Source: Diacronema lutheri
Taxonomy: Eukaryota; Haptophyta; Pavlovophyceae; Pavlovales; Pavlovaceae
Length of the DNA stretch: 64,000 nucleotides
Direction: 5' to 3'
Assembly (NCBI GenBank): GCA_019448385.1
Contig: JAGTXO010000004.1
Location: forward strand, 992,001-1,056,000
Below, piece by piece: positions 1 through 64,000 of the stretch (the first letter of the stretch is position 1; every line of letters begins with the position of its first letter). The notes under the pieces were generated by a model. It saw nothing but the letters and a program-made list of their open reading frames with translations, was not told the DNA's origin and did not search any database. A program made the position numbers and the translations under genes.

Positions 1-839
1 GGGCGCAGGCAGAGGCCGACGAAGCCGTAGTAGTGGACGGTGTCGAGGAATGCGCGCCCAAACACCAGCAGGAACACCGTGCGCACCGCGACGATCGGCC
101 CGACGGGGATAAGCTCGACGATCGAGACGAGCACGCCGAGGAGCAGCAGTGCCATTCGAAGGGGAGACGACGGCACGTGGTGGCTGCGGTCGGAGAGCGT
201 GTAGCGGAAGGTGACAATCGCAATGTTCATCACGGACAGTGCCACGCGCAGCCGGTCGTACGACAGCCCGAAGAACCACCACATCTGCGCGAACGCCCAC
301 GCGCCCCACGCGACGATCGGGTACCACTCGGACGACGGATCTGCATGCGCGAGCGCGAGCGCGAGCGGCTGCGTGCGCTCGAGGGCGTCGAGGAGGCGGC
401 AGCACGTGGACGAGAGCATCACCGCCGTGGTCAGGTAGTGCAGCATGTGCACGCCCGGATTGAGCGTCGCGCACGCCAGCCGCCAGACGACGACCGACGT
501 GACGATCAGCGCCGTGTCGCCGACGCGCACCTGCAGCGATCGGATCGAGTAGGCCGAGTCATTGCGCAGTAAGGTGGAGGAGACGAAGAAGTAGACGAGC
601 GCCGCGATCACTAGCGCGCCCCCCAACAGCGCCGTCGCGCGGCGCCGGAAACGGATGAGGTTGAACGTGACGATCGAGAAGGCGAGCGCAAAGACGAGCG
701 TCGTCCACGCCGTCAGCAGCGTCACCGAGGGCACCGACGCGTCGACGAGGCCGGTGAGGACGAACGGCGTGAAGAAGGAGGGCAGCGCGAGGCCTACGAG
801 CACGAGCCAGAGGAGCGACACATACGCGACGAGCTGCAT
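1..839 (-). CDS. Multi-pass membrane protein, partial (runs off left edge)
   Basis: Reading the minus strand from the ATG at 839 gives at least 279 uninterrupted residues that continue past the window edge, so the C-terminus is missing. The translation starts MQLVAYVSLLWLVLVGLALP, a hydrophobic signal-anchor, and carries about seven or eight further hydrophobic stretches separated by short charged loops (for example FNLIRFRRR and DALERTQP). Composition is Leu/Val/Ala/Phe-rich with few charges, typical of a polytopic membrane protein. The frame stays open upstream of 839, so an earlier start or upstream exon is possible. I recognise no family and assign no transport or enzyme role. It is transcribed in the same direction as the ArfGAP gene upstream of it. 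Confidence 0.6.
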   Translation of the reverse strand, partial: MQLVAYVSLLWLVLVGLALPSFFTPFVLTGLVDASVPSVTLLTAWTTLVFALAFSIVTFNLIRFRRRATALLGGALVIAALVYFFVSSTLLRNDSAYSIRSLQVRVGDTALIVTSVVVWRLACATLNPGVHMLHYLTTAVMLSSTCCRLLDALERTQPLALALAHADPSSEWYPIVAWGAWAFAQMWWFFGLSYDRLRVALSVMNIAIVTFRYTLSDRSHHVPSSPLRMALLLLGVLVSIVELIPVGPIVAVRTVFLLVFGRAFLDTVHYYGFVGLCLR

Positions 840-1225
840 CGCCCCGGCGCTCCAGCACGTTGACTCGCCCGCGGAAGTTTTTGGCGCCTGACGAACTTTC
901 TTTCTCTCCACAGTCTCGGGTCTGACGGACTCGGGACTACTCGGGAGTTCATCGCACGCCGCGAATGGGCCCGCGGCCGGCGGCCAGCAGCCGCAACCGC
1001 GGGCGCTCGACGGGTTCCCCATTTCACGCGTGCAGTGAGTAGGCCGCCGCGGCGCTCGACGGATGCGCGAACGAGCGTCCGGCGCGCTGCGCGAGGCGCG
1101 CGGCCGCCGCCCGCCGGGTCCGGCCGCCGGCCGTTGGCGTCGGCATCGAAGCGGCTGCGCGTCAGAGCCTCGCCGCGCCGCCCGCCGCCAAATGCCACCG
1201 ACTGCCACAGCGGGTGCGCGGCGGC
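840..1225. other. Intergenic stretch, nothing supported
   Basis: About 385 bp between the stop of the ArfGAP gene and the start of the membrane-protein gene, both on the minus strand. It is GC-rich and contains only Arg/Ala-rich open frames that look like by-products of base composition. It probably holds the 3' UTR of one gene and the promoter or 5' UTR of the next. No TATA-like motif or RNA gene was seen. Confidence 0.4.
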
Positions 1226-2501
1226 TCAGCGAAAGCCGCCCATGCTGCCATACCCATTATACGCAGGCATCCCGCCTGGCATCCCTGCGTGCGCGCGGCC
1301 GAGAGGGACGAGGGCGCGCGCGGCACGGCGTGAGCAAGGGCACACCGCGTGGCGAGGGCGCACGTCGCGAGCGCGCGCCGTCGTGCGCGCGAGTGCGCGC
1401 CCCACCTGCCTGCTGGCCCATGTGCGGCTGCATCCCACCATACTGCGCCTGCATCCCGCCCTGCATCCCGCCCTGCATCCCGCCCTGCATCCCGCCCTGC
1501 ATCCCGCCCTGCATCTGGCCCGGCATCTGGCCCGGCATCTGGCCCGGCATCTGGCCCGGCATCTGGCCCGGCATCTGGCCCGGCATGCCTGCGCGTGTCA
1601 AGAGCGCACGCCGAGGGCAAGGCGTCGCGGTCGCTGTGAGCGTGACTGGGAAGGTCGGGGTCGCGCGCACGGGCGCGCGCGCGGAGGGGCCAGGCGCGCT
1701 CACCTCCTCCCATGTGCGGCTGCATGCCGCCATACTGCGCCTGCATCCCGCCATATTGCGCCTGCATCCCGCCCGCCATCATCCCGCCTGGCATTCCTGT
1801 GGGATCAGAGTGGGCGCAGGTGCGTCGTGCGGTGAGCATGGTACATACAGGCGGGCAAATTGCTGCGCTCGGTGCGCGGGGGCCGCGGCTCGCTCACCTC
1901 CTCCCATGTGCGGCTGCATGCCGCCATATTGCGCCTGCATTCCGCCCTGCATGCCGCCCGCCATCCCGCCTGGCATGCCTGCGCGTATGCGATGAGGGTG
2001 CAGGGCGCGGCGCGCAAGGCGAGTCGGTCCAAATGGCACGCGGACGCCTTGATTCGCATGCGGCGCGCCCCACCTGCCTGCTGGCCCATGTGCGGCTGCA
2101 TCCCACCATACTGCGCCTGCATCTGACCGCCCGCTCCTTGCGCGCCGTAGCCGCCTGCGCGCGCAACGGCGGCCGCGGTGGGCACATGTGCCGTGAGCGC
2201 AATCAATTTCTGGGGGGTAGGGCGCGCACAGCGCAGGACAGCTCGGTGCTGCGTGGGACCTTGCGGCACGCATCTGCGCGCAAACGCGGCGCGCACAGTG
2301 CATGCCCATTCCGCCGCCCATTGCGCCGCCGCCCATCGCGCCACCGCCCATCGCGCCGAATCCACCCATGCCCATCCCTCCCATTTGCTGCTGCGGCTGC
2401 TGGAACATGGCGAGGACGTTATTCTTCTTCTCCTGCTGCACCTGCCCGGCTGACGGCTGCGGTTGCATCTGCTGCATCGGCTGCATGCCGCCAAACTGCT
2501 G

Positions 2502-2541
<40 letters not shown>

Positions 2542-3230
2542 CCGTAGCCCTGCAGCTGCAGCTGCTGCTGCGGCGGCGGCGCGGTAAAATGGCCAAACAT
2601 GCCGTTACCGCCCTGCGCCGCGTGCGGCTGCGCCGCGGGCGCGTCAAAGTCGCCGAGCAGGTCAACGACCGGCTTGGTAGGCTGTGGCGGCGCGGGCGCG
2701 GCCACCTGCCTCGGCTGCTGGTGGTAGGCCTGCTGCGGCGGCTGGTGCGCCTGCGGCGAATGTTGCATGCGCGGAGCCTGCGACGCCTGAGGCGCCACCG
2801 GCGCCGGCGCCTGTCCCTCCTGCAGCTTGAAGAGCTTCCTCTCGTACTTGTCGCGGATGAACTTTTCGAGGACGGGCGTCTGGTCGGCAGCGTCCTTGTC
2901 GGTCGGCAGCGTGTAGCCGGGCGGCACGTTGGCCTGCCAGATGGCGTTGGCGCGCACATTGCCAATCGCCTCCATGTGATCCACCCAGTCGATATTCCAC
3001 TTGTCCAGGTTGACCGACTTCATCTTTGAGATGTGCACGCCAAGGCTGCGGTGGATGCCGGAGCACGGCATGCACACAAAAATGCCGAGGTTGATCGATG
3101 CCCAGCGCGGGCCCTTGATGGGGCAATCGGCGCACACGAGATTGTCCGGCCGTTTGATGAGCACCTCGAGCCGCTTGAAGGCCTTGTTCGCCTCGTCCGC
3201 CCCGGCCTTGGCGGTCGTGAGCTGTGCCAT
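1226..3230 (-). CDS. ArfGAP (SMAP/Age2-like) with Gln/Met-rich, exon-duplicated tail
   Basis: GTPase-activating protein for Arf small GTPases, expected at Golgi or endosomal membranes in vesicle budding. Residues about 15-130 match the SMAP/Age2 type: the zinc finger CADC-x16-CMPC, then [20 protein letters not shown] with the arginine finger, and an [11 protein letters not shown] end. The start at 3230 (MAQLTTAK) is the ATG nearest the domain; an in-frame ATG lies at 3257. A Gln-rich region with a poly-Gln run follows, then exons repeating [21 protein letters not shown]. Exons I infer: 3230-about 2306, 2154-2074, 1978-1898, 1796-1704, 1588-1406, 1284-1226. All introns are phase 1. They join to about 473 residues ending [10 protein letters not shown]. 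The first donor is uncertain: GC at 2305 or GT at 2296 both keep phase. The GAP domain is certain; the tail is low complexity. Confidence 0.85.
2503..2540. repeat. CTG/CAG trinucleotide run (poly-Gln)
   Basis: About 12-13 uninterrupted TGC/GCA-phase triplets. On the minus strand they read CAG and encode the poly-Gln tract of the ArfGAP protein. Such runs are prone to length change. Confidence 0.9.
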
Positions 3231-3386
3231 CGCTCGTCGCCGGCAGAAAGTCAACAAAGATGCGGTGACCCACCCTTGCCCGATCGCGTTTCAAACCTGA
3301 CTGTCCGGCTCACAGTATGGGGGTTGTAAACAGCGTCAGATTGAAGGCGTCCGGGTGAAGTCGATGCTTGCACCCTCTCCCCCCAA

Positions 3387-3446
<60 letters not shown>

Positions 3447-3532
3447 CTGCGCTCGAACTATTGAATGTGTGAGTGTGACCGTGGAGCGCGTGAGTGCATA
3501 CCACGACAGGCTGAGGGCTCGGCCCTCAGGCC
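3231..3532. other. Intergenic with 57-bp poly(C) tract
   Basis: This 300-bp gap between two minus-strand genes holds the presumed promoter of the ArfGAP gene. At 3388-3444 there are 57 consecutive C (G on the coding strand). The rest shows no open frame of note. Confidence 0.6.
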
Positions 3533-4255
3533 TCAGCTCGTCGCCGGCAGCGAGGCGGCCGCCTCAGCCGCCGCGAGGTGGAGGTGACACAGCCGCGCCG
3601 CCGTCGCCTCGCCCTGCGCGAGGATCGGGCTGGGCCCGCGGCGAGGCGCGCGCACGCGGCCGAGGCCGAGAGGCGAGATGGCGTTCGAGCGCTTGCGCCG
3701 CGTGCCCGTCGGCCTCTGCGCGCCGCTGCACATCATCGGCGCCGGCTGAAGGAGCGCCAAGGGCAGGCTGAGCGGCTCGACATCGTCGAGCATGAGCGTG
3801 GGCAGCAGCTTGGGCGCGCGTGGCGCAAGGAGGTGCGACGCCCGTGCGTGCACCGCCGAGGGCCGCGGCGGCTCGAGCGCGAGGGGCTCCATCTCGGCGA
3901 GCATCTCGTCGCACGCGACGGCGCGCAACTTTGGCGCGCGCGGCGCCACCGGCGTGTCGATGCGCGGCCGGCTCGGCGCGCGCGAGAGTTTGATCACGAG
4001 CTCGTCGACGCGAGGCTGCTTGGGCGGCTGCTTGGGCGGCGGTGCGAGATCCGAGAGCGTGGTGAAGGAGAAGGCGTGGCGCATCGAGCCGAGGCGCACG
4101 GCCGTAGGCGACGATGAAGGCGACGACTGCGCCTCGTCGGCCAGCAGCTGCAGGGAAGTGGTGCGCCGCATGCTCGCAAAGTTGTCGGTTCCGCTCAACC
4201 TCGGCGGGGACGCGAAGAGGCACTGCGCGTTTGGCGGGCGGACGTTGCAATCCAC
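3533..4255 (-). CDS. Hypothetical Ser/Pro-rich protein with repeated APRAPKL motif
   Basis: A 240-residue frame without a recognised domain. In its favour, residue use is balanced rather than Arg-dominated. It contains two related motifs, APRAPKL followed some 15 residues on by an acidic-Met/Pro-Leu cluster (MEPLALEP and VEPLSLPL), and basic-Ser/Thr sites such as RRTTSLQ, RHAFSF and RKRSN that look like kinase or docking motifs. It is predicted to be largely disordered. The start could be 4255 or the internal Met at 4171. It is divergent from the histone-fold gene, with only 26 bp between the outer start codons, so the two may share a promoter. No function is assigned. Confidence 0.45.
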   Translation of the reverse strand: MDCNVRPPNAQCLFASPPRLSGTDNFASMRRTTSLQLLADEAQSSPSSSPTAVRLGSMRHAFSFTTLSDLAPPPKQPPKQPRVDELVIKLSRAPSRPRIDTPVAPRAPKLRAVACDEMLAEMEPLALEPPRPSAVHARASHLLAPRAPKLLPTLMLDDVEPLSLPLALLQPAPMMCSGAQRPTGTRRKRSNAISPLGLGRVRAPRRGPSPILAQGEATAARLCHLHLAAAEAAASLPATS

Positions 4256-4281
4256 AATGCAATCTAATCCTGATTTCGTCC

Positions 4282-4653
4282 ATGGCGCCGAAACTGCGCG
4301 GGGAAGGTCAGCTTCATGGACGAGGACAATTGCTGCCGGCCCAGAAGGCGAAGCGCATCATGCAGGAGGATGAAGACGTGGGGCACATTGCAGAGGCAAG
4401 CTGCGTTGCCGCCTCCATGTGCGCCGAGCTGCTCGTGCGCGACCTCCTCGCCGCGTCCGCATCCGACGCGGCGGCGCGGGGCTCGACGGTCATCGCGCTT
4501 GGCGACCTGCAGGCTGCCGTGGCGCGGACCGAGCTCTTCGACTTCTTGAGGGAGACGGTGAACGCCGTTGCCGCGCAATCGGACGCTGAGGTCCCCGCGC
4601 CGAGCCGCCGCGCAAAGAAGCCGGCCACCGCGCAGGCGCGCGCGGACAGATGA
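4282..4653 (+). CDS. NF-YC/DRAP1/CHRAC-like histone-fold protein
   Basis: A 123-residue protein whose core, LPAQKAKRIMQEDEDVGHIA followed by EASCVAASMCAELLVRDLL and then STVIALGDLQAAVARTELFDFL, matches the CBF/NF-Y histone fold of the NF-YC, DRAP1 (NC2-alpha) and DPB3/CHRAC group. The KRIM..DEDV helix and the FDFL ending are diagnostic of the group. Such proteins pair with an NF-YB/DR1-type partner and bind DNA in transcription, DNA polymerase epsilon or chromatin-remodelling complexes in the nucleus. Which subfamily cannot be settled by eye. The C-terminus is Lys/Arg-rich. The first 20 residues (MAPKLRGEGQ...) are not conserved and may hide an unrecognised intron. Confidence 0.8.
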   Translation: MAPKLRGEGQLHGRGQLLPAQKAKRIMQEDEDVGHIAEASCVAASMCAELLVRDLLAASASDAAARGSTVIALGDLQAAVARTELFDFLRETVNAVAAQSDAEVPAPSRRAKKPATAQARADR

Positions 4654-5043
4654 GGGGCGCATCGCCTCTGCAACCTCGACGCACGTCGCCGTCACTGCCC
4701 GCGTTCACGGCCACCGTCGGAGAGGCCCTGACGGTGCATCCTGCCGGACGGAGAAGCGGGTCGACGCAAGGCCGCAAACCCTCCTGCGCGGCACGCGGAG
4801 GCACGCGCGCGTGCAGCTTGCGAGCGAGGCTTTGATTGCCGATTCTGGCCCGACCGGCGTGCGCTCTTTGGCCAGCTGCCGCGTCACGGCGCTTTTGGCG
4901 GCAAAAGCTCGGCGAGCTGTGCACTTGACGCATGCCACGGAGCTTGGGCTCGACGCGCACCTCTCGCACGAGGGGCAGCTGGATGTGCAACCGTGCCAGT
5001 GCGAGGCGCAGCGTGCTGACTGTGCTGACTGACAGACCCGTCA
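4654..5043. other. Convergent intergenic stretch, nothing supported
   Basis: 390 bp between two convergent stop codons, presumably both 3' UTRs. A short direct repeat, GTGCTGACT, occurs twice near 5020. There is no coding signal beyond Arg/Ala-rich frames. Confidence 0.4.
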
Positions 5044-6987
5044 TCAACCGCTGGGCAGCGGCGCGGCCGTCGCGTTGTTCAGCGCGTAGGGCACCAGCCC
5101 GCCGCGCGAGCTGTACGCCGCGTCTGTCGTGCAGCACCACGAGCTGATGACGCCCCTCAGCCTTTTGTCAAAGTCGGCGTCCGCGCCGGGCGCGTCAAAG
5201 CCGCCAAAGAGGCCACGCACGTCGCCGAGCTCGAGCACGCGCGCCGCACACCCGCCGAGCTCGGCGCGCAGCTGCGCCTCGCTCGCTCGGTAGTGCGTCT
5301 GCAGACAGCAGCCGCCATGCTGGTTGTGCGCACAGCGGCGCGCGTGCGCACGCGAGCGCACGACGTCGTCGGGCACGCGCGGGTTTTCGAGGAAGCCACG
5401 CTCGCGGTGGTCCCAGCCGAGGGCTAGCCAGGCGGGCGGAGAGAGCCAGTGGTCAACCGGGCAGTCGTACGGCAGCTCGATCGCAGAATCGGCATCGCAA
5501 CGTTCGGTCACGTGCCCCGGCCCAAACCCCAGCTCGCACGCGCACCGGACGCGCGGGAGGACGAGCGCGCGGCCGAGCACGCGCGCGAGCGCGAGGGCCT
5601 CGCGCAGCTGCCCGATCTGCGCGGCGACGAGCGCCATGTGCCGCGTCGGGACCGCGCCGCGCGCGATCGGCGGCTGCGTGAGCGCGTCGAGCGGCACGGC
5701 GGGCGTGTACGCGAGGAAGTTTCCAGAAGTGTAGTGCGACGGCGGGTCGAGGAAAAGTCCTTCCTCGCGCAGGCGCATGAGCTTGCCCGCGGGCTGCTGC
5801 GTGCGCAGGAAGGTCGCGTGCACCGCGAAGGGCTCCGCCCAGCGCAGCACGTGCAGCCTCCTGACAGAGAACCCAAGGAGGGACAGGAATTGAGCGGCTG
5901 GCAGCACGCCCATCTTCGCCCTGCCGCCGAGCATCGCGCACGCAAGGCCGCGGGTCTGGCGCCAGTCGCGCATCTTCGCCTCGCCCTTCCACCGCCGGTT
6001 GATCGCGCCCTGGTCCACGTCGTGCGGGCCCATCGCGTCGACGGCCGCGACGGCCTCGTCGACGAGCAGCGCCGCGCCGGCCAACGCGCCGCGCAGCACG
6101 AGGATGCCAATGTTGAGCGAGCGGCCGCACGCCTCCGCGGCCTCGAGCTGCAGCTCGGCGGGCAGCGCGGGCATCCGCGGGTGCGCGGGCAGCGGCTTCA
6201 CCCAGTCGTTGGTCGTGTCCGTAGAGATGAGCGCGTCGAGGCCGCCCTCGGCCGCGAGCGCGGCGCGAAGGTACGCCCACGGGTCGCGCAGCCACACGAC
6301 GTCGACGTCGGAAAGGACGAGGTCGACGCCGGCGGCGGACGCCGCGGCGAAAAGGTCGCGCGCGTGCCGCCACCGCCCCGCCTGGCCGCCGTGCGCCGGC
6401 GCCGGCTCGGCCGTCGCGTACGAGCCGACCGCACCGCCAGCGCGTAGCCGGAGCGCGAGCGCGGCAGCGTCCGCGGCGGCGGCGGCGCCGTCCATGAAGC
6501 CGACGAGCGCAGCGCACTCGCCAATGAGGGGCGCAAGATGCGCCGCGTAGTTGATCACCATCTCGCGCATGCTCGCCGTCGCGAGCGCGCCGAAGAGCAC
6601 GCCGCGACGCGAGTGCGCCCTCACGAGCTGCGGGGACAACGCAGCGAGCGCCGCGCCCGAGTAACCACACGCGGCCGCATCGGCGCGCGGTGGCTCAAAG
6701 AAGGCGCGCTGCTGACGCGCCGCCGCAGCTGACGGGTTGAGCGCCTCGCCGGTCACGTCACGCGCGGTCGGCTGGAGCGAGCCGGCGAGCGCCGGCTCAT
6801 CGCTCGCCTGCGCCGCGCCGCGCAGCGTCGGCGCGACGAGCTCGAGACTCGCGTCGCCGCGCGAGCGCACGAGGATGTACGCGAGCACAAGCAGGCCACT
6901 CACCACCGCCGGCGCCGCCCACGGCCGGCGCGATTGCCGCGTCGCGATCAGCCGATCGGCCAGATCCGGCCCGAGCCGGGCGAACAT
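5044..6987 (-). CDS. GT77-like nucleotide-diphospho-sugar transferase, type II membrane protein
   Basis: A 647-residue predicted Golgi glycosyltransferase. A short cytoplasmic N-terminus (MFARLGPDLADRL) is followed by one membrane span, APAVVSGLLVLAYILV (residues about 29-44), and a lumenal catalytic part. The DxD metal/sugar-nucleotide motif is in LSDVDVVWLRDPW at about 224-236, with the preceding Val/Leu-rich strand and a later DQGAINRRW typical of the plant/algal GT77 (RRA/XEG113-type arabinosyl- or galactosyltransferase) fold. The C-terminal half (EACGRSLN..., CELGFGPGHV..., CCLQTHYRA) extends beyond the usual domain and is Cys-rich. Sugar and acceptor are unknown. I chose the start at 6987, just before the membrane anchor, because the frame further upstream overlaps the divergent gene. 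Confidence 0.75.
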   Translation of the reverse strand: MFARLGPDLADRLIATRQSRRPWAAPAVVSGLLVLAYILVRSRGDASLELVAPTLRGAAQASDEPALAGSLQPTARDVTGEALNPSAAAARQQRAFFEPPRADAAACGYSGAALAALSPQLVRAHSRRGVLFGALATASMREMVINYAAHLAPLIGECAALVGFMDGAAAAADAAALALRLRAGGAVGSYATAEPAPAHGGQAGRWRHARDLFAAASAAGVDLVLSDVDVVWLRDPWAYLRAALAAEGGLDALISTDTTNDWVKPLPAHPRMPALPAELQLEAAEACGRSLNIGILVLRGALAGAALLVDEAVAAVDAMGPHDVDQGAINRRWKGEAKMRDWRQTRGLACAMLGGRAKMGVLPAAQFLSLLGFSVRRLHVLRWAEPFAVHATFLRTQQPAGKLMRLREEGLFLDPPSHYTSGNFLAYTPAVPLDALTQPPIARGAVPTRHMALVAAQIGQLREALALARVLGRALVLPRVRCACELGFGPGHVTERCDADSAIELPYDCPVDHWLSPPAWLALGWDHRERGFLENPRVPDDVVRSRAHARRCAHNQHGGCCLQTHYRASEAQLRAELGGCAARVLELGDVRGLFGGFDAPGADADFDKRLRGVISSWCCTTDAAYSSRGGLVPYALNNATAAPLPSG

Positions 6988-7002
6988 GCTCCGCCGAGCG
7001 CG
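6988..7002. promoter_or_regulatory. 15-bp gap between divergent start codons
   Basis: The start codons chosen for the GT77-like gene (ATG at 6987, minus) and the BORCS8-like gene (ATG at 7003, plus) are separated by only 15 bp. Either the transcripts overlap at their 5' ends inside each other's coding sequence or the leaders are almost absent. No core promoter element is visible. Confidence 0.5.
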
Positions 7003-7341
7003 ATGGCCGCCAATGCGCAGGCGCGCGCGCGCATCGACAAGGCCGCTCAGCTCGCGAGCGAATGCGCGCACGCGCTCGTGAACGAGCCGTCGCTCGGCGC
7101 CTACTACGTGATGGAGCACGTTGAGCGCTCCGTCCCCATCTTCGTCGAGTGCAAGAGACGGCTCGCAGACAGCCGCGCGGCGCTCGCCGGCGCGTCCGCG
7201 GACGCGTCATTTGACCGCGACGCTGTGCAGATGGCCGGCGCGTCGACCGTCTCGATCTCGCTGGCGGAGATACGCGCCGAGATAGCCCGGCATGCTCCGC
7301 CTGCCGAGAGCCCTGAGGCCGTGCGGCAGGGATTGCAGTGA
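7003..7341 (+). CDS. BORCS8: BORC complex subunit 8-like protein
   Basis: A 112-residue protein. The segment ASECAHALVNEPSLGAYYVM followed by EHVERSVPIFVECKRRL aligns by eye with the conserved core of BORCS8/MEF2BNB (a ...LANEPSVALYRLQEHVRRSLP... pattern), and a later helix (VSISLAEIRAEIARH) fits its C-terminal half. In animals BORC sits on lysosomes and recruits ARL8 and kinesin for organelle positioning. That role here is inference from the family. The size is close to the animal protein (about 119 residues). An in-frame ATG exists at 6934, but it would run through the start of the divergent gene. The stop is 8 bp from the stop of the convergent GT8-like gene. Confidence 0.65.
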   Translation: MAANAQARARIDKAAQLASECAHALVNEPSLGAYYVMEHVERSVPIFVECKRRLADSRAALAGASADASFDRDAVQMAGASTVSISLAEIRAEIARHAPPAESPEAVRQGLQ

Positions 7342-7349
7342 GCTGGTCT

Positions 7350-8570
7350 CTACGCTTCTCTACACGGCGTGTTGCGCAGCCCGAGGGATCGCGCGCACCG
7401 CTCCAACGCGCAGCGCACGTTCGATGCAGCCTCCCACCAAAGTGCAGAGACAAGCGCGTCGTCGGTGGCCGGCGTCCTGTTCGCGTGCGCTGCCTCACTG
7501 CCCGCCCGGCGAGCGCCGGCGCGCGCCGCCCACGGCTTGAGTGGGCCGTTCCAGTGCAAAACGTACGCCTGCGCCGCGGCGGCGTGCGCCCACTCGCGCA
7601 CAAAGGCGTCGCCGCGCTCGCGCAGCAGCCACGCGGTGCTGCCCAGCCAGCCGTGGTTCCAGCGCGGGTCGAGCTGAGCGATCCGCTCGCCAAAGATGAG
7701 CTGCAGCTCGGGCTGCCCGGCAATTTTCCACAGGCAGCCGCCGGCGCGCGAGCGCAGCTGCAGCGCATGCCAGACCTCGAGCGTTCGCTGCCTCGCCCAC
7801 TCGTCGGCGTCAAAGACGAGCACGCCCGCGTTGAGCGCGTGCACCTCGTCGGAGAGGAGCGGCACACGAGTGCGGTCCGGGCGTACGAGCGCCCACTTTT
7901 GGATCGTGCGCGTCCGCTGGCACAGGAACGCGCGGAGAGGCTGCGGCGTGAAGACCGCGCCGATCGCCGCGCGCCCGTACGTGCTCGAGGCGAGTTCAAT
8001 GTCTGCAAGAGCCGCCACATCGGCGCGCACGAGCGTGTCGCAGTCGAGGTAGACAAACTTGCGCGCGTGCGCGCCGAGCGTGAGATGGGCGTACCTAGCG
8101 GAGCGCCGCATCGACCGGCCGCGCCGTGAGCGCGCGCACGCGCGCGCACGCGCGCGGGTGCACGCGCGTCGTGCGCCGCACCATCTGAACCAGTTGTACG
8201 CCGACGTGAGGCGCTGCGTGCCGCGCTCGACGCTGCGCGTCACGATGCTCGGCTCCCACGCGGACTCGTTGAATGTGTGAACGATCAGCCGCGCGCTCGG
8301 CGGCATCGTCGGTCGCAAGACGCAGCCGAGCAGCGCGTCCCATGCTGCGCTCTCCTCGGCGGCCGCGAACACGTGCACGTGCAGGAGGCGGCCGTCGGAG
8401 CTGCGGCGATGGCGCAGCATCGAGTCGAGGAGGACAACCATCGGTAGCCGCTGGTCCAAGCTGCACCCGCACACCACGTGTATCGGCGCCGCCGGCTCTG
8501 GTGCCGATGCGCTGTGCAACAGAAGCGCGAGCCGCAGCGCGAGCCGCGACCGCGAATGGGCCATTTTCAA
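7350..8570 (-). CDS. GT8-like glycosyltransferase with one in-frame intron
   Basis: A secretory-pathway glycosyltransferase of the GT8 (glycogenin/galactinol-synthase/LgtC-like) type. It has a signal peptide (MAHSRSRLALRLALLLHSAS), the DxD motif in KFVYLDCDTLVRAD, the NAGVLVFD strand, a GQPELQL segment and the C-terminal HWNGPLKPW that matches the family's HxxGxxKPW. An 87-bp intron at 8095-8181 (donor GTGCGG, acceptor CTAG) is a multiple of three without stops. Removing it joins NWFRW to YAHLTLGAH and deletes an Arg/Cys-rich insert that does not fit the fold. The spliced protein is about 377 residues. The start may be 8570 or 8564. Acceptor substrate unknown. Confidence 0.75.
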   Translation of the reverse strand: MKMAHSRSRLALRLALLLHSASAPEPAAPIHVVCGCSLDQRLPMVVLLDSMLRHRRSSDGRLLHVHVFAAAEESAAWDALLGCVLRPTMPPSARLIVHTFNESAWEPSIVTRSVERGTQRLTSAYNWFRWCGARRACTRARARACARSRRGRSMRRSARYAHLTLGAHARKFVYLDCDTLVRADVAALADIELASSTYGRAAIGAVFTPQPLRAFLCQRTRTIQKWALVRPDRTRVPLLSDEVHALNAGVLVFDADEWARQRTLEVWHALQLRSRAGGCLWKIAGQPELQLIFGERIAQLDPRWNHGWLGSTAWLLRERGDAFVREWAHAAAAQAYVLHWNGPLKPWAARAGARRAGSEAAHANRTPATDDALVSALWWEAASNVRCALERCARSLGLRNTPCREA

Positions 8571-8649
8571 CTCTGCTGCTTAAAGTACATTGATATTTAC
8601 TGTACCCCCATATGAAAAGTAACATTTTAACGTTTCACTGATTTTTGCC
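8571..8649. promoter_or_regulatory. AT-rich divergent promoter region
   Basis: 79 bp between the GT8-like gene (minus) and the sulfotransferase-like gene (plus). It is markedly AT-rich for this genome (runs such as GATATTTACTG and GTAACATTTTAACG), as expected for a shared promoter. Just inside the plus-strand gene, GTATGGGGGCCGCGGC and a near copy flank the start. Confidence 0.4.
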
Positions 8650-10575
8650 GTGATGGGGGCCGCGGCGTCGTTAGTATGGGGGCCGCGGCCTCATATGGAG
8701 GCCGCGGCGTCGTTCAACGCCGGCGTGGTCGTGCATCTGCTCCTGTCCGTTGGCGCGGCCACGGCGTTCCTCAACGCCGGCGTGCTGAACGAAACCGCAA
8801 GCCAGGCACCGGCGAGCGCCAACGCGAGCCAGCTGCCGGCGCGCCCCGCGCGCGACGCGAGCCGGCTGCTCCCTCTCGTTCGGATGCAGCGATTGCGCGG
8901 GCAAACGAAAGCAGCGTGCGCGCCGGAGCGACGGCTTGCCGTCGAGAAGCTCGGCGAGACTGCAATCCTCGAGTCAGCGCTCGTCATTGGCGGCTTTCCA
9001 GGCTCGGGCACGCGCGCAGCGGCGCAGGCGATCGCTGAGCTCGGCTTTCTGATCGACGGGATGGGCGCGATGCGCGACTCACGCATTGGTATTACGCAGG
9101 CGGTGCCCTCGATCGCAAAGCTGCTCAAGACGCTCCCCGGTGGCCGCTTTCACGCGCTCGCGCCCGTGCCGGTGAAGCGCGTCGACGGCGGTGGCGCGCC
9201 GAACGGCAGCGCGCCGAACGGCAGCGCGCGCTTCTACGGCATGTCGGAATGGCCAGATCGCGCGCTGCGCGTCGCGGCGAGGCTCGCGGCCGGGAGTGCG
9301 CAGCCGCACGAGCGCGCTGGCGATGGCACGGCGCTGCGCGCGCTGATGCGCGATTCGCTGCACGAGCTGCGCCGCTCCATCCGCTGCTCCTTTGGCTGCG
9401 AGGAGCCGTGCGCCAACTGGCAGCACTACGCGAACGCGTGCCTCTTTGCATTTGTACCGCACGGAAAGCCGGGTGTGGCGCGCGCGCGCGCCGACGGCGA
9501 CGTGTCAATCAAAACTGCGCGCGAAGTGAGGTATCGACTCTCGTCGCTGTGCGGCATGATGCGCTCGCAAAACGTAACGTGCGAGAATCGTGCGCCCGTG
9601 ATGCGCCGCGTGGCGTGCGCGCCTTGCGCCGGATGGGCATTCAAGCATCCGGAGCTCTTCCTCTTCTTCCCTCTCGTCCACGCGCTGCTCCCCGCGGCTT
9701 CATTCGTCCTCGTCGTCCGCGATGGGCGCGACGTCGCGAGCAACCCGCTCGGCCATCGCTTGCTATCGCGCTTGAGCCAACTCATCCCTCCCCTTCCCAG
9801 TCCCGCTCATCGTGCTACCCCCACCGTGTCTCCACGCGGCGGTGGCGCGGTCCTCCAACCGCGCGTCGGCGCAGAGACGGTCGAGCAGCTGCACGAGCAG
9901 CGCGAGCGCAATCCGTGCGCGACGTGCTTGAAGCGCGACCGTGACTGCGAGCGCCGCCACGCCGCGGTGGAAGAGCAACTTTCACGGGAGGGCTTGCCGG
10001 CGCCGACGCTTGGTCGGCTCGACCCGACGCGCCCGCTCATCTGCACGCTGCTGCTCTGGGCAGAACGATCGCTCGCCGCGCTTGATGACGCGCGCGATAC
10101 CGAGAGGCGCATCTTCATCTGGCGCTCCGAGGACGCGTTCGACCGTCCGGACGAGATCGCGACCGCGCTCGCCGTGTTCCTGCGCGCGGCGCCGGTAGTT
10201 GCGCAGTGGCGCGCGCACCCCGCGCTCGCGGCCGGCGATGCGCTGAGCGCGGACATGGTCGAACGTGCACTTCGGCGTGTGACGCAAACGTCGATGGGGA
10301 GCAACACGGAGCGCGCCGAGGACGCCGCCCGCGCGCCCTTACGGACGCCTGCCGTATCGCGCGGCCAGCGCGAGCACCGGCTCGCGACCAAGTATGGCAA
10401 ATGGCGCTTGGCGCCGCACTGCGACGCGGCCTTTGGTCAGCTTGAGGCGCGGCTGCCCGTCGTGCACGCGCGCGTCGTCGTCGCGCTCCGGCGCTTTGCC
10501 TACTCTCCCAAGATGGAGTGCGCGCCCGGCAATGCGACGCAGGTACGCACACGGCAGCTGAGTGTGCGCAGCTGA
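8650..10575 (+). CDS. Sulfotransferase-like protein
   Basis: A 641-residue protein with the two PAPS-binding signatures of the sulfotransferase superfamily: VIGGFPGSGTRAAAQ (5'-phosphosulfate loop, residues about 111-126) and FVLVVRDGRDVASNP (3'-phosphate motif, about 351-365). A C-terminal LATKYGKWR resembles the family's substrate/PAPS segment. An N-terminal hydrophobic stretch (VVVHLLLSVGAATAFL) suggests a signal-anchor, so a Golgi-lumen enzyme sulfating glycans or proteins is plausible; the acceptor is unknown. A Ser/Pro-rich stretch after HRLLSRLSQL (about 9770-9850) does not look conserved and may be an unspliced intron. Starts at 8650, 8653 or 8695 are all possible. Confidence 0.7.
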   Translation: MMGAAASLVWGPRPHMEAAASFNAGVVVHLLLSVGAATAFLNAGVLNETASQAPASANASQLPARPARDASRLLPLVRMQRLRGQTKAACAPERRLAVEKLGETAILESALVIGGFPGSGTRAAAQAIAELGFLIDGMGAMRDSRIGITQAVPSIAKLLKTLPGGRFHALAPVPVKRVDGGGAPNGSAPNGSARFYGMSEWPDRALRVAARLAAGSAQPHERAGDGTALRALMRDSLHELRRSIRCSFGCEEPCANWQHYANACLFAFVPHGKPGVARARADGDVSIKTAREVRYRLSSLCGMMRSQNVTCENRAPVMRRVACAPCAGWAFKHPELFLFFPLVHALLPAASFVLVVRDGRDVASNPLGHRLLSRLSQLIPPLPSPAHRATPTVSPRGGGAVLQPRVGAETVEQLHEQRERNPCATCLKRDRDCERRHAAVEEQLSREGLPAPTLGRLDPTRPLICTLLLWAERSLAALDDARDTERRIFIWRSEDAFDRPDEIATALAVFLRAAPVVAQWRAHPALAAGDALSADMVERALRRVTQTSMGSNTERAEDAARAPLRTPAVSRGQREHRLATKYGKWRLAPHCDAAFGQLEARLPVVHARVVVALRRFAYSPKMECAPGNATQVRTRQLSVRS

Positions 10576-10735
10576 GTGTGCACCGGCATCCCGCACATGA
10601 CGACTGACACGCCCACTGGCGCTGACGACTCCCTCCGGCCTTCACTCAGCCAACGGCGGCGCATGTGTCGTTCCTTTCCCCTCTAGCCATCACGCATGTG
10701 TCGTTCCTTTCTCCTTCTTCGCCTCCCTCCAGCCA
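10576..10735. repeat. Convergent 3' region with 17-bp direct repeat
   Basis: 160 bp between two convergent stop codons. GCATGTGTCGTTCCTTT occurs at 10661-10677 and again at 10694-10710, followed by pyrimidine-rich tracts. Probably 3' UTRs. Confidence 0.6.
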
Positions 10736-13700
10736 TCACGCGTTCCTGCGGCTGCGCAGTGACCGCGTCGCACCGGGCGCGTCGTGCTCGTCGTCCCGCG
10801 CGCGCGGCACGCGGTGCGCGCGCTTGGTACGCTGCGCCAAGCAGCGTGGGCACTCCCACCTGCCACGCGGGACAGCGTCGAGCGGCGGGTCGAGGCAGAA
10901 GGTGTGGAACGACAGGTTGCACCCGTCCGAATCGCACAGGAGCAGCTTGGCGCCGTGGTGGCCGCGACTGCACGCGTCGGACGGTGCGCCGCGCGCGCGC
11001 GCGTGAGCGCCGCGCAAAGGTACGCGCGCGCAGCGCGCGCGCGCACGCCCGCACGCTCGCACCTGCAAACGGTGCACGTGGCTTTCAACGCCTTCTCATC
11101 GCCGCACGGCCAGCGAAGCCCGGCATCGAGCTCGGCGAGGCGCGCGTCCAGCTGCGCGAGCGTGCGGCAGCTTTCCACCGCCGCGCGCCAAGCCACGATG
11201 TCAAGCTTGGCGGGCGCCTTGTGCGCATCCAAGATGGCGGCCTCAAGGGCGAGGAGGAGGCGTATGAACTGCGGCGCGGCGCGCGCGTCGAGCACCTCGC
11301 CCGTCCACGCGCTCAGGTCGAGGCGCTCGTCTCCCCAGTGCGCGGCCACCTCGTCCGCAAGTTCAGTCAATCGACGCACGAGTTCCCGCGCGCCCCACGC
11401 ACGGTACGCGGCGCGCGCGCACAGCACATCCCCGCTGTGCAGCTCGCCGGTGGTGCCGTCATCGTATGCGATGTGGAAGAGGCCGTCCTCCGACCCGTGC
11501 GGCGCGAGCACAGTCGCGGAGCACCACATGCCGCCGCGATCGACGTCTGCATCGCCGTCTGCATCGCCGTCGAGCCAAAGCGCGAGCGTGTCGCCCACCC
11601 GGACGGGTGACACGGCAGCGCCCACCCGGACGGGTGACACGGCAGCGCCCGACCGAACGGGTGACGCGGCAGCGCCCACCCGGACGGGTGACGCGGCAGC
11701 GCCCACCCGGACGGGTGACGCGGCAGCGCCCACCCGGACCGGTGACGCGGCAGCGCCCACCCGGACGGGTGACACGGCAGCGCCCGACCGGACGGGTGAC
11801 GCGGCAGCGCCGGCCGCGCTGGGCCCCAGCGGCGCGCACGGGGCGCTGCCCTCGCGTGCGCTCACGCTGCCGGTCGCACGGACGCGCGTGCCGCCATCGC
11901 TTCCGGCGCTGCCCTCGCCCGAGTCATCGCCATCGCCGCCGCCAGCGCTGCTGTACCCGCCGCTTTCGCCATCGGCCGGCGCTGGCTGCGACGATGGCTG
12001 CGGGGCGCGCAGCTCGAAGGGGCGCGAGCCTTCGGCGAGCCGGCGGCTTGGCGAAGGCGGCGCCTCGCGCGCCTCGCACACCGCCACGTCGCCATCTCCG
12101 TGCGCGCTCGGCGGCGCAGAGCCGGGCGTCGACGCTCGCGGATCGCACGTGTCCGTCCCACGTGAACCGCCGAGCTCACACGCGCGCGCGCGCTCGAGCG
12201 GCGCGCTGGCGTGCGCGTCGCCGCCCGGCGGCGGATCGGCCGAGGCGTGCGCGAGGACGTCGCGGCACACGCGGTCGAGACGCTTGCGCGCCATCGCGAG
12301 CGCGCTCGGCGCTGCGAGCGAGCGGACGGCGTTGCGAACCACCCTGCTGCCCTGCTCCGTCGCGCGCACGACCACGCCGCGCCCGTCCGCCTGCACACAC
12401 GCGAAGGAGGGCGCATCGTCGAGCGAGCCGGGCGACGTGCCACACGCTGCCGCCTGCGCAACGCGCCGCGCGTCGGCCACGTCCTTGTTCGACAACGCGA
12501 TCGTCGGCGCGGGCGGGGGCGGGTCGAAGACGAAGAACAGTGCGCCCTCGGCCGTGACGTGCGCCGGCTGGCAGCGTACGGCGAGGTGCGCGTCGCACTC
12601 GGGGTCCGGTGCGCGCCACTCGCTGCGCCACTCCTTCTTGTGCGCGATCACACCGACGCGCCGCTCGCCCTGCGCGTGCGCGAACCGCGCAAAGTCATCG
12701 CCACCCTCACCGCCACACAGTGCGAGCCGTGTGCGCGCGCGCGTGCGGCGCTCGGTGCGAGCGGGCGTCCGCCGCGCGCCGCCGGCCAACCCGTCGCGCG
12801 GCGCGCCGGCATGCTCGGGCTCTGCGCGAGCCACCGGCGAGCCTTGAGCCGCGGGCGCGCGCGGAGCTGGGCACGGGCCGAGCTCCAGCTGCGGGGCGAC
12901 GCCATCGTGGTGCGTTGGGTCGGTGCCCCGCCACGGCCTTTCAAAATCGAGCACGTGCGGCGCAGAGGAGTGCGCGCGAGCAGGCGCGCTCAATTGCTTG
13001 CTGGCCGTGGAGCGGACCTGCGCAGGGGCAGGGACGAGCGCGACGGCGGGAACCGAGAAGCGAGCACCGCTTTGATTGCCCTGCCATGCGGCCATGGTCG
13101 CCCGAACTCGCGCGCGCGCGTCGGGCGGCGCGCGCGCGCCCCGCGTGCCATCGGCGCGCAGGCTTGTGCGTGCGCGCGTCGCACCTCATCGCCGAGTCCA
13201 TTGCTCGACCTCACGAGGCGCTTGGCTACCGTCCGCCCCGCCTCGACCGTCTCGAGCACGAAGCGGATGTGCTCGCGCGCGCTGGCCGTGCAGAGCGCGG
13301 CATCGCAGAGCGCGGCGAGCAGTTTGGCGGACACGCGAGCCGGCAGCTCGTGCGGCTCAAGCTCGCGGAGGAGGTCGCACGCACCGAGCACGTCCTCGTC
13401 CTTCGCGAGCGCATGCAAATGCTCGTGGTGCACGGCCGGGTGCGGCGCGGCCGCGTCGAGCGCGAGCGCGTCGACGATGTGGACGAGCGCCAGCGGGTAG
13501 GAGAGCGGGTCGATCTCGGACGCGCGCGGGAGCGCCGCATTTGATGCGAGGTCTGGGTCACTGACGAGCGCGCAGAGGAGCGCGCTGCCGAGCGTGCGAA
13601 CGCGCAGCCCGTCCTCGCCGCTCTCGAGCTCGCGCCGCAGCGCGCGTGCCGACGCGACCGAGCGCGTGTGCACGCCGACGGCTGGCCCCACATCCGCGAC

Positions 13701-14009
13701 AAAGCGCCAGACGAGCAGCACGTCATGCGCGCAGTCGTCAAGCACGCACACGCTGGCGTGGTCGACGAGCGGCACGAGCAGGGCTGGCGCGATCGCCGGC
13801 GCCTGCTGCGGCGGCGCCTTGGGCGCGACGAGCTGTTCGGGCGTGCGTTCCTCCTCGGAGAGCTGCTCTGCTGCCGCGCTCGGGGCAGACACCGGCGCAG
13901 CGGGGGGCGGCGGCGGCTTGGCCGGCGTGGGGGCAGCGGGCGCCTGCGCGAAGAAGGATGCGATGTTGCGCGTGCCCTCCGCGCTCTTCGCGAGCGCCTT
14001 CGCCGGCAT
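10736..14009 (-). CDS. DDT / Tudor-like / PHD-finger chromatin protein (BAZ/ISWI-partner-like)
   Basis: I join three frames into one gene: exons 14009-13185, 13017-11063 and 10967-10736 (introns of 167 and 95 bp), giving 1,003 residues with phases preserved. The N-terminus has [11 protein letters not shown], resembling a PCNA-interacting box. Exon 1 then holds a DDT-like helical domain ([13 protein letters not shown] ... [14 protein letters not shown]) and a WHIM-like helix ([21 protein letters not shown]). Exon 2 carries an acidic Ser/Gly-rich linker, eight 9-residue GAAASPVRV repeats, a Tudor/Agenet-like strand set ([11 protein letters not shown] ... [13 protein letters not shown]) and a WSD-like helix. 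The PHD finger is split by the last intron: CTVC, then [20 protein letters not shown] and WECPRC. Known relatives read histone H3 tails within ISWI-type remodellers. Single-gene status is inferred from clean splice phases. Confidence 0.75.
11587..11815. repeat. 27-bp tandem repeat (eight copies) encoding GAAASPVRV
   Basis: About eight tandem 27-bp units built on CACCCGGACGGGTGACGCGG, differing at few bases. They encode alternating SPVRV and SPVRS variants on the minus strand inside the PHD-finger gene. Each carries an S-P-V-R site that could be phosphorylated by a proline-directed kinase. Confidence 0.85.
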
Positions 14010-14212
14010 GCCTCCCTTTTCCCGCGTGATTGACAACCGCTGAACCGGGCACTCGCAAACTGACACTTGAAATCGTGACACTCACAGTCAGCGGCTCAGC
14101 GGCCAGCGCTGCCTGAGTGCCCGTGCACGTTGGGCAGCGCAATCGCGCCCCCGCTCTGCTGTGCGCGACCGTAGAACCCACGCTCCATCCCACAGTCCAC
14201 ACGCACCCACCT
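14010..14212. other. Short intergenic stretch
   Basis: About 200 bp between two minus-strand genes, the 3' end of the lycopene-cyclase-like gene and the 5' region of the chromatin gene. No element recognised. Confidence 0.4.
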
Positions 14213-16167
14213 TCACTCTTCGTTTTCACCCAGCTCGTAATCGAGCCCCGAGCCAAAGCGCCACGCGTCGAGCGCGCAGAGGAGCTGGTGCCTCGCCTTT
14301 GGGCTGAGCGAGTCGGCGGCCGATCGGAGCGGCTCGCGCAGCACCATGTCAGCCGCCGTGTACGTGACCATCGCCGCCATGTGCATCGACCATTCGGCAA
14401 CGGCGACCGGCCCCATCCGCGCGAGCAGGCCGGGCATCGCCAGCGGCGAGTCGATCATCATCCCGCCGATCGTCAACGCGAGCGCGCCAAACTGGGGCAC
14501 GTCCTGCAAAAATGGCTTGAGCACTGGCTCGCCCAGCCGCTCCATCACGCGGAAGTTGATGCGCAGCAGCCCGTTGATGTCGTCACGCGAGGGTGACGCG
14601 CCAACTGGTGCGCTCATCGCCTTTTGAAAAAGCCACGGCGCCGACAGATTTGGCATGTACGGCTGCAGCCAGCCCAGCTCGGCCGCGGAGAGCGCTTCGC
14701 ACGCGAGCGCACGGTCGATGCCGGACACGATGCGATCAAGGTGGCGCGTGAGCGCGCCGAATCCGCCGAAGGAGAGGGGCGACTGCAGCCCGCCCGCGTC
14801 ACCGACGGGGAGCACACGCGAGAAGGCGGGCGCGGTCGGCGACGCGCGGTGCGCGGGGAAGAAGCCAAACAGGACGCGCTGCACAGTCAGAGAGTCGAGC
14901 TCAACGCTTTGATACTGAGGCAGGAGCTCCCAATATCGCTCGAGCAGCTCGAGCAGCGACGGCCGCGCAGGCTCCGCGTCGACGTACGTGAACATGTACC
15001 TGGCCCAATGCACGCCAAGGCGGGTAGGCGCGCAGCGCCCATGAGCGGGCGATCGCGCAGCGCACCGAGGGGCGCGCCGGCAAGGCGTGGGCGGCGCTCG
15101 ACGCGCGGCGCGCGTGGTGCGGCGTACGTGGTGCGGTCGCTCGGGCCCGAGGACGCGGGGAACGCCTCCCAGAAGATCTGCATTGGCGACGCGTTTCGTT
15201 CGCCGCCAAACGTGAGCGGCGTCGAGGTCGCGATGATGTCGCCGTGCAGGTTGCGCTTGGGCACGTAGCCCGACGCGAGCGTGCCGACGACGAGGCAAAC
15301 GCCGTCGGGCTTGACGCCGTGGCGCTGCTGCGCGAGGATGGGCGACGCGTTGCCCATCGCGTCGAGCACCAGCCGCGCGCTCACGGTCTCGGCCGGCGCG
15401 CCGCGCCGCGCAAAGAGCGGCGCGCGCACGCCGTCGCTGAACACGTCGAGCGAGCCGAGCGCCGTGCCCTCTCGCACGACGCCGCCCGAGGCCTCAAAGC
15501 GCGCGCGCGCAAATCGGATGAGCGCGTCTGGTCGCACGCCCACGTTGAGCACGTCGTCCGTCCACACCTCGACCGCCTCGGCGCGCGCGCCCGCGCCGCC
15601 CTCATCGGCCGCAAAGCCGCACCGCATCGGATTGAACTCGATGCCGATGGCCTCCTCCACCTCGCCAGCGGTGAGGACACCGGAGGCCACGAGCTCGGCG
15701 AGCTCTTTGCGCGAGATGTTCCAGTCCTGCTCGCGCCCGCGCAGCTCAGGTGCGCGCTCGAGGACCGCGACCTTGAGGCCGCGCAGCGCGAGGGCGCACG
15801 CGATGAAGATCCCGATCGTCCCGCCGCACACGAGCACGTCGAACTGGGCGGACGCGCCGAGGGGCTGGTTGAGGTGTTCGCGCACGAACGCGGGCGGCGG
15901 GCCGGCCGCCGTGCCTGTCGGCATCGTGCGCAGCCGCGTCCACGCGTCGTCGAGCCTCTGGAGGGCCTCCCAGCTCGTGCCGCCGCCCGCGCCGCCGCTC
16001 TGGCGCGCGTTGAGCCGCTCCATGACGCGAAATGTGCGGCTGGCCTCAGGCGGCGCGACAATGCTCATCCGCGCGCGCGACAGGCGCGCGCGCCGCGCTA
16101 CCGCGCCAGCAGGAGCACACAGACATGCGAGCAAGCAGCATGGAAGCGCGCGCATTTTCTCGCGCAT
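14213..16167 (-). CDS. Plastid lycopene beta/epsilon-cyclase-like FAD protein
   Basis: Two exons, 16167-15128 and 14999-14213 (intron 128 bp, donor GTACGC, acceptor CCAG), join in phase to 608 residues. A leader (MREKMRALPCCLLACLCAPAGA then a basic stretch) fits a signal plus transit peptide for a secondary plastid. The core FDVLVCGGTIGIFIACALAL plus RGLKVAVLER is a Rossmann FAD-binding motif, and REQDWNISRKELAELV, LVLDAMGNASPI and SRVLPVGDAGGLQSPLSFGG match the plant proteins annotated as lycopene beta/epsilon cyclase protein (the AT2G32640 type). That group resembles carotenoid cyclases but is distinct from LCYB/LCYE, so carotenoid substrate is not proven. The stop follows an acidic tail. 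It is divergent from the CFAP96-like gene, with 125 bp between starts. Confidence 0.8.
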
Positions 16168-16292
16168 CGTGACGGGCGCGTTACACGCCGTGACACGCTC
16201 CCATGGGTTCGTGTAAGAAGTAAGAACGCCACCCCGTAACGTTCAGATCGTTACAGCAAGGGCGCTCGTTCCAGCACGTCGGAGCGACAAGC

Positions 16293-17674
16293 ATGGTCAT
16301 GCAGGTGCCAGACATCAAGAACACGATGCAGACGCACGGGACGTTCTCGACGCCGTCCGTGCTCGGCGCGGGCGACCCCTTTGACAAAAAGGGCGGCAGC
16401 GCCGACCTGCGCCTCAGAGGCAAGCCCAACTTCATCGGCGGGCCCGTGCCCAACAACCCGCACAAGGGCTTCCAGCGGCTGTACGAGGTGCGCGCGCGCG
16501 CGCGGCGCGCGCCCCGCGCGCGCAGCGATGTTGCTTACGAGGGCCACGGCCCGCTCCGTTGCTGACATTTTGGCCGTGCGAGCGCGCCGGCACGCGCGCG
16601 GCGCGCAGGGCGAGAAGTGGCAGAGCGAATTCGAGCGCTCGCGCAAGTTCTCGGTCGAACAGAAGAAGAAGAACCTGACCGACCACGGCTTCAAGTACTC
16701 GTCGCCAAACAAGAAGTCTTCTGGCCTCGGCAATTACTACGGCGCGATCGGCCCAAAGCACCGGCACGAGGGCGAGCACGAGGGCGCGGGCAAGGGCGAG
16801 AAGCCGCCCCTCGTCGTGCCCGAGCCGAGGCAGATGATGACGATGCCGCCCAAGAAGGGACGCTTCAACACGCCGGGCATCTCGTTTGGCGCGCCGCAGC
16901 CCAGGGGCATGCCGCACGTCCTCGGCAAGGAGTTCGAGTACAAGTGCGCGCCGCGCCCACGGCCGCGCCGGCGCTGCGCCACGCGTAGTGCCGAAGCGCG
17001 CCGTGCGCTCGACCAGCCGCGCGCGAGCGTCTCCTCCCCGTCTTACGGCGCGCGTCGCGCTCCGTCGCACTCGCGCCGCGCCCGCGCCGCGCAGGTCCGA
17101 CCCGTACAATTTGGCGCGCAAGCTCGAAATGGAGACGCGAGCAAAGTCGAAGAAGCTGCGGCAGCCGCAGCCGTTCCGTGCGATGGCGCACTCGCTGGAC
17201 TACTTTGACGCGACCAAGTCGGGCGTCTCGTCCAAGGTCTACGAGCCCGTCGCGATGCCTGAGAAGAAGGCGCCGCCGCCGCCCGCGCCGCGCGTCGCGG
17301 ACAAGCCCTTCTACCCAGCCAAGCCGCCAAAGGAAGGCATCTACGGCACGATCAACAAGTTCCCCGAGCACATGGAGGATCCTGAGACGGTCAGATGGAA
17401 GGCGGAGCAGGAGAAGAAGAAGCGCGAGAGCAACATGACGCCGTGGAAGTATGAGGCGTGGGGCAAGACGGCGCCGACGCGCTCAATCCTCTTTCACCAC
17501 CCGGGTGCGCGCACGGCGCGCCGCGCTGCCCGGGGCCTGCACGCGGGCATGCGCCGGCTCGCAGCCGGCCAGTCACAGCCCACGTCGCGGCTAGGTAGCC
17601 TCACGCGCCCGCGCACACGACTCGCGCGTCCGTCCGCCCGGTCGGCGCCGCCAGGGATCAGCACGCTCTCCTGA
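16293..17674 (+). CDS. CFAP96: CFAP96-like (C4orf47/UPF0602) ciliary protein
   Basis: Exons 16293-16487, 16609-16943 and 17095-about 17505 join in phase. The product starts MVMQVPDIKNTMQTHGTFST. It shows the hallmark features of C4orf47/CFAP96: a glycine/proline-rich repeat protein with GLGNYYGAIG, PPKKGRFNTPGISFG, SDPYNLARKL, AHSLDYFD and YGTINKFPEHME. Animal and protist members localise to cilia or centrosomes, so this suggests a flagellated life stage. The 3' end is uncertain. After TRSILFHHP the family expects a short further exon; the frame here runs on to a stop at 17674, and the true last exon may be different. It lies immediately left of the transposon at 17.7 kb. Confidence 0.75.
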
Positions 17675-17728
17675 GGCATGCCGCACGCACGATGGGCGAG
17701 CCTGCGCGCCGAATACACGGGAAGGGGA

Positions 17729-17755
17729 GGGGGGGGGGGGGGGGGGGGGGGGGGG
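17729..17755. repeat. Poly(G) tract, 27 bp, at left end of transposon
   Basis: 27 consecutive G, directly abutting the CC of the proposed left terminal repeat. A 26-G run in the same orientation abuts the right terminus. Confidence 0.9.
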
Positions 17756-17994
17756 CCGGGGGGGGTGACTTTACTATTCAATTTGCCCGGCAAATGACCT
17801 TCAAACCTCCATATTTGCCCGGCAAATGACCTCCGATCCTCCAATCGATTTCTACGCATGTCCGTTGGAGCCCCCGAGTGGGGTCGTTCGCTTTCCTCCA
17901 CAACCACACGCAGCCCGTCGTGGCGGGCCCGCATCCGTGCGGCCCGGGCGCGTGCGGTCGGGAGCGCGGCGATACGGCGGTCGCGCGCTCGCCG

Positions 17995-20900
17995 ATGGAC
18001 TACGCGCAGCACCTCGCGAATAACGCGCACCTCGCGCCGACGCTCGCCGATGGCGCCGCACTTCAGCGCAGGGGCATCCGCGTCTTCGCCGTGCGCGCGC
18101 GCCGACCGCGAGCGCCGCACGAGGGGATCTGCCTGAGCTTCGCGCGCGCTCGCCATCGGTGCCCGCATGTGCCTGCTTGCAATCGCCTGCTTTCTTGTTT
18201 GCTCGCCGCCTTGCGCGCGCAGATCCAGCCGGCGAACACGCGCAAGGACGTGGCACGCTGCTTCGTCTGCGGACTTTGGATGCCAGCCGACGCAAGTTGC
18301 GCATACCTCCTCTGCTACGTCAACCACGCTACCAAGCTTCACATGCACTTCCATGTCGCGTCGTGCTGCGTCGACGGCGCGCCCGACCCGGCCGCTTGGC
18401 TCGAGAGCGTCGTCAAGCGCGTGTCATTCAAATCGCTCGATGATGAGGATAAGCGGCGGGCACGTGTGAAGCGAGGCGATAGCTCGGCGAAACACGAGCT
18501 CGTCTATCCATTCAACCTTAAACCCTACGGCCAACCTCGCGGAGTGGCCGCGTGCGCATCGCGGGCGCCGGCGCCCCCCGCTCCGTCACCGCAACCAGCG
18601 CGTGCCGTGCCGCAAGCGCAGGCGCAAGCGCAAGCGCAGACGCAGTCATCGCGCAGCTTCATCACTGCGCCGCTTCAGCCGCCGCCGCTCTCCGCCGAGC
18701 AGCGCGAGCGCTTGGAGCGGAGCAGACAGGCGGCACTCGAGCGGCAAGCGGCAGCGGCGCAGCAGCGGCAAGCGGCAGCGGCGCAGCAGCAGCAAACGAG
18801 CGCGCTTGTCACTCCGCCGCGGCGTGCGATGCCCTCGCCGCTTGCGCTAGGCATGCCTTTAGGCAGCACGCTGCGCGCCGCCGTCCCGCCGCCGAGTGGA
18901 GACACTCCTGCCGTTTGCACGCCGTGCTCGTTGTCGACGGCCCCGCATGTCGGCGATGTCGTCGTCGTGGATCTCACATCTCCGGCACGCGTACCGCCAA
19001 GCGCCACGCAGCAGCACGAGACGCCGTCGCACACCGTGCACACGACGCACGCGCAGCATCCGCAGCCACCGTCGCACCGGCTGCTCCTGCCTCTCGCCGA
19101 TGACGGTGACCGCGGCTCGTGCGCCCGCGGCGCCGGCTGCGCGCACCCAATTGCGTCCGAGAGGCAACATGCGGAGGCGCAGGCGTGCCAGACGTGTCCG
19201 TCGCTCCTCGCGGCGGCTTGCTTGCAAGGCTTGCCGCTTGGCGCGCCGCCGCTGCAGCGCGCAGAATCTGCTGCGTCGCAGCAGCGCGATGGCGAGCCCG
19301 GCGCCTGGCCCGGCGGCGGCGTGTACGGAGGCGCGCTTGGCGCGGGCGGGCGCGACGGCGGGCGCGCTGGCGGCGCGGGCGTCGGCGCGCTCGGTGGCCG
19401 CGAGCCGGGCGCCGCGCTCGACGCCCGGCCCGAGCTCAACGGGCTGCACGCGCCCAGCCCAGCGAGCGGCCGCGACGACTCTGCGCACGCGCGCGCGATC
19501 GCGCAGCCGTGGCCGCCCGAGCAGCTCGACGCGCCGGCGTTGGCTGCGCGCTCGCCGCTCGCCTTGACAGCTTGCTTGCAAGGCTTGCAAGGCTGGCCGC
19601 TTGGCGCGCCGCCGCTGCAGCGCGCAGAATCTGCTGCGCCGCAGCAGCGCGAAGGCGAGCCCGGCGCCTGGCCCGGCGGCGGCGTGTACGGAGGCGCGCT
19701 TGGCGCGAGCGGGCGCGACGGCGGGCGCGCTGGCGGCGCGTGCGTCGGCGCGCTCGGCGGCCGCGAGCCGGGCGCCGCGCTCGACGCTCTGCTCGGCGCG
19801 ACTGACTCGGCACAGTCTGTGCCCAGCTCGGCCCCTCTTCTTGTCGCGAGCCCTGCCCCACAGTCTGCGCGCGCGAGCAGCCTTGGCGGTCGCTTTGCAG
19901 ATGCGAGTTGCAGCGGCTCGCTGCGAGGTGTGGAAGCGCCGCCGCTCCCGACTCTCGGCTTGCATCGTGCCTCTCGCTCACGGAGCACATGCGTCGGGGC
20001 GGTAGGTGTCAGCCCCTCGGGCGCAGCAGGTGCGATGCGCTCTGAGCACGCTGCTGCCAGCGCTGCTGCGCCTGCAGCTGCCGCGCGCCCGCTGCTTTCG
20101 CATGAGGACGAGCGGCGACTGGGCGACGGTGTAGTCCGCGCCCTCATTCGCTCGCTCGGCGGCAGCATGCCACGCATCGAGCTGAGCGACTCTGCCGCCC
20201 GAGGGATGCTTGTCCTCACGCGCGGCGGCGTGGCGCTTTGCGGCGCTGAGGTGATGCAGCTCCTCGAGGAGCGCCTACCTTGTGCGCCCTTCTATGAGCC
20301 GCCCGGCTCTGCGCTCATGGCGAGGCATTGCAAGCCGCCTAGTGGGCAGTGGGACGCTGCATCGATGCTCGCAGCGCGCGGTGCGTTTGTGATGCGTCCA
20401 AAGGTTGCGGTGGTCGCGCCACACCTCCTTATTCGACGGGAGCTATCCGCCGACCCGCGCTTTCGCGTCAACGACGACCCTACTCGCATCATCTGCCCGT
20501 GCCCCAAGTGCAAGAGCAACAACCTCATCTGCCGCGCCGGATGGGCGCCAATCCGCTATGCCTACGACCTCGCTGGCGTTATCTGCGTCATGAGCGAGAC
20601 CATCTTCTGCAAGGGCTGCAGCAAGACCACGGCGATAAGCACGCTCATCGCTGACCCGGAGTACTTGCCCGTGTCTGTGCGCACCAAGTATGCAGACCTT
20701 GTGCTCATGAAAGTCGGAGCCATGACGTGGTCACTTGCGCAGCACATCTTCATCTCGACTATCCCGATGGCCAAGCTCGCCGAGCAGATTGCCGCTCCGC
20801 ACCTTCTGAACCAATCGCTCATGCACGATGCCTACGCTCGCTTCGTCGAGGAGCAGGGGCATTCAAGTCGCGCGCGTGCGCAGCAGACTCTCCACTCGTA

Positions 20901-23900
20901 CTGGGGCGATGCGCAGCGCGAGCAAGAGACGGAGCCAGCTGCTCGCGTCGCTGATTGGCCGCCATTTGCCTTCCTTAACGTGTTCAACTCGCTGCTCGTG
21001 CCCTCTGCTGACAACATTCGCACGATCTTTTGCCACATTGGCGCTATCCTCGAGCCCTTTCTGCTCGAGCGCTTGCTCCAGTCTTCGCCCGGGAGAATCA
21101 TCCGCTCGGATGGCACGCGCTCCCTTGCAATCAGGTCTACTGGTGATGGCAAGGTGCTGGTCATCATCCAGGGAGCACGCGGGGAGACGCTCTGGTGGGG
21201 AGTCACCGCGTCGGAGAGCTTTGACAAGCATCTCCTCCCCGCGCTGCTCCGGCTGCGCGCGCGGTTTGAGCGCATGGGGACTTTGTCAGGCGTCGTCGCG
21301 TGGTACACAGACACCTGCTGCGGCAAGTGCAGGCCTGAGATGCTCTCCAAGCATGTGCTCGTCAACCTCTTCCCGACCATCTCCCGCCGCCCGTATCTCG
21401 ACCACTTCCACGCGCTCAAGCGTATCGGCGACACGTGCAAGGCCTCCAGCCAGGCCTTTGCGACCGAGCTCAAGCGCAATTTGTCCAGTGCACTCCTTCA
21501 GCCGGTCGAGGAGGACATCCGCGCGGTTGCGTCCTATCTGCAGGCGCAAAACAAGTCGCTCACTGCACAAGCGGCGCTCGCGCGCGTGCGCGAAGACCTC
21601 GCTCGGTACAAGGCAGATGGCGCGATTCGATCGACGACACCTGCACCCGAGATTGCGCTCGCGCGACTGACTGAGGTCAAGGAAAAGTGGGAAGCGTTTG
21701 CGCGGTCGAGCCCGACACAGTCGCCGATGCGCCCAGCGAGCAGGACTGGCGAGCGTGTTGCGGGCACCGGCGAGGTGATCGACTTTGTCGGAGTCCACGT
21801 GGCTAACGGCTGCTTGAACGACCCGCTTCCTCTCGACGAGATGTACCTGCAGGCCGGGCGCGTGTACCATAACAGCACGCTGCGCAAATTTGTGGCCATG
21901 CGAGGGGATTCGCTTGTCGAGGATCTGAACTCGCTCCTCAATCCGCTCGTGGAAGGTGTCTCGACGGTGGACAGGAACGTGCTGCAGTGCCGCATCTTTT
22001 TCCGGCTCGTGGGGCATGCGCGCGCTGCGGAGATGCGCGACGCATTCGGCCGATCTACGAACGCCGACGGTGAGCCATTCTGGCTTACACCTGCTCTGCT
22101 CTCGGAGCGCAGCCTCGGCGAGACATTTGCCATGCTGCGCAAGTCCTTCTTCGACAATCCGACCGGCGGCATCGGCTCGAAGCACGCTCTCTACGAGCCG
22201 ATGGGCTGGGCCTACGAGCCTGACATTGAGAAGGCGCAAGAGGAGTACGCGCAGCTCATGAGCGCGCTGGCAGCAGAACGCGCCTCACGATCCGTTCCGT
22301 CGCCCCCGCGGCAGCCGCCGCCTTTGTCGCCGAGTTTGGTTCAGACGCGCGTGCCGCGGTCGCTGTCGCCCGAGCAGAGGGCAGCCTTAGCGCTCTCGCT
22401 TACAGGGCGCGCGAGCTCGCCGCAAACGCAGCTCGAGCACTGGCCATCGCCGCCGCCGACGCTGCCACTGCCGCCGCCGCCGCGGCCGCAGCAGCAGCAG
22501 CTGCCCCGCCTCGCATGGGCAGACGGCTCGTCCGCAGCTGGCGACGCGCTCGCAGCATTCACCTCGCAGCCGACTCTTTCGCCATCGAGGCTGCAACTGC
22601 CAAGGCAACCATCGCCACCATGTCCGCCACCGCCATCGCCGCCACCGCCGCTGCAGTCCGCACAGCTGCGGCGACAAACGCAGCAGCCGCAGCAGCCGCG
22701 GATGCAACAGTCGGCGAGGACTCTGCCTGCTTCACCTGCGATGCAGCGCTCACCGCAGCCCGCACCTTCGCAGCGGCCGTTGCAGCACCAGCACTGCCAG
22801 CAGGAGCAGCCGCGCCAGCTCGTGTCGGGCGACGCCTCCGCAGCAGCCCACGCCGCGCCCTCCCAGCCGCCGCCGCCGTCGCCGCCTCGTCCGCGATCCA
22901 CCGCACAGCGGACCGACCTCAAGCAGAGTTTGTCGAAGAAGGCAACTCCGACGCACTGCTTTCAGACCAGGGGCATGGCCTTGCAGCACCTCTCGCCATC
23001 CGAGCGTGCGCTCGCAGGGAGGTGCCTCGCGATGGCCGTGGCACAGGGCGGAAAGACGTCGGGCGACAATGTCTTCTCGGCGGCACAAGCTGTGTACAAG
23101 AGCCTGGTGCAAAACAGCTTCACGCCCGGCGTGCAAACGTCGGCCGATGAGCGCGTGCTCCGGACGCCGACACTCAAGGCCTTCGAGGACATCTCGCGCA
23201 GAGCTGGGCAGCGACACGCGGCGGCGACCGTGGATGATTGCATGCGGCGGGCATCGTCTGGTGAGGCAGCCGCCCTGTCGGCCGAAAGTACGGCGCGCGC
23301 CTGCGCGCTCGCGCGACCTGCGAGCGTGCTCCCTCTCCCGTCTCCCGTCCCTCTGCCGCCGCATGCCACAACGCGACCGTTTCTTATTTGCCGCCCTGCG
23401 CGTTCACATGCACGCTCAGACGAAGAAGAGGCATTGCGCCAAGCAGCCACTGCGTACGAGGCGGGGCTCGTCCAGCTCAACGCCGCACGCGCGCTCGCGC
23501 AACCCGTGCGAGCCTCACCTGCCGGTGCGCTGTCGGCTGCGCCTCCTTTCGCGCGGCTGCGCTGCTGCCGCCGCATGCACAGCGTTGCAGCGTCTCACTC
23601 TCCGACCCTCCGCTCCCTCCCCATATTCCCCGCGCGAATTCAAATTACCCTGTTAGGCGCACACTTCGCCTGCGCGCAGCCTGCCGTGCCCGCCTTCGTG
23701 GCCCAGCCGTGGTCCTCGGCAGCTCCTTTTGACGCGGCAAACGCACGTGCTTCATCGGGTGCGCCTGCACCGCTGCCGAACCCTCGACGCTACCTCTTCT
23801 TCGCGGCGCGTACACCGCGCTCCGCGCGAGCGTGCTGATGTGGCTGCCTGTGGGCCCGCGTGGCGCTCTGCGCAGGTCCGCAACATTGCGTTGGCATTTT

Positions 23901-24294
23901 GCCGAGCGCTCACTCGCTCCCCTTCGCCGCCTTCCACGGCGCTCGCGCTTGCCAGCACGCGCCGCCTCCTTCATTCCCTGAGGGGCACATCGTGGATCCT
24001 CTGGTGGCTGCGGCCAAGTCCCAGGGGGAGAGCTTCGTCAATGCGCTCAACAAAGACGACGCGCGCGTCCTGGCGAAGGCTCTGAAGGTCAAACAAGGGC
24101 TGCCCCTCCTCAAGCTCAAAGTCGACATCAAAGCTGCGCTCGCACGCGGGATTGGCGAGGGCGAGAGCCAAATCCCAGGCGATGGCGACGGGGATGGCGA
24201 GACGAACATTGAGGGCGAGAGCGCATGCAAAGCGCGCACGTCGTTAGTATATCTACCCCACGTCATATGGGGGGCGTATTCGAACATAGGTTAG
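17995..24294 (+). CDS. Transposase-like protein (zinc ribbon + RNase H-like, DUF6729-like)
   Basis: A frame open from before 17995 to 23838. An in-frame, stopless intron at 18091-18222 (GTGCGC...GCAG) is likely. An N-terminal Cys/His motif (CFVCGLWMPADASC ... HFHVASCC) is followed by a Gln/Pro/Ala-rich region. The core (about 20400-22290) has zinc ligands CPCPKCKSNNLICR and FCKGCSK, a helical segment (KVGAMTWSLAQHIFIS), then an RNase H-like block with acidic residues in RSDGTRSLAI, AWYTDTCCGKC and YLDHFHALKRI. After a Pro/Gln-rich stretch the tail is SFVNALNKDDARVLAKALKV in a likely last exon (about 23985-24294). The core is intact. The D/D/D pattern and Cys pairs resemble DUF6729-type transposases; catalytic assignment is tentative. 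Start chosen at the first ATG in frame (MDYAQHL). Confidence 0.6.
19219..19795. repeat. Internal direct duplication of about 215 bp
   Basis: Bases about 19219-19432 and 19570-19795 are near-identical. Both encode a Gly-rich block beginning LQGLPLGAPPLQRAESAA or LQGWPLGAPPLQRAESAA and ending LGGREPGAALDA. The duplication lies in the low-complexity N-terminal half of the transposase-like protein. Confidence 0.8.
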
Positions 24295-24577
24295 AGTTGT
24301 GGGGGCTGTCGAAAACTTCGTAAAGTCACCCCCGTCCGGCCCGGGGGGGGGGGGGGGGGGGGGGGGGGCGACCCGCAGGCTTGCACCTCGCGCAAGGCTG
24401 GTCGCGGCAGTCCGGCGATGACTCTAGTTCCAGACAGTCTGGTGCTATATACTAACGGCGCTTACGTCAGGACAGCGGGGTCAGCACCAGCTGCGAGGGG
24501 ATCGAGTAGCCACCAATGTCGTCGATCAGTGCTGTAGATACTACATGTCGTCGAATGAAAAAGATATACTAACGACG
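24239..24577. repeat. 16-bp perfect inverted repeat spanning transposon right end
   Basis: CGTCGTTAGTATATCT at 24239-24254 and its exact complement at 24562-24577 bracket 339 bp that include the right terminus of the transposon and the 26-G run. A looser copy in the second orientation, TATATACTAACGGCGCTTA, lies near 24447, and GTCGTTAGTAT also occurs near 8668. This could be a small MITE or remnants of one. Confidence 0.55.
24343..24368. repeat. Poly(G) tract, 26 bp, at right end of transposon
   Basis: 26 consecutive G directly after the right terminal repeat, in the same orientation as the 27-G run at the left end. Confidence 0.9.
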
Positions 24578-24991
24578 CTTTCCGACGGTTCAACAGAAAA
24601 AGATATTAGGGTTAGGGTGTGTAATTTTTTTTTCCTTAAAAACAACATCCCTTTGGTTTAATGCGGATAATATGTTTAGGTTTAGCGGTCCTGATCGATT
24701 TTGAAAACACCTAGAGATAGAAACGTCTCCTCTTTTGTTCAGAGAGGAGACGACCCGTTGTACCAAAATACGCCGAGCCCGCCTTTGACCAAGGGTGACC
24801 ACGACCGAGCGCGAGCGCGCGCGGGCGCGCAGCGCGCGGCGTTCATGCGCACACGCAGCCTCTTTCACGCCCGGTGCCATCACCGCTTCTCTTTTGCCCT
24901 GCGTCCTACAGTGGCCCTCGCCGACACCGCTCGCACCTTCGAGAGCGTCGAGAGCGTCGTCGCACCTTCGAGCTCGTCGTCGCTGCGACCG
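24369..24991. other. AT-rich intergenic stretch, promoter side of RCC1 gene
   Basis: About 620 bp. The middle (24540-24740) is the most AT-rich DNA in the window, with TTTTTTTTCCTTAAAAACAA and a two-unit TTAGGGTTAGGG. An inverted pair, CGTCTCCTCTTTTG and GAGGAGACG near 24725-24750, could form a small hairpin. The frame upstream of 24992 is open but does not look coding. Confidence 0.4.
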
Positions 24992-27900
24992 ATGAGCTTG
25001 ATGCCGACGCTGCCGTGGGCATTGTTCTTACTCCTTCTCCGGCCCCTGGCGGCGACCCCGACTCCCCTCTCGACAGTAGCTATAGGCGCAGGAGCGGCAC
25101 ACAGCTGCGCCATGCTCGACGACGGCAGCGTCAAGTGCTGGGGATCGAACAGCGACGGCCAGCTCGGGCAGGGCGACACGCTCGACCGCGGCGATGGCGC
25201 GAACGAGATGGGCGACGACCTTGCTCCCATCCTCCTCGGCACCAACCGCACGGCCGTCAAGATCACTGCGGGTGAAGCTCAGTGCGCGCGCAGCGCGCTG
25301 CGGCTCAGCCCCATGCATCCGCTGCAGAGCGCCCGGCGCGTCGCCCGTTCGTCCCGCGGCGGCTCATCCGGCGCACCGCCCCGTTCCTCGCTCGCGCCCC
25401 CTCGGTCCACCTGCCCTGCAGCACCTGCGCGCTCCTCAACGACGGCAGCGTCAAGTGCTGGGGCGACAACGGCTACGGCCAGCTCGGGCAGGGCGACGGG
25501 CTCGACCGCGGCGATGGCGCGAACGATATGGGCGACAACCTTGCTCCCGTCCTCCTCGGCACCAACCGCACGGCCGTCGAGATCGTTGCGGGTGGATTTC
25601 AGTGCGCGCGCAGCGCGCTGCAGCTCAGCCCCATGCATCCGCTGCAGAGCGTCCGGCGCGCCGACCGTTCGTCCCGCGGCGGCTTATCCGGCGCACCGCC
25701 CCGTTCCTCGCTCGCGCCCCCTCGGTCCACCTGCCCTGCAGCACCTGCGCGCTCCTCGACGACGGCAGCGCCAAGTGCTGGGGCGACAACGACTACGGCC
25801 AGCTCGGGCAGGGCGACGGGATCGACCGCGGCGATGGCGCGAACGAGATGGGCGACGACCTTGCTCCCATCCTCCTCGGCACCAACCGCACGGCCGTCGA
25901 GATCGCTGCGGGTGGAACTCAGTGCGCGCGCAGCGCGCTGCAGCTCAGCCCCATGCACCCGCTGCAGAGCGCCCGGCGCGCCGACCGTTCATCCTGCGGC
26001 GGCTTATCCGGCGCACCGCCCCGTTCCTCGCTCGCGCCCCCTCGGTCCACCTGCCCTGCAGCACCTGCGCGCTCCTCGACGACGGCAGCGCCAAGTGCTG
26101 GGGCGACAACAGTTTCGGCCAGCTCGGGCAGGGCAACACGTTCGCCCGCGGCGATGGCGTGAACGAGATGGGCGACGACCTTGCTCCCGTCCTCCTCGGC
26201 ACCGGCCGCACGGCCGTCGAGATCGTTGCGGGTGAATCTCAGTGCGCGCCGGCTCAGCCCCATGCATCCGCTGCAGAGCGCCCGGCGCGTCGCCCGTTCA
26301 TCCTGCGGCGGCTTATCCGGCGCACCGCCCCGTTCCTCGCTCGCGCCTCCTCGGTCCACCTGCCCTGCAGCAACTGCGCGCTCCTCGACGACGGCAGCGC
26401 CAAGTGCTGGGGCAATAACTTTCTGGGCCGGCTCGGGCAGGGCGACGCGCTCGACCGCGGCGATGGCGTGAACGAGATGGGCGACGACCTTGCTCCCATC
26501 CTCCTCGGCACCAACCGCACGGCCGTCAAGATCACTGCGGGTGCATCTCAGTGCGCGCGCAGCGCGCTGCAGCTAAGCCCCATGCACCCGCTGCAGAGCG
26601 TCCGGCGCGTCGCCCGTTCGTCCCGCGGCGGCTTACCCGGCGCACCGCCCCGTTCCTCGCTCGCGCCCCCTCAATCCACCTGCCCTGCAGCAACTGCGCG
26701 CTCCTCGACGACGGCAGCGCCAAGTGCTGGGGCAGCAACGGCAAGGGCCGGCTCGGGCAGGGCGACGTGCTCGCCCGCGGCGATGCCGCGAACGAGATGG
26801 GCGACGACCTTGCTCCCATCCTCCTCGGCACCAACCGCACGGCCGTCAAGATCACTGCGGGTGCATCTCAGTGCGCGCGCAGCGCGCTGCAGCTCAGCCC
26901 CATGCACCCGCTGCAGAGCGCCCGGCGCGTCGCCCGTTTGTCCCGCGGCGGCTTACCCGGCGCACCGCTCCGTTCCTCGCTCGCGCCCCCTCAATCCACC
27001 TGCCCTGCAGCACCTGCGCGCTCCTCGACAACGGCAGCGTCAAGTGCTGGGGCGACAACGACTACGGCCAGCTCGGGCAGGGCGACAAGCTCGACCGCGG
27101 CGATACCGCGAACGAGATGGGCGACGACCTTGCTCCCGTCCTCCTCGGCCCACTGCCGAGCCCGCCGCCGAGCCCGCCGCCGAGCCCGCCGCCGCCAAGC
27201 CCGCCGCCGAGCCCGCCGCCGAGCCCGCCACCGCCAAGCCCGCCGCCGAGCCCGCCGCCGAGCCCGCCGCCGCCAAGCCCGCCGCCAAGCCCGCCGCCGA
27301 GCCCGCCGCCGCCAAGCTCGCCGCCGCCGAGCCCGCCGCCGCCACCCTCCCCGCCGCCGAGCCCGCCGCCGCCAAGCCCGCCGCCAAGCTAACCGCCAAG
27401 CCCGCCGCCGAGCCCGCCGCCAACCCCGCCGCCAACCCCGCCGCCAAGCCCGCCGCCAAGCCCGCCGCCAAGCCCGCCGCCAACCCCGCCGCCAACCCCG
27501 CCGCCAACCCCGCCGCCAACTCCGCCGCCAACCCCGCCGCCGAGCCCGCCGCCAAGCCCGCCGCCAACCCCGCCGCCAACCCCGCCGCCAAGCCCGCCGC
27601 CGAGCCCGCCGCCGAGCCTGCCGCCGAGCCCGCCGCCGAGCCCGCCGCCAAGCCCGCCGCCGAGCCCGCCGCCAAGCCCGCCGCCAAGCCCACCGCCGAG
27701 CCCGCCGCCGAGCCCGCCGCCGAGCCCGCCGCCGAGCCCGCCGCCGAGCCCGCCGCCGAGCCCGCCGCCGAGCCCGCCGCCGAGCCCGCCGCCGAGCCCG
27801 CCGCCAAGCCCGCCGCCGAGCCCGCCGCCAAGCCCGCCGCCAAGCCCGCCGCCAAGCCCGCCGCCGCCGAGGCCGCCGCCGCCGAGCCCGTCCCCGCCGC

Positions 27901-28430
27901 CCGCCATCACTGCCTTCGGCACCGTTGCGCGCACGGAGGTCGAGGCGCGCGTCATCGTCGACGGCGAGCTCAAGTCGTGGAACAGCGCGACGCAGGCCAA
28001 GTTTGCCGCGGCGGTGAGCAGCGTGCTCGACGCGCCCGTCATTGTCCTTGGTGTCGTGGCCGCGTCCGACCGCGTCCGGTCCGTCCGCATCCGGTTTGTC
28101 ATCTACGACACGACGACCGCTGACTCTGGGGAGGTCTCGGTCCGTGCGAAGCTGCGCGACCCGTCTGTCGTCGAGCAGATCAAGGCAAAGGTCGCCAAGG
28201 ACACGGGGTTCATCGTCGAGTCGGACATTCAAGTCCAGCGCGCCACCGCCTACAGTGAGGGCGAGGGCGCACAGGGCCGAACGATCTATACACGCACGGG
28301 CGCGATTGTGGGCGGCGTCATCGGCTGCCTCGTGCTCTGCATCGGGCTGCCGGTCGTGCTATGGGTGCTGCGCCGCCGCCAGCTGGCGGCCAAAAGTCAG
28401 CTGCCGCCTCTCAGGGGGGGGGAGAGATGA
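24992..28430 (+). CDS. Secreted/anchored RCC1-propeller protein, seven exon-encoded repeats
   Basis: A start at 24992 gives a signal peptide (MSLMPTLPWALFLLLLRPLA). Seven RCC1/ATS1-type repeats of about 60 residues follow, each with H(T/S)CALLDDGSAKCWG, GQLGQGD and ANEMGDDLAPxLLGTNRTAV, enough for one seven-bladed propeller. Exons: 24992-25281, 25422-25601, 25742-25921, 26062-26241, 26371-26550, 26691-26870, 27011-28430. Introns start GTGCGCGC and end CCTGCAG, all phase 2, joining AG(E/G)xH to TCALL. Exon 7 continues into a (SPPP)n hinge, then a folded domain (ITAFGTVARTEVEARVIVDG ... VIYDTTTADSG) and one membrane span, GAIVGGVIGCLVLCIGLPVV, with a basic stop-transfer. An in-frame TAA at 27390-27392 interrupts the hinge; the frame stays open on both sides of it. 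Likely a cell-surface protein; ligand unknown. Confidence 0.75.
25102..27150. repeat. Tandem array of 320-bp exon-plus-intron units
   Basis: Period 320 bp (180-bp exon + 140-bp intron). Intron-start-to-exon-end units are 25282-25601, 25602-25921, 25922-26241, 26242-26550 (309 bp, intron shorter by 11 bp), 26551-26870 and 26871-about 27150. Both exons and introns differ at only a few bases between units. Confidence 0.9.
27151..27890. repeat. Proline-hinge repeat (CCGCCRAGC units)
   Basis: About 740 bp of near-pure CCGCC(A/G)AGC/CCGCCAACC units encoding SPPP/TPPP, similar to pherophorin hinges. It contains no GT dinucleotide until its end, so an internal intron is unlikely. The only break in the coding pattern is CTAACC at about 27389-27394. 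Confidence 0.85.
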
Positions 28431-28632
28431 CGGGCAGGCCGCCGTGTCCGTTCGCCGCGTCTAAGCGCGCCTCTCTTTCGCGCGGCAGCAGAGTCGCGCA
28501 GCCATCCCAACACGCGGCGGCTGCGTGGGCGCGCGCACGCGCGCGCCAGCAGCTTGGCGCGCCGCGGGCCGACGGTCGTCGGCCGTGGCCTTGCCCGCTC
28601 TCTCGAGCCCACGCGCCGGCTGTTCTTTCGCT
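28431..28632. other. Intergenic stretch before repeat R1
   Basis: About 200 bp of 3' region of the RCC1 gene up to the left edge of repeat R1. Nothing recognised. Confidence 0.4.
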
Positions 28633-29349
28633 ATATAGGGCGCGGTCCGGGCTGGTCCGGCCAGTGTAAGGCTGAGAGTACGACCCGGGTCGTACAATCA
28701 ATGGTTAAAAGCCAGCCAATGAGCGCTCGAGGGGTCGGGGCGAGGCTTATGACGAGCCTAGGACCGAGACACCCTCCTGACCGGCCGATTTGGAGTAGAA
28801 TTCGGGGTCGAGCGGGCGCGGCGGACGGAGGGCCCGAGCCGGGCCGACGGAGGGTCCGACCCCGGAATGCGGGCGACCGGAAGGGCTTGGGTGATTTACG
28901 CCTAGTAGAATAGAATGGCGGATTCCGGGGGGGCTCGCAACTGGCATCGCGCAAGCTGAGGCCCCCTGACTGACCGGACCGCGCCGAGTGCGCGTGCACC
29001 CCGTGGAGGGCGCGGCCAGTCGGACACTCTTCGCGACTGAGCTCGCCGCGGCATACCGTGCGCTGCGCCGGCGCGCTACTTGCCGTTGGCCGAGCTGCGG
29101 GTGTTGCGCACCGCCGTGTTGCGCAGCCAGCGGCTGGATGCGCCGGTGGCCGGAACCTTGGCGCGCTTTGGCTAAGCGACCTCGGCCTGCACAGACTCGA
29201 ACGCGTGCGTAAACTCGAGGCGTTGCAGGTGGCGAGCACGTGAGTTCGCGTAGGAGGTCTTGTACTCGGTGGCCTGACTGTCGACCGACGAGAGCTTGGG
29301 CGAGTTCGGCGGCACGTTGGCTCACTTGGGCTCGGTGCGCGGCTCTGCC

Positions 29350-29382
<33 letters not shown>

Positions 29383-30951
29383 CTTCGGACTCGCTGCCCG
29401 GCTCTGCCTGTGCGGGCGCGATGCACTCGGACTCGATGCCCGGCTCTGCCTTCGTGGGCGCGGTCGCGGGCACGGGCGCGCCCTCGACCCCGTCGCGGTT
29501 GAAGACATCGAACTCGACGCACACGCCGTGGTCCTTGAAGTCGGTGGCCTCGCTGTCGTTCGCGTAAGCCTCGGGCGAACTCGCAACGAGCGACGACATC
29601 TCGGCGTGGAGCCAGCACATCTCATGCTGCACCGCGTGTTCAGGTTCTCGAGCGCTCCGTTGAAAGAGTCACTCTCACCGAGGCGCTCGCTGCACCACAC
29701 CAGATAGCCATCGAGCTTGTGAGCGTGCTCGTGCGCCCGTGCGAGGTCCTTGGAGAGCGCGTCGGCGCGCGCGCACATGCCGTCGCATGACTTGGCCGGT
29801 GTCATGCTGTGCTTCCAAGGCCTGGTGCTCGGCGTTGAGCGTGTCGTGATCCTCGCGAACGAGCTGCAACCAGCTGCAGCAGCCGCGCGACGCCGCTGTC
29901 GCCGACGATGCGCTGGAGCATGTGGCCCATGAGGTGTGCGCGGCACGTGGCGAGCGCGACGTTCTTGCGCAGCAGCGCGAGGATCCGGGCGCCGCGGACG
30001 AGCCGGCCCATGCACTTGAGCGCGTAGATTCGGCCGCACATGCACGCGCCGACGACCGAGTCGGCGGGCCCGCCGTCGAGCCAAAAGTTGGCCTCGGCCG
30101 CATCGCGGCGGCGGGCGACGCGCTGAAGGATGCGCACGCGGTAGTGCCGGTCGACGAGCAGCTCGTCGCCGAAGATCTCGTCGGGCAGCAGCTCGGAGAC
30201 GTTCTGGGGGTACATGCTGTGCGAGCGTGCACGCGACGAGATCTCGTCGGGCGTGCCGTCCGTTCGTTCAGAGCAGAGCGCGTCGGACCGGCAGACAGAC
30301 GATGCAGCGCGCGAAGGCACCTGCGGCGCGCGGCGTGGCCTCGCGTGCCGTCACGAAGCCGCCTGCGCGCACTGCGGAGGCGGCGAGCGCGACGAGGGCG
30401 GGCGCGGACGAGGTGCTGAGCGGCGTCACGTACGCGCCCTCGCTCGCCGAGCTCGACGCCGCGGCGCTGACGATGCGCGCGGCGTACCACACCGACCGCC
30501 CCTGAGACGATGCGCGGCGCCCGCGGAGGACTGGTCCGTTGGCGCGCAAACCGTGGGCGAAAGGGCGCGAAGCCAACGGCCGTCCGCGCACGTTCAAACG
30601 CGCGCATACGGGTGGCTTCCTCCCACCTTCGGCGCCGCTTTTCAAAAGGGTGTAGGGTGTAGGGTGTCGGATGCAAAACAAGCCCTCCCCACATTTGGGC
30701 CCGACGTCATTCCTTCTTCGAAGCCGTGACGTTACTCACATACGAGTACTTTTACTTAGTGTAGGATGGATCTATTCTCTAAGTATTTACATAGTGTAGG
30801 GTGTAGGATAAGTACGGTTATGAAAGTCCCATAGGGGGAGAAGGAATGACGCTGTGACGGAAGAAGGAGTGACGTCGGGCCCAAATGTGGGGAGGGCTTG
30901 TTTTGCATCCTACACCCTACACCCTACACCCTTTTAGAAAGCGGCGGCGCC
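28633..30951. repeat. Dispersed repeat R, copy 1 (uninterrupted)
   Basis: The left edge ATATAGGGCGCGGTCCGG is shared with 56835. From there to at least 30938 the sequence matches, with only scattered differences, the right part of the window (61713-64000). Near its left end is an 18-bp perfect palindrome, GTACGACCCGGGTCGTAC (28678-28695). On the minus strand, stretches with protein-like composition lie in more than one frame, for example MYPQNVSELLPDEIFGDELL... (about 29802-30210), a helical EHAHKLDGYLVWCSERLGES, and AYANDSEATDFKDHGVCVEF. No family recognised. The right boundary is unknown because the other copy runs off the window. Its last 320 bp is a foldback element. Confidence 0.8.
30631..30951. 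mobile_element. Foldback MITE with about 88-bp inverted arms
   Basis: The left arm (30631-30720) and right arm (about 30861-30951) are near-perfect inverted repeats. They begin GGCGCCGC, contain three GTGTAGG heptamers and ACAAGCCCTCCCCACATTTG, and end near GACGTCATTCCTTCTT. The 140-bp centre is AT-rich and non-coding. No clear target duplication. The same element is present at 63695, where the window ends inside it. Confidence 0.75.
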
Positions 30952-31089
30952 TCGGAGCATGGCGGCTCGACAGCATGGCGCCTCGACAGCATGGCGTCGT
31001 CCAGCGTCACGCCGCGTCGTGGTCCTGCCGCTCCTCCGTGGCGCACGGATGGCGCTCCTCCGTGACGCAGCCGAACGACGCCGCGGCGT

Positions 31090-32640
31090 CACGGCCCGGG
31101 CGCAGTCGCCATCCTGGACGCCACGGATGGCGAACCGGTCGACGAGATCCGGCACGAGGACGTCTGCGCCATCGCCACGCAGCTCGACTGCGTCTACACG
31201 GGGCTCACGGGCTCGATGTTTGGCACCAAGTGGAACGTGTGCGGGGTCATGCTCCCGAAGCGCGCCGAGCAGCGGCCGCAGCCCGGCTCGGACGCCTTCG
31301 CCTCGTACAGCGTGGCCGCCTGGGCCGACACGTTCGACTCCACGGGGCTGTACGTGCCCGACGAGCGCGAGCGCGCGGCGGCGCTCGCGGCGGTGGCCGG
31401 TCTGCGCACGGCGCGCGCGCCGGCCGGGCCGGGCGGGCGCGAGCTCGCGCGCGCGCAGGGCTACGATCGCGCCGAGCAGGCTGCGAGCGCGGCGGCGGCG
31501 CGCGCGGCGATGGCCGAGACCGGCCAGCAGCGCGCGCTCCACGGCGCGGTCGTCGACTCGGCGCTGCGCGGCGTGGGCGACCGGCTGCACTTTTGCGACG
31601 CGCCGGGCGGCACGGGCAAGACGTTCGTCGAGCGCGCCATCATCGCCGCCGTGCGCGCGGATGGGCACGCGGTCGTCGTGTGCGCGTCCTCGGGCGTCGC
31701 CGCCACGCTGCTGCCCGACGGCCGCACCTTCCACTCGACCTTCAAGGTGCCCGTCGGCGCCGACTCGGACGGGCAAGCCGTTCAATGGCGTGCCGCGCTC
31801 CGAGCGCGGGCGCTCCGTGGCCGCCGCGGCGAATGATCGTGGGGGACGAGGCGCCGATGCAGAAGCGGGGCCGCCTCGACTCGCTCGATCGGTGTTTGCG
31901 CGACGTGACGGGCGTCGACGAGCGCTTCGGCGGCAAGACGTTGCTGCTCGCCGGCGACTTTTGCCAGTGCTTGCCGGTGGTGCGGCGCGGCTCGCGCGCG
32001 CAGATCGTGCGCTCCTGCCTCGAGTACTCGGCATCGTGGCAGCACGATCGGCCGTACGCCTTGGTCGAGAACTCTCGCGCCTCGAACGCGGCGCGCGACA
32101 CGGGCGACGCGCTCGGCGCGGGCGAGTGGGCGAAGCTGCCGCGCAGCCTCGGCGACGGCGCCTTTCCCGCGGCGGTGCCGCCTGCGGGGGCCATGCCCGG
32201 CGCATTCCCGCTCGATCCCGTGCAGCTGCCCGAGGCGTCTCGGCCTACCCGGCGGAGCTCGTAGCCACTCGCCTCCTCTCGCTCGGCGAGGGGCTGTGCA
32301 GCGGCACGCGGCTGGTCGTGCGCGGCGTGCGCGCCGGCGGCCGGCTGCTCGAGTGCGCGCGCCCCGGCGCGGCCGCCGGGCGCGACAGCACCGTGCTCAT
32401 CGCGCGCATCGACCACCACTCGCCCGACGAGGGCACGTTCGCGTTTGCATGGCTGCACCGCCAGTTCCCGGTGCGGCCGGCGTAACAAGGCGCAGGGTCA
32501 AGCGCTCGGGTGCGCGGGCGTGTGGCTCGCCGAGCCGTGCTTCACGCACGGCCAGCTCTACGTGGCCGCTTCGCGCGTCGGGCACGCGTCGCGCATCCGC
32601 TTTGCGCTTGGCCCGGACCATGTGACGCGCACCGTCGTCT
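31090..32640 (+). pseudogene. Broken Pif1/Helitron-type helicase
   Basis: Superfamily 1 helicase motifs appear in order: Walker A in FCDAPGGTGKTFVERAI (about 31593-31635), SSGVAATLLPDGRTFHSTFK, Walker B in DEAPMQKRGRLDSLDRCLRD (about 31848), LLLAGDFCQCLPVVRRGSRA (about 31943), GLCSGTRLVVRGV, AWLHRQFPVRPA, and NKAQGQALG ... HGQLYVAASRVG (about 32486-32590). This order and wording are those of Pif1-like helicases of Helitrons. The motifs fall in different frames (changes near 31780-31840, 32240 and 32480). The segment between GDFCQ and GLCSG is shorter than usual and no HUH nuclease is found, so it is a decayed fragment. An Ala/Gly-rich tail may extend to about 33363. Confidence 0.8.
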
Positions 32641-33363
32641 TCAAAGAGGTGCTCCGCGCGGTCAGCGGTGGCGAGGCGGCGGCGGCGGCGGCGGCATTCG
32701 CCGCGGCCGCCGTCGCCGCCGCGCGCGAATGCGCGGCGGCGGCGCGCGGTGGCGGCGGGCGCGGCGGGCGCGGCTCGGACGGCGCGCGCGGCGCCGGCGG
32801 CGGGCGGCGCGCTGGCGGCGGGCGCGACGCCGGCGCGCGGTGCTGCCCAGCACCCGCCGGCGCGACGCCCGTCGCGCCGCTCGCGGCCGACACGCAGCCG
32901 GCGGGTGCTCGCCAACACCGCGCGCCGCGCGACTGGCCCGCGTACCTGCGCGCCCTTCTAGGGCGCGCAGGGCGGCGCCAATGCGGCCGGCAAGCAGGGG
33001 CCTCAAGCCGGCGCGCTGCCCGACGCCGCGTGGGTCGCCGCCGCGCGCGTGCCGTCGGCGCTGCCGCCGTCCGGCGTCGCGCTCGCGCCGCTGCCGCAAC
33101 CTCAGCCGCCGCCGCCGCCGCCGCCTGCCGGCAAGCAGGGCAAGCGCGCAGCGGCGGCGACGGCGGTGCGCGGCCCGGCGAGCAAGCGGTAGCGGTGCCG
33201 CCGAGCCGGGGGCGGGCTCCGTGGGCGACGCGGCTTGGCCCGCCACTCGCACCACTCGCGCCGGGCGCGCACAACGCGCCGTGGTCCGCTGCGTGGCCGA
33301 GCGAAAATGCGGTCCTGGCACGCCATGCGGGAGAGGCCGTACAGCGCGTGAGCTTGGGCCCGT

Positions 33364-34436
33364 GATTTATTACTCATGGATTTATTACTCATGCCATGGC
33401 GTCGCGCCACGATTACGCCCGTGGCCCCGGCCGCCAGCCTCGCGCCGCTACGCCGTGTCGTCGCGGCCGGCGCACACAGCGAACTGTGTGTCCGCGGCAC
33501 ATGCCCGGCTGCTCGCGAGCTGCAAGCTTGCCGAACTGCTCGCGCTAAAATGGCGCGTTGCGGGCGTGCCCGCGCACCGCGCGTATGTTCCGCGCGTTCC
33601 AGGCGCGCCGCGCCGCGCGCCGAAGCGGCGCGCGGCGCACGTGCGGCCGCGAGCCGAAGAGGGGCCGGCGCGACCGGCCGCGAGGCAGACGCAGACGCTC
33701 GGCGTGCCGGTCGACGCGTCGTCCAAATCCGCGTCGGGCGGATGCGCGCCTAGGCCGGCGCTGCGTGCAATCGGCGCGGGTCGCCGCCGCATGACGAAGC
33801 ATGCTTCCATCCGGTGCTCGGCCACGCGCTCGGGCGTAACGTTCGCGCCTGTTCGGCCGAGGCGCACTCGCCGTCCCCTCGCGCCGGCAATGCGCGTGCG
33901 TGCCAGCACGCCGGCAGCGGAGGATGCCACGGCAGCGGCGAGCGGGTCCCCGCCGGTGTGCCGCTCGGCGCCCCGTCACGCGCAACGCGCGCGCCGCCCG
34001 CTGAACGCGCACAATTGCCTGGGCAAGATCGTCCCGCGCTCACGCCGCCGTCGCATCGTTCCATGCATGGCGCCCGGCTCGTCCGTACCGCTTTCGGGCA
34101 GTGCCGCGACGCCCTTTTTCAAAGGCGGGTGCCGCGCTGATTCGTCATCGGCCACCATCCATCTGGCCCTCTAAAGCCGGTTTGCGCGTGGGCGCCCGTC
34201 CGGTGCGAGAAGCGGCTCGCGTCCTCGCGCGGGGCGCCTCCGCGCCAGGCGCCCGGCGCGCGCTCGTCTTGCCGCGCCACCACGCTGATCTGCGCCCAAC
34301 CCTCGCTCGCCTATTCCCCCGTCGTTTCTGCTGCGTAGCCCGCAACAGCGCGCGCATGACGCGTGCACGGCGCAGCGCCTGGAGCAACTTCCGAGTCGTC
34401 GGCCGGCAGCCTGTGGGGGGCGCGTTCATCGGCCCG
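33364..34436. other. No supported gene; 15-bp tandem duplication
   Basis: GATTTATTACTCATG is repeated head to tail at 33364-33378 and 33379-33393, AT-rich in a GC-rich setting. The following kilobase has only Arg/Ala/Pro-rich frames on both strands. It may contain the promoter and an unrecognised first exon of the giant gene downstream. Confidence 0.45.
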
Positions 34437-37400
34437 ATGTGGCCGGTGAGAGTGCCCGACGTGCCGCGTGGTGAGCGCCTGCACGGCTCGCCGGGTTCGG
34501 CGCGTTCCCAGTCGGCCTCTCTCCGACCCGCCGTAAACCTTGCGTGCGCACCCCGCACACCCGGCGCTGCGCGGCGCGGCGCAGGCGTGAAAAACGAGGG
34601 CAACGCGTGCTACGTGAACGCCCTCGCGCAATCGCTCGTCGCCTTGAACGTGCTCCGTCCGATGCCCCGCTCCGCTTCGCGCCGTGCGGGAAGAGTCGAG
34701 AAGGCGCTTTTTCGGGACTTTGGCACGCTGCTCGAGGACACCGAGGCGCCGGCACAGCTGTGTCTTGTGTCCGTCGTCGACGTCATCTTGGGCCGTGGCA
34801 CGCGAGGGACGCAGCAGGACGCTGCTGAGTTCTTCCAGATGCTACTCGGCCGAGTGCCCGGGCTCGCTGCTGCCTTCGAAGACGACAGACGCGTAGTGCT
34901 CGAGCCGATCGCTGTGGCCTCGAGCGAGCGCGGTGAGGGCATCGCCATCCTCGTCAGCATTGGCGGCGATGCGGCGCGCACGCTCGCACACGCTCTGGGG
35001 GGCGTCGCTGGGCCGCCGCAGGGTGGCAGCCCGGACGCGTGCCGCTCGGACGTGCTCATGCCAGCCAGCATTGCCGTCGAGGTGCCGCGCACGACGCGCG
35101 GCAATGGCTCGCAGTGCAAGAACAAGCACGCGTTCGTGTGCGCGCCGCGGCTGCTACTCGGCGGGCGCGACTACCTCCTCGTCGCCGCCGTCGTGCACTT
35201 GGGCGAGGAGTCGACGAGCGGGCACCTTGTCGCCATCGTGCTCCGCAACGGGGCTTGGTTTCTGTGCGACGACGACAACGTGCGGCGGCGCGCACGGCCG
35301 CTTGGCGCCGCGACCGGCGGTTGATCGCAGCCGCAGCCGCCCCGTCCTCCCGCGCGGCACGCGCGCGTGGCCTGAAAGCTCGCGCCGCGCGCCTGCCGCA
35401 CGCACGCGCGTTGCCCGCGCAGATGCACAACTTGTCTCAGTCCGACGCGCTGGCGTGGGCAAGTGGTGCGAGCATGCTCTTCTACAGCCGGCTCGACGCG
35501 GAACCGTTGGACCCGGCGCTGGGCTCAGCGTCACCGCCGTCGGCCGCATCGCCTGCGTGGCCGAGCTCGGCGCCCGACGCGCCGACCCTGTCGGCAGCCT
35601 GGTCGCGGGTGCGGCAGATGGCAGCGGTGCCAACAGATGCGACGATCGGCATCGCGGAGACGGCTGCAGACACCTCTGCGGCGGCGATCGGCCCAGCTGC
35701 GTGCGAGGCCCGCCAAGTTGTCTCCGCGACGCGCGCATTGCCAATGGCGGTGAGTGCCTCGCACGCGCACGCCGTCCGCTGTCCACAGCGTGGCGCCCGG
35801 CGCTTGCGTTCGCGCCAGGTAAAGTTTGCGCGTATAGCGTGCAGCACCCTCACGCATCCCCTACGCCTCCCGCCCGCCCGACCTCTTGCCCGCCGGCCGC
35901 GCGCAGGACCAGCGCACGCCAATTGTTGGGCGCGGCCAAATCTGGGCATGCGCAAATTTTGAGCCGGCAGCGGAGGGCGGGGATGCGCAGCACAACTGGC
36001 GCAAGCGCACGTGGTGCCCGCAGCACGAGCAGCGCGAGCAGCGCGAGCAGCGCGAGCAGCGCGAGCAGCGCGAGCAGCGCGAGCAGCGCGAGCAGCGCGA
36101 GCAGCGCGTGCAGCGCGTGCAGCGCGAGCAGCGCGAGCAGCGCGAGCAGCCCTGGCAGCCAGCGCGGCCAGGCCTCGGCGCGGGCGCTGGCGTTCGGCCC
36201 GCTGCTCTGCCGCCGAGCCATCCGCGCGCCAGCATGCGCGCGAGCAACCGCTTCGAGCCGCTCTTGTTGGCCGAGGCGGACGTGCCCGCCACCGAGCCCG
36301 CCGCCGCCCAGCCCGCCGCCCAGCCCGCCGCCGAGCCCGCCGCCAAGCCAGCCGCTGCCAAGCCCACCGCCGAGCCCGCCGCCCAGTCCACGGCCCAGCC
36401 TCCCACCGTGCCTGACGCCAAGCCAGCCGACCAGCCCGCCGTCAAATGCGCTGCCGCCAAGCGCGCTGACGACCGCATTGCTGCCGCTGAGGTAGGCGCC
36501 GTCGCCGCCACGCTTGCCGCCGCCACCGAGCCTGGCGGCGTTGCCGAGCTCGCCGCCGCCGCCGACGAGGGCTGCAGGGCGCGTGCCGACGCGCTCGCCA
36601 AGCGCGAGACCCGCCGCGCGCTCCACCGCGAGCAGCTTTTTCGCGAGGACAAGCGCGCGGCCGGCCGCCTGATCGAGCAGTGCGCGCTGGGCTCTGCGGA
36701 CGATGCAGCGCGCGCGCGCGCCCTGCTCGAGCGCGTCAAGGCGCGTGGCCACGCGCTGCCTCCGCACCTGCTGCGGTCGCTGCGCGACCTCGCGTCGCCG
36801 CGGCTCGCGCTCGCCGCTGAGGCGGCGGGCGTGCTCGCCGCGTCCGAGATGGGCGAGGCGGACGCACCTGCGGAGGCGCGCGCGCTACTCATGCACGCCG
36901 AGGCCGTGGGCGCCCACCTGCCCGCGCACACAGAGCTCGCGCTGCGCCGCGCCTGCATCCCCACCGCCGAGCAGGCGGAGCTGCTCGCGACTGCGCGCGA
37001 GCTGCTCGCGCCGCGCGACCCCGAAGGCTCGGTGGCTCCGGCGGGCGCGCGTGCCGAGTGCGACGGCGCCGCGCTCGGCACTCGCGCGCGCGAGCTCCTC
37101 TCGCGACTCGACGAGGCGCACCTCGACGTGCAGCCCTGCATTGCGCGGCAACTGCGCCGGCTCGCCGCCACCGAGCCAGACGCAAGTTCGAGCGCTGCGC
37201 TCGCCGCCACGCCCGGCACCGCCGGTCGCGCGGCCGCCGAGCCGCGGCGCGCGTGGCGCCCGCGCGGGTGGCGTCTCGCGGTAGGCGCAAAGGGTGCGCG
37301 CGCGCGCGCGCGCGCCGCGGCTGCTCCGCTCGACACGGCGCCGCCCGCGGCGGCCGGCGCCGTCCCGCCGCTCGAGCCGCAGCCCGAGCGCCGTGCAGCC

Positions 37401-39199
37401 GACGCCGCGGCCGCCGCAGCGGCGCCGGCGGCCGGCGACGACGGCGTGGCACGCGCGCTCGCAGCCGCAGCGCGCGGCGACGGCCTCGACGGCGTCGATG
37501 GCGCCGACGACCTCGTTTGCGCGCCGTGCGACCGAGGCTGCGCGCACGCACGCGACGGCGGCTGCTGCGAGCCTGCCGCGCGCAGCTCGCCCGACCAGTG
37601 CCCGCGCGCACCGCCGCGGCGCGCACGGCGGGCGGCAAAGCGCGCGCGCGACCGGCTGCGGAGATCAATCGACAGGTCAGAGCGGGCTGTCGGCCGCCGA
37701 TTGCGTGGCGGCGACGCGCGCCGCGAGCGCAAGCGCAGGTGCGCGACGGGCGGCCAGCACGCACCGCAGCCGCTCCGCCGCGCGAGTCGCAGCCCGCCGT
37801 CGCGCACCGATCGGCCCTCGGCCGAGCATGCCGCCGAGCCTGCCGCCGAGCCCGACAGCCCCCACCGCCGCCCGTGTGCCGGTGCCGCCGTCGCCGTCGC
37901 CACTGTCCGGTGCGCCGTCGGCATCTTCGCGAGTGTCGTCGCCGCCTCTGCCGTCCGGGCCGCCATTGCTCCGGCCGCTCGCCCGTCTGCAGCCACCGCC
38001 TTTTGGCTCGTCGCCGTGTGCTCGGCCGCCGCATGGGCCGCCTTCGCCTCCGCCGCCCGCCCGACCGCCGCCTTGGCCGCGCCGCAGCCTGCCACGCAAT
38101 CGTCGGCCGCCGAGCCCACCGCCGCCGCGCCAGCCCCCGCCCAGCCCGCCGCTGCCGAGCCAGCCGCTGCCCAGCCCGCCGCGGCCGAGCCCGCCGTGGC
38201 GCAGCGCGACGTCCAGTCCGCCGCCCCGGCGCTGCTCGCGTGGGCGGGCGACGCGGCTGCGCTCCGGCTGGCCGATGCCGCCGCGCGCGCCGGCATCCCG
38301 CAGGCAGAGGTGGACTGCATTGCGGGCGGCGACATGCTCGCCTCCACTGTGGACGCTTGCTGCGAGGTCGTGCTGCGCGTGCACGGGCAGGCCGGCGAAG
38401 GGCGCGTCTGCCACGTACCGCTTGCCGCTCAGCCCGCGGTGTTCCAGGACGGCGCCGAGCGCGCCGCGCTGCTGCACCGCCTGCACAGCGAGGCGACGAC
38501 GCAGGCGGTCATCGGCATGTGGAGCCCGCCGGGCGGGCGCGGCGGTGCGGGCAGTGACGATGGCACGCCGCCCGCCTCCGGCCATTTCACCGCGTTGCGC
38601 CTCGTGCGCGTCGCGCGCGCGGGCGAGCATCGCTACGACGCGGTGCTTGTCGACACGCTCGCGTCGCCGAGCAGGCAGGCGCTCAAGCGTGCCAGGTCGA
38701 TAACCGCCACGCTGCACGCGGCGGGCCTCGACGTCTTGCCCGTGCGCCGCGCGCGGCTGCTCGACAACGCGGCGCAGCGTGGCGCGACGTGCGGCCTCGC
38801 CGTGGTGGGCGCGCTCAACGACGCCGCGCTCGCTGCGGCGGGCGGTGCATCCGCGCCGCGCACGTTCAGCGTGGCGGACATGTACGCTGTTGGCGAGCAC
38901 CTCCGCGTCGCGTTGACTGGCGCGGTCAGCGGGCGTGCGCCGAGCGGCGCCTGCGCCGGGGCGGGCGCGGTGCGCGGCGGGGGCAGCCGCGATCGCGCTG
39001 CCGAAGCGCCGCGGCAGACGCGCGGCGCCAAGGCCGCCGCAGACGCCGCCGCCGCTGCCGCCGTTCCGCCGCCGCCGCCACCTCCGCCGCCCGCGCTGGG
39101 CGCCGCCGCCGCCACCACCACCGCCGCTGCCGCTGCTGCCGCCGCCGTGGCCGCGCCGCCACCGCCGCCACCGCCGCCGCGTGCCGGCGACGAGGGCGA

Positions 39200-39247
<48 letters not shown>

Positions 39248-42200
39248 GCGCACGTTCTTGAAGCTCGCGCCCAGGGCGCGCGCGGCCGCCTCGGCGCGCG
39301 AGGCGTTGCGCGCCGCGTGTGCGCGCGCGGACGCGGCGGCGTCGTCACACGCGTCGGCGCCGCACGCGCCCGCCGATGCGCGCCGCCGGCGGCGCGCGGG
39401 CGCAGGCGAGCTGGCGCTCGCGGCTGCGCGCGCGCTCGCCTCGACGGAGCACGGCGATTTGACGGACGACGCGCTCGAGGCCGCCGTCGAGCAGGAGCTG
39501 GGCGACGAGCGCGGCCAACTGCTGCTGTGCACGCGGGGCGCAGCGGCGCAAAGGCCCGCGCTTTGCCGGCTCCTGAAGCACGCGTGCGCGTCGGCGCGCG
39601 CGGCGAAGCGCGCGCAATTCACGGTGTTCGTCGTGCGCGCGGCCACGCGCGGCGAGCGGGGGGGCGCCGCCGCGAGGCGCGTGGACTCGGTGGTCGAGCT
39701 GTCGTGCGCGCTGCACGAGAAGGCGGGCGCGCTCGGCGGCCTCCAGAGCGTCTGTGTGCGTGGCTTTGCCCTCGAGCGCCGCCGGACACTCGACGCTGGC
39801 GCCGAGGCCGGCGCGTCCGCCATCGGCCAGGACGAGCAGGTCGAGGCAGAGGCGGGCGAGGCGTGCGTCGCCGGCGTGACGATGGCCAAGCAGCTGCGTC
39901 AGTTTGCCGAGCAAGCTGCCCGCGACGACGTGCTCTTCCGCGTCGCCGTGTCCGAGGCCGACGCCCACGCCCGGCTGGCGCGCGTTGCGGGTGACGATGT
40001 CGGCGCGTACAGCGTCGTGCTCGCAGTCGCCGGGCTCGTCTGGCTGGCTAAGGCCGACGAGGTTGCGCCGGCGGCCGCCCAGTCCGCCGCCGCGCCGCCC
40101 GCCGCCCCGCCTGCTGCCGCCACGTCCGCCGACGCCGAGCGCGACGCCTCGCCTTCCGACCGCCTGCGCGCGCTGACGCTCGCCGTGCGAGTCGCGCTCG
40201 CGCGCGGCGTGCTGCGCCACCTCCTCGCCGACGCGTCGCCGGGCGCGTCCGCGACCGCTGGCGGTAGTTGCGCGACGCCCGTCGACGCGGCCGCGTCCGA
40301 CGCCGCGCCGCCCGCCACGGGCGTCGTGACGAGTGGCGTCGCGGCGGGCGCTGTGGCGGCCGCACCGGCTGCTGCGGGCGGTGCGACGGCGGGTGCATCG
40401 CCCATCACGCGGCCGGCGAAGCGCGCGCGGCGCACGCTCACCGCCGCTCCAGCCGCCTCGGCCGTTGCGGCCGCTGGAGGCGCACGCGCGGGCGCACGCG
40501 GCGCGGCCGGCGCGCCTCGCGCGCGCGCCGCGCGCGCGCCGGCCGAGTACGTCTGGCTTGCCATCGCGCGCCGGATGCTGGCGGCGCGACACGCGGCGGC
40601 CGCGGGCGGCGACTTTGTCGCGTCGTGCGTCGCCGCGATGCAGGCCGAGTACGGCGACGGCTGTGCCGTCGTCGTCGGCGACGCGCCTGGTGACGCCTTG
40701 GTCGAGGCTGCGGCGGCGGCGCTGCTCGAGGGCAAGCACGCGGCGGTGAGCCTCGGCTGCGTCGACCGGCCGGCGGTGCTCGTCGTGCAGCGCGCCGTGG
40801 ACGCGCCCACGTCGCGCGTGCACGGGTGGTGCGCGCACGCGGCGGGCGCCGCCGAGTTTGACGAGGGCGCCGCGCACGGCGTGTTCAACGCGATCGTCGA
40901 GCGCGCGTGGGCGCTGCGTCCGGACCCGGCCGACGGCAGCCCGCCGCCCACGCGCACGTGGGAGGTCGAGCGCATCGCTGACGACGCGCCCGACCAGGCG
41001 GGCGTGGCCGCGCTGCGCGTGCTCTACGCGCTCGTCGCGGCGCACGGCCGCTACCGCTCGGCCGCCGCGCTCTTTGGCGCGCTCGCGCAGCTGCACGCGC
41101 CCGACGCCGCCGGCGCGCGCGCGGAGGTCGTCGCGGCGGCGTGCGCGGTGCCGCACGGCGCGCGGCCGGGCGCCGCGCCGGCGGCCGCGCGGGACGACGC
41201 GAGGGAGCGCGCATGGGAGGGCGCTCAGATCGCCGCGCTCGCCGTCGGCGCGGACGCTGCGCGCAGGCGTGTCGCGCCCGTGCGCGCGCTCGTCGACGCG
41301 CTCGGCACGCCACCGACCTCGGCGATCACGGGCGGGCCGGCGGTGCGGCTCGCGGGCGCGGGCGACGGCGGCCACGGTGCACGGTGGGTGGGCGGGCAGG
41401 CGGCGACGCCCGCCGAGCAGCTGCCGAGGGAGCTGCTGCGCGCCTACCACGAGGCGGTGCTGTGCGTCACGCCCGGCAGCCTCCAGCTCGGCCCGGCGGC
41501 GCTCGACGCGGTCACGCGGCCGCGCGAAAACGACACGCTGGAAGGCCTCCTCGCGCGCGTCAGCTGGCAGTGCGGCGCGAGGGCGAGCACGTGCGCCATG
41601 CTCGCCACGTTTTCCGAGCAGGCGGGCACCGGCTCGCGCGTCGCGCTCAAGGCCCTCCGCACGAGCTCCGACCTGGCCGGGCTGACGGCGGCTGCGGTCG
41701 GGCAGCAGGCGCCGCAGACGCCGCCGCCGCCGCTGCTCGTGATGCTCGGCCGCTGCCCCAGCCCGCTCGTCGGCGGCGGCCTCTTCCCGCCCGACCGCGC
41801 GACGGGCGAGCCGGCGGTGCACGCGGCGACGTCCGAGCTCGCCGTCGAGCTGCTGCGCGACGCGCGCGCGCTGGCCGGCACGGACGGGCGGCTCGTCGTG
41901 CTGTGCCTCGAGGCGTCCAACCCGCTCTGGTTCTGCCCCAAGGTGCGCGAGCTCGAGCTGCCGCGGACGCGGTCGGACGGCGTGCGCGCGTCCGGCTGCA
42001 CCTGCCCTGCGACGTGCAGCGATGCGCGCGGCGCGGCGGGTGGCGCTGCCCGCGGCGCATCGACGCGGCCGGCGGCGCGCGCGATCAACAAGGCGGTGCT
42101 CGACCACTTCGTCGCGCTTTTCGGCCGCGAGGGCTTCGCGACCTTTGAGTTTGCGGGCGGCGGCGAGGCGAGCTGGCTGTGCGACAGCGCGGCCGGCAAG

Positions 42201-45200
42201 ACGACCGTCGCGGCGTGCGCGTCGCTCCCGCCGCGCATGGGCGATGGGCAGCTGGCCATCCGGCGGCACACGCTCGGCACGGGCGCCGACGCGCCGGCGC
42301 ACGCCGTCGTCTCGCTCCGCGTCGCGCACGTGAGCCACGCCATCCGCCGCGCGGCGGACGACGGCGGCGCGCGCGCCGAGCGGATGGCGCGCGCCGCGCG
42401 CGCGTTTTGCGATGTGGCGGCCGCGCTGCGCGTCGACGCGATCCTGGCGGAGGTGCCCGAGGACCGCCCGACGGGCACGCCCTTCCTTGGCGGGCTGCTC
42501 GAGTTTTGGAACAAACGCCACGGGAGCTCGACGGCGCCAGCCACGCTCGCGCTCGGAGACGTGCGCGAGGTGGCCAAGCGGACGGCCGACGCAGCGGCCG
42601 GCCGAGCGGACGAGGTCCCTGCGGCTGGCCGTCCGCAGGTCGCGGCGCGCGCGTGCGCTGGCGCGATTGGCGGCGGCGCGGGCGCGGCGGGCGCCTCGGA
42701 CGCTGCGCCCCGTGCACTGGCGGGCGCGTCGGGTGCGCGCACGGACGGCGGCCCTGCCGACGCACCGCGCCAGCTGGAGAGCCGCTACGGCGAGGCGAGC
42801 AAGCTCGACCTACCCCAAGATTCCACTACGGGCCGCGTCCTCGACGCTCGCGAGGCCCAGGACCGCGCGCGCGTGCCTGCTGCGCCCGACGGCACAGCGC
42901 TGCGCCGCGTGCTCGACGCCGTCGGCGCGGGCGCGCCCGCGCAGCGCAGCCCGCGCTGGCACGACGAGCGATGGGAGGAGGTCACGGGCAGCAAGGTTGG
43001 CGACGTCGTGAACGACAACGCCGGCGTCGCGCACGAGACGCTCACCGACGAGTACGTGCACCGGCGGCGGCGCGAGGTGCGGACCAAGGCGACGACCGCG
43101 GGCATCCTCGGCGAGGCCGTCGCGCTGCGCAAGCTGGCGGCCGCGTACGGCATCACCGTCGTGTGCAACCTGCCGATGGTGCGTGCGGACCCGCACGACA
43201 AGAGCGCGCCGTTCGCCTTCTCGCCGGACGGGCTCGCCATCCTCCCCGAAGATAACGAGCAGGTCCTCGTCGAGGTGAAGACGCTCACCAAGGCGGACGC
43301 CAAGGCGCACGAGGACGGGCCGCCGCAGCCGCACCGCGATCAGCTGCAGCTCGGCATGCACGTCCTCGGCGTGCGCAAAGCGCTCTACGTGCAGTACCTC
43401 AGGCACGAGGACCGGATCGTCGTGCACGTCGTGACGCGCGGCGTCGGCTGGCTTGCATTCGCGCAGCCGAGGGTGCAGGCCTTCTGGGCGCGCGTCGTCG
43501 AGCGGCGCGCGCGGCTCGAGCGCGCGCGCGCCGACCACCCGGCTGCGAGCCGGCGGCACCGGCGGCAGCAGACGCCGGCCGGGCCGCCGCTCGTGCTCGC
43601 GCTGGACGGGCGCATCCCCGCCGCGCGCGCCGCCGCGCTGCACGCCGTCGCGCACGGCACCGCGAGCGCGGCGGCGGTGGCGGCGACGGCGGCGACGGGC
43701 GACGCGACGGCGTTGCAAGACGCGATCGCGGCGCTGCGCGCGCCCGTCGGCAATGCGGCGATCGACAGCGCAGCGCGTGCGGAGCGCGCGGCCGTCGAGC
43801 GGGCGATCGCGTACCTCGGGCAGCCGGCAGGCGACGCCGCCGCCCGCGGCACGGCCGAGGCGGCCGAGGAGGAGAGGACGGTCGACGCCGACATCTGCGC
43901 GTTGCTGCACCAGCTCGGCGCGAGCGTGGCGCACGTGCACGTCGAGGACGCGGATTGCGTCACGCGTGAGCACTGGGGCGGGGCGGTGCTCGCTGCAGCG
44001 GGCGACCCGTCGAGCGCCCCCGCCATTTCGAGCGTCATCGTCGCGCACATCGTGCGGCTCGCCGGCTTTGGCGTCGAGCTCCCGCAGTCGATTCGCGTCG
44101 CCCCCAGCACGGCCGACTGGCACGAGGGCTGGCTCGACGTGCAGTGCGTGCTGCTGCGCACGCGCCGGCGCGGGCGGCGCGACGACGACTTTGTGGCCGT
44201 CGTCAGGCGCGGTGGGCGCTGGTTTGCGTGCGAGCCCGGCCGCGCGCGGCGGCTGCAGTGGCGGTCGGTCCTGCGCCGCGCGCGCGGCGGCGTCGACGGG
44301 ACCGGCGAGGAGGCGTTCGCGGTCGTCTACGTGCGGCGCGGCGACGCGGCCGGCGACGCGGCTGGCGACGCGCAGGCCGAACGGGCGCGCGGCGGGCGCG
44401 CGCGCAGGCGCACGCGCGGCGGCACGCGCAAGCGCAAGCGCGGCGCCTCCGCCGGGCTCGAGGCGGCCGCGCCCGCCGGCGCGCCGGCGGGCGCTGCTCA
44501 CCGCCCGCCCGCCAGGCGTGCCACGGTCGCCGCGCGCACCACGCGCTCTGTGACCGACGCGCGGCACTCGGCGCCTGCCGCCACGGTTGCACCTGTCTTC
44601 GACTGGCGCGCCGGCCGCCCGCCCCCTGCCGCCGCCGCCGCCGCCAAGCGCGGCCAGGCGCTCGAGCCGGGGCAGTTCGCGCGGCCGCGTGGGCGCGCGC
44701 CATGGGGCAAGGTCCGGGACAGAGTCTCGGGTGCGTGGGCGGACAAGCCGACTGGTGCTGCCGTCGCCGCCGCGCCGCCGCCGCTGCCGCCCGCCGCCGC
44801 GCCGCCGCCCGCCGCCGCGCCGCCGCCCACCGCCGCGCCGCCGCCCGCCGCCGCGCCGCCGCCCGCCGTCGCGCCGCCGCCCGCCGCCGCGCCGCCGCCG
44901 CCGCCGCCACCGGCGGCGCTCGGCCGCCGGCAGCACGTCGGCGCGGGCGGCAGCGCGGCGGGCCGGCGGCTCGCGGCCATCGCACGGCGGCAGCGCGGCG
45001 TGCGCGCGCCGCCGCCCGCCGCGCGCTTCCTCGCCACGCTGCCGCCACCGCCACGCGACGGCCTCGCGCGCACGAGCAAGCAGGCGCGCGCGAGGCGCAA
45101 CGCGGACGGACGGCCGGCGCACGCGCGCGCGGCCAACGCGCGCGCCTTCTACCGCGGCGTGGAGCTCGGCGTGCACGCGACGCGCGCCATCGTCGACGCG

Positions 45201-48200
45201 CGCCACGCCGACCTGCCGCAGGCCGTCTTCGTGGCGGAGGCGCGGGCGATCGTCGCGCGCTCCGCCGGCGGCGGCGCGCTGCTCGCGCCGGACGACGTGC
45301 GCGACCTGTGCGACGCGCAGACGGACGCCGATCGCGCTGCGATCTGGGCGTCGGTGGGCGCGCACGAGGCGACGCGCATCTTCGCGCTCGTCACGCGCAA
45401 CGCGAGCTTGGCGGGCGCGGCGCTGCTCGTGCTGCACACGCCGGCGGGCGCGCCGGCGCGCGCGCTCGGGCTCGTGGCGACGCGCTCGCGCGCGCCGTCG
45501 ACGGGCGCGCCGCGCGACGCGCACAGGGCGCTGGTGCAGCGGTTGGACGTGCTGATGGACGCGATCGCCGCGGCGCGAGGCGCGTCGCCGCTCGAGCTCG
45601 AGCTCGCGCTCGCGCCCGAGCCGCAGAGCGCGTGCAACGCGCGTGCGGCCGCGCTGCTCTGCCTGCAGGCCGTCGCGGACGCGAGCGGCCGTCCCGCCGC
45701 TGAGGACGCGCTGGCCGCGCTCGACGACGCGCGCGGCATCGACCGGCACTGCCACGCCGTCCGGCAGCAGATCGAGGCGAAGCTCGCGTGGCGGCGCGCC
45801 GACGGCGCCGTCGGCGTTGACGGCGCCGACGGCGCGCCCGCGCTCGCGCCTGCCGCCGCACCGCCGGCGTGCGCGCCGGCGCACGCTGCCGGCGAGGCGG
45901 CGGTCGACCAGGCGATCGTCACGCGGGTGCGCGACGCGCTGCGCGCGTGGGCGACGACTGGCACCGCGCCCAGCGCGGCGGTGCTCGACGACGCCTGCGC
46001 CGCGTACACGGCCCGCGCACGCGCGCGCAAGGACGCGCGCACGGCGCTGGGCCCGACGCGCGCGGCCGAGCTGCTCGCCGCGGCCGCGCGCGGCGGAGTC
46101 GACGGGGCGGATGCCGCGCGCGCGCTGCTCGGCGGCACGCCGCGCCTGCTCGTCGTGCTCCTCTGCGTGCCCGTCGCCGCGCCGTCCGGCGAGCCGCCGC
46201 GCCCGGTCGGGCTGCTCGTCGCCGACCGGCCGACGGACGACTCGCGCCCGGCCGCGCTCGTGCGCTACGACTTTGCGCCGCTCGACGCGGACGTGGCCGT
46301 CGCGGTCGGCGCGCATGCCGTCGCGCTGGCCAGTGCGATCTGGCCGCTGCTCGCGGCCGAGGGGGAGCCGCGGCCATCGCCCGTCGTGCGCTCGCAGCCG
46401 CGCGGCGGCGACGATGGCGCGCGTGCGCTCGCAACGTTCGCGTGCCTCGACGCGCTGATGACCGCCAGCGTCGGCGCGCACGGCCTCGCGGGCGGCGCGG
46501 GCATGCTGCCCGCGCTGGTCGCGCGAGGCGCCGCGGCCGCCCAGCGCGAGCGGCAGCTGCGCGCGGCCGCCGAGAGGCTGGGCGGCACGGTCGCTGGGTG
46601 GCCGGACACGGGCGCGAGCGCGGCGGGCGCGAGCGTCGACGAGGAGGCGCGCACGTACGAGGTCGAGGCGGTCGTCGACGAGCGCCGCAAGGCGGGCAAG
46701 AAGGTGACGTTCCAGTTCCGGATCAGGTGGCGGGGCTACGACGAGAGCGCCGACACGTGGGAGCCTGAGGCCAACGTGAGCAGCGACCTCGTCGCCCAGT
46801 TCCGCAAGACGCGCGACGAGCAGAAGCGGCGCGCGGGCGTATCGGGCAGCGGCAGCGGCGGCGCGGGCGCGGCGTCGGCATTGGCGTCGGCGCCGCTTCG
46901 CGCGCACGGCGAGTCGGGCGCCGCGGGCAAGCGCGCCGCGGCGGGTGCCGCCGCGAGCGCGCGCGACGCCGCGGGCGCGCGCGCGCCGAGCGTTCCCCGC
47001 GCGCGCGGCGTCGAGCGCGCGCGCGTGGACGAGCCCGCTGCGCCGAGCGCGCGCGCCGCCGGCGGCGCGACGGCGCGCACGCGCGGCAGCGTGCTCCCGG
47101 GCTTCGTGGTCAAGCGCTCGACGCTCAACGCGGGGCCGCAGGCGGTGACGGCGCAGCCCGGTGCGCGGAAGGAGCTGCGGCGCATCGCGGCGGCCGTGCA
47201 CAGGCTCACGACACAGGCGTACCGCGTCATCAACAAGGTGGTGCGCGACGAGGCTGCGGTGGCGAGCGCGCAGGCCGTCGGCGCGGCGTCGGGCGGCCCG
47301 TCGACCAGCGTGCACACGTCGACCACGATGGACAAGGGAACCGTCCGTGCGATCTTCTCGGCCATCGGCTGGCACAAGGACGAGAGCACGTACGGTGCAG
47401 CGCCCCGAGGCAAGCCCGCCGAGCAAGCCGCCGCGCAGACCAAGGCGGCGACGGCGCGCGCCGTCGGCGAGATGGCCGAGGGCGTCCAGCCCGTCTGCGC
47501 GGTGGGCCTCACGGAGATCCTCGAGGCGGAGGCGACGCAGGTGTCCACCGCGTGCCTGATGCATCCATCGCGCGTCGTGAACGGGCTGCTCCGCGACGTC
47601 GTCCGCGCGGCAGTCGAGCGCGACGAGGCGCTCGTCGCGCTGCCCGAGATGCAGCGAAACGCGCGCGTGCGCGAGCTGTGCGAGCGGCTGCTGCGCGGCG
47701 ACGTGGAGGGCGCGCGCGTCGGCTGCCCCGCCGCGCTCGACCGCCACCTGCCCGACATGGTCCTCCACAAGATCGACTACAAGTGCACGCCCACGAAAAG
47801 GTGGAACTACGACCGGCACACGACGCGCTACTTCCTCGTGCAGATCCGCACCCTGCAGCACGTGGCCGAGGGGCAGGCGCTGCTCTGCCGGCTCGCGCAC
47901 ATCCACACGCAGCTGACCGGACGGCCGCCGCGGTACAATGTGGCGCCGCTGCGCACGCACAATGTGCGCGCGAGGCGTGGCTGCCGCTGCCGCCGCCGAG
48001 GGCCCAAGCGCGCGCGCGCCGCCGCCGTGCGCGCCGCCCCGCGGCCAGGTTGGTCACGCGCCCGCGCGCTCGCGCGCCGCGCGCTGCGCGCAGGTGCCGC
48101 GCAACGTGCGCTTCGCCGCGAGCGCCATCTGGGTGACGCTTTCGGATGACGAGCGCAAGGAGCTGCGCGCGCGGCTCAAGGCGCTGGACCTGCGCGACCA

Positions 48201-49818
48201 CGATGGCGAGCCGATCAAGTGGACAGGCACAAACGGCAACACCCCGCCGATGTCGGACGTGCGCGTCAGGTACGCGGTCTTTGCGACGCGCTTCGACATC
48301 TCCAACCGCGTCTTCGACTACGCCGGGCGCGAGCGGCCGCCGGCCGATCTGCCGTGGCACGCGCGGCGCTCGTGGGTTGGCCTCGCGCCGCTGCCGCGCG
48401 TGCCGCTCCCGGGCCGGCAGCCCGTCAAGTCGGTGGTGACAGATGGCGTCGCCGTGCACGCCGTCGGGACCGTCCTCGTGCCGAAGGCGCAGGCGCCGGC
48501 CGGCGGCTCGGGCGTCCTGCACCGCTGGCGCCGGCCGGACGGGCGCATCGCCGTCGCGCTCGGCTCCGAGCTGCGGCGGGCGATCGACGTCGAGGCGGCG
48601 GTCGTCGTCGCGGCCGACCCGAACATGGGCAACATCACCACCTACTCTGCGCACGTCGGGCGGGCGGCCGTCTGGCGGCAGTTCACGCAGCGCGCGCGCG
48701 CGCGCGCCGCGGGCTTTGCGCGCGAGACGGCCAAGACCAACGCGGCGCGGCGGCGCGTGCGCAAGGACGGGCGCGGCGAGGAGTTCAGCGTGGAGGCGGA
48801 CGAGGCGCGGCTTGGCGAGGCGCACAGCGCCAAGGTGCTCGGCGAGGGCGAGTTCCACGCCTTCCACCGCGAGAGCGCGCGGGTGCGCGAGCGCGCCGCC
48901 GAGCACGTGTACGACGCGCCGGCGCGCCGGAAGGAGCGCTGGCGGCGCGACAGCGGCGGGCGGTCCAACGCGGCGCGCGTCGCCGAGGCGCTCATCGCGG
49001 CGCACTGTGTCGACGGCGTGACGCGCGACCGGCTGCTCGTGTGCGTGGGCAAGTGGCTGCGCGACCACAAGGGCGCGCAGCCCAAGGGCGCGCCGCCCGC
49101 CTTCCAGGTGGGGCTGCTGCGCGAGCTGCGGCGGCGCGGCGTCGCGGCCGTCTTCGTGCCCGAGCCGTACACGTCGATGCACTGCTCGATGCCGCGGCTC
49201 GCCAAGGGCGGCAGGCTGCAGCGCTGCGGCGCGGAGCTCGCGCAGAACCCGCGCCTGCCCGTGGCAAAGGGCGGCACGCGCACGGTGCACGCGCTCGTCA
49301 TCTGCCCGGCGTGCAACGGCGGCAAGAAGCCCGTGCACCGCGACTACAACGCCGCGCGCAACATCTTCTACGACGTGCACGACATGGCGGCGCACGCGGC
49401 CGGGCGCGACACCACGTCGACGCCTGAGCGCTTTGCCCTCGTGCTCGCCTGGTGGGCGCGCGGCGAGGTGTGGGAGCGTGAGGAGCGCATGGTGCACGGC
49501 GAGGGCGACGACTGCGACGACGAGTGCGACGGCGACGACGAGGGCGACGACGAGGGCGACGACGACGACGACGACGATGGCAGCGGCGACGGCGGCGGCG
49601 GCGAGGGCGACGGCGACGGCGACGGCGACGGAGGCGGCGGCGGCGACGACGACGATGACGGCGGGGGAGGCGGCGGCGGCGACGGCGGTGGCGACGACGG
49701 CGGCGGGCGCGGCGGCGGTGGCGGCGGCGGCTCTCGCGCCCGCACCCCCGCCCGCGGAGCTGCCAGCGCCAGTGCCGGCGGCGGCAGCGCGCGCGGGCCG
49801 AAGCGCGGCCGGCGTTGA
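34437..49818 (+). CDS. Giant fusion protein: USP protease - Ulp1-like - YqaJ-like nuclease - chromodomain - Fanzor nuclease
   Basis: Four exons joined in phase 0: about 34437-35279, 35423-35818, 35907-47963 and 48094-49818, roughly 5,000 residues. Exon 1 has a ubiquitin-specific-protease Cys box (NEGNACYVNALAQSL, Cys codon 34608), QQDAAEFFQMLL and a His box (TSGHLVAIVL). Exon 2 supplies the USP end ASMLFYSRL. Exon 3 opens with EQR repeats (9-bp units, 36031-36155) and three helical units (ARALLERVKARGHALP-type). A Ulp1-like protease module follows (GHFTALRLV, His 38583; AQRGATCGLAVV, Cys 38790). Next is a YqaJ-like nuclease (EVTGSKVG, FSPDGLAIL, VLVEVKTLTK, DQLQLGMHVLG; 42940-43520), a USP-like relic (DDFVAVVRRGGRWF, 44185), a chromodomain and the Fanzor N-part. 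Exon 4 is the RuvC part. The exact start is unresolved; an acceptor at 34584 suggests an upstream exon. Some in-frame introns may hide in exon 3. Confidence 0.65.
46640..46830 (+). other. Chromodomain within the giant protein
   Basis: The translation TYEVEAVVDERRKAGKKVTF followed by QFRIRWRGYDESADTWEPEA has the aromatic cage and W-x-G-Y ... TWEP pattern of chromodomains, which bind methylated histone tails. In mobile elements such domains steer integration to chromatin. It lies about 150 codons before the Fanzor region. Confidence 0.85.
47095..49400 (+). other. Fanzor (eukaryotic TnpB-like) nuclease region
   Basis: The N-terminal part (VLPGFVVKRSTLN ... HRLTTQAYRVINKVV) is helical and starts the RNA/DNA-binding lobes. 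The RuvC core follows: motif I VVVAADPNMGNITTYSAHVG (Asp codon 48616-48618), motif II VAAVFVPEPYTSMHC (Glu codon 49162-49164) and motif III KPVHRDYNAARNI (Asp codon 49342-49344). Zinc ligands MHC, RCG and CPAC sit between motifs II and III, as in Fanzor and TnpB. A 130-bp intron (47964-48093, donor GTGCGC, acceptor GCAG) separates the lobes. Fanzors are RNA-guided DNA nucleases found in eukaryotic transposons. All three acidic residues are present, so it looks catalytically intact. A Gly/Asp-rich and basic tail follows. Confidence 0.8.
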
Positions 49819-50592
49819 CGCACGGCCGAGCCGCGCAGCGGTCGACGCTTTGCGGGCTCTGCCCAGGTCGCGCGCGGCTGGCGACGCGTGCCGCGCGCGG
49901 CACGACCGTGCACGCCGCCACCCGTGGCCGAGCGCGCCGCACCAGCCGGCCCGCTCCAACCGCCGTGCGGATCACGGACGCTCGCTACGGCTCGTCGGCG
50001 CGCGTCACCTGCGCCGGCGGCCACGGCGCCGTCTGCTCCGGCCTCGTCGCGAGCAGCCCGACCGCTGCTCGCCGCCCGCACGCCGCCGCAGCAACGCTGC
50101 GCGTCGTGCTCCCCCGCTCGCCAAACGCGAAGAGCTCCCTCACAAGGACGTCCTTCCGAACGGCCCGCGCTGCACTCGGGGCGCGATCGTGCCCCTGATC
50201 GGATTTGGCTTGACCATCTATACTCATTCCCACTCTGTGAATTACTCTCGGAGTCACTCTCAGAGTCAGTCACTCTCAGAGTCACAGAGTGACTCCGAGA
50301 GTAAGTCGGACGCTCCCGCCCCTGGTTCATGCCGACGTCCTGGGGGCGGGCGCGCGCCTTCGAGCCGGGGCCTGGGCGCTCTGCCGGGCAGAGCCCGCGT
50401 TGCGGGCGGTTGCGCGTCTGCCCGTCTTCATCGCCTTGTTCACGACGGCCTGATTCGCCTCGCCAGCTGCCGCTCCCACGCGCGGCGCGCGTCCCGGCGC
50501 GGCGGCCAGGAATCCACGACGTGCACACCGCCGCAACCGAACCGCTCGTCTCGCCGCGCGAGCGCTTCGTTCCGCCGATTGGCGTGTTCGGC
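49819..50592. other. 3' region of the Fanzor gene with strong hairpin
   Basis: About 770 bp between the Fanzor stop and the RING gene. No coding signal. It includes the hairpin at 50231-50304. In known Fanzor and TnpB loci the guide (omega) RNA is encoded at or beyond the 3' end of the gene, so this is where it would be expected. Confidence 0.5.
50231..50304. repeat. Perfect 19-bp inverted repeat (hairpin)
   Basis: TTACTCTCGGAGTCACTCT (50242-50260) and its exact complement (50286-50304) are separated by 25 nt. The loop itself contains CACTCTCAGAGTCA, and the flank CACTCTGTGA pairs with TCACAGAGTG, giving alternative foldings. Candidate structured RNA, transposon end or terminator. Confidence 0.85.
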
Positions 50593-51231
50593 ATGGTACA
50601 CTTGGGCTCAACCAGCGCTTCGCGTCCCCCGGATGGCTCCCCCTCGCCACCCCGCGTGAGCCCGCACGCCCGGCAGGCGCGGCCGCCAGGCCTTGAGCTC
50701 GTCGGCGAGCGCGTGACGGCGTGGCGCCGGCTGAATGTACGCGCGCATCTGGGCGAGCCGCTCTCTGAACTGGTCATCGAGGCGCAGCGCCGCGCAGCCG
50801 CGCGCGTGTATCAGCGCCGCTTGGGGCAGGGGCCGCTCCTGTCGGCTGAGGAGGTTTTGAGGCTGCGCCGGCTGTGGTTCGACCCGGAGGCGCTCACAAT
50901 CGAGGAGAACCTGATGCTGCTCCAGTTCCGCGAGATCGACCCGTGCGACTACCACCTGCTCCTCGAGCTTGACAATTCGGTCAAGCCGCGCACCGTCCCC
51001 GTCGAACGGATCGACGCGCTGCCGTGCGTCATCGCCTCGGCGGCCGTGACGGGCGAGCTCGGAGCCGAGGGTGACACGTGCGCGGTCTGCATGGAGTCGT
51101 TCGAGCACGATTCGATGCTCACGATACTGCCGTGCGGGCACCGCTTCCACCGCGCATGCATCCGCGAGTGGCTCAGCCGGTGCTCGACCAAATGCCCGAG
51201 CGACGGCCTTCCCATCTTCGCAGGCGCGTGA
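50593..51231 (+). CDS. RING-H2-type protein (probable E3 ubiquitin ligase)
   Basis: A C-terminal RING finger, CAVCMESFEHDSMLTILPCG followed by HRFHRACIREWLSRCSTKCP, has the first seven zinc ligands of the C3H2C3 type. The eighth position, usually the second Cys of CPxC, is CPSD, with Asp available as ligand (as in RBX1). The upstream region (EAQRRAAARVYQRRLGQGPL, LTIEENLMLLQFREIDPCDY) is helical and not recognised. The start at 50593 (MVHLGSTSAS) gives 212 residues; the frame is open back to an ATG at 50329, but that part is Pro/Arg-rich and overlaps the region after the hairpin. Likely partners are E2 enzymes; substrate unknown. Confidence 0.7.
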   Translation: MVHLGSTSASRPPDGSPSPPRVSPHARQARPPGLELVGERVTAWRRLNVRAHLGEPLSELVIEAQRRAAARVYQRRLGQGPLLSAEEVLRLRRLWFDPEALTIEENLMLLQFREIDPCDYHLLLELDNSVKPRTVPVERIDALPCVIASAAVTGELGAEGDTCAVCMESFEHDSMLTILPCGHRFHRACIREWLSRCSTKCPSDGLPIFAGA

Positions 51232-51330
51232 GTCGGACTCGGGTGACGTGACACTCCGAGACAGATTCTGACTCGGTCTCAGGCTCTCAATCAATCTGAC
51301 AGCGACTCTCGCTGCCGGCTGCGCAATGCC

Positions 51331-52652
51331 TCAACCGAGCCGAGCGAAGACGTCACCGTCAAGCAGCGCGGCGAGGAGCGCCATGCGCACGTACATCCCG
51401 TTCTCCATCTGCCGAAAATAGACGGCGCGCGGGTCGTCGTCCACCTCCACGGCGATCTCGTTGACGCGCGGGAGCGGGTGGAGCACGATCATATTCGCCG
51501 GCGCCTGCTGCATTGTCTCCGCGCTCACGATGAAGGCGTCCTGTGATCGCGTAGCGCGGCCGCGCAGCGCACGACGGCGAAACGCGCGTATAATCCTGGC
51601 GGCGCGTGGGCAGGCGCGCTCGCGCGCGCCGCGACGCCTCGCACACCTTGACTGCGTCGTACTCGTCCGCGGACGCAAACCGTTCCTTCTGCACGCGTGT
51701 CACGTACAGCACGTCGCTCTGACGGAGCGGGCCGTCGAGTGACTGGTGCTCCTCGTACAAGCTCCAGCCGTTGGCGCCCTTCGCCGCGGCGCGCAGGACG
51801 TCCGCGGGCAAGCGGAGCGATGCTGGCGAGACGAGGTGCACCCTCATTCCGTAGCGCGCGCACAGCTGGACAAGAGAATGGACAGTGCGGCCATTCTTGA
51901 GGTCGCCGAGGCACGTGATTGTAAGACCCTCCAGCCTTCCCAGCTCGCTCTGCATGGTGTACAGATCAAGCAGCGCCTGCGTTGGGTGCTCGCCTGTCCC
52001 GTCGCCCTGCACGCGCACGCCGCGCGCGCAAAGGCGCCAAGTTGCGCGCGCTTCGTCAGCGATAGGGGCCGTTGCACGCGCTTCGTCCGCGGACGCGCCG
52101 CGTGTAGCGCGCCATACCGCGTTGATGACCGGCTTGGATGCGGCAGCCGCCGCCTCGGCGGCGCTCCCCTTGATCGGATGGCGGAGGACAAGCACATCGG
52201 CGTAGCACTCGAGGCAGCGGATCGTGTCGCTCAGCGTCTCGCCCTTTTGCGCCGACGACGACGACTCGTTGACCGGAATGACCTGCCCGCCGAGGCGGAG
52301 CATGGCCGCGGCGAACGAGCACATGGTGCGCGTGGACGGCTCATAAAAGATGTTGGCGAGAATGCGCCCCTTGAGCAGGTCACAACTGCCGTCGCGCTTG
52401 ACCATCGCCTTCATCTTGTCCGCGATCGCGAAGAGCGAGCTGCGAGGCACGAGGGCGCGCACACAGAGCGTCGACCGTGAACGGGTGCGCGACCGCGAGA
52501 GACCGCGCGCGCGCGCGAGCGCACGCGCGCGTGCTGAATGCCAACAGCTGGCGCCAACGAGCGGCGCACGCGATCCCATCGGTGTCCAACTGCGTCACCG
52601 AGACGAAGCTCTGGCCGTGGAGCACGTGGGCTCCATTCTTTGGCCTCTCCAT
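51331..52652 (-). CDS. PYRB: Aspartate carbamoyltransferase (stand-alone)
   Basis: Catalyses carbamoyl phosphate + L-aspartate to N-carbamoyl-aspartate in de novo pyrimidine synthesis. Exons 52652-52570, 52439-52118, 52006-51647 and 51540-51331 join to 324 residues, the size of a single catalytic chain. Signatures: [16 protein letters not shown] (carbamoyl-phosphate loop), [69 protein letters not shown] and [16 protein letters not shown]. The join [12 protein letters not shown] removes a 111-bp stopless intron. Exon 1 ([20 protein letters not shown]) restores the family N-terminus. It is more like the eukaryotic CAD-type ATC than bacterial PyrB, yet not fused to CPSase or DHOase here. No transit peptide is obvious, so the product may be cytosolic. 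Confidence 0.92.
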
Positions 52653-52723
52653 CCGGGTTTTCGGCCGGGTTTTCGGGTCAACGATTGGCGAGGTCTAGCC
52701 GGCCGCCCTTGCGCGAATCGCGC
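52653..52723. promoter_or_regulatory. 71-bp divergent promoter gap
   Basis: Lies between the start codons of the ATCase gene (minus) and the coiled-coil gene (plus). It contains a GGGTTTTCGG direct repeat (CCGGGTTTTCGGCCGGGTTT). Probably a shared bidirectional promoter. Confidence 0.45.
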
Positions 52724-53674
52724 ATGCCGCGCGTGCGCGAGACCTCAGCCGACCCTTTGCTCACTTGGGCGTCGGACGTGCAGCGCGCCTCGGCGGCAAA
52801 GCAGTACGTGCGGCTCGACTGTCTGCTCCGCGCCGACGTGCCGATCTGCCCCGCCCGCGCGCCACCCGACGAGGCAGCGGCAGCCGGTACGGACGTGATG
52901 AGGGCGGCCGTCGACACGGACGCGCTTGATCAGCGCACGCTGTCGTGGCGCGCGCGGCGCAACCAGAGCCCGCCGCGCGAGCGATCGAGGGCGCCCGCAT
53001 CGTCTGCGCTCCACGCCGTCGAGCGGCGCGAGCTCGAGGCCGTGTGGCGCGCGGAGCACGAGGCGCCGCTCCGCGAGCGGCTGCTCGAGCTCGACGCGAC
53101 GCTACGACAGGTGCGCGCGGCGCTCTCGTCGACCGCGGCGCGCGCGCAGGTGCTGGGCACGCTGACGGGCCGCTGCGCCGAGCACGTGGCCGCGATGCGC
53201 GACCTCCGCCGCTCGTGGGGCGCCTGGCGGTCGCGCGGTTTCGAGCGCCGGCGGCGCACCCGCGTGGAGGAGATCTGCGCTTTCGCGCGCGAGCAGGTGC
53301 GCATCGCTGCGGACGAGGCGGTGCGCGAGGTGCGTGAGCGGCGCGGGCTTGCCCGGCGGGCAAGTGCCGAGCCGACGTCTGCGCCGGAGTCGTGCGAGCC
53401 GTTGGCGCGCGCACGCGGGAGCGCGCATGCTCATTGTAACGGCGGTGGCGCGGTCGGTGCGGCCGCCAGCGGCGGCGTATCCGTGGCGGCATCGGCCGCG
53501 CGGCTCGAGCTGCATGTAGTCGCGCTCGAGGAGGCGCTTGTCGAGGCAGGCATCGAACACGGCACGCAAGTTTCCGAGCTGCAGCGGCAAGTCACGGCGC
53601 TGAGCGTCGACGAGGAGCTGCACCGGCGGCAGAACGCCGAGCTGCAAATGCAGCTCAGGCAATGCACGCGATGA
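52724..53674 (+). CDS. Coiled-coil protein of unknown function
   Basis: The start at 52724 (MPRVRETSADPLLTWASDVQ) gives 316 residues. Long helical stretches with heptad character occur at RRELEAVWRAEHEAPLRERL onwards and near the C-terminus (LELHVVALEEALVEAGIEHG, then QVSELQRQVTALSVDEELHR and a short Gln/Arg-rich end). A basic segment, AWRSRGFERRRRTRVEEICA, lies between them. No family recognised; a cytoskeletal or centrosomal role would only be a guess from composition. The end is 166 bp from the convergent Kelch gene stop. Confidence 0.6.
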   Translation: MPRVRETSADPLLTWASDVQRASAAKQYVRLDCLLRADVPICPARAPPDEAAAAGTDVMRAAVDTDALDQRTLSWRARRNQSPPRERSRAPASSALHAVERRELEAVWRAEHEAPLRERLLELDATLRQVRAALSSTAARAQVLGTLTGRCAEHVAAMRDLRRSWGAWRSRGFERRRRTRVEEICAFAREQVRIAADEAVREVRERRGLARRASAEPTSAPESCEPLARARGSAHAHCNGGGAVGAAASGGVSVAASAARLELHVVALEEALVEAGIEHGTQVSELQRQVTALSVDEELHRRQNAELQMQLRQCTR

Positions 53675-53840
53675 CCGCTGCAGCTGCTGGATGCAGCTGC
53701 TCAGGCAGCGCGCTGTTCCGCGCGGCCGCCAGTTCCTACACTCCAGTTTCAAAAACGTCCTCGGTCCTGATGAATGCCCCCCGACAATGGCCAACGTTAG
53801 ACGCCGAGCGCGCTGCGCGCTCGCCGCGGGCAGCCGCGCC

Positions 53841-55302
53841 TCACGAGCCGGCGGCCGTCGCGTCGTGCGCGAGCGCGTCGGGCGCGGCCGCTGCGCACGC
53901 GAGCAGCCAGCCATCGGCGCGGCCGCGGTGAATCTCACGCTCGGCGCTGCCGCCGCGGTTGTAGTCGCGCCCGCCGAGTACAAGAACGCCGAGCGTGCCG
54001 GCGCACGCCGCGACGACGGCCGTATGCGAGCCGCGCGCAGACGGTGCGCTGCGCTCGCCGCCGCGCTGCGCGTGCCTCGGCTCGATCGTTTCAAAAGTCC
54101 ACGAAGTCGTGTCGACGGCGAAGAGCTCGTCACAGTCCTCCTCCATGTGCTCGACCCCGTCGAAGAAAAGGATACCGCCGCCAAAGAAGAGCAGCCGCCC
54201 ATTGCCAAGTGCGACGCACGAGTGTGCGCCGCGCGGGAGGGGCTCGGGTCCGCTCAGCCGGACCCTTGCCCACGAGTAGGTGCGCGTGTCGAGCGTGAGC
54301 ATGTCGCACCGGTTATACGACCACGAGCCGTCGAGCCGCGGGCAGCCGTCCCGCCACGTGGACACGTACCCGCCGTAGAGGACGCACAGATCGCCGCCAC
54401 CTTCCCCCTTCCCGCCCGGCACGCAAACCATCGAATGGCGGTAGCGCGCGCACGGCTTGGCGCCGACGGCGGCGGGCGCGGCCCACTCGTCCATCTCGAT
54501 ATCGTACTCACGCAGCTCGTCCGTCACCTTGAACTCGTCGCCCCACCAGCAGCCGCCGAAAACGACCAGTCTGCTCCGCCCAACTGGCACGCACTGTGCG
54601 CCCAGCCGCCCCAAATGCCGCATACCGGGTGCGGCGCGGCGCGCGATGTGAGAGCGCGCGCGCGCGCGCGCGCCAGTCGGTGCGGCGCGTGGCGTGCGGG
54701 CGTACCGTGTGCCCGAGGAAGCTCCAGCCGGGCGGACGGCTGAGCGCACGCCACTCGAGGAGCTCAAGGTCGAGTTCATGCATCTCGTCTGAACCAGGGC
54801 ACACGTCCGACCCGCCGCCGAGAACGTACATGCGCTGGCCGAGGACGACGGCGGTGTGCGCGCGCTTGGGCGACGGCCTCGCGCCGCGCGTCACGTCGGG
54901 CAGCCACTCGAGCGAGCGCAGTGAGAGCGTCGCGACGTCGTTTAGATAGGTCGGGCCGTGCCGGCCGCCAAACACGACCACGTGGCTCTTATAGACGACG
55001 GTCGAATGGGCAAAGCGCGGGCGGTCGAGGGACGGCGCGCGCGTCCAGCAAAGGAGCGGCGCGCCCGCGTGCATCGCGCGGTACAGCTCGCGCCACGGCT
55101 GCTCCGGCTGGAGGAGCGCGTGCTGGCTCGGCGGCAGCATGCGCAGCACGCGCGCGCGCAGCGACTCGTTGACGGCCTCGTGCGCGTGGCGGCATGTTGC
55201 GTCGAAGGCGAAGAGCGCGGCGGGCTCGCAGAACGAGAGCACCACATCGAGCGGGAAGGAAGGCCACAGCAGCGACGCGACGGCCATCGACCCCTGCTCC
55301 AC
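53841..55302 (-). CDS. F-box/Kelch-repeat protein
   Basis: Exons 55302-54706 and 54593-53841 (intron 112 bp, donor GTACGC, acceptor CACAG) join in phase to 449 residues. The N-terminus FPLDVVLSFCEPAALFAFDA plus TCRHAHEAVNESLRARV fits an F-box, which binds SKP1 in SCF ubiquitin ligases. Kelch repeats follow with the paired-Gly and aromatic pattern: HSTVVYKSHVVVFGGRHG, HTAVVLGQRMYVLGGGSD, then HT|CVPVGRSRLVVFGGCWW across the splice site, GGGDLCVLYGG, HSCVALGNGRLLFFGGG and HTAVVAACAGTLGVLVLGG. About six blades make a propeller that would bind a substrate for ubiquitination. The start may be 55302 or 55287. The splice join restores the Gly-His-Thr pattern of a Kelch unit. Confidence 0.8.
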
Positions 55303-55848
55303 CCTCCCCCCCCTCCCCGGCTCCTGCCTTTTAAAAAAGGTTTTAAATTTTTACTTACGACGCTAGGACAGCGGTGCGGCCTGCGGGGGGACGGGCCTCT
55401 CCTCCTGAGCCTCTCGGCGGCGTGGCATGACGTGGCACGCACGAGCGCGCCGCGTGACGGCACCCCGTGCGGCTCCGGGCACCCCGTGCGGCTCGTAGCT
55501 CGCCGCCGAATTGGTGCTCGACGACCGTCACGCCGAACACGCCGCCGCGGGCTCCCCCCACACGGCCACACCCGAATGCGCGGTTCAGCAAGCGCATAAT
55601 TGCGGAGCTGAACAAGAGGTGCACCGCGCCGCGCCATCGTCGGCGCCACGGCGCGACATGCTCGTCGCGCTCTGGCGCATGCGCCAACTTGGCGCCCGTC
55701 CGGGCTCCAGACTGCTCTGCGTCTGACTCGCAGGCACCAGCCACCGGGGCACAAGGCAGGCCTGGACCGGACCCTGCCTCCCCATCGTTGAAGCTGATCT
55801 GAAGGCGCAAAAGAGAAGCGCGGGACGGCTCGCCGGCCGCGCCGCTCT
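55303..55848. other. Intergenic stretch with 18-bp tandem duplication
   Basis: About 545 bp between two divergent genes. It has an A/T-rich patch (AAAAAAGGTTTTAAATTTTT near 55334) close to the Kelch start and a tandem GCACCCCGTGCGGCTC duplication near 55461-55496. A minus-strand open stretch (55355-55810, beginning MRLQISFNDGEAGSG) has moderately protein-like composition but no recognisable domain; I do not call it a gene. Confidence 0.4.
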
Positions 55849-56834
55849 ATGCGGGCGGCGCAGGCGGGCGGCCGCGCGTTTGGAGGCGCCGGCGACGCAG
55901 CGACGTCCGGCGCGCCGCCGTTGCGCGCGTCCAAGCCCGATAGGCGCGGCGATTCGCTTCGCAAGCGGTTCACGCGTGGGCGGCGCGATGCGCACGCGGC
56001 GGTGGCGCGGGAGCAGCTGCTCCACCTCGCGCAGACGACCGCAGACTTTGCGCTCGTGGAGGGATGCTACCGCACCGGCCACGTCTGGTGCGCCCTCGTC
56101 GGCGCGACCGTCGTGCTGCTGCAGCATAGCATCACATGGGCGTTCTCGTACGTGTACGTCCAGACGATGGCGGGTGGGAGCGCGCGCCGGCCGCGCTTCG
56201 TCGACTCGATCCTCGCATTTGGCCCGTTCGGCGTCTTCGGGTTCGACCAGCTGCTCGTCCTTGACGCGTTGCGCCTCGTGTGCCTCGACGAGGTGGACTT
56301 CTTTGACCTGGCCGACCTTGTGCCCACGTACCGCGCCTCGCGCGCCGTGTTCGCAGCCTTTTTTCAGGCGGCGCCCGTCCTCGTGTTGCACGCCGCGCTC
56401 GCGCGAGCGCGCGCGCGCGCTGCCTCGCCCCCCGCGCTCGTGTTCGCCACGCCCGCCATGTCCACGTGGGATGGCGCAGTGGTCGCCGCCTCGCTCACCC
56501 TCGCGGCGCGCTCGCTTGTGCTGGCCGTCGCTCGCCTGCGCGGTGGCGCGCTGCTTGCCCGCATACCTCTTGTCGCGTACATGTCGACGGTTCTGGACAT
56601 TGGCGCGGGTCTCCCACTGCACGCGCTGTACACGCACACGATGAGCGCGTACACGCTCGGCTGGGATCCCGAGCCCGACGAGCTCGCGCAGCTGTGCGCC
56701 GTGCTGTCGCACAACCGGTCACTCGTCGCCCTTGACATGTCCGACCGCGGCCTGGGCGACGAGCACGCGATGCAGCTCGCGCGGATGGTCCGCGGCAACC
56801 GTCTCCTCCGCCTGCTCTGGCTCGGGCGCACCAC
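55849..56834 (+). pseudogene. XK-related-like membrane protein with LRR tail, cut by repeat R2
   Basis: The open frame from 55849 encodes about 329 host residues. Several hydrophobic spans (WCALVGATVVLLQHSITWAF, FGVFGFDQLLVLDALRLV, AVFAAFFQAAPVLVLHAALA, AAVVAASLTLAARSLVLAVA-type segments) are arranged as in the XK/XKR family, whose typical second-half motif resembles the F-x-x-AAP-x-L-L seen here. After the last span two leucine-rich-repeat units follow (LSHNRSLVALDMSDRGLGD, MVRGNRLLRLLWLG). At 56835 the sequence turns into repeat R2 and the frame stops at 56877, so the gene is probably truncated in the middle of its LRRs. The membrane topology is clear; the XKR assignment is tentative. Confidence 0.5.
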
Positions 56835-56901
56835 ATATAGGGCGCGGTCCGGGCTGGTCCGGCCAGTAGGGGGCTGAGAGTACGACCCGGGTCGTACAAT
56901 C
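56835..56901. repeat. Repeat R copy 2, left piece
   Basis: 67 bp matching 28633-28699, including the 18-bp palindrome GTACGACCCGGGTCGTAC (56880-56897). The copia element is inserted right after it. The last five bases, CAATC, are the left target-site duplicate. Confidence 0.85.
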
Positions 56902-57161
56902 TGTTGGCATTGTGTCTGTGCTGCATGTGTGAGTGTGACAGCATGTCCGTGTGACACACACGACGGATCCCACTGGTGGCCAGCGAAACGTTTCGCTCGC
57001 GCCTTTTGGGCGATTCGGTGTCTGAACGAAGACGGAGAGAAACGAAGACCGCGCTCGGCCAGGCCGAGCACTAGGTGGCGCTCGACTCGCCTGGTCCGCC
57101 CATCGGGGACAGGGAGTCGGAGTGAGCTACTGCGTCGACAAGTTGATCGGGAAGTCTAGCA
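56902..57161 (+). repeat. Left LTR of copia element
   Basis: 260 bp from TGTTGGCATTG to GTCTAGCA. By eye identical to the right LTR over its whole length. Confidence 0.93.
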
Positions 57162-60100
57162 TGACGTCATGCCGCAGCGGCGACAACCTGATCATCAAGA
57201 ACATCGACGACTTGAAGAACCTGAAGAAGGCCGACGGCAGGCAGTCGAACACGCCAACGTCGAACGGCACGAAGTCGGACGCGGGCAAGAAGCCGGCGGG
57301 TCAGCAGCTCGTCGTCGGCAACAGTAGCGCGGTGACTTCCGACGCGACCCAGCTGAGCGCGATCTTCTCGCTCTCGGCGTGGACGGCGCCGGCGGACGCG
57401 CTCCTCGCGGCGACGACGGCTGCGACCGGCCTGGACCGCCCGAAGCCGCGCATCGGCGGCGCGGGCGACGCGCTCATCGACTCAGGCTCGGAGAAGAACA
57501 TCGTGCCGGCCGCGCTGCTCGTTAACTGCAAGCCGCTCGACGAGCCGCAGACGCTCGTTTTCGGCAACGGCACGCAGGAGACGGTCACGGTCGCCGGAGA
57601 GCTGCTGCTGTACCTCGACGAGGCCAGCGCCGCAAAGTCCGGCGGGAGGCCGTTCGTCGTGGTCAAGGCCTGGGGTTCCGACAAGGTGCCGATGCCGATC
57701 ATCTCCGCGACCTGCCTCGCCGCCTCTGGCGTCAACATCACGTTCTCGCGCGACGGCCACTACGCGGACTTCCGCGCCGTCGGCGGCCCGCTCGTGCGCC
57801 TGGACGAGCAGGCCAAGATGAAGGTGTGGCTCGCGCGGACGGCTTCGACCGCGCTCAAGTCCAACCCGGCGCTCGTCGCCGCCGTCGCGCAGCCACCGGG
57901 AAACTAAGTCGCCCGCCGGCCGGTCCAAGCGAGGAGGAGCTTCGATTATGGTCGATCAGAGCGGGCACAACGGACAAGGACCTCCTGACGCGTACGATGG
58001 CGCGCGTCGGCGGGATGGCGGAACGCAAGCATGACGCGCTCGACGAGCAGTCGGCGGCGTCGATGGTCCGCAAGTCGTTCAAGGACGCGATGCCGACGGG
58101 CAGCTACCCGGGCGCGACCAGGATCATTCCGTTCAGCGTGGAGGGCCGTCGCCTCGGCTTCCGCTACGGGATGATCCTGGTCGACGGCTACTCGCGTCGG
58201 TGGCAAGTGTACGCGCTGCGCACGCTGGCGGAGAGCGAGATCGCGCTCGCGCTGCAGTGGTACGCGCAGCTGTTGGGGACGGGGGCGATGCACATCTCCC
58301 ACTGGATCCTCGGGTCGTCGTTCGGGCGACGCAGCATCCACACGGATGGCGGCACTTCGTTGATGGCCGCATCGGTCGAGCGCGCGCTGGCGCAGCTCGG
58401 CTTCTCTTCGACGATTACCTCCGCACCCGACTCGCCGAGTTCGAATGGGGTGGCGGAGCGCGCGATTCGTTCGCTCAAGGTCCGTCTGCGCGCGCTCATG
58501 ACGCGCGCGGGCGGCATACCCATGCACGACTGGCACTTTGCGGCGTGGCATGCGGTGGCATCGCGCAACAGGCTCGCCTCGCAACGTATCGCGCAGGCGG
58601 GTGAGCCCGCCGAGTGGCGGTCGCCGGAGGAGCTCTTCTTCGGCGTGCCGGCTACGTTCAAGCACCACGTGGCCTTCGGGGCCAGGTGCCGGGTGCTGTT
58701 GGTCGGGGCTCGCGCGCAGGCGCTGGGCACGCTCCGACAGCGCGCCGTGCTCGGGCGCGTCTACCTCTGGGGTGGGCACGGCCTGCAGGTCCGAGGCGTG
58801 TTTCGTTACGTCCTCGGCTATGTCGTCCGCTGCGACGACGGTACCCTTTTGTACTCACGCGATGTGTGGGTCGACGAGACGGACATCGTCGAGGGGGGGT
58901 TCTCATCGCTTGGCGCCGCACCGCAGCGGGCTGGCGTGGGGACGAGCGATGCTGCGCGCCGCACGCGCCAGCACGATTCGCTGCCGGAGGAGGCGCCCGA
59001 TGGGCGGCTGCCTGCCGACGAGGAGCACGACTGGGCCGACACGCCCGACAGTGCGCGCGAGGATGAGGACGTCGACTTCGACGCTTCCGAGAGGCCATCG
59101 CACGAGGAGCACGACAGGGCCGACACGCCCGACAGTGCGAGCGGGGATGAGGACGTCGACTTCGACGCTTCCGAGAGGCCATCGCTGAGCACCGGAGCTG
59201 CGCCGACGCGCGAGCCACCGGGGATTGCGGCTGCGCCGATGCTCGGGCTGCCGTGGTTCGGGGCCTTGCCGAGGCGCGGGGTGCCCGAGAGAGCGGCTGC
59301 GCAGACGCGCGAGCTGCCCGAGAGTGCGGCTGCGCAGACGCGCGAGCTGCCCGAGAGTGCGGCTGCGCCGACGCGCGAGCTGCCGTGGTACGGGACTTCG
59401 CCGACGCGCGAGCTGCCGTACGAGTCGCCTTCCGGCCTGATCGGCGCGGATGACGACGACGGCGTGACCTCACCTGATGGTCACGCGCAGGGCGCGGACG
59501 TGACCTCACCCCAAAGTGGTCGCGCGCTGCCGCGCGACGAGGCGGGCGTTGCTTACCCCGTGCTCAGTCCGATCGCGAAGCCGCACGAGGACGTGTCGGG
59601 CGACGAGTCGGGCGCCAACTATGACGTGCTGGACGAGTCGCAGCAGCTGCTCGACCTGTCGCACGACGTGGACCGCCGTGATCGCACTTCTCGGTCCAAC
59701 CCGCAGCTGTTCCCTCGCGTCCTGGCTGCGACCTGCCTCGCTGTCTGGAAGGCGCAAGAAGTCGTCATCCCGAAGAACTACAAGCAGGCGATGCGCTCGC
59801 AGCAGGCGGAGCAGTGGCAAGCCGCCGTCCAGGAGCACCTCGCCGGGCATGAGCAGCTCGGCACCTTTGAGGAAGAGCTCGTGCCGCTCGGCACGTGGGC
59901 GCTCCCGAGCCAGTGGGTCTTTTCCCTCAAGGTCGGCTCGGACGGCAAGGTCGAGCGCTTCAAGGCGCGCTCGGTCCTGATGGGAAACTTCCAGAGGCCC
60001 GGCGTGGACTTCCAGGAGGTCTTCTCGCCGACGATCCGGCCCGAGCAAGTTCGTCTGCTCATCGCGCTCGGGGCCAAGATGCAAAAGGACAAGGCGCAGC

Positions 60101-61452
60101 GCATCGAGGACGCGACCATCGGCTCGTTCTCCGTCATCACCAAGGGCGATGTCAAGGACGCGTACCTCAACTCGTCGCTCAACGAGGACGAGCGGCCGCT
60201 GCACAGTTTGCCCCAAGGATACGTGACCAAGACGGTCGCGCCGTCCGGCTACAAGGTGGTCGGGCGGAGTCTCAAGGCGCACCCAGGCCTTCGGCAGTCA
60301 GGGCGCGCGTGGCATCGGCTGCACCGATCGTCGCTGCTGGCGCTCGGCTTCGCCGAGGCGCCGTCTGCCCCGTGCATCTACGTCAAGGAGACGGCACCGG
60401 GCGAGTACCTCATCGCAGGAGGGTTCGTGGACGACCTCATCTTCCTCAACCTGACGCGCTCGGCGCGCGCGATCGAGGAGCTGGCCGCGAGCCTGCGGCC
60501 GCACTACGAGATCAAGCTGTCGGCGAGGCTCGACAAGTTCCTCGGCGCCATCTTTGAGACGTGGTCGGACGGCATTTACATGCACCTCGGACCGTACGTC
60601 ACCGGGCTGCTCGAGCGCTTCGGAGCGACGACAGGACAACCGGCGCCGACGCCGGAGGTCGAGGCGCGATCGCTCGTGTCGTCAGACGACGACGACGACG
60701 AGCTGCTCTCGACGGAGGACAAGCTCATGTACCAGTCCATCACGGGAGGGCTGATGTTCGCGATGGTGACGTGCCGGCCCGATCTTGCGCACGCGGTGAA
60801 CATGCTGGCGCGGCGGATGTCGAGGCCGAGGGCCGTCGACCTGCGCGCCGCACGTCGCGTGCTGCAGTACCTGCGCGGCACCGAGCAGCTCGGCTTGCTC
60901 TTCAAGTACGACGAGGACGCCGAGTGCGCGACGCTGCGCGCGTTCGCCGACGCGGACTGGGCCAACGACCCCGTGCAGCGCAAGTCCACGACCGGCTACA
61001 TCGTGTTTTTCAACGGTGCGCCGATCTCGTGGCACAGCGGCTTGCAGAGCACGATCTCGCTCAGCAGCTGCGAGGCGGAGTATGTCGCATTGAGCGAGTG
61101 CTGCCGAGAGGTCGACTACCTCCGGAGCATCATCGACTTCCTCCACCAGCCGTCGGAGTCGCCGACGGAGATCTTTGAAGACAACCAGGGGACGATCGAT
61201 CTCGTCAACAACCCGGTGCACCACCGGCGCACGAAGCACGTCGAGGTCAAGTACCACTACGTGCGCGACGCGCAGGAGAAGGGTCGGATCGTTGTGAGCA
61301 AGGTGCACACCTCGCTCAACCACGCCGACATCATGACGAAGGCCACAGACAACGCCACGTTCGCTCGCCACGTTACGAGCTTCATGGTTGCCCGCCGCTG
61401 AGTGCGTTCTGCGCGCGCGCGCGCTGCACGCACGGTGCGCGTCGAGGGGGGG

Positions 61453-61712
61453 TGTTGGCATTGTGTCTGTGCTGCATGTGTGAGTGTGACAGCATGTCCG
61501 TGTGACACACACGACGGATCCCACTGGTGGCCAGCGAAACGTTTCGCTCGCGCCTTTTGGGCGATTCGGTGTCTGAACGAAGACGGAGAGAAACGAAGAC
61601 CGCGCTCGGCCAGGCCGAGCACTAGGTGGCGCTCGACTCGCCTGGTCCGCCCATCGGGGACAGGGAGTCGGAGTGAGCTACTGCGTCGACAAGTTGATCG
61701 GGAAGTCTAGCA
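61453..61712 (+). repeat. Right LTR of copia element
   Basis: 260 bp, same sequence and ends as the left LTR, followed directly by the target duplicate CAATC and the resumed repeat R2. Confidence 0.93.
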
Positions 61713-61943
61713 CAATCAAGGGTTAAAAGCCAGCCAATGAGCGCTCGAGGGGTCGGGGCGAGGCTTATGACGAGCCTAGGACCGACACCCCCCTCCTGAC
61801 CGGCCGATTTTGAGTAGAATTCGGGGTCGAGCGGGCGCGGCGGAAGGAGGGCCCGAGCCGGGCCGACGGAGGGTCCGACCCCGGAATGCGGGCGACCGGA
61901 AGGGCTTGGGTGATTGACGCCCAGTAGAATAGAATGGCGGATT

Positions 61944-61945
<2 letters not shown>

Positions 61946-61991
<46 letters not shown>
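61946..61991. repeat. Poly(G) tract, 46 bp
   Basis: 46 consecutive G inside R2. The homologous site in R1 (28927-28933) has only 7 G. Confidence 0.9.
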
Positions 61992-61992
<1 letters not shown>

Positions 61993-62407
61993 CGCAACTG
62001 GCATCGCGCAAGCTGAGGCCCTCTGACTGACCGGACCGCGCCGAGTGCGCGTGCACCCCGTGGAGGGCGCGGCCAGTCGGACACTCTTCGCGACTGAGCT
62101 AGCCGCGGCATACCGTGCGCTGCGCCGGCGCGCTACTTGCCGTTGGCCGAGCTGCGGGTGTTGCGCACGGCCGTGTTGCGCAGCCAGCGCCTCGATGCGC
62201 CGGTGGCCAAGACCTTGGCGCGCTTTGACTAAGCGACCTCGGCCTGCACAGACTCGAACGCGTGCGTGAACTCGAGGCGTTGCAGGTGGCGAGCACGTGA
62301 GTTCGCGTAGGAGGTCTTGTACTCGGTGGCCTGGCCGTCGACCGACGAGAGCTTGGGCGAGTTCGGCGGCACGTTGGCTCACTTTGGGCTCGGTGCGCGG
62401 CTCTGCC

Positions 62408-62440
<33 letters not shown>

Positions 62441-63694
62441 CTTCGGACTCGCTGCCCGGCTCTGCCTGTGCGGGCGCGATGCACTCGGACTCGATGCCCG
62501 GCTCTGCCTTCGTGGGCGCGGTCGCGGGCACGGGCGCGCCCTCGACCCCGTCGCGGTTGAAGACATCGAACTCGACGCACACGCCGTGGTCCTTGTAGTC
62601 GGTGACCTCGCTGTCGTTCGCGTAAACCTCGGGCGAACTCGCAACGAGCGACGACATCTCGGCGTGGAGCCAGCACATCTCATGCTGCACCGCGTGTTCA
62701 GGTTCTCGAGCGCTCCGTTGAAAGAGTCACTCTCACCGAGGCGCTCGCTGCACCACACCAGATAGCCATCGAGCTTGTGAGCGTGCTCGTGCGCCCGTGC
62801 GAGGTCCTTGAGGAGCGCGTCGGCGCGCGCGCACATGCCGTCGCATGATTTGGCCGGTGTCATGCTGTGCTTCCAAGGCCTGGTGCTCGGCGTTGAGCGT
62901 GTCGTGATCCATGCGAACGAGCTGCAACCAGCTGCAGCAGCCGCGCGACGCCGCTGTCGCCGACGATGCGCTGGAGCATGTGGCCCATGAGGTGCGCGCG
63001 GCACGTGGCGAGCGCGACATTCTTGCGCAGCAGCGCGAGGATCCGGGCGCCGCGGACGAGCCGGCCCATGCACTTGAGCGCGTAGATTCGGCCGCACATG
63101 CACGCGCCGACGACCGAGTCGGCGGGCCCGCCGTCGAGCCAAACGTTGGCCTCGGCCGCATCGCGGCGGCGGGCGACACGCCGCAGGATGCGCACGCGGT
63201 AGTGCCGGTCGACGAGCAGCTCGTCGCCGAAGATCTCGTCGGGCAGCAGCTCGGAGACGTTCTGGGGGTACATGTTGTGCGAGCGTGCACGCGACGAGAT
63301 CTCGTCGGGCGTGCCATCCGTTCGTTCAGAGCAGAGCGCGTCGGACCGGCAGACAGACGATGCAGCGCGCGAAGGCACCTGCAGCGCGCGGCGCGGCCTC
63401 GCGTGCCGTCACGAAGCCGCCTGCGCGCACTGCGGAGGCGGCGAGCGCGACGAGGGCGGGCGCGGACGAGGTGCTGAGCGGCGTCACGTACGCGCCCTCG
63501 CCCGCCGAGCTCGACGCCGCGGCGCTGACGATGCGCGCGGCGTACCACACCGACCGCCCCTGAGACGATGCGCGGCGCCTGCGGAGGACTGGTCCGTTGG
63601 CGCGCAAACCGTGGGCGAAAGGGCGCGAAGCCAACGGCCGTCCGCGCACGTTCAAACGCGCGCATACCCATACGGGTGGCTTCCTCCCACCTTC

Positions 63695-64000
63695 GGCGCC
63701 GCTTTTCAAAAGGGTGTAGGGTGTAGGGTGTAGGATGCAAAACAAGCCCTCCCCACATTTGGGCCCGACGTTCATTCCTTCTTCGAATTCGTGACGTTAC
63801 TCACATACGAGTACCTTTACTTAGTGTAGGATGTATCTATTCTCTAGGTATTTGCATAGTGTAGGGTGTAGGATAAGTACGGTTATGAAAGTCCCATGGG
63901 GGGAGAAGGAATGACGCTGTGACGAAAGAAGGAATGACGTCGGGCCCAAATGTGGGGAGGGCTTGTTTTGCATCCTACACCCTACACCCTACACCCTTTT
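63695..64000. mobile_element. Foldback MITE, second copy (cut by window end)
   Basis: Same left arm, AT-rich centre and most of the right arm as the element at 30631-30951. The last bases of the window fall within the right arm's CCCTACA repeats. Confidence 0.75.

Follow-up and report, generated by a model that had tools for sequence, protein, structure and literature searches.

A Fanzor-like nuclease apparently spliced to a giant exonuclease- and chromodomain-encoding exon in a high-copy mobile element of Diacronema lutheri

Introduction

Fanzors are generally described as compact stand-alone proteins. Fanzor1 nucleases of eukaryotic transposons, known also from algae, have a characteristic C-terminal motif, an alternative RuvC glutamate and a place at the transposon 3' end, as far as these reports describe them (Bao and Jurka 2013; Saito 2023; Yoon 2023). 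A DPG RuvC-I motif is described as nearly exclusive to Fanzors, the alternative glutamate lying six residues before the zinc finger (PMC10711439), and the guide RNAs of Fanzor-type systems are reported to derive from the transposon end region (PMC10432273). In Chlamydomonas, the CRe-1, CRe-2 and CRe-3 elements, described as non-autonomous Helitron2 transposons, contain a multi-exon Fanzor1 gene and no Rep of their own, and show no target-site duplication at copies with a full 5' end (PMC3627910). Other Helentrons and Helitrons are reported to combine a deubiquitinase (VTD, OTU) with a Helitron-type helicase in one element (PMC9741609).

Here we describe a locus of the haptophyte Diacronema lutheri that resembles each of these systems in part. 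It lies in a window of 64,000 nucleotides (contig JAGTXO010000004.1, positions 992,001 to 1,056,000); coordinates below are window positions, and all features except introns are on the plus strand. The locus shares with Fanzor1 the C-terminal motif, the alternative glutamate and the 3'-end position, but its Fanzor-like part appears joined to an exon of about 4,000 residues with an exonuclease and a chromodomain, reads DPN instead of DPG at RuvC-I, and has 13 residues between the first two zinc-finger cysteines. We found no such fusion in the literature searched. Like CRe-1/2/3, the element is algal, has a multi-exon Fanzor-type gene, matches no Rep profile and shows no target-site duplication above chance; unlike them, it measures 21.6-31 kb and carries helicase, protease-like and exonuclease genes, none of which the CRe descriptions mention (PMC3627910). 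It shares a ubiquitin-type protease and a Helitron-type helicase with the deubiquitinase-bearing elements, but its protease classes are USP and Ulp1-like, no Rep was found, and protease and helicase are known here as genes on one element, not as a fusion (PMC9741609).

Results

The giant exon and the Fanzor-like gene are cargo of a haptophyte mobile element that is large, young and present in many copies; the copy seen here is of a short type. This short type spans 21.6 kb (28631..50223), from a 5' end reading CTATATA[C/G]GGCGCGGTCC, mapped with left-flank loci, to a 3' end reading GGCTTGACCATCTATAC. Similarity between copies ends at most 9 bases from 50223 in 17 of the 19 other Fanzor-region loci, and the remaining two (L006 and L014) reach the contig end at this boundary. 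We counted 37 distinct flanks on the right and 22 on the left; inspection of the left flanks by eye revealed no conserved motif outside the element end itself. The copies are nearly identical to each other. A YqaJ piece of the giant frame occurs at least 150 times in the genome, with no stop codon within the match in any of the 150 copies scored, 111 of which lie in frames of at least 4,000 aa; because the copies are young, such frames would stay open by youth alone. Candidate solo 3' ends numbered 251, and since the 40 scored were all 100% identical over 120 bp, their count is uninformative. This is not a lone gene: the mapped ends and the copies place it inside a high-copy mobile element, which the preliminary description had missed.

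Two further genes of the element, one for a USP-type protease and one for a Helitron-type helicase, lie upstream of the giant exon on the same strand. The helicase of the window is a broken PIF1/Helitron-type remnant (31216..32600, limits approximate) that shifts between frames and lacks the N-terminal part present in a second, longer element type of 31 kb, which has more of this gene. In the long-type copy L060 the same gene is spread over three frames (Pfam PIF1, 1.8e-24), and the PDB sequence closest to it is Helraiser (4e-25), with no other match reaching 1e-6. The Rep profile PF14214 matched none of the scanned element ORFs; its sole match in the genome lies outside the element, at C63. 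In a six-frame motif scan of one 31-kb copy we obtained five loose histidine-motif matches, one of them (RHCHAV) inside the giant frame, and no Rep-type tyrosine motif on the RHCHAV strand; a diverged Rep is possible. The element ends in CTATATA...CTATAC, without the 5'-TC and CTRR-3' of Helitron1, and its terminal hairpins are not above chance (folding z -0.42 and 0.58). Since neither Rep profile nor end motifs were found when tested, we rejected Helitron membership. The hallmarks of a DDE cut-and-paste transposon were not found either: no target-site duplication exceeded chance (summed adjacent repeat of 9 bases against 7.9 for shuffled pairings, in 19 copies with both flanks), and a Pfam scan of 23 proteins or pieces matched no transposase family.

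The giant exon (35907..47963) has 4,019 codons, and the first methionine in frame, at 36234, is a candidate start. The frame is open across 4,087 codons (35886-48149), which is far above chance: when this stretch was simulated 300 times with a first-order Markov model and read in three frames, the longest open run reached 1,679 codons at most, with a mean of 672. The uninterrupted 12-kb frame described earlier is thus upheld. Second codon positions have the lowest GC in all 31 windows of 400 bases between 35701 and 47701, and third positions the highest in 29 of them, with the contrast almost lost in some low-complexity windows. This coding signal runs unbroken through the chromodomain up to the intron and then moves to the Fanzor frame.

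Several domains are encoded along this exon. A YqaJ/RecE-like exonuclease domain (42957..43364) matches PHROG 434 strongly (2.1e-17), and its Pfam YqaJ score (0.00038; 21.2 bits) falls just under the 22-bit cut-off. It contains SPDG and EVK motifs, which we take to be the RecE/YqaJ exonuclease signature; phage RecE/YqaJ exonucleases share both signature and profile, but here the domain would be embedded, together with a Fanzor-like nuclease, in the giant protein of a eukaryotic transposon. A chromodomain follows (46656..46808; Pfam Chromo, 6e-12). Further upstream, an Ulp1/C48-like cysteine protease (38580..38804) was named from the motifs GHFT...VDT...QRGATCG; this H...D...Q.G..C pattern was read by eye, and Pfam, PDB and PHROG searches gave no support for it. 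Of the domain signatures listed in the preliminary description, Pfam thus recovered the USP, chromodomain and Fanzor zinc finger and PHROGs the YqaJ domain, leaving the Ulp1-like part on motifs. The last stretch (47094..47963), which has no Pfam family or profile match, is from its position probably the N-terminal part of the Fanzor-like nuclease. Single-sequence AlphaFold2 models were too low in mean pLDDT for use (YqaJ region, 44.3; Fanzor-like exon, 35.9).

The Fanzor-like exon (48094..49818; 575 codons including the stop), which ends in an acidic tail, matches the Cas12f1-like TNB family PF07282 in Pfam (2e-06; 28.3 bits against a cut-off of 26.3), and PF01385 had no match anywhere in the genome. 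We scanned for the Fanzor C-terminal motif D-X(125,275)-[TS][TS]-XX-[C4]-X(5,50)-RD, as defined in PMC3627910, with a wide cysteine spacing of C-X(2,20)-C-X(2,60)-C-X2-C; among 117 window ORFs only this exon has it. The RuvC-I aspartate is at 48616, the zinc finger and RD motif reach 49362, and the RuvC-II glutamate lies six residues ahead of the zinc finger (E-PYTSMH-C, 49159-49185). The RuvC-I sequence is DPNMG, so we call the exon "Fanzor-like". In PDB searches with the exon or the joined protein, Cas12f1 was found at E 0.2 and 0.38, respectively, an unrelated enzyme scored slightly better each time, and no Fanzor structure matched.

A 130-bp GT-AG intron (47964..48093) separates the two exons and switches the frame. 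This arrangement, free of stop codons up to the intron, recurs in each of the 20 3' regions fetched, of which the window copy is one, and in all three copies of a subfamily with about 97% DNA identity. A single region, cut by a contig end, carries a frameshift in the acidic tail. The intron is 2 bp shorter (48008-48009) in 4 of the 20 loci and in all three diverged-subfamily copies, while the four coding indels in a 6.8-kb comparison, one within an 18-bp tandem array, are all multiples of three. Together with the frame switch, this intronic subfamily deletion and the whole-triplet coding indels support the join. The Fanzor-like nuclease thus appears to be spliced in phase to the exon with the RecE/YqaJ exonuclease and chromodomain, in agreement with the fusion first proposed, and the predicted product, if spliced in this way and counted from its first methionine, would comprise about 4,500 residues.

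The join at the other end is weak. A USP (UCH)-like exon (34437..35279; Pfam UCH, 5.7e-15), with what are presumably its Cys box (34593-34637) and His box (35217-35279), is followed by a candidate GT-AG intron (35280..35422), in which the long type differs by a 1-bp deletion, and by a candidate second exon of the USP gene in phase 0 (35423..35818), whose link to the giant exon is doubtful. This second exon holds another possible donor, GTGAGT, near 35750. The four proposed exons (281, 132, 4,019 and 575 codons, the last including the stop) are all in phase 0 with GT donors and AG acceptors, and would together encode 5,006 residues plus a stop. In the long type, however, similarity to the window stops at 35782, and the sequence that separates the giant frame from the USP exons is different, its first ~3 kb showing little coding signal; for this reason, and because a candidate start lies within the giant exon itself, we consider the USP join weak. 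Phase and splice sites thus permit a single protein of 5,006 residues across 34.4-49.8 kb, but since the 31-kb type does not keep the join we dropped this reading as main model. The flanking exons of the earlier proposal do join in phase, at GT-AG sites; inclusion of the USP exons in the same polypeptide is not supported.

Values of dN/dS differ along the locus. For the Ulp1-like part (38212-38990) the ratio is 0.47 in the coding frame, whereas the two shifted frames give 1.20 and 1.26. The chromodomain part (0.72 against 0.74 in one shifted frame) and the Fanzor exon (0.77 against 0.81) are close to a shifted frame, the upstream part of the giant exon is at 0.94, the acidic tail at 1.34, and the USP exon, at 1.14, exceeds its shifted frames (0.88, 0.61). 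These values do not demonstrate purifying selection on the whole fusion. Between subfamilies, the Fanzor exon diverges by 3.3% and the giant exon upstream of the chromodomain by 0.8%.

The Fanzor-like gene stops just 405 bp short of the element's 3' terminus. By position, the 3' region between its stop codon and the element end (49819..50223) is the expected place of a guide (omega) RNA. Its folding z-score is -1.13, and Rfam gave no match inside it; the two mir-876 matches obtained are sub-threshold and lie downstream, outside the element.

Discussion

As a whole, the locus is best explained as mobile-element cargo in which a giant-exon/Fanzor-like fusion serves RNA-guided retention or copying, a reading to which we give a probability of roughly 0.6. 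A guide RNA from the element 3' end, its last part corresponding to flanking host DNA, would bring the Fanzor-like part to an empty site of matching sequence. There the tethered exonuclease would resect the cut, and repair templated by the filled copy would keep or copy the element. The chromodomain may hold the complex on chromatin, the proteases may protect or process the protein, and movement might depend on the helicase and an unnamed or trans-acting nicking enzyme. In its fullest form, a giant, possibly self-processing protein would couple Fanzor-like nuclease, RecE-type exonuclease and chromatin reader and channel RNA-guided empty-site breaks into element-copying repair. We regard that form as unlikely; if true, such an RNA-guided recombination machine would account for scores of near-identical 21-31 kb copies.

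The strongest competitor is a Helitron-family rolling-circle transposon, or a trans-mobilised relative, whose protease, nuclease and Fanzor genes are captured accessories of little role. We consider this a real possibility, though short of an even chance. The kinship of the helicase to Helraiser, the lack of target-site duplication, the single Rep profile match elsewhere in the genome and the known presence of Fanzor1 (PMC3627910) and deubiquitinases (PMC9741609) in Helitrons all fit it, whereas the element itself matches no Rep profile, the scanned 31-kb copy has loose histidine motifs but no tyrosine motif on the strand of the giant frame, the ends are not TC...CTRR, and the terminal hairpins are not above chance. 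Another alternative, which we find rather doubtful, is that no working fusion exists: the Fanzor-like gene would be separate from the giant frame, or the two would be made as separate proteins, either from a promoter inside the gene near the chromodomain or by release through proteolysis. An in-frame methionine at 47328, within the probable Fanzor N-terminal part, the protease-like motifs upstream and the faster divergence of the Fanzor exon would suit such a separation, but the coding signal continues through the chromodomain to the intron, and no stop intervenes in any of the 20 fetched and three subfamily loci.

It seems improbable that a recent burst, in a genome rich in GC, is all that lies behind the open frames, with the long protein not being made. 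The near identity of the copies and dN/dS near 1 in several parts speak for it; against this, the open run far exceeds simulation, codon-position GC is consistent, the Ulp1-like part has a lower dN/dS than its shifted frames, and all four coding indels of the 6.8-kb comparison, one of them in a tandem array, keep the frame. An integrated virus-like element is the least probable alternative, and very much so. YqaJ, Ulp1 and Fanzor genes are present in large DNA viruses too. Such viruses are reported to have Fanzor-type proteins (PMC3627910), and the words YqaJ and Ulp1 occur in a Mimiviridae paper (PMC3620924), but Pfam found no capsid, polymerase or packaging family among the 23 proteins or pieces, IMG/VR scans with the Fanzor, YqaJ and helicase N-terminal pieces found nothing related, and fixed ends with scores of copies suit a transposon.

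Under the preferred reading of an element cargo that serves RNA-guided retention or copying, a Fanzor-like/exonuclease/chromodomain frame kept through a large recent expansion offers a test bed for such processes, and its natural variants (the short type, the 31-kb type and the faster-changing Fanzor exon) allow comparison. Large RNA-guided systems may be overlooked in the long, low-complexity, GC-rich genes of protist repeats. A genome search with the joined flanks of one copy, C71, identified no empty site because its left flank is itself a repeat. The matches to these flanks reveal another repeat family, most listed copies of which end in ...GCGCCGTTAGTA.

A giant exon with a predicted in-phase join to a Fanzor-like exon

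An uninterrupted 12-kb exon and flanking exons that join in phase had been proposed in the preliminary description, and both features were borne out. The frame at 35886-48149 runs for 4,087 codons without a stop. Since long open frames are common at this GC content, we compared it with 300 first-order Markov simulations of that stretch, none of which gave an open run above 1,679 codons (mean 672), far short of the real value. GC is lowest at the second codon position in all 31 windows of 400 bases from 35701 to 47701 and highest at the third in 29 of them. This contrast is almost gone in some low-complexity windows, and the codon-position signal passes to the Fanzor frame at about 48.1 kb. All three junctions (35279/35423, 35818/35907 and 47963/48094) are GT-AG and phase 0, giving a predicted spliced product of 5,006 residues plus stop.

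The predicted in-phase join of the giant exon (35907-47963, forward strand) to the Fanzor-like exon (48094-49818, same strand) is kept across copies. All 20 fetched loci, counting that of the window, lack an in-frame stop before the proposed intron (47964-48093) and have an open Fanzor exon. A 2-bp deletion common to four of these loci lies inside the proposed intron, and the only coding indel is a single base in the acidic tail of locus L006, whose frame then continues to 706 residues; the surrounding stretch is indel-rich and lies at the end of a contig. The subfamily L094-L096 (97% identity) has the same order with both sides open in all three copies, its intron likewise 2 bp shorter. Between L096 and the window, the four coding indels (24, 33, 18 and 3 bp) are all multiples of three, the 18-bp one falling within an 18-bp tandem array, and the two noncoding indels, one within the intron and one in the 3' region, each measure 2 bp.

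The join of the USP exons (34437-35279 and 35423-35818, forward strand) to the giant exon is doubtful. Similarity between the window and the 31-kb type of the element ends at 35782 and is followed in the latter by about 3 kb of little coding signal. We favour USP as a gene separate from the giant exon, in which the first methionine codon of the frame lies at 36234. Of the single protein of about 5,000 residues claimed earlier, the Fanzor join is supported and the USP join, not kept in the 31-kb type, is not.

Domain content

Library searches recovered the claimed UCH/USP domain (Pfam, 5.7e-15), chromodomain (Pfam, 6e-12) and Fanzor zinc finger, the last as a Cas12f1-like TNB zinc finger over its family cut-off (Pfam, 2e-06). 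YqaJ fell slightly below the Pfam cut-off, and its region matched a RecE-like exonuclease in PHROG (2.1e-17). The claimed Ulp1-like stretch gained no support from Pfam, PDB or PHROG; by eye, its motifs follow the order H, D, Q, C at 38580-38804 and also appear in a second frame of the 31-kb type (L061, from 2525). A possible degenerate second protease-like stretch and one resembling the His-box part of USP were seen by eye at 40821-41021 and 44184-44240, both encoded inside the giant protein.

Among the 117 ORFs in the window that reach 250 residues, one, that of this exon, carries the Fanzor motif when wide cysteine spacing is allowed. The exon shares with Fanzors a glutamate six residues before the zinc finger. 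Its RuvC-I motif is DPN, whereas Fanzors have DPG, near exclusively according to the sections consulted of PMC10711439. Because of this difference, and because PF01385 has no match in a family search of the genome, we use the name Fanzor-like.

Copies and ends of the mobile element

The finding belongs to a mobile element. The Fanzor-like exon has at least 92 copies (98-100% identity, 91 stop-free), a lower bound from 92 scored among 418 candidates. The USP part has at least 102, scored among 240 candidates and none with a stop: 30 at about 100% identity, three at 85-94% and 69 at 80-81%. The YqaJ piece has at least 150, scored among 236 candidates (97-100% identity, no stops within the match); the surrounding frame reaches 3,500 residues or more in 125 of these and 4,000 or more in 111, and the 125 long frames by themselves cover about 1.3 Mb, or 3% of the genome.

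Of the 19 other 3' loci, 17 lose similarity at 50223 or within 9 bases of it and have differing flanks; the remaining two (L006 and L014) have a contig end there. The 5' end is at 28631, with slightly varying first bases, and 19 of 22 distinct left flanks have TATATA there (one is off by one base, two by more); one copy, on contig C46, is truncated on its 5' side at 30965. Comparison of 19 copies with both flanks revealed no target-site duplication above chance: end-adjacent repeats total 9 bases against a mean of 7.9 after re-pairing lefts and rights, and 794 of 2,000 shuffled pairings equal or exceed the observed value, which argues that there is no such duplication. Over the first five positions of the right flanks, A or T makes up 52% (97/185), versus about 27% in the genome.

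Some copies sit at or near the end of another high-copy repeat family (L071-L080), which itself ends in or near ...TGACGTAAGCGCCGTTAGTA. The element 5' region (28694-30935) recurs at about 97% identity, without its first 63 bases, near the right edge of the window (61712-64000); an exact 260-bp copy of 56902-57161 lies ahead of it.

Short and 31-kb types

The window copy measures 21.6 kb and the contig 29 copy 31,074 bases. Their two ends are the same, as is the stretch from 38212 onward, where 8.3 kb of fetched sequence agrees at 98.2%. In the longer copy about 8 kb of additional sequence, with a 1,345-residue frame in it, separates the USP exons from the shared giant-frame part, and the helicase gene has an N-terminal portion missing from the window copy. 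The helicase of the 31-kb type, which runs over three frames via introns or shifts, matches PIF1 (1.8e-24), and its only match among PDB sequences at 1e-6 or better is the Helitron transposase Helraiser (4e-25). In the window copy the gene is shortened and split across frames.

Selection and divergence

Between L096 and the window, dN/dS is 0.94 for the giant exon, 0.72 for the chromo part and 0.77 for the Fanzor exon, against 0.74 to 1.56 in shifted frames, so that selection on the fusion is not proved; the acidic tail gives 1.34 (shifted, 1.86 and 1.41). Among the coding parts, the Fanzor-like exon changes fastest between these subfamilies: it differs by 3.3% (48094-49500), compared with 0.8% for giant-exon sequence upstream of the chromodomain. 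At 38212-38990 (10.9% divergent), dN/dS is 0.47 in frame versus 1.20 and 1.26 shifted, and a single 3-bp indel is present. Its low-complexity neighbour gives 0.76 and has indels of 3 and 30 bp, plus 2- and 4-bp deletions that sum to two codons and read 5 and 1 in another alignment. The USP exon (1.14 versus 0.88 and 0.61 shifted) is free of stops, with indels of 6 and 3 bp, and that gene's second exon gives 1.67. Pif1 parts showed no constraint in the frames used (1.72 and 1.05).

Proposed mobilisation

The Fanzor-like gene is the last in the element, 405 bp before its 3' end, as expected if guide RNA comes from that end. Flanking DNA would then form the guide part, and the guided nuclease would target the empty site. 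Resection of the break by a tethered RecE-type exonuclease might steer repair towards a filled copy as template, the chromodomain might anchor the protein on chromatin, and the USP and Ulp1-like proteases might shield it from degradation or cleave a polyprotein. Protection from degradation is proposed for Helitron deubiquitinases in the part of PMC9741609 consulted.

Pfam scans of 23 proteins and pieces gave no match to Rep, DDE, tyrosine or serine recombinase families. When the 31-kb copy was scanned for motifs, five loose histidine-motif matches came up, of which one (RHCHAV) falls within the giant frame, and no Rep-type tyrosine motif was seen on the strand of that match. The element may carry a much diverged Rep. 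The single genome match to Helitron_like_N (Rep) lies outside the element (L069, contig C63, 35738-36019, E 8.3e-23), and this Rep could be a trans-acting partner.

Earlier reports and genomic setting

Titles and abstract openings of the open-access Fanzor papers listed (haptophyte, algal, transposon, Helitron and chromodomain contexts) disclosed no Fanzor fusion of this kind, nor do the portions consulted of PMC3627910, PMC10711439, PMC10432273 and PMC6338049. By word search, the main text of PMC10711439 lacks 'fusion', 'protease', 'helicase' and 'YqaJ', and that of PMC10432273 lacks 'fused', 'fusion' and 'helicase'. Relatives in other protists are possible.

The main text of the D. lutheri genome paper (PMC8379373), in which 'transpos', 'Helitron' and 'telomer' are absent by word search, gives in the sections consulted an assembly of 43.503 Mb, 103 contigs and 73.25% GC, with repeats at 22.9% of the genome and LTR and LINE elements as most of those annotated. 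The genome searched comprised 43,492,796 bases in 103 contigs, the window being bases 992001-1056000 of contig 75. Five contigs (C1, C12, C3, C32 and C83) start or end at the element 3' end, exactly or within 1-2 bases, most simply because assembly breaks at a long repeat. At 25115-27149 the window holds 6.4 copies of a 320-bp tandem repeat, followed by a 12-bp repeat up to 27866; by eye, the 320-bp unit presumably encodes an RCC1-like repeat.
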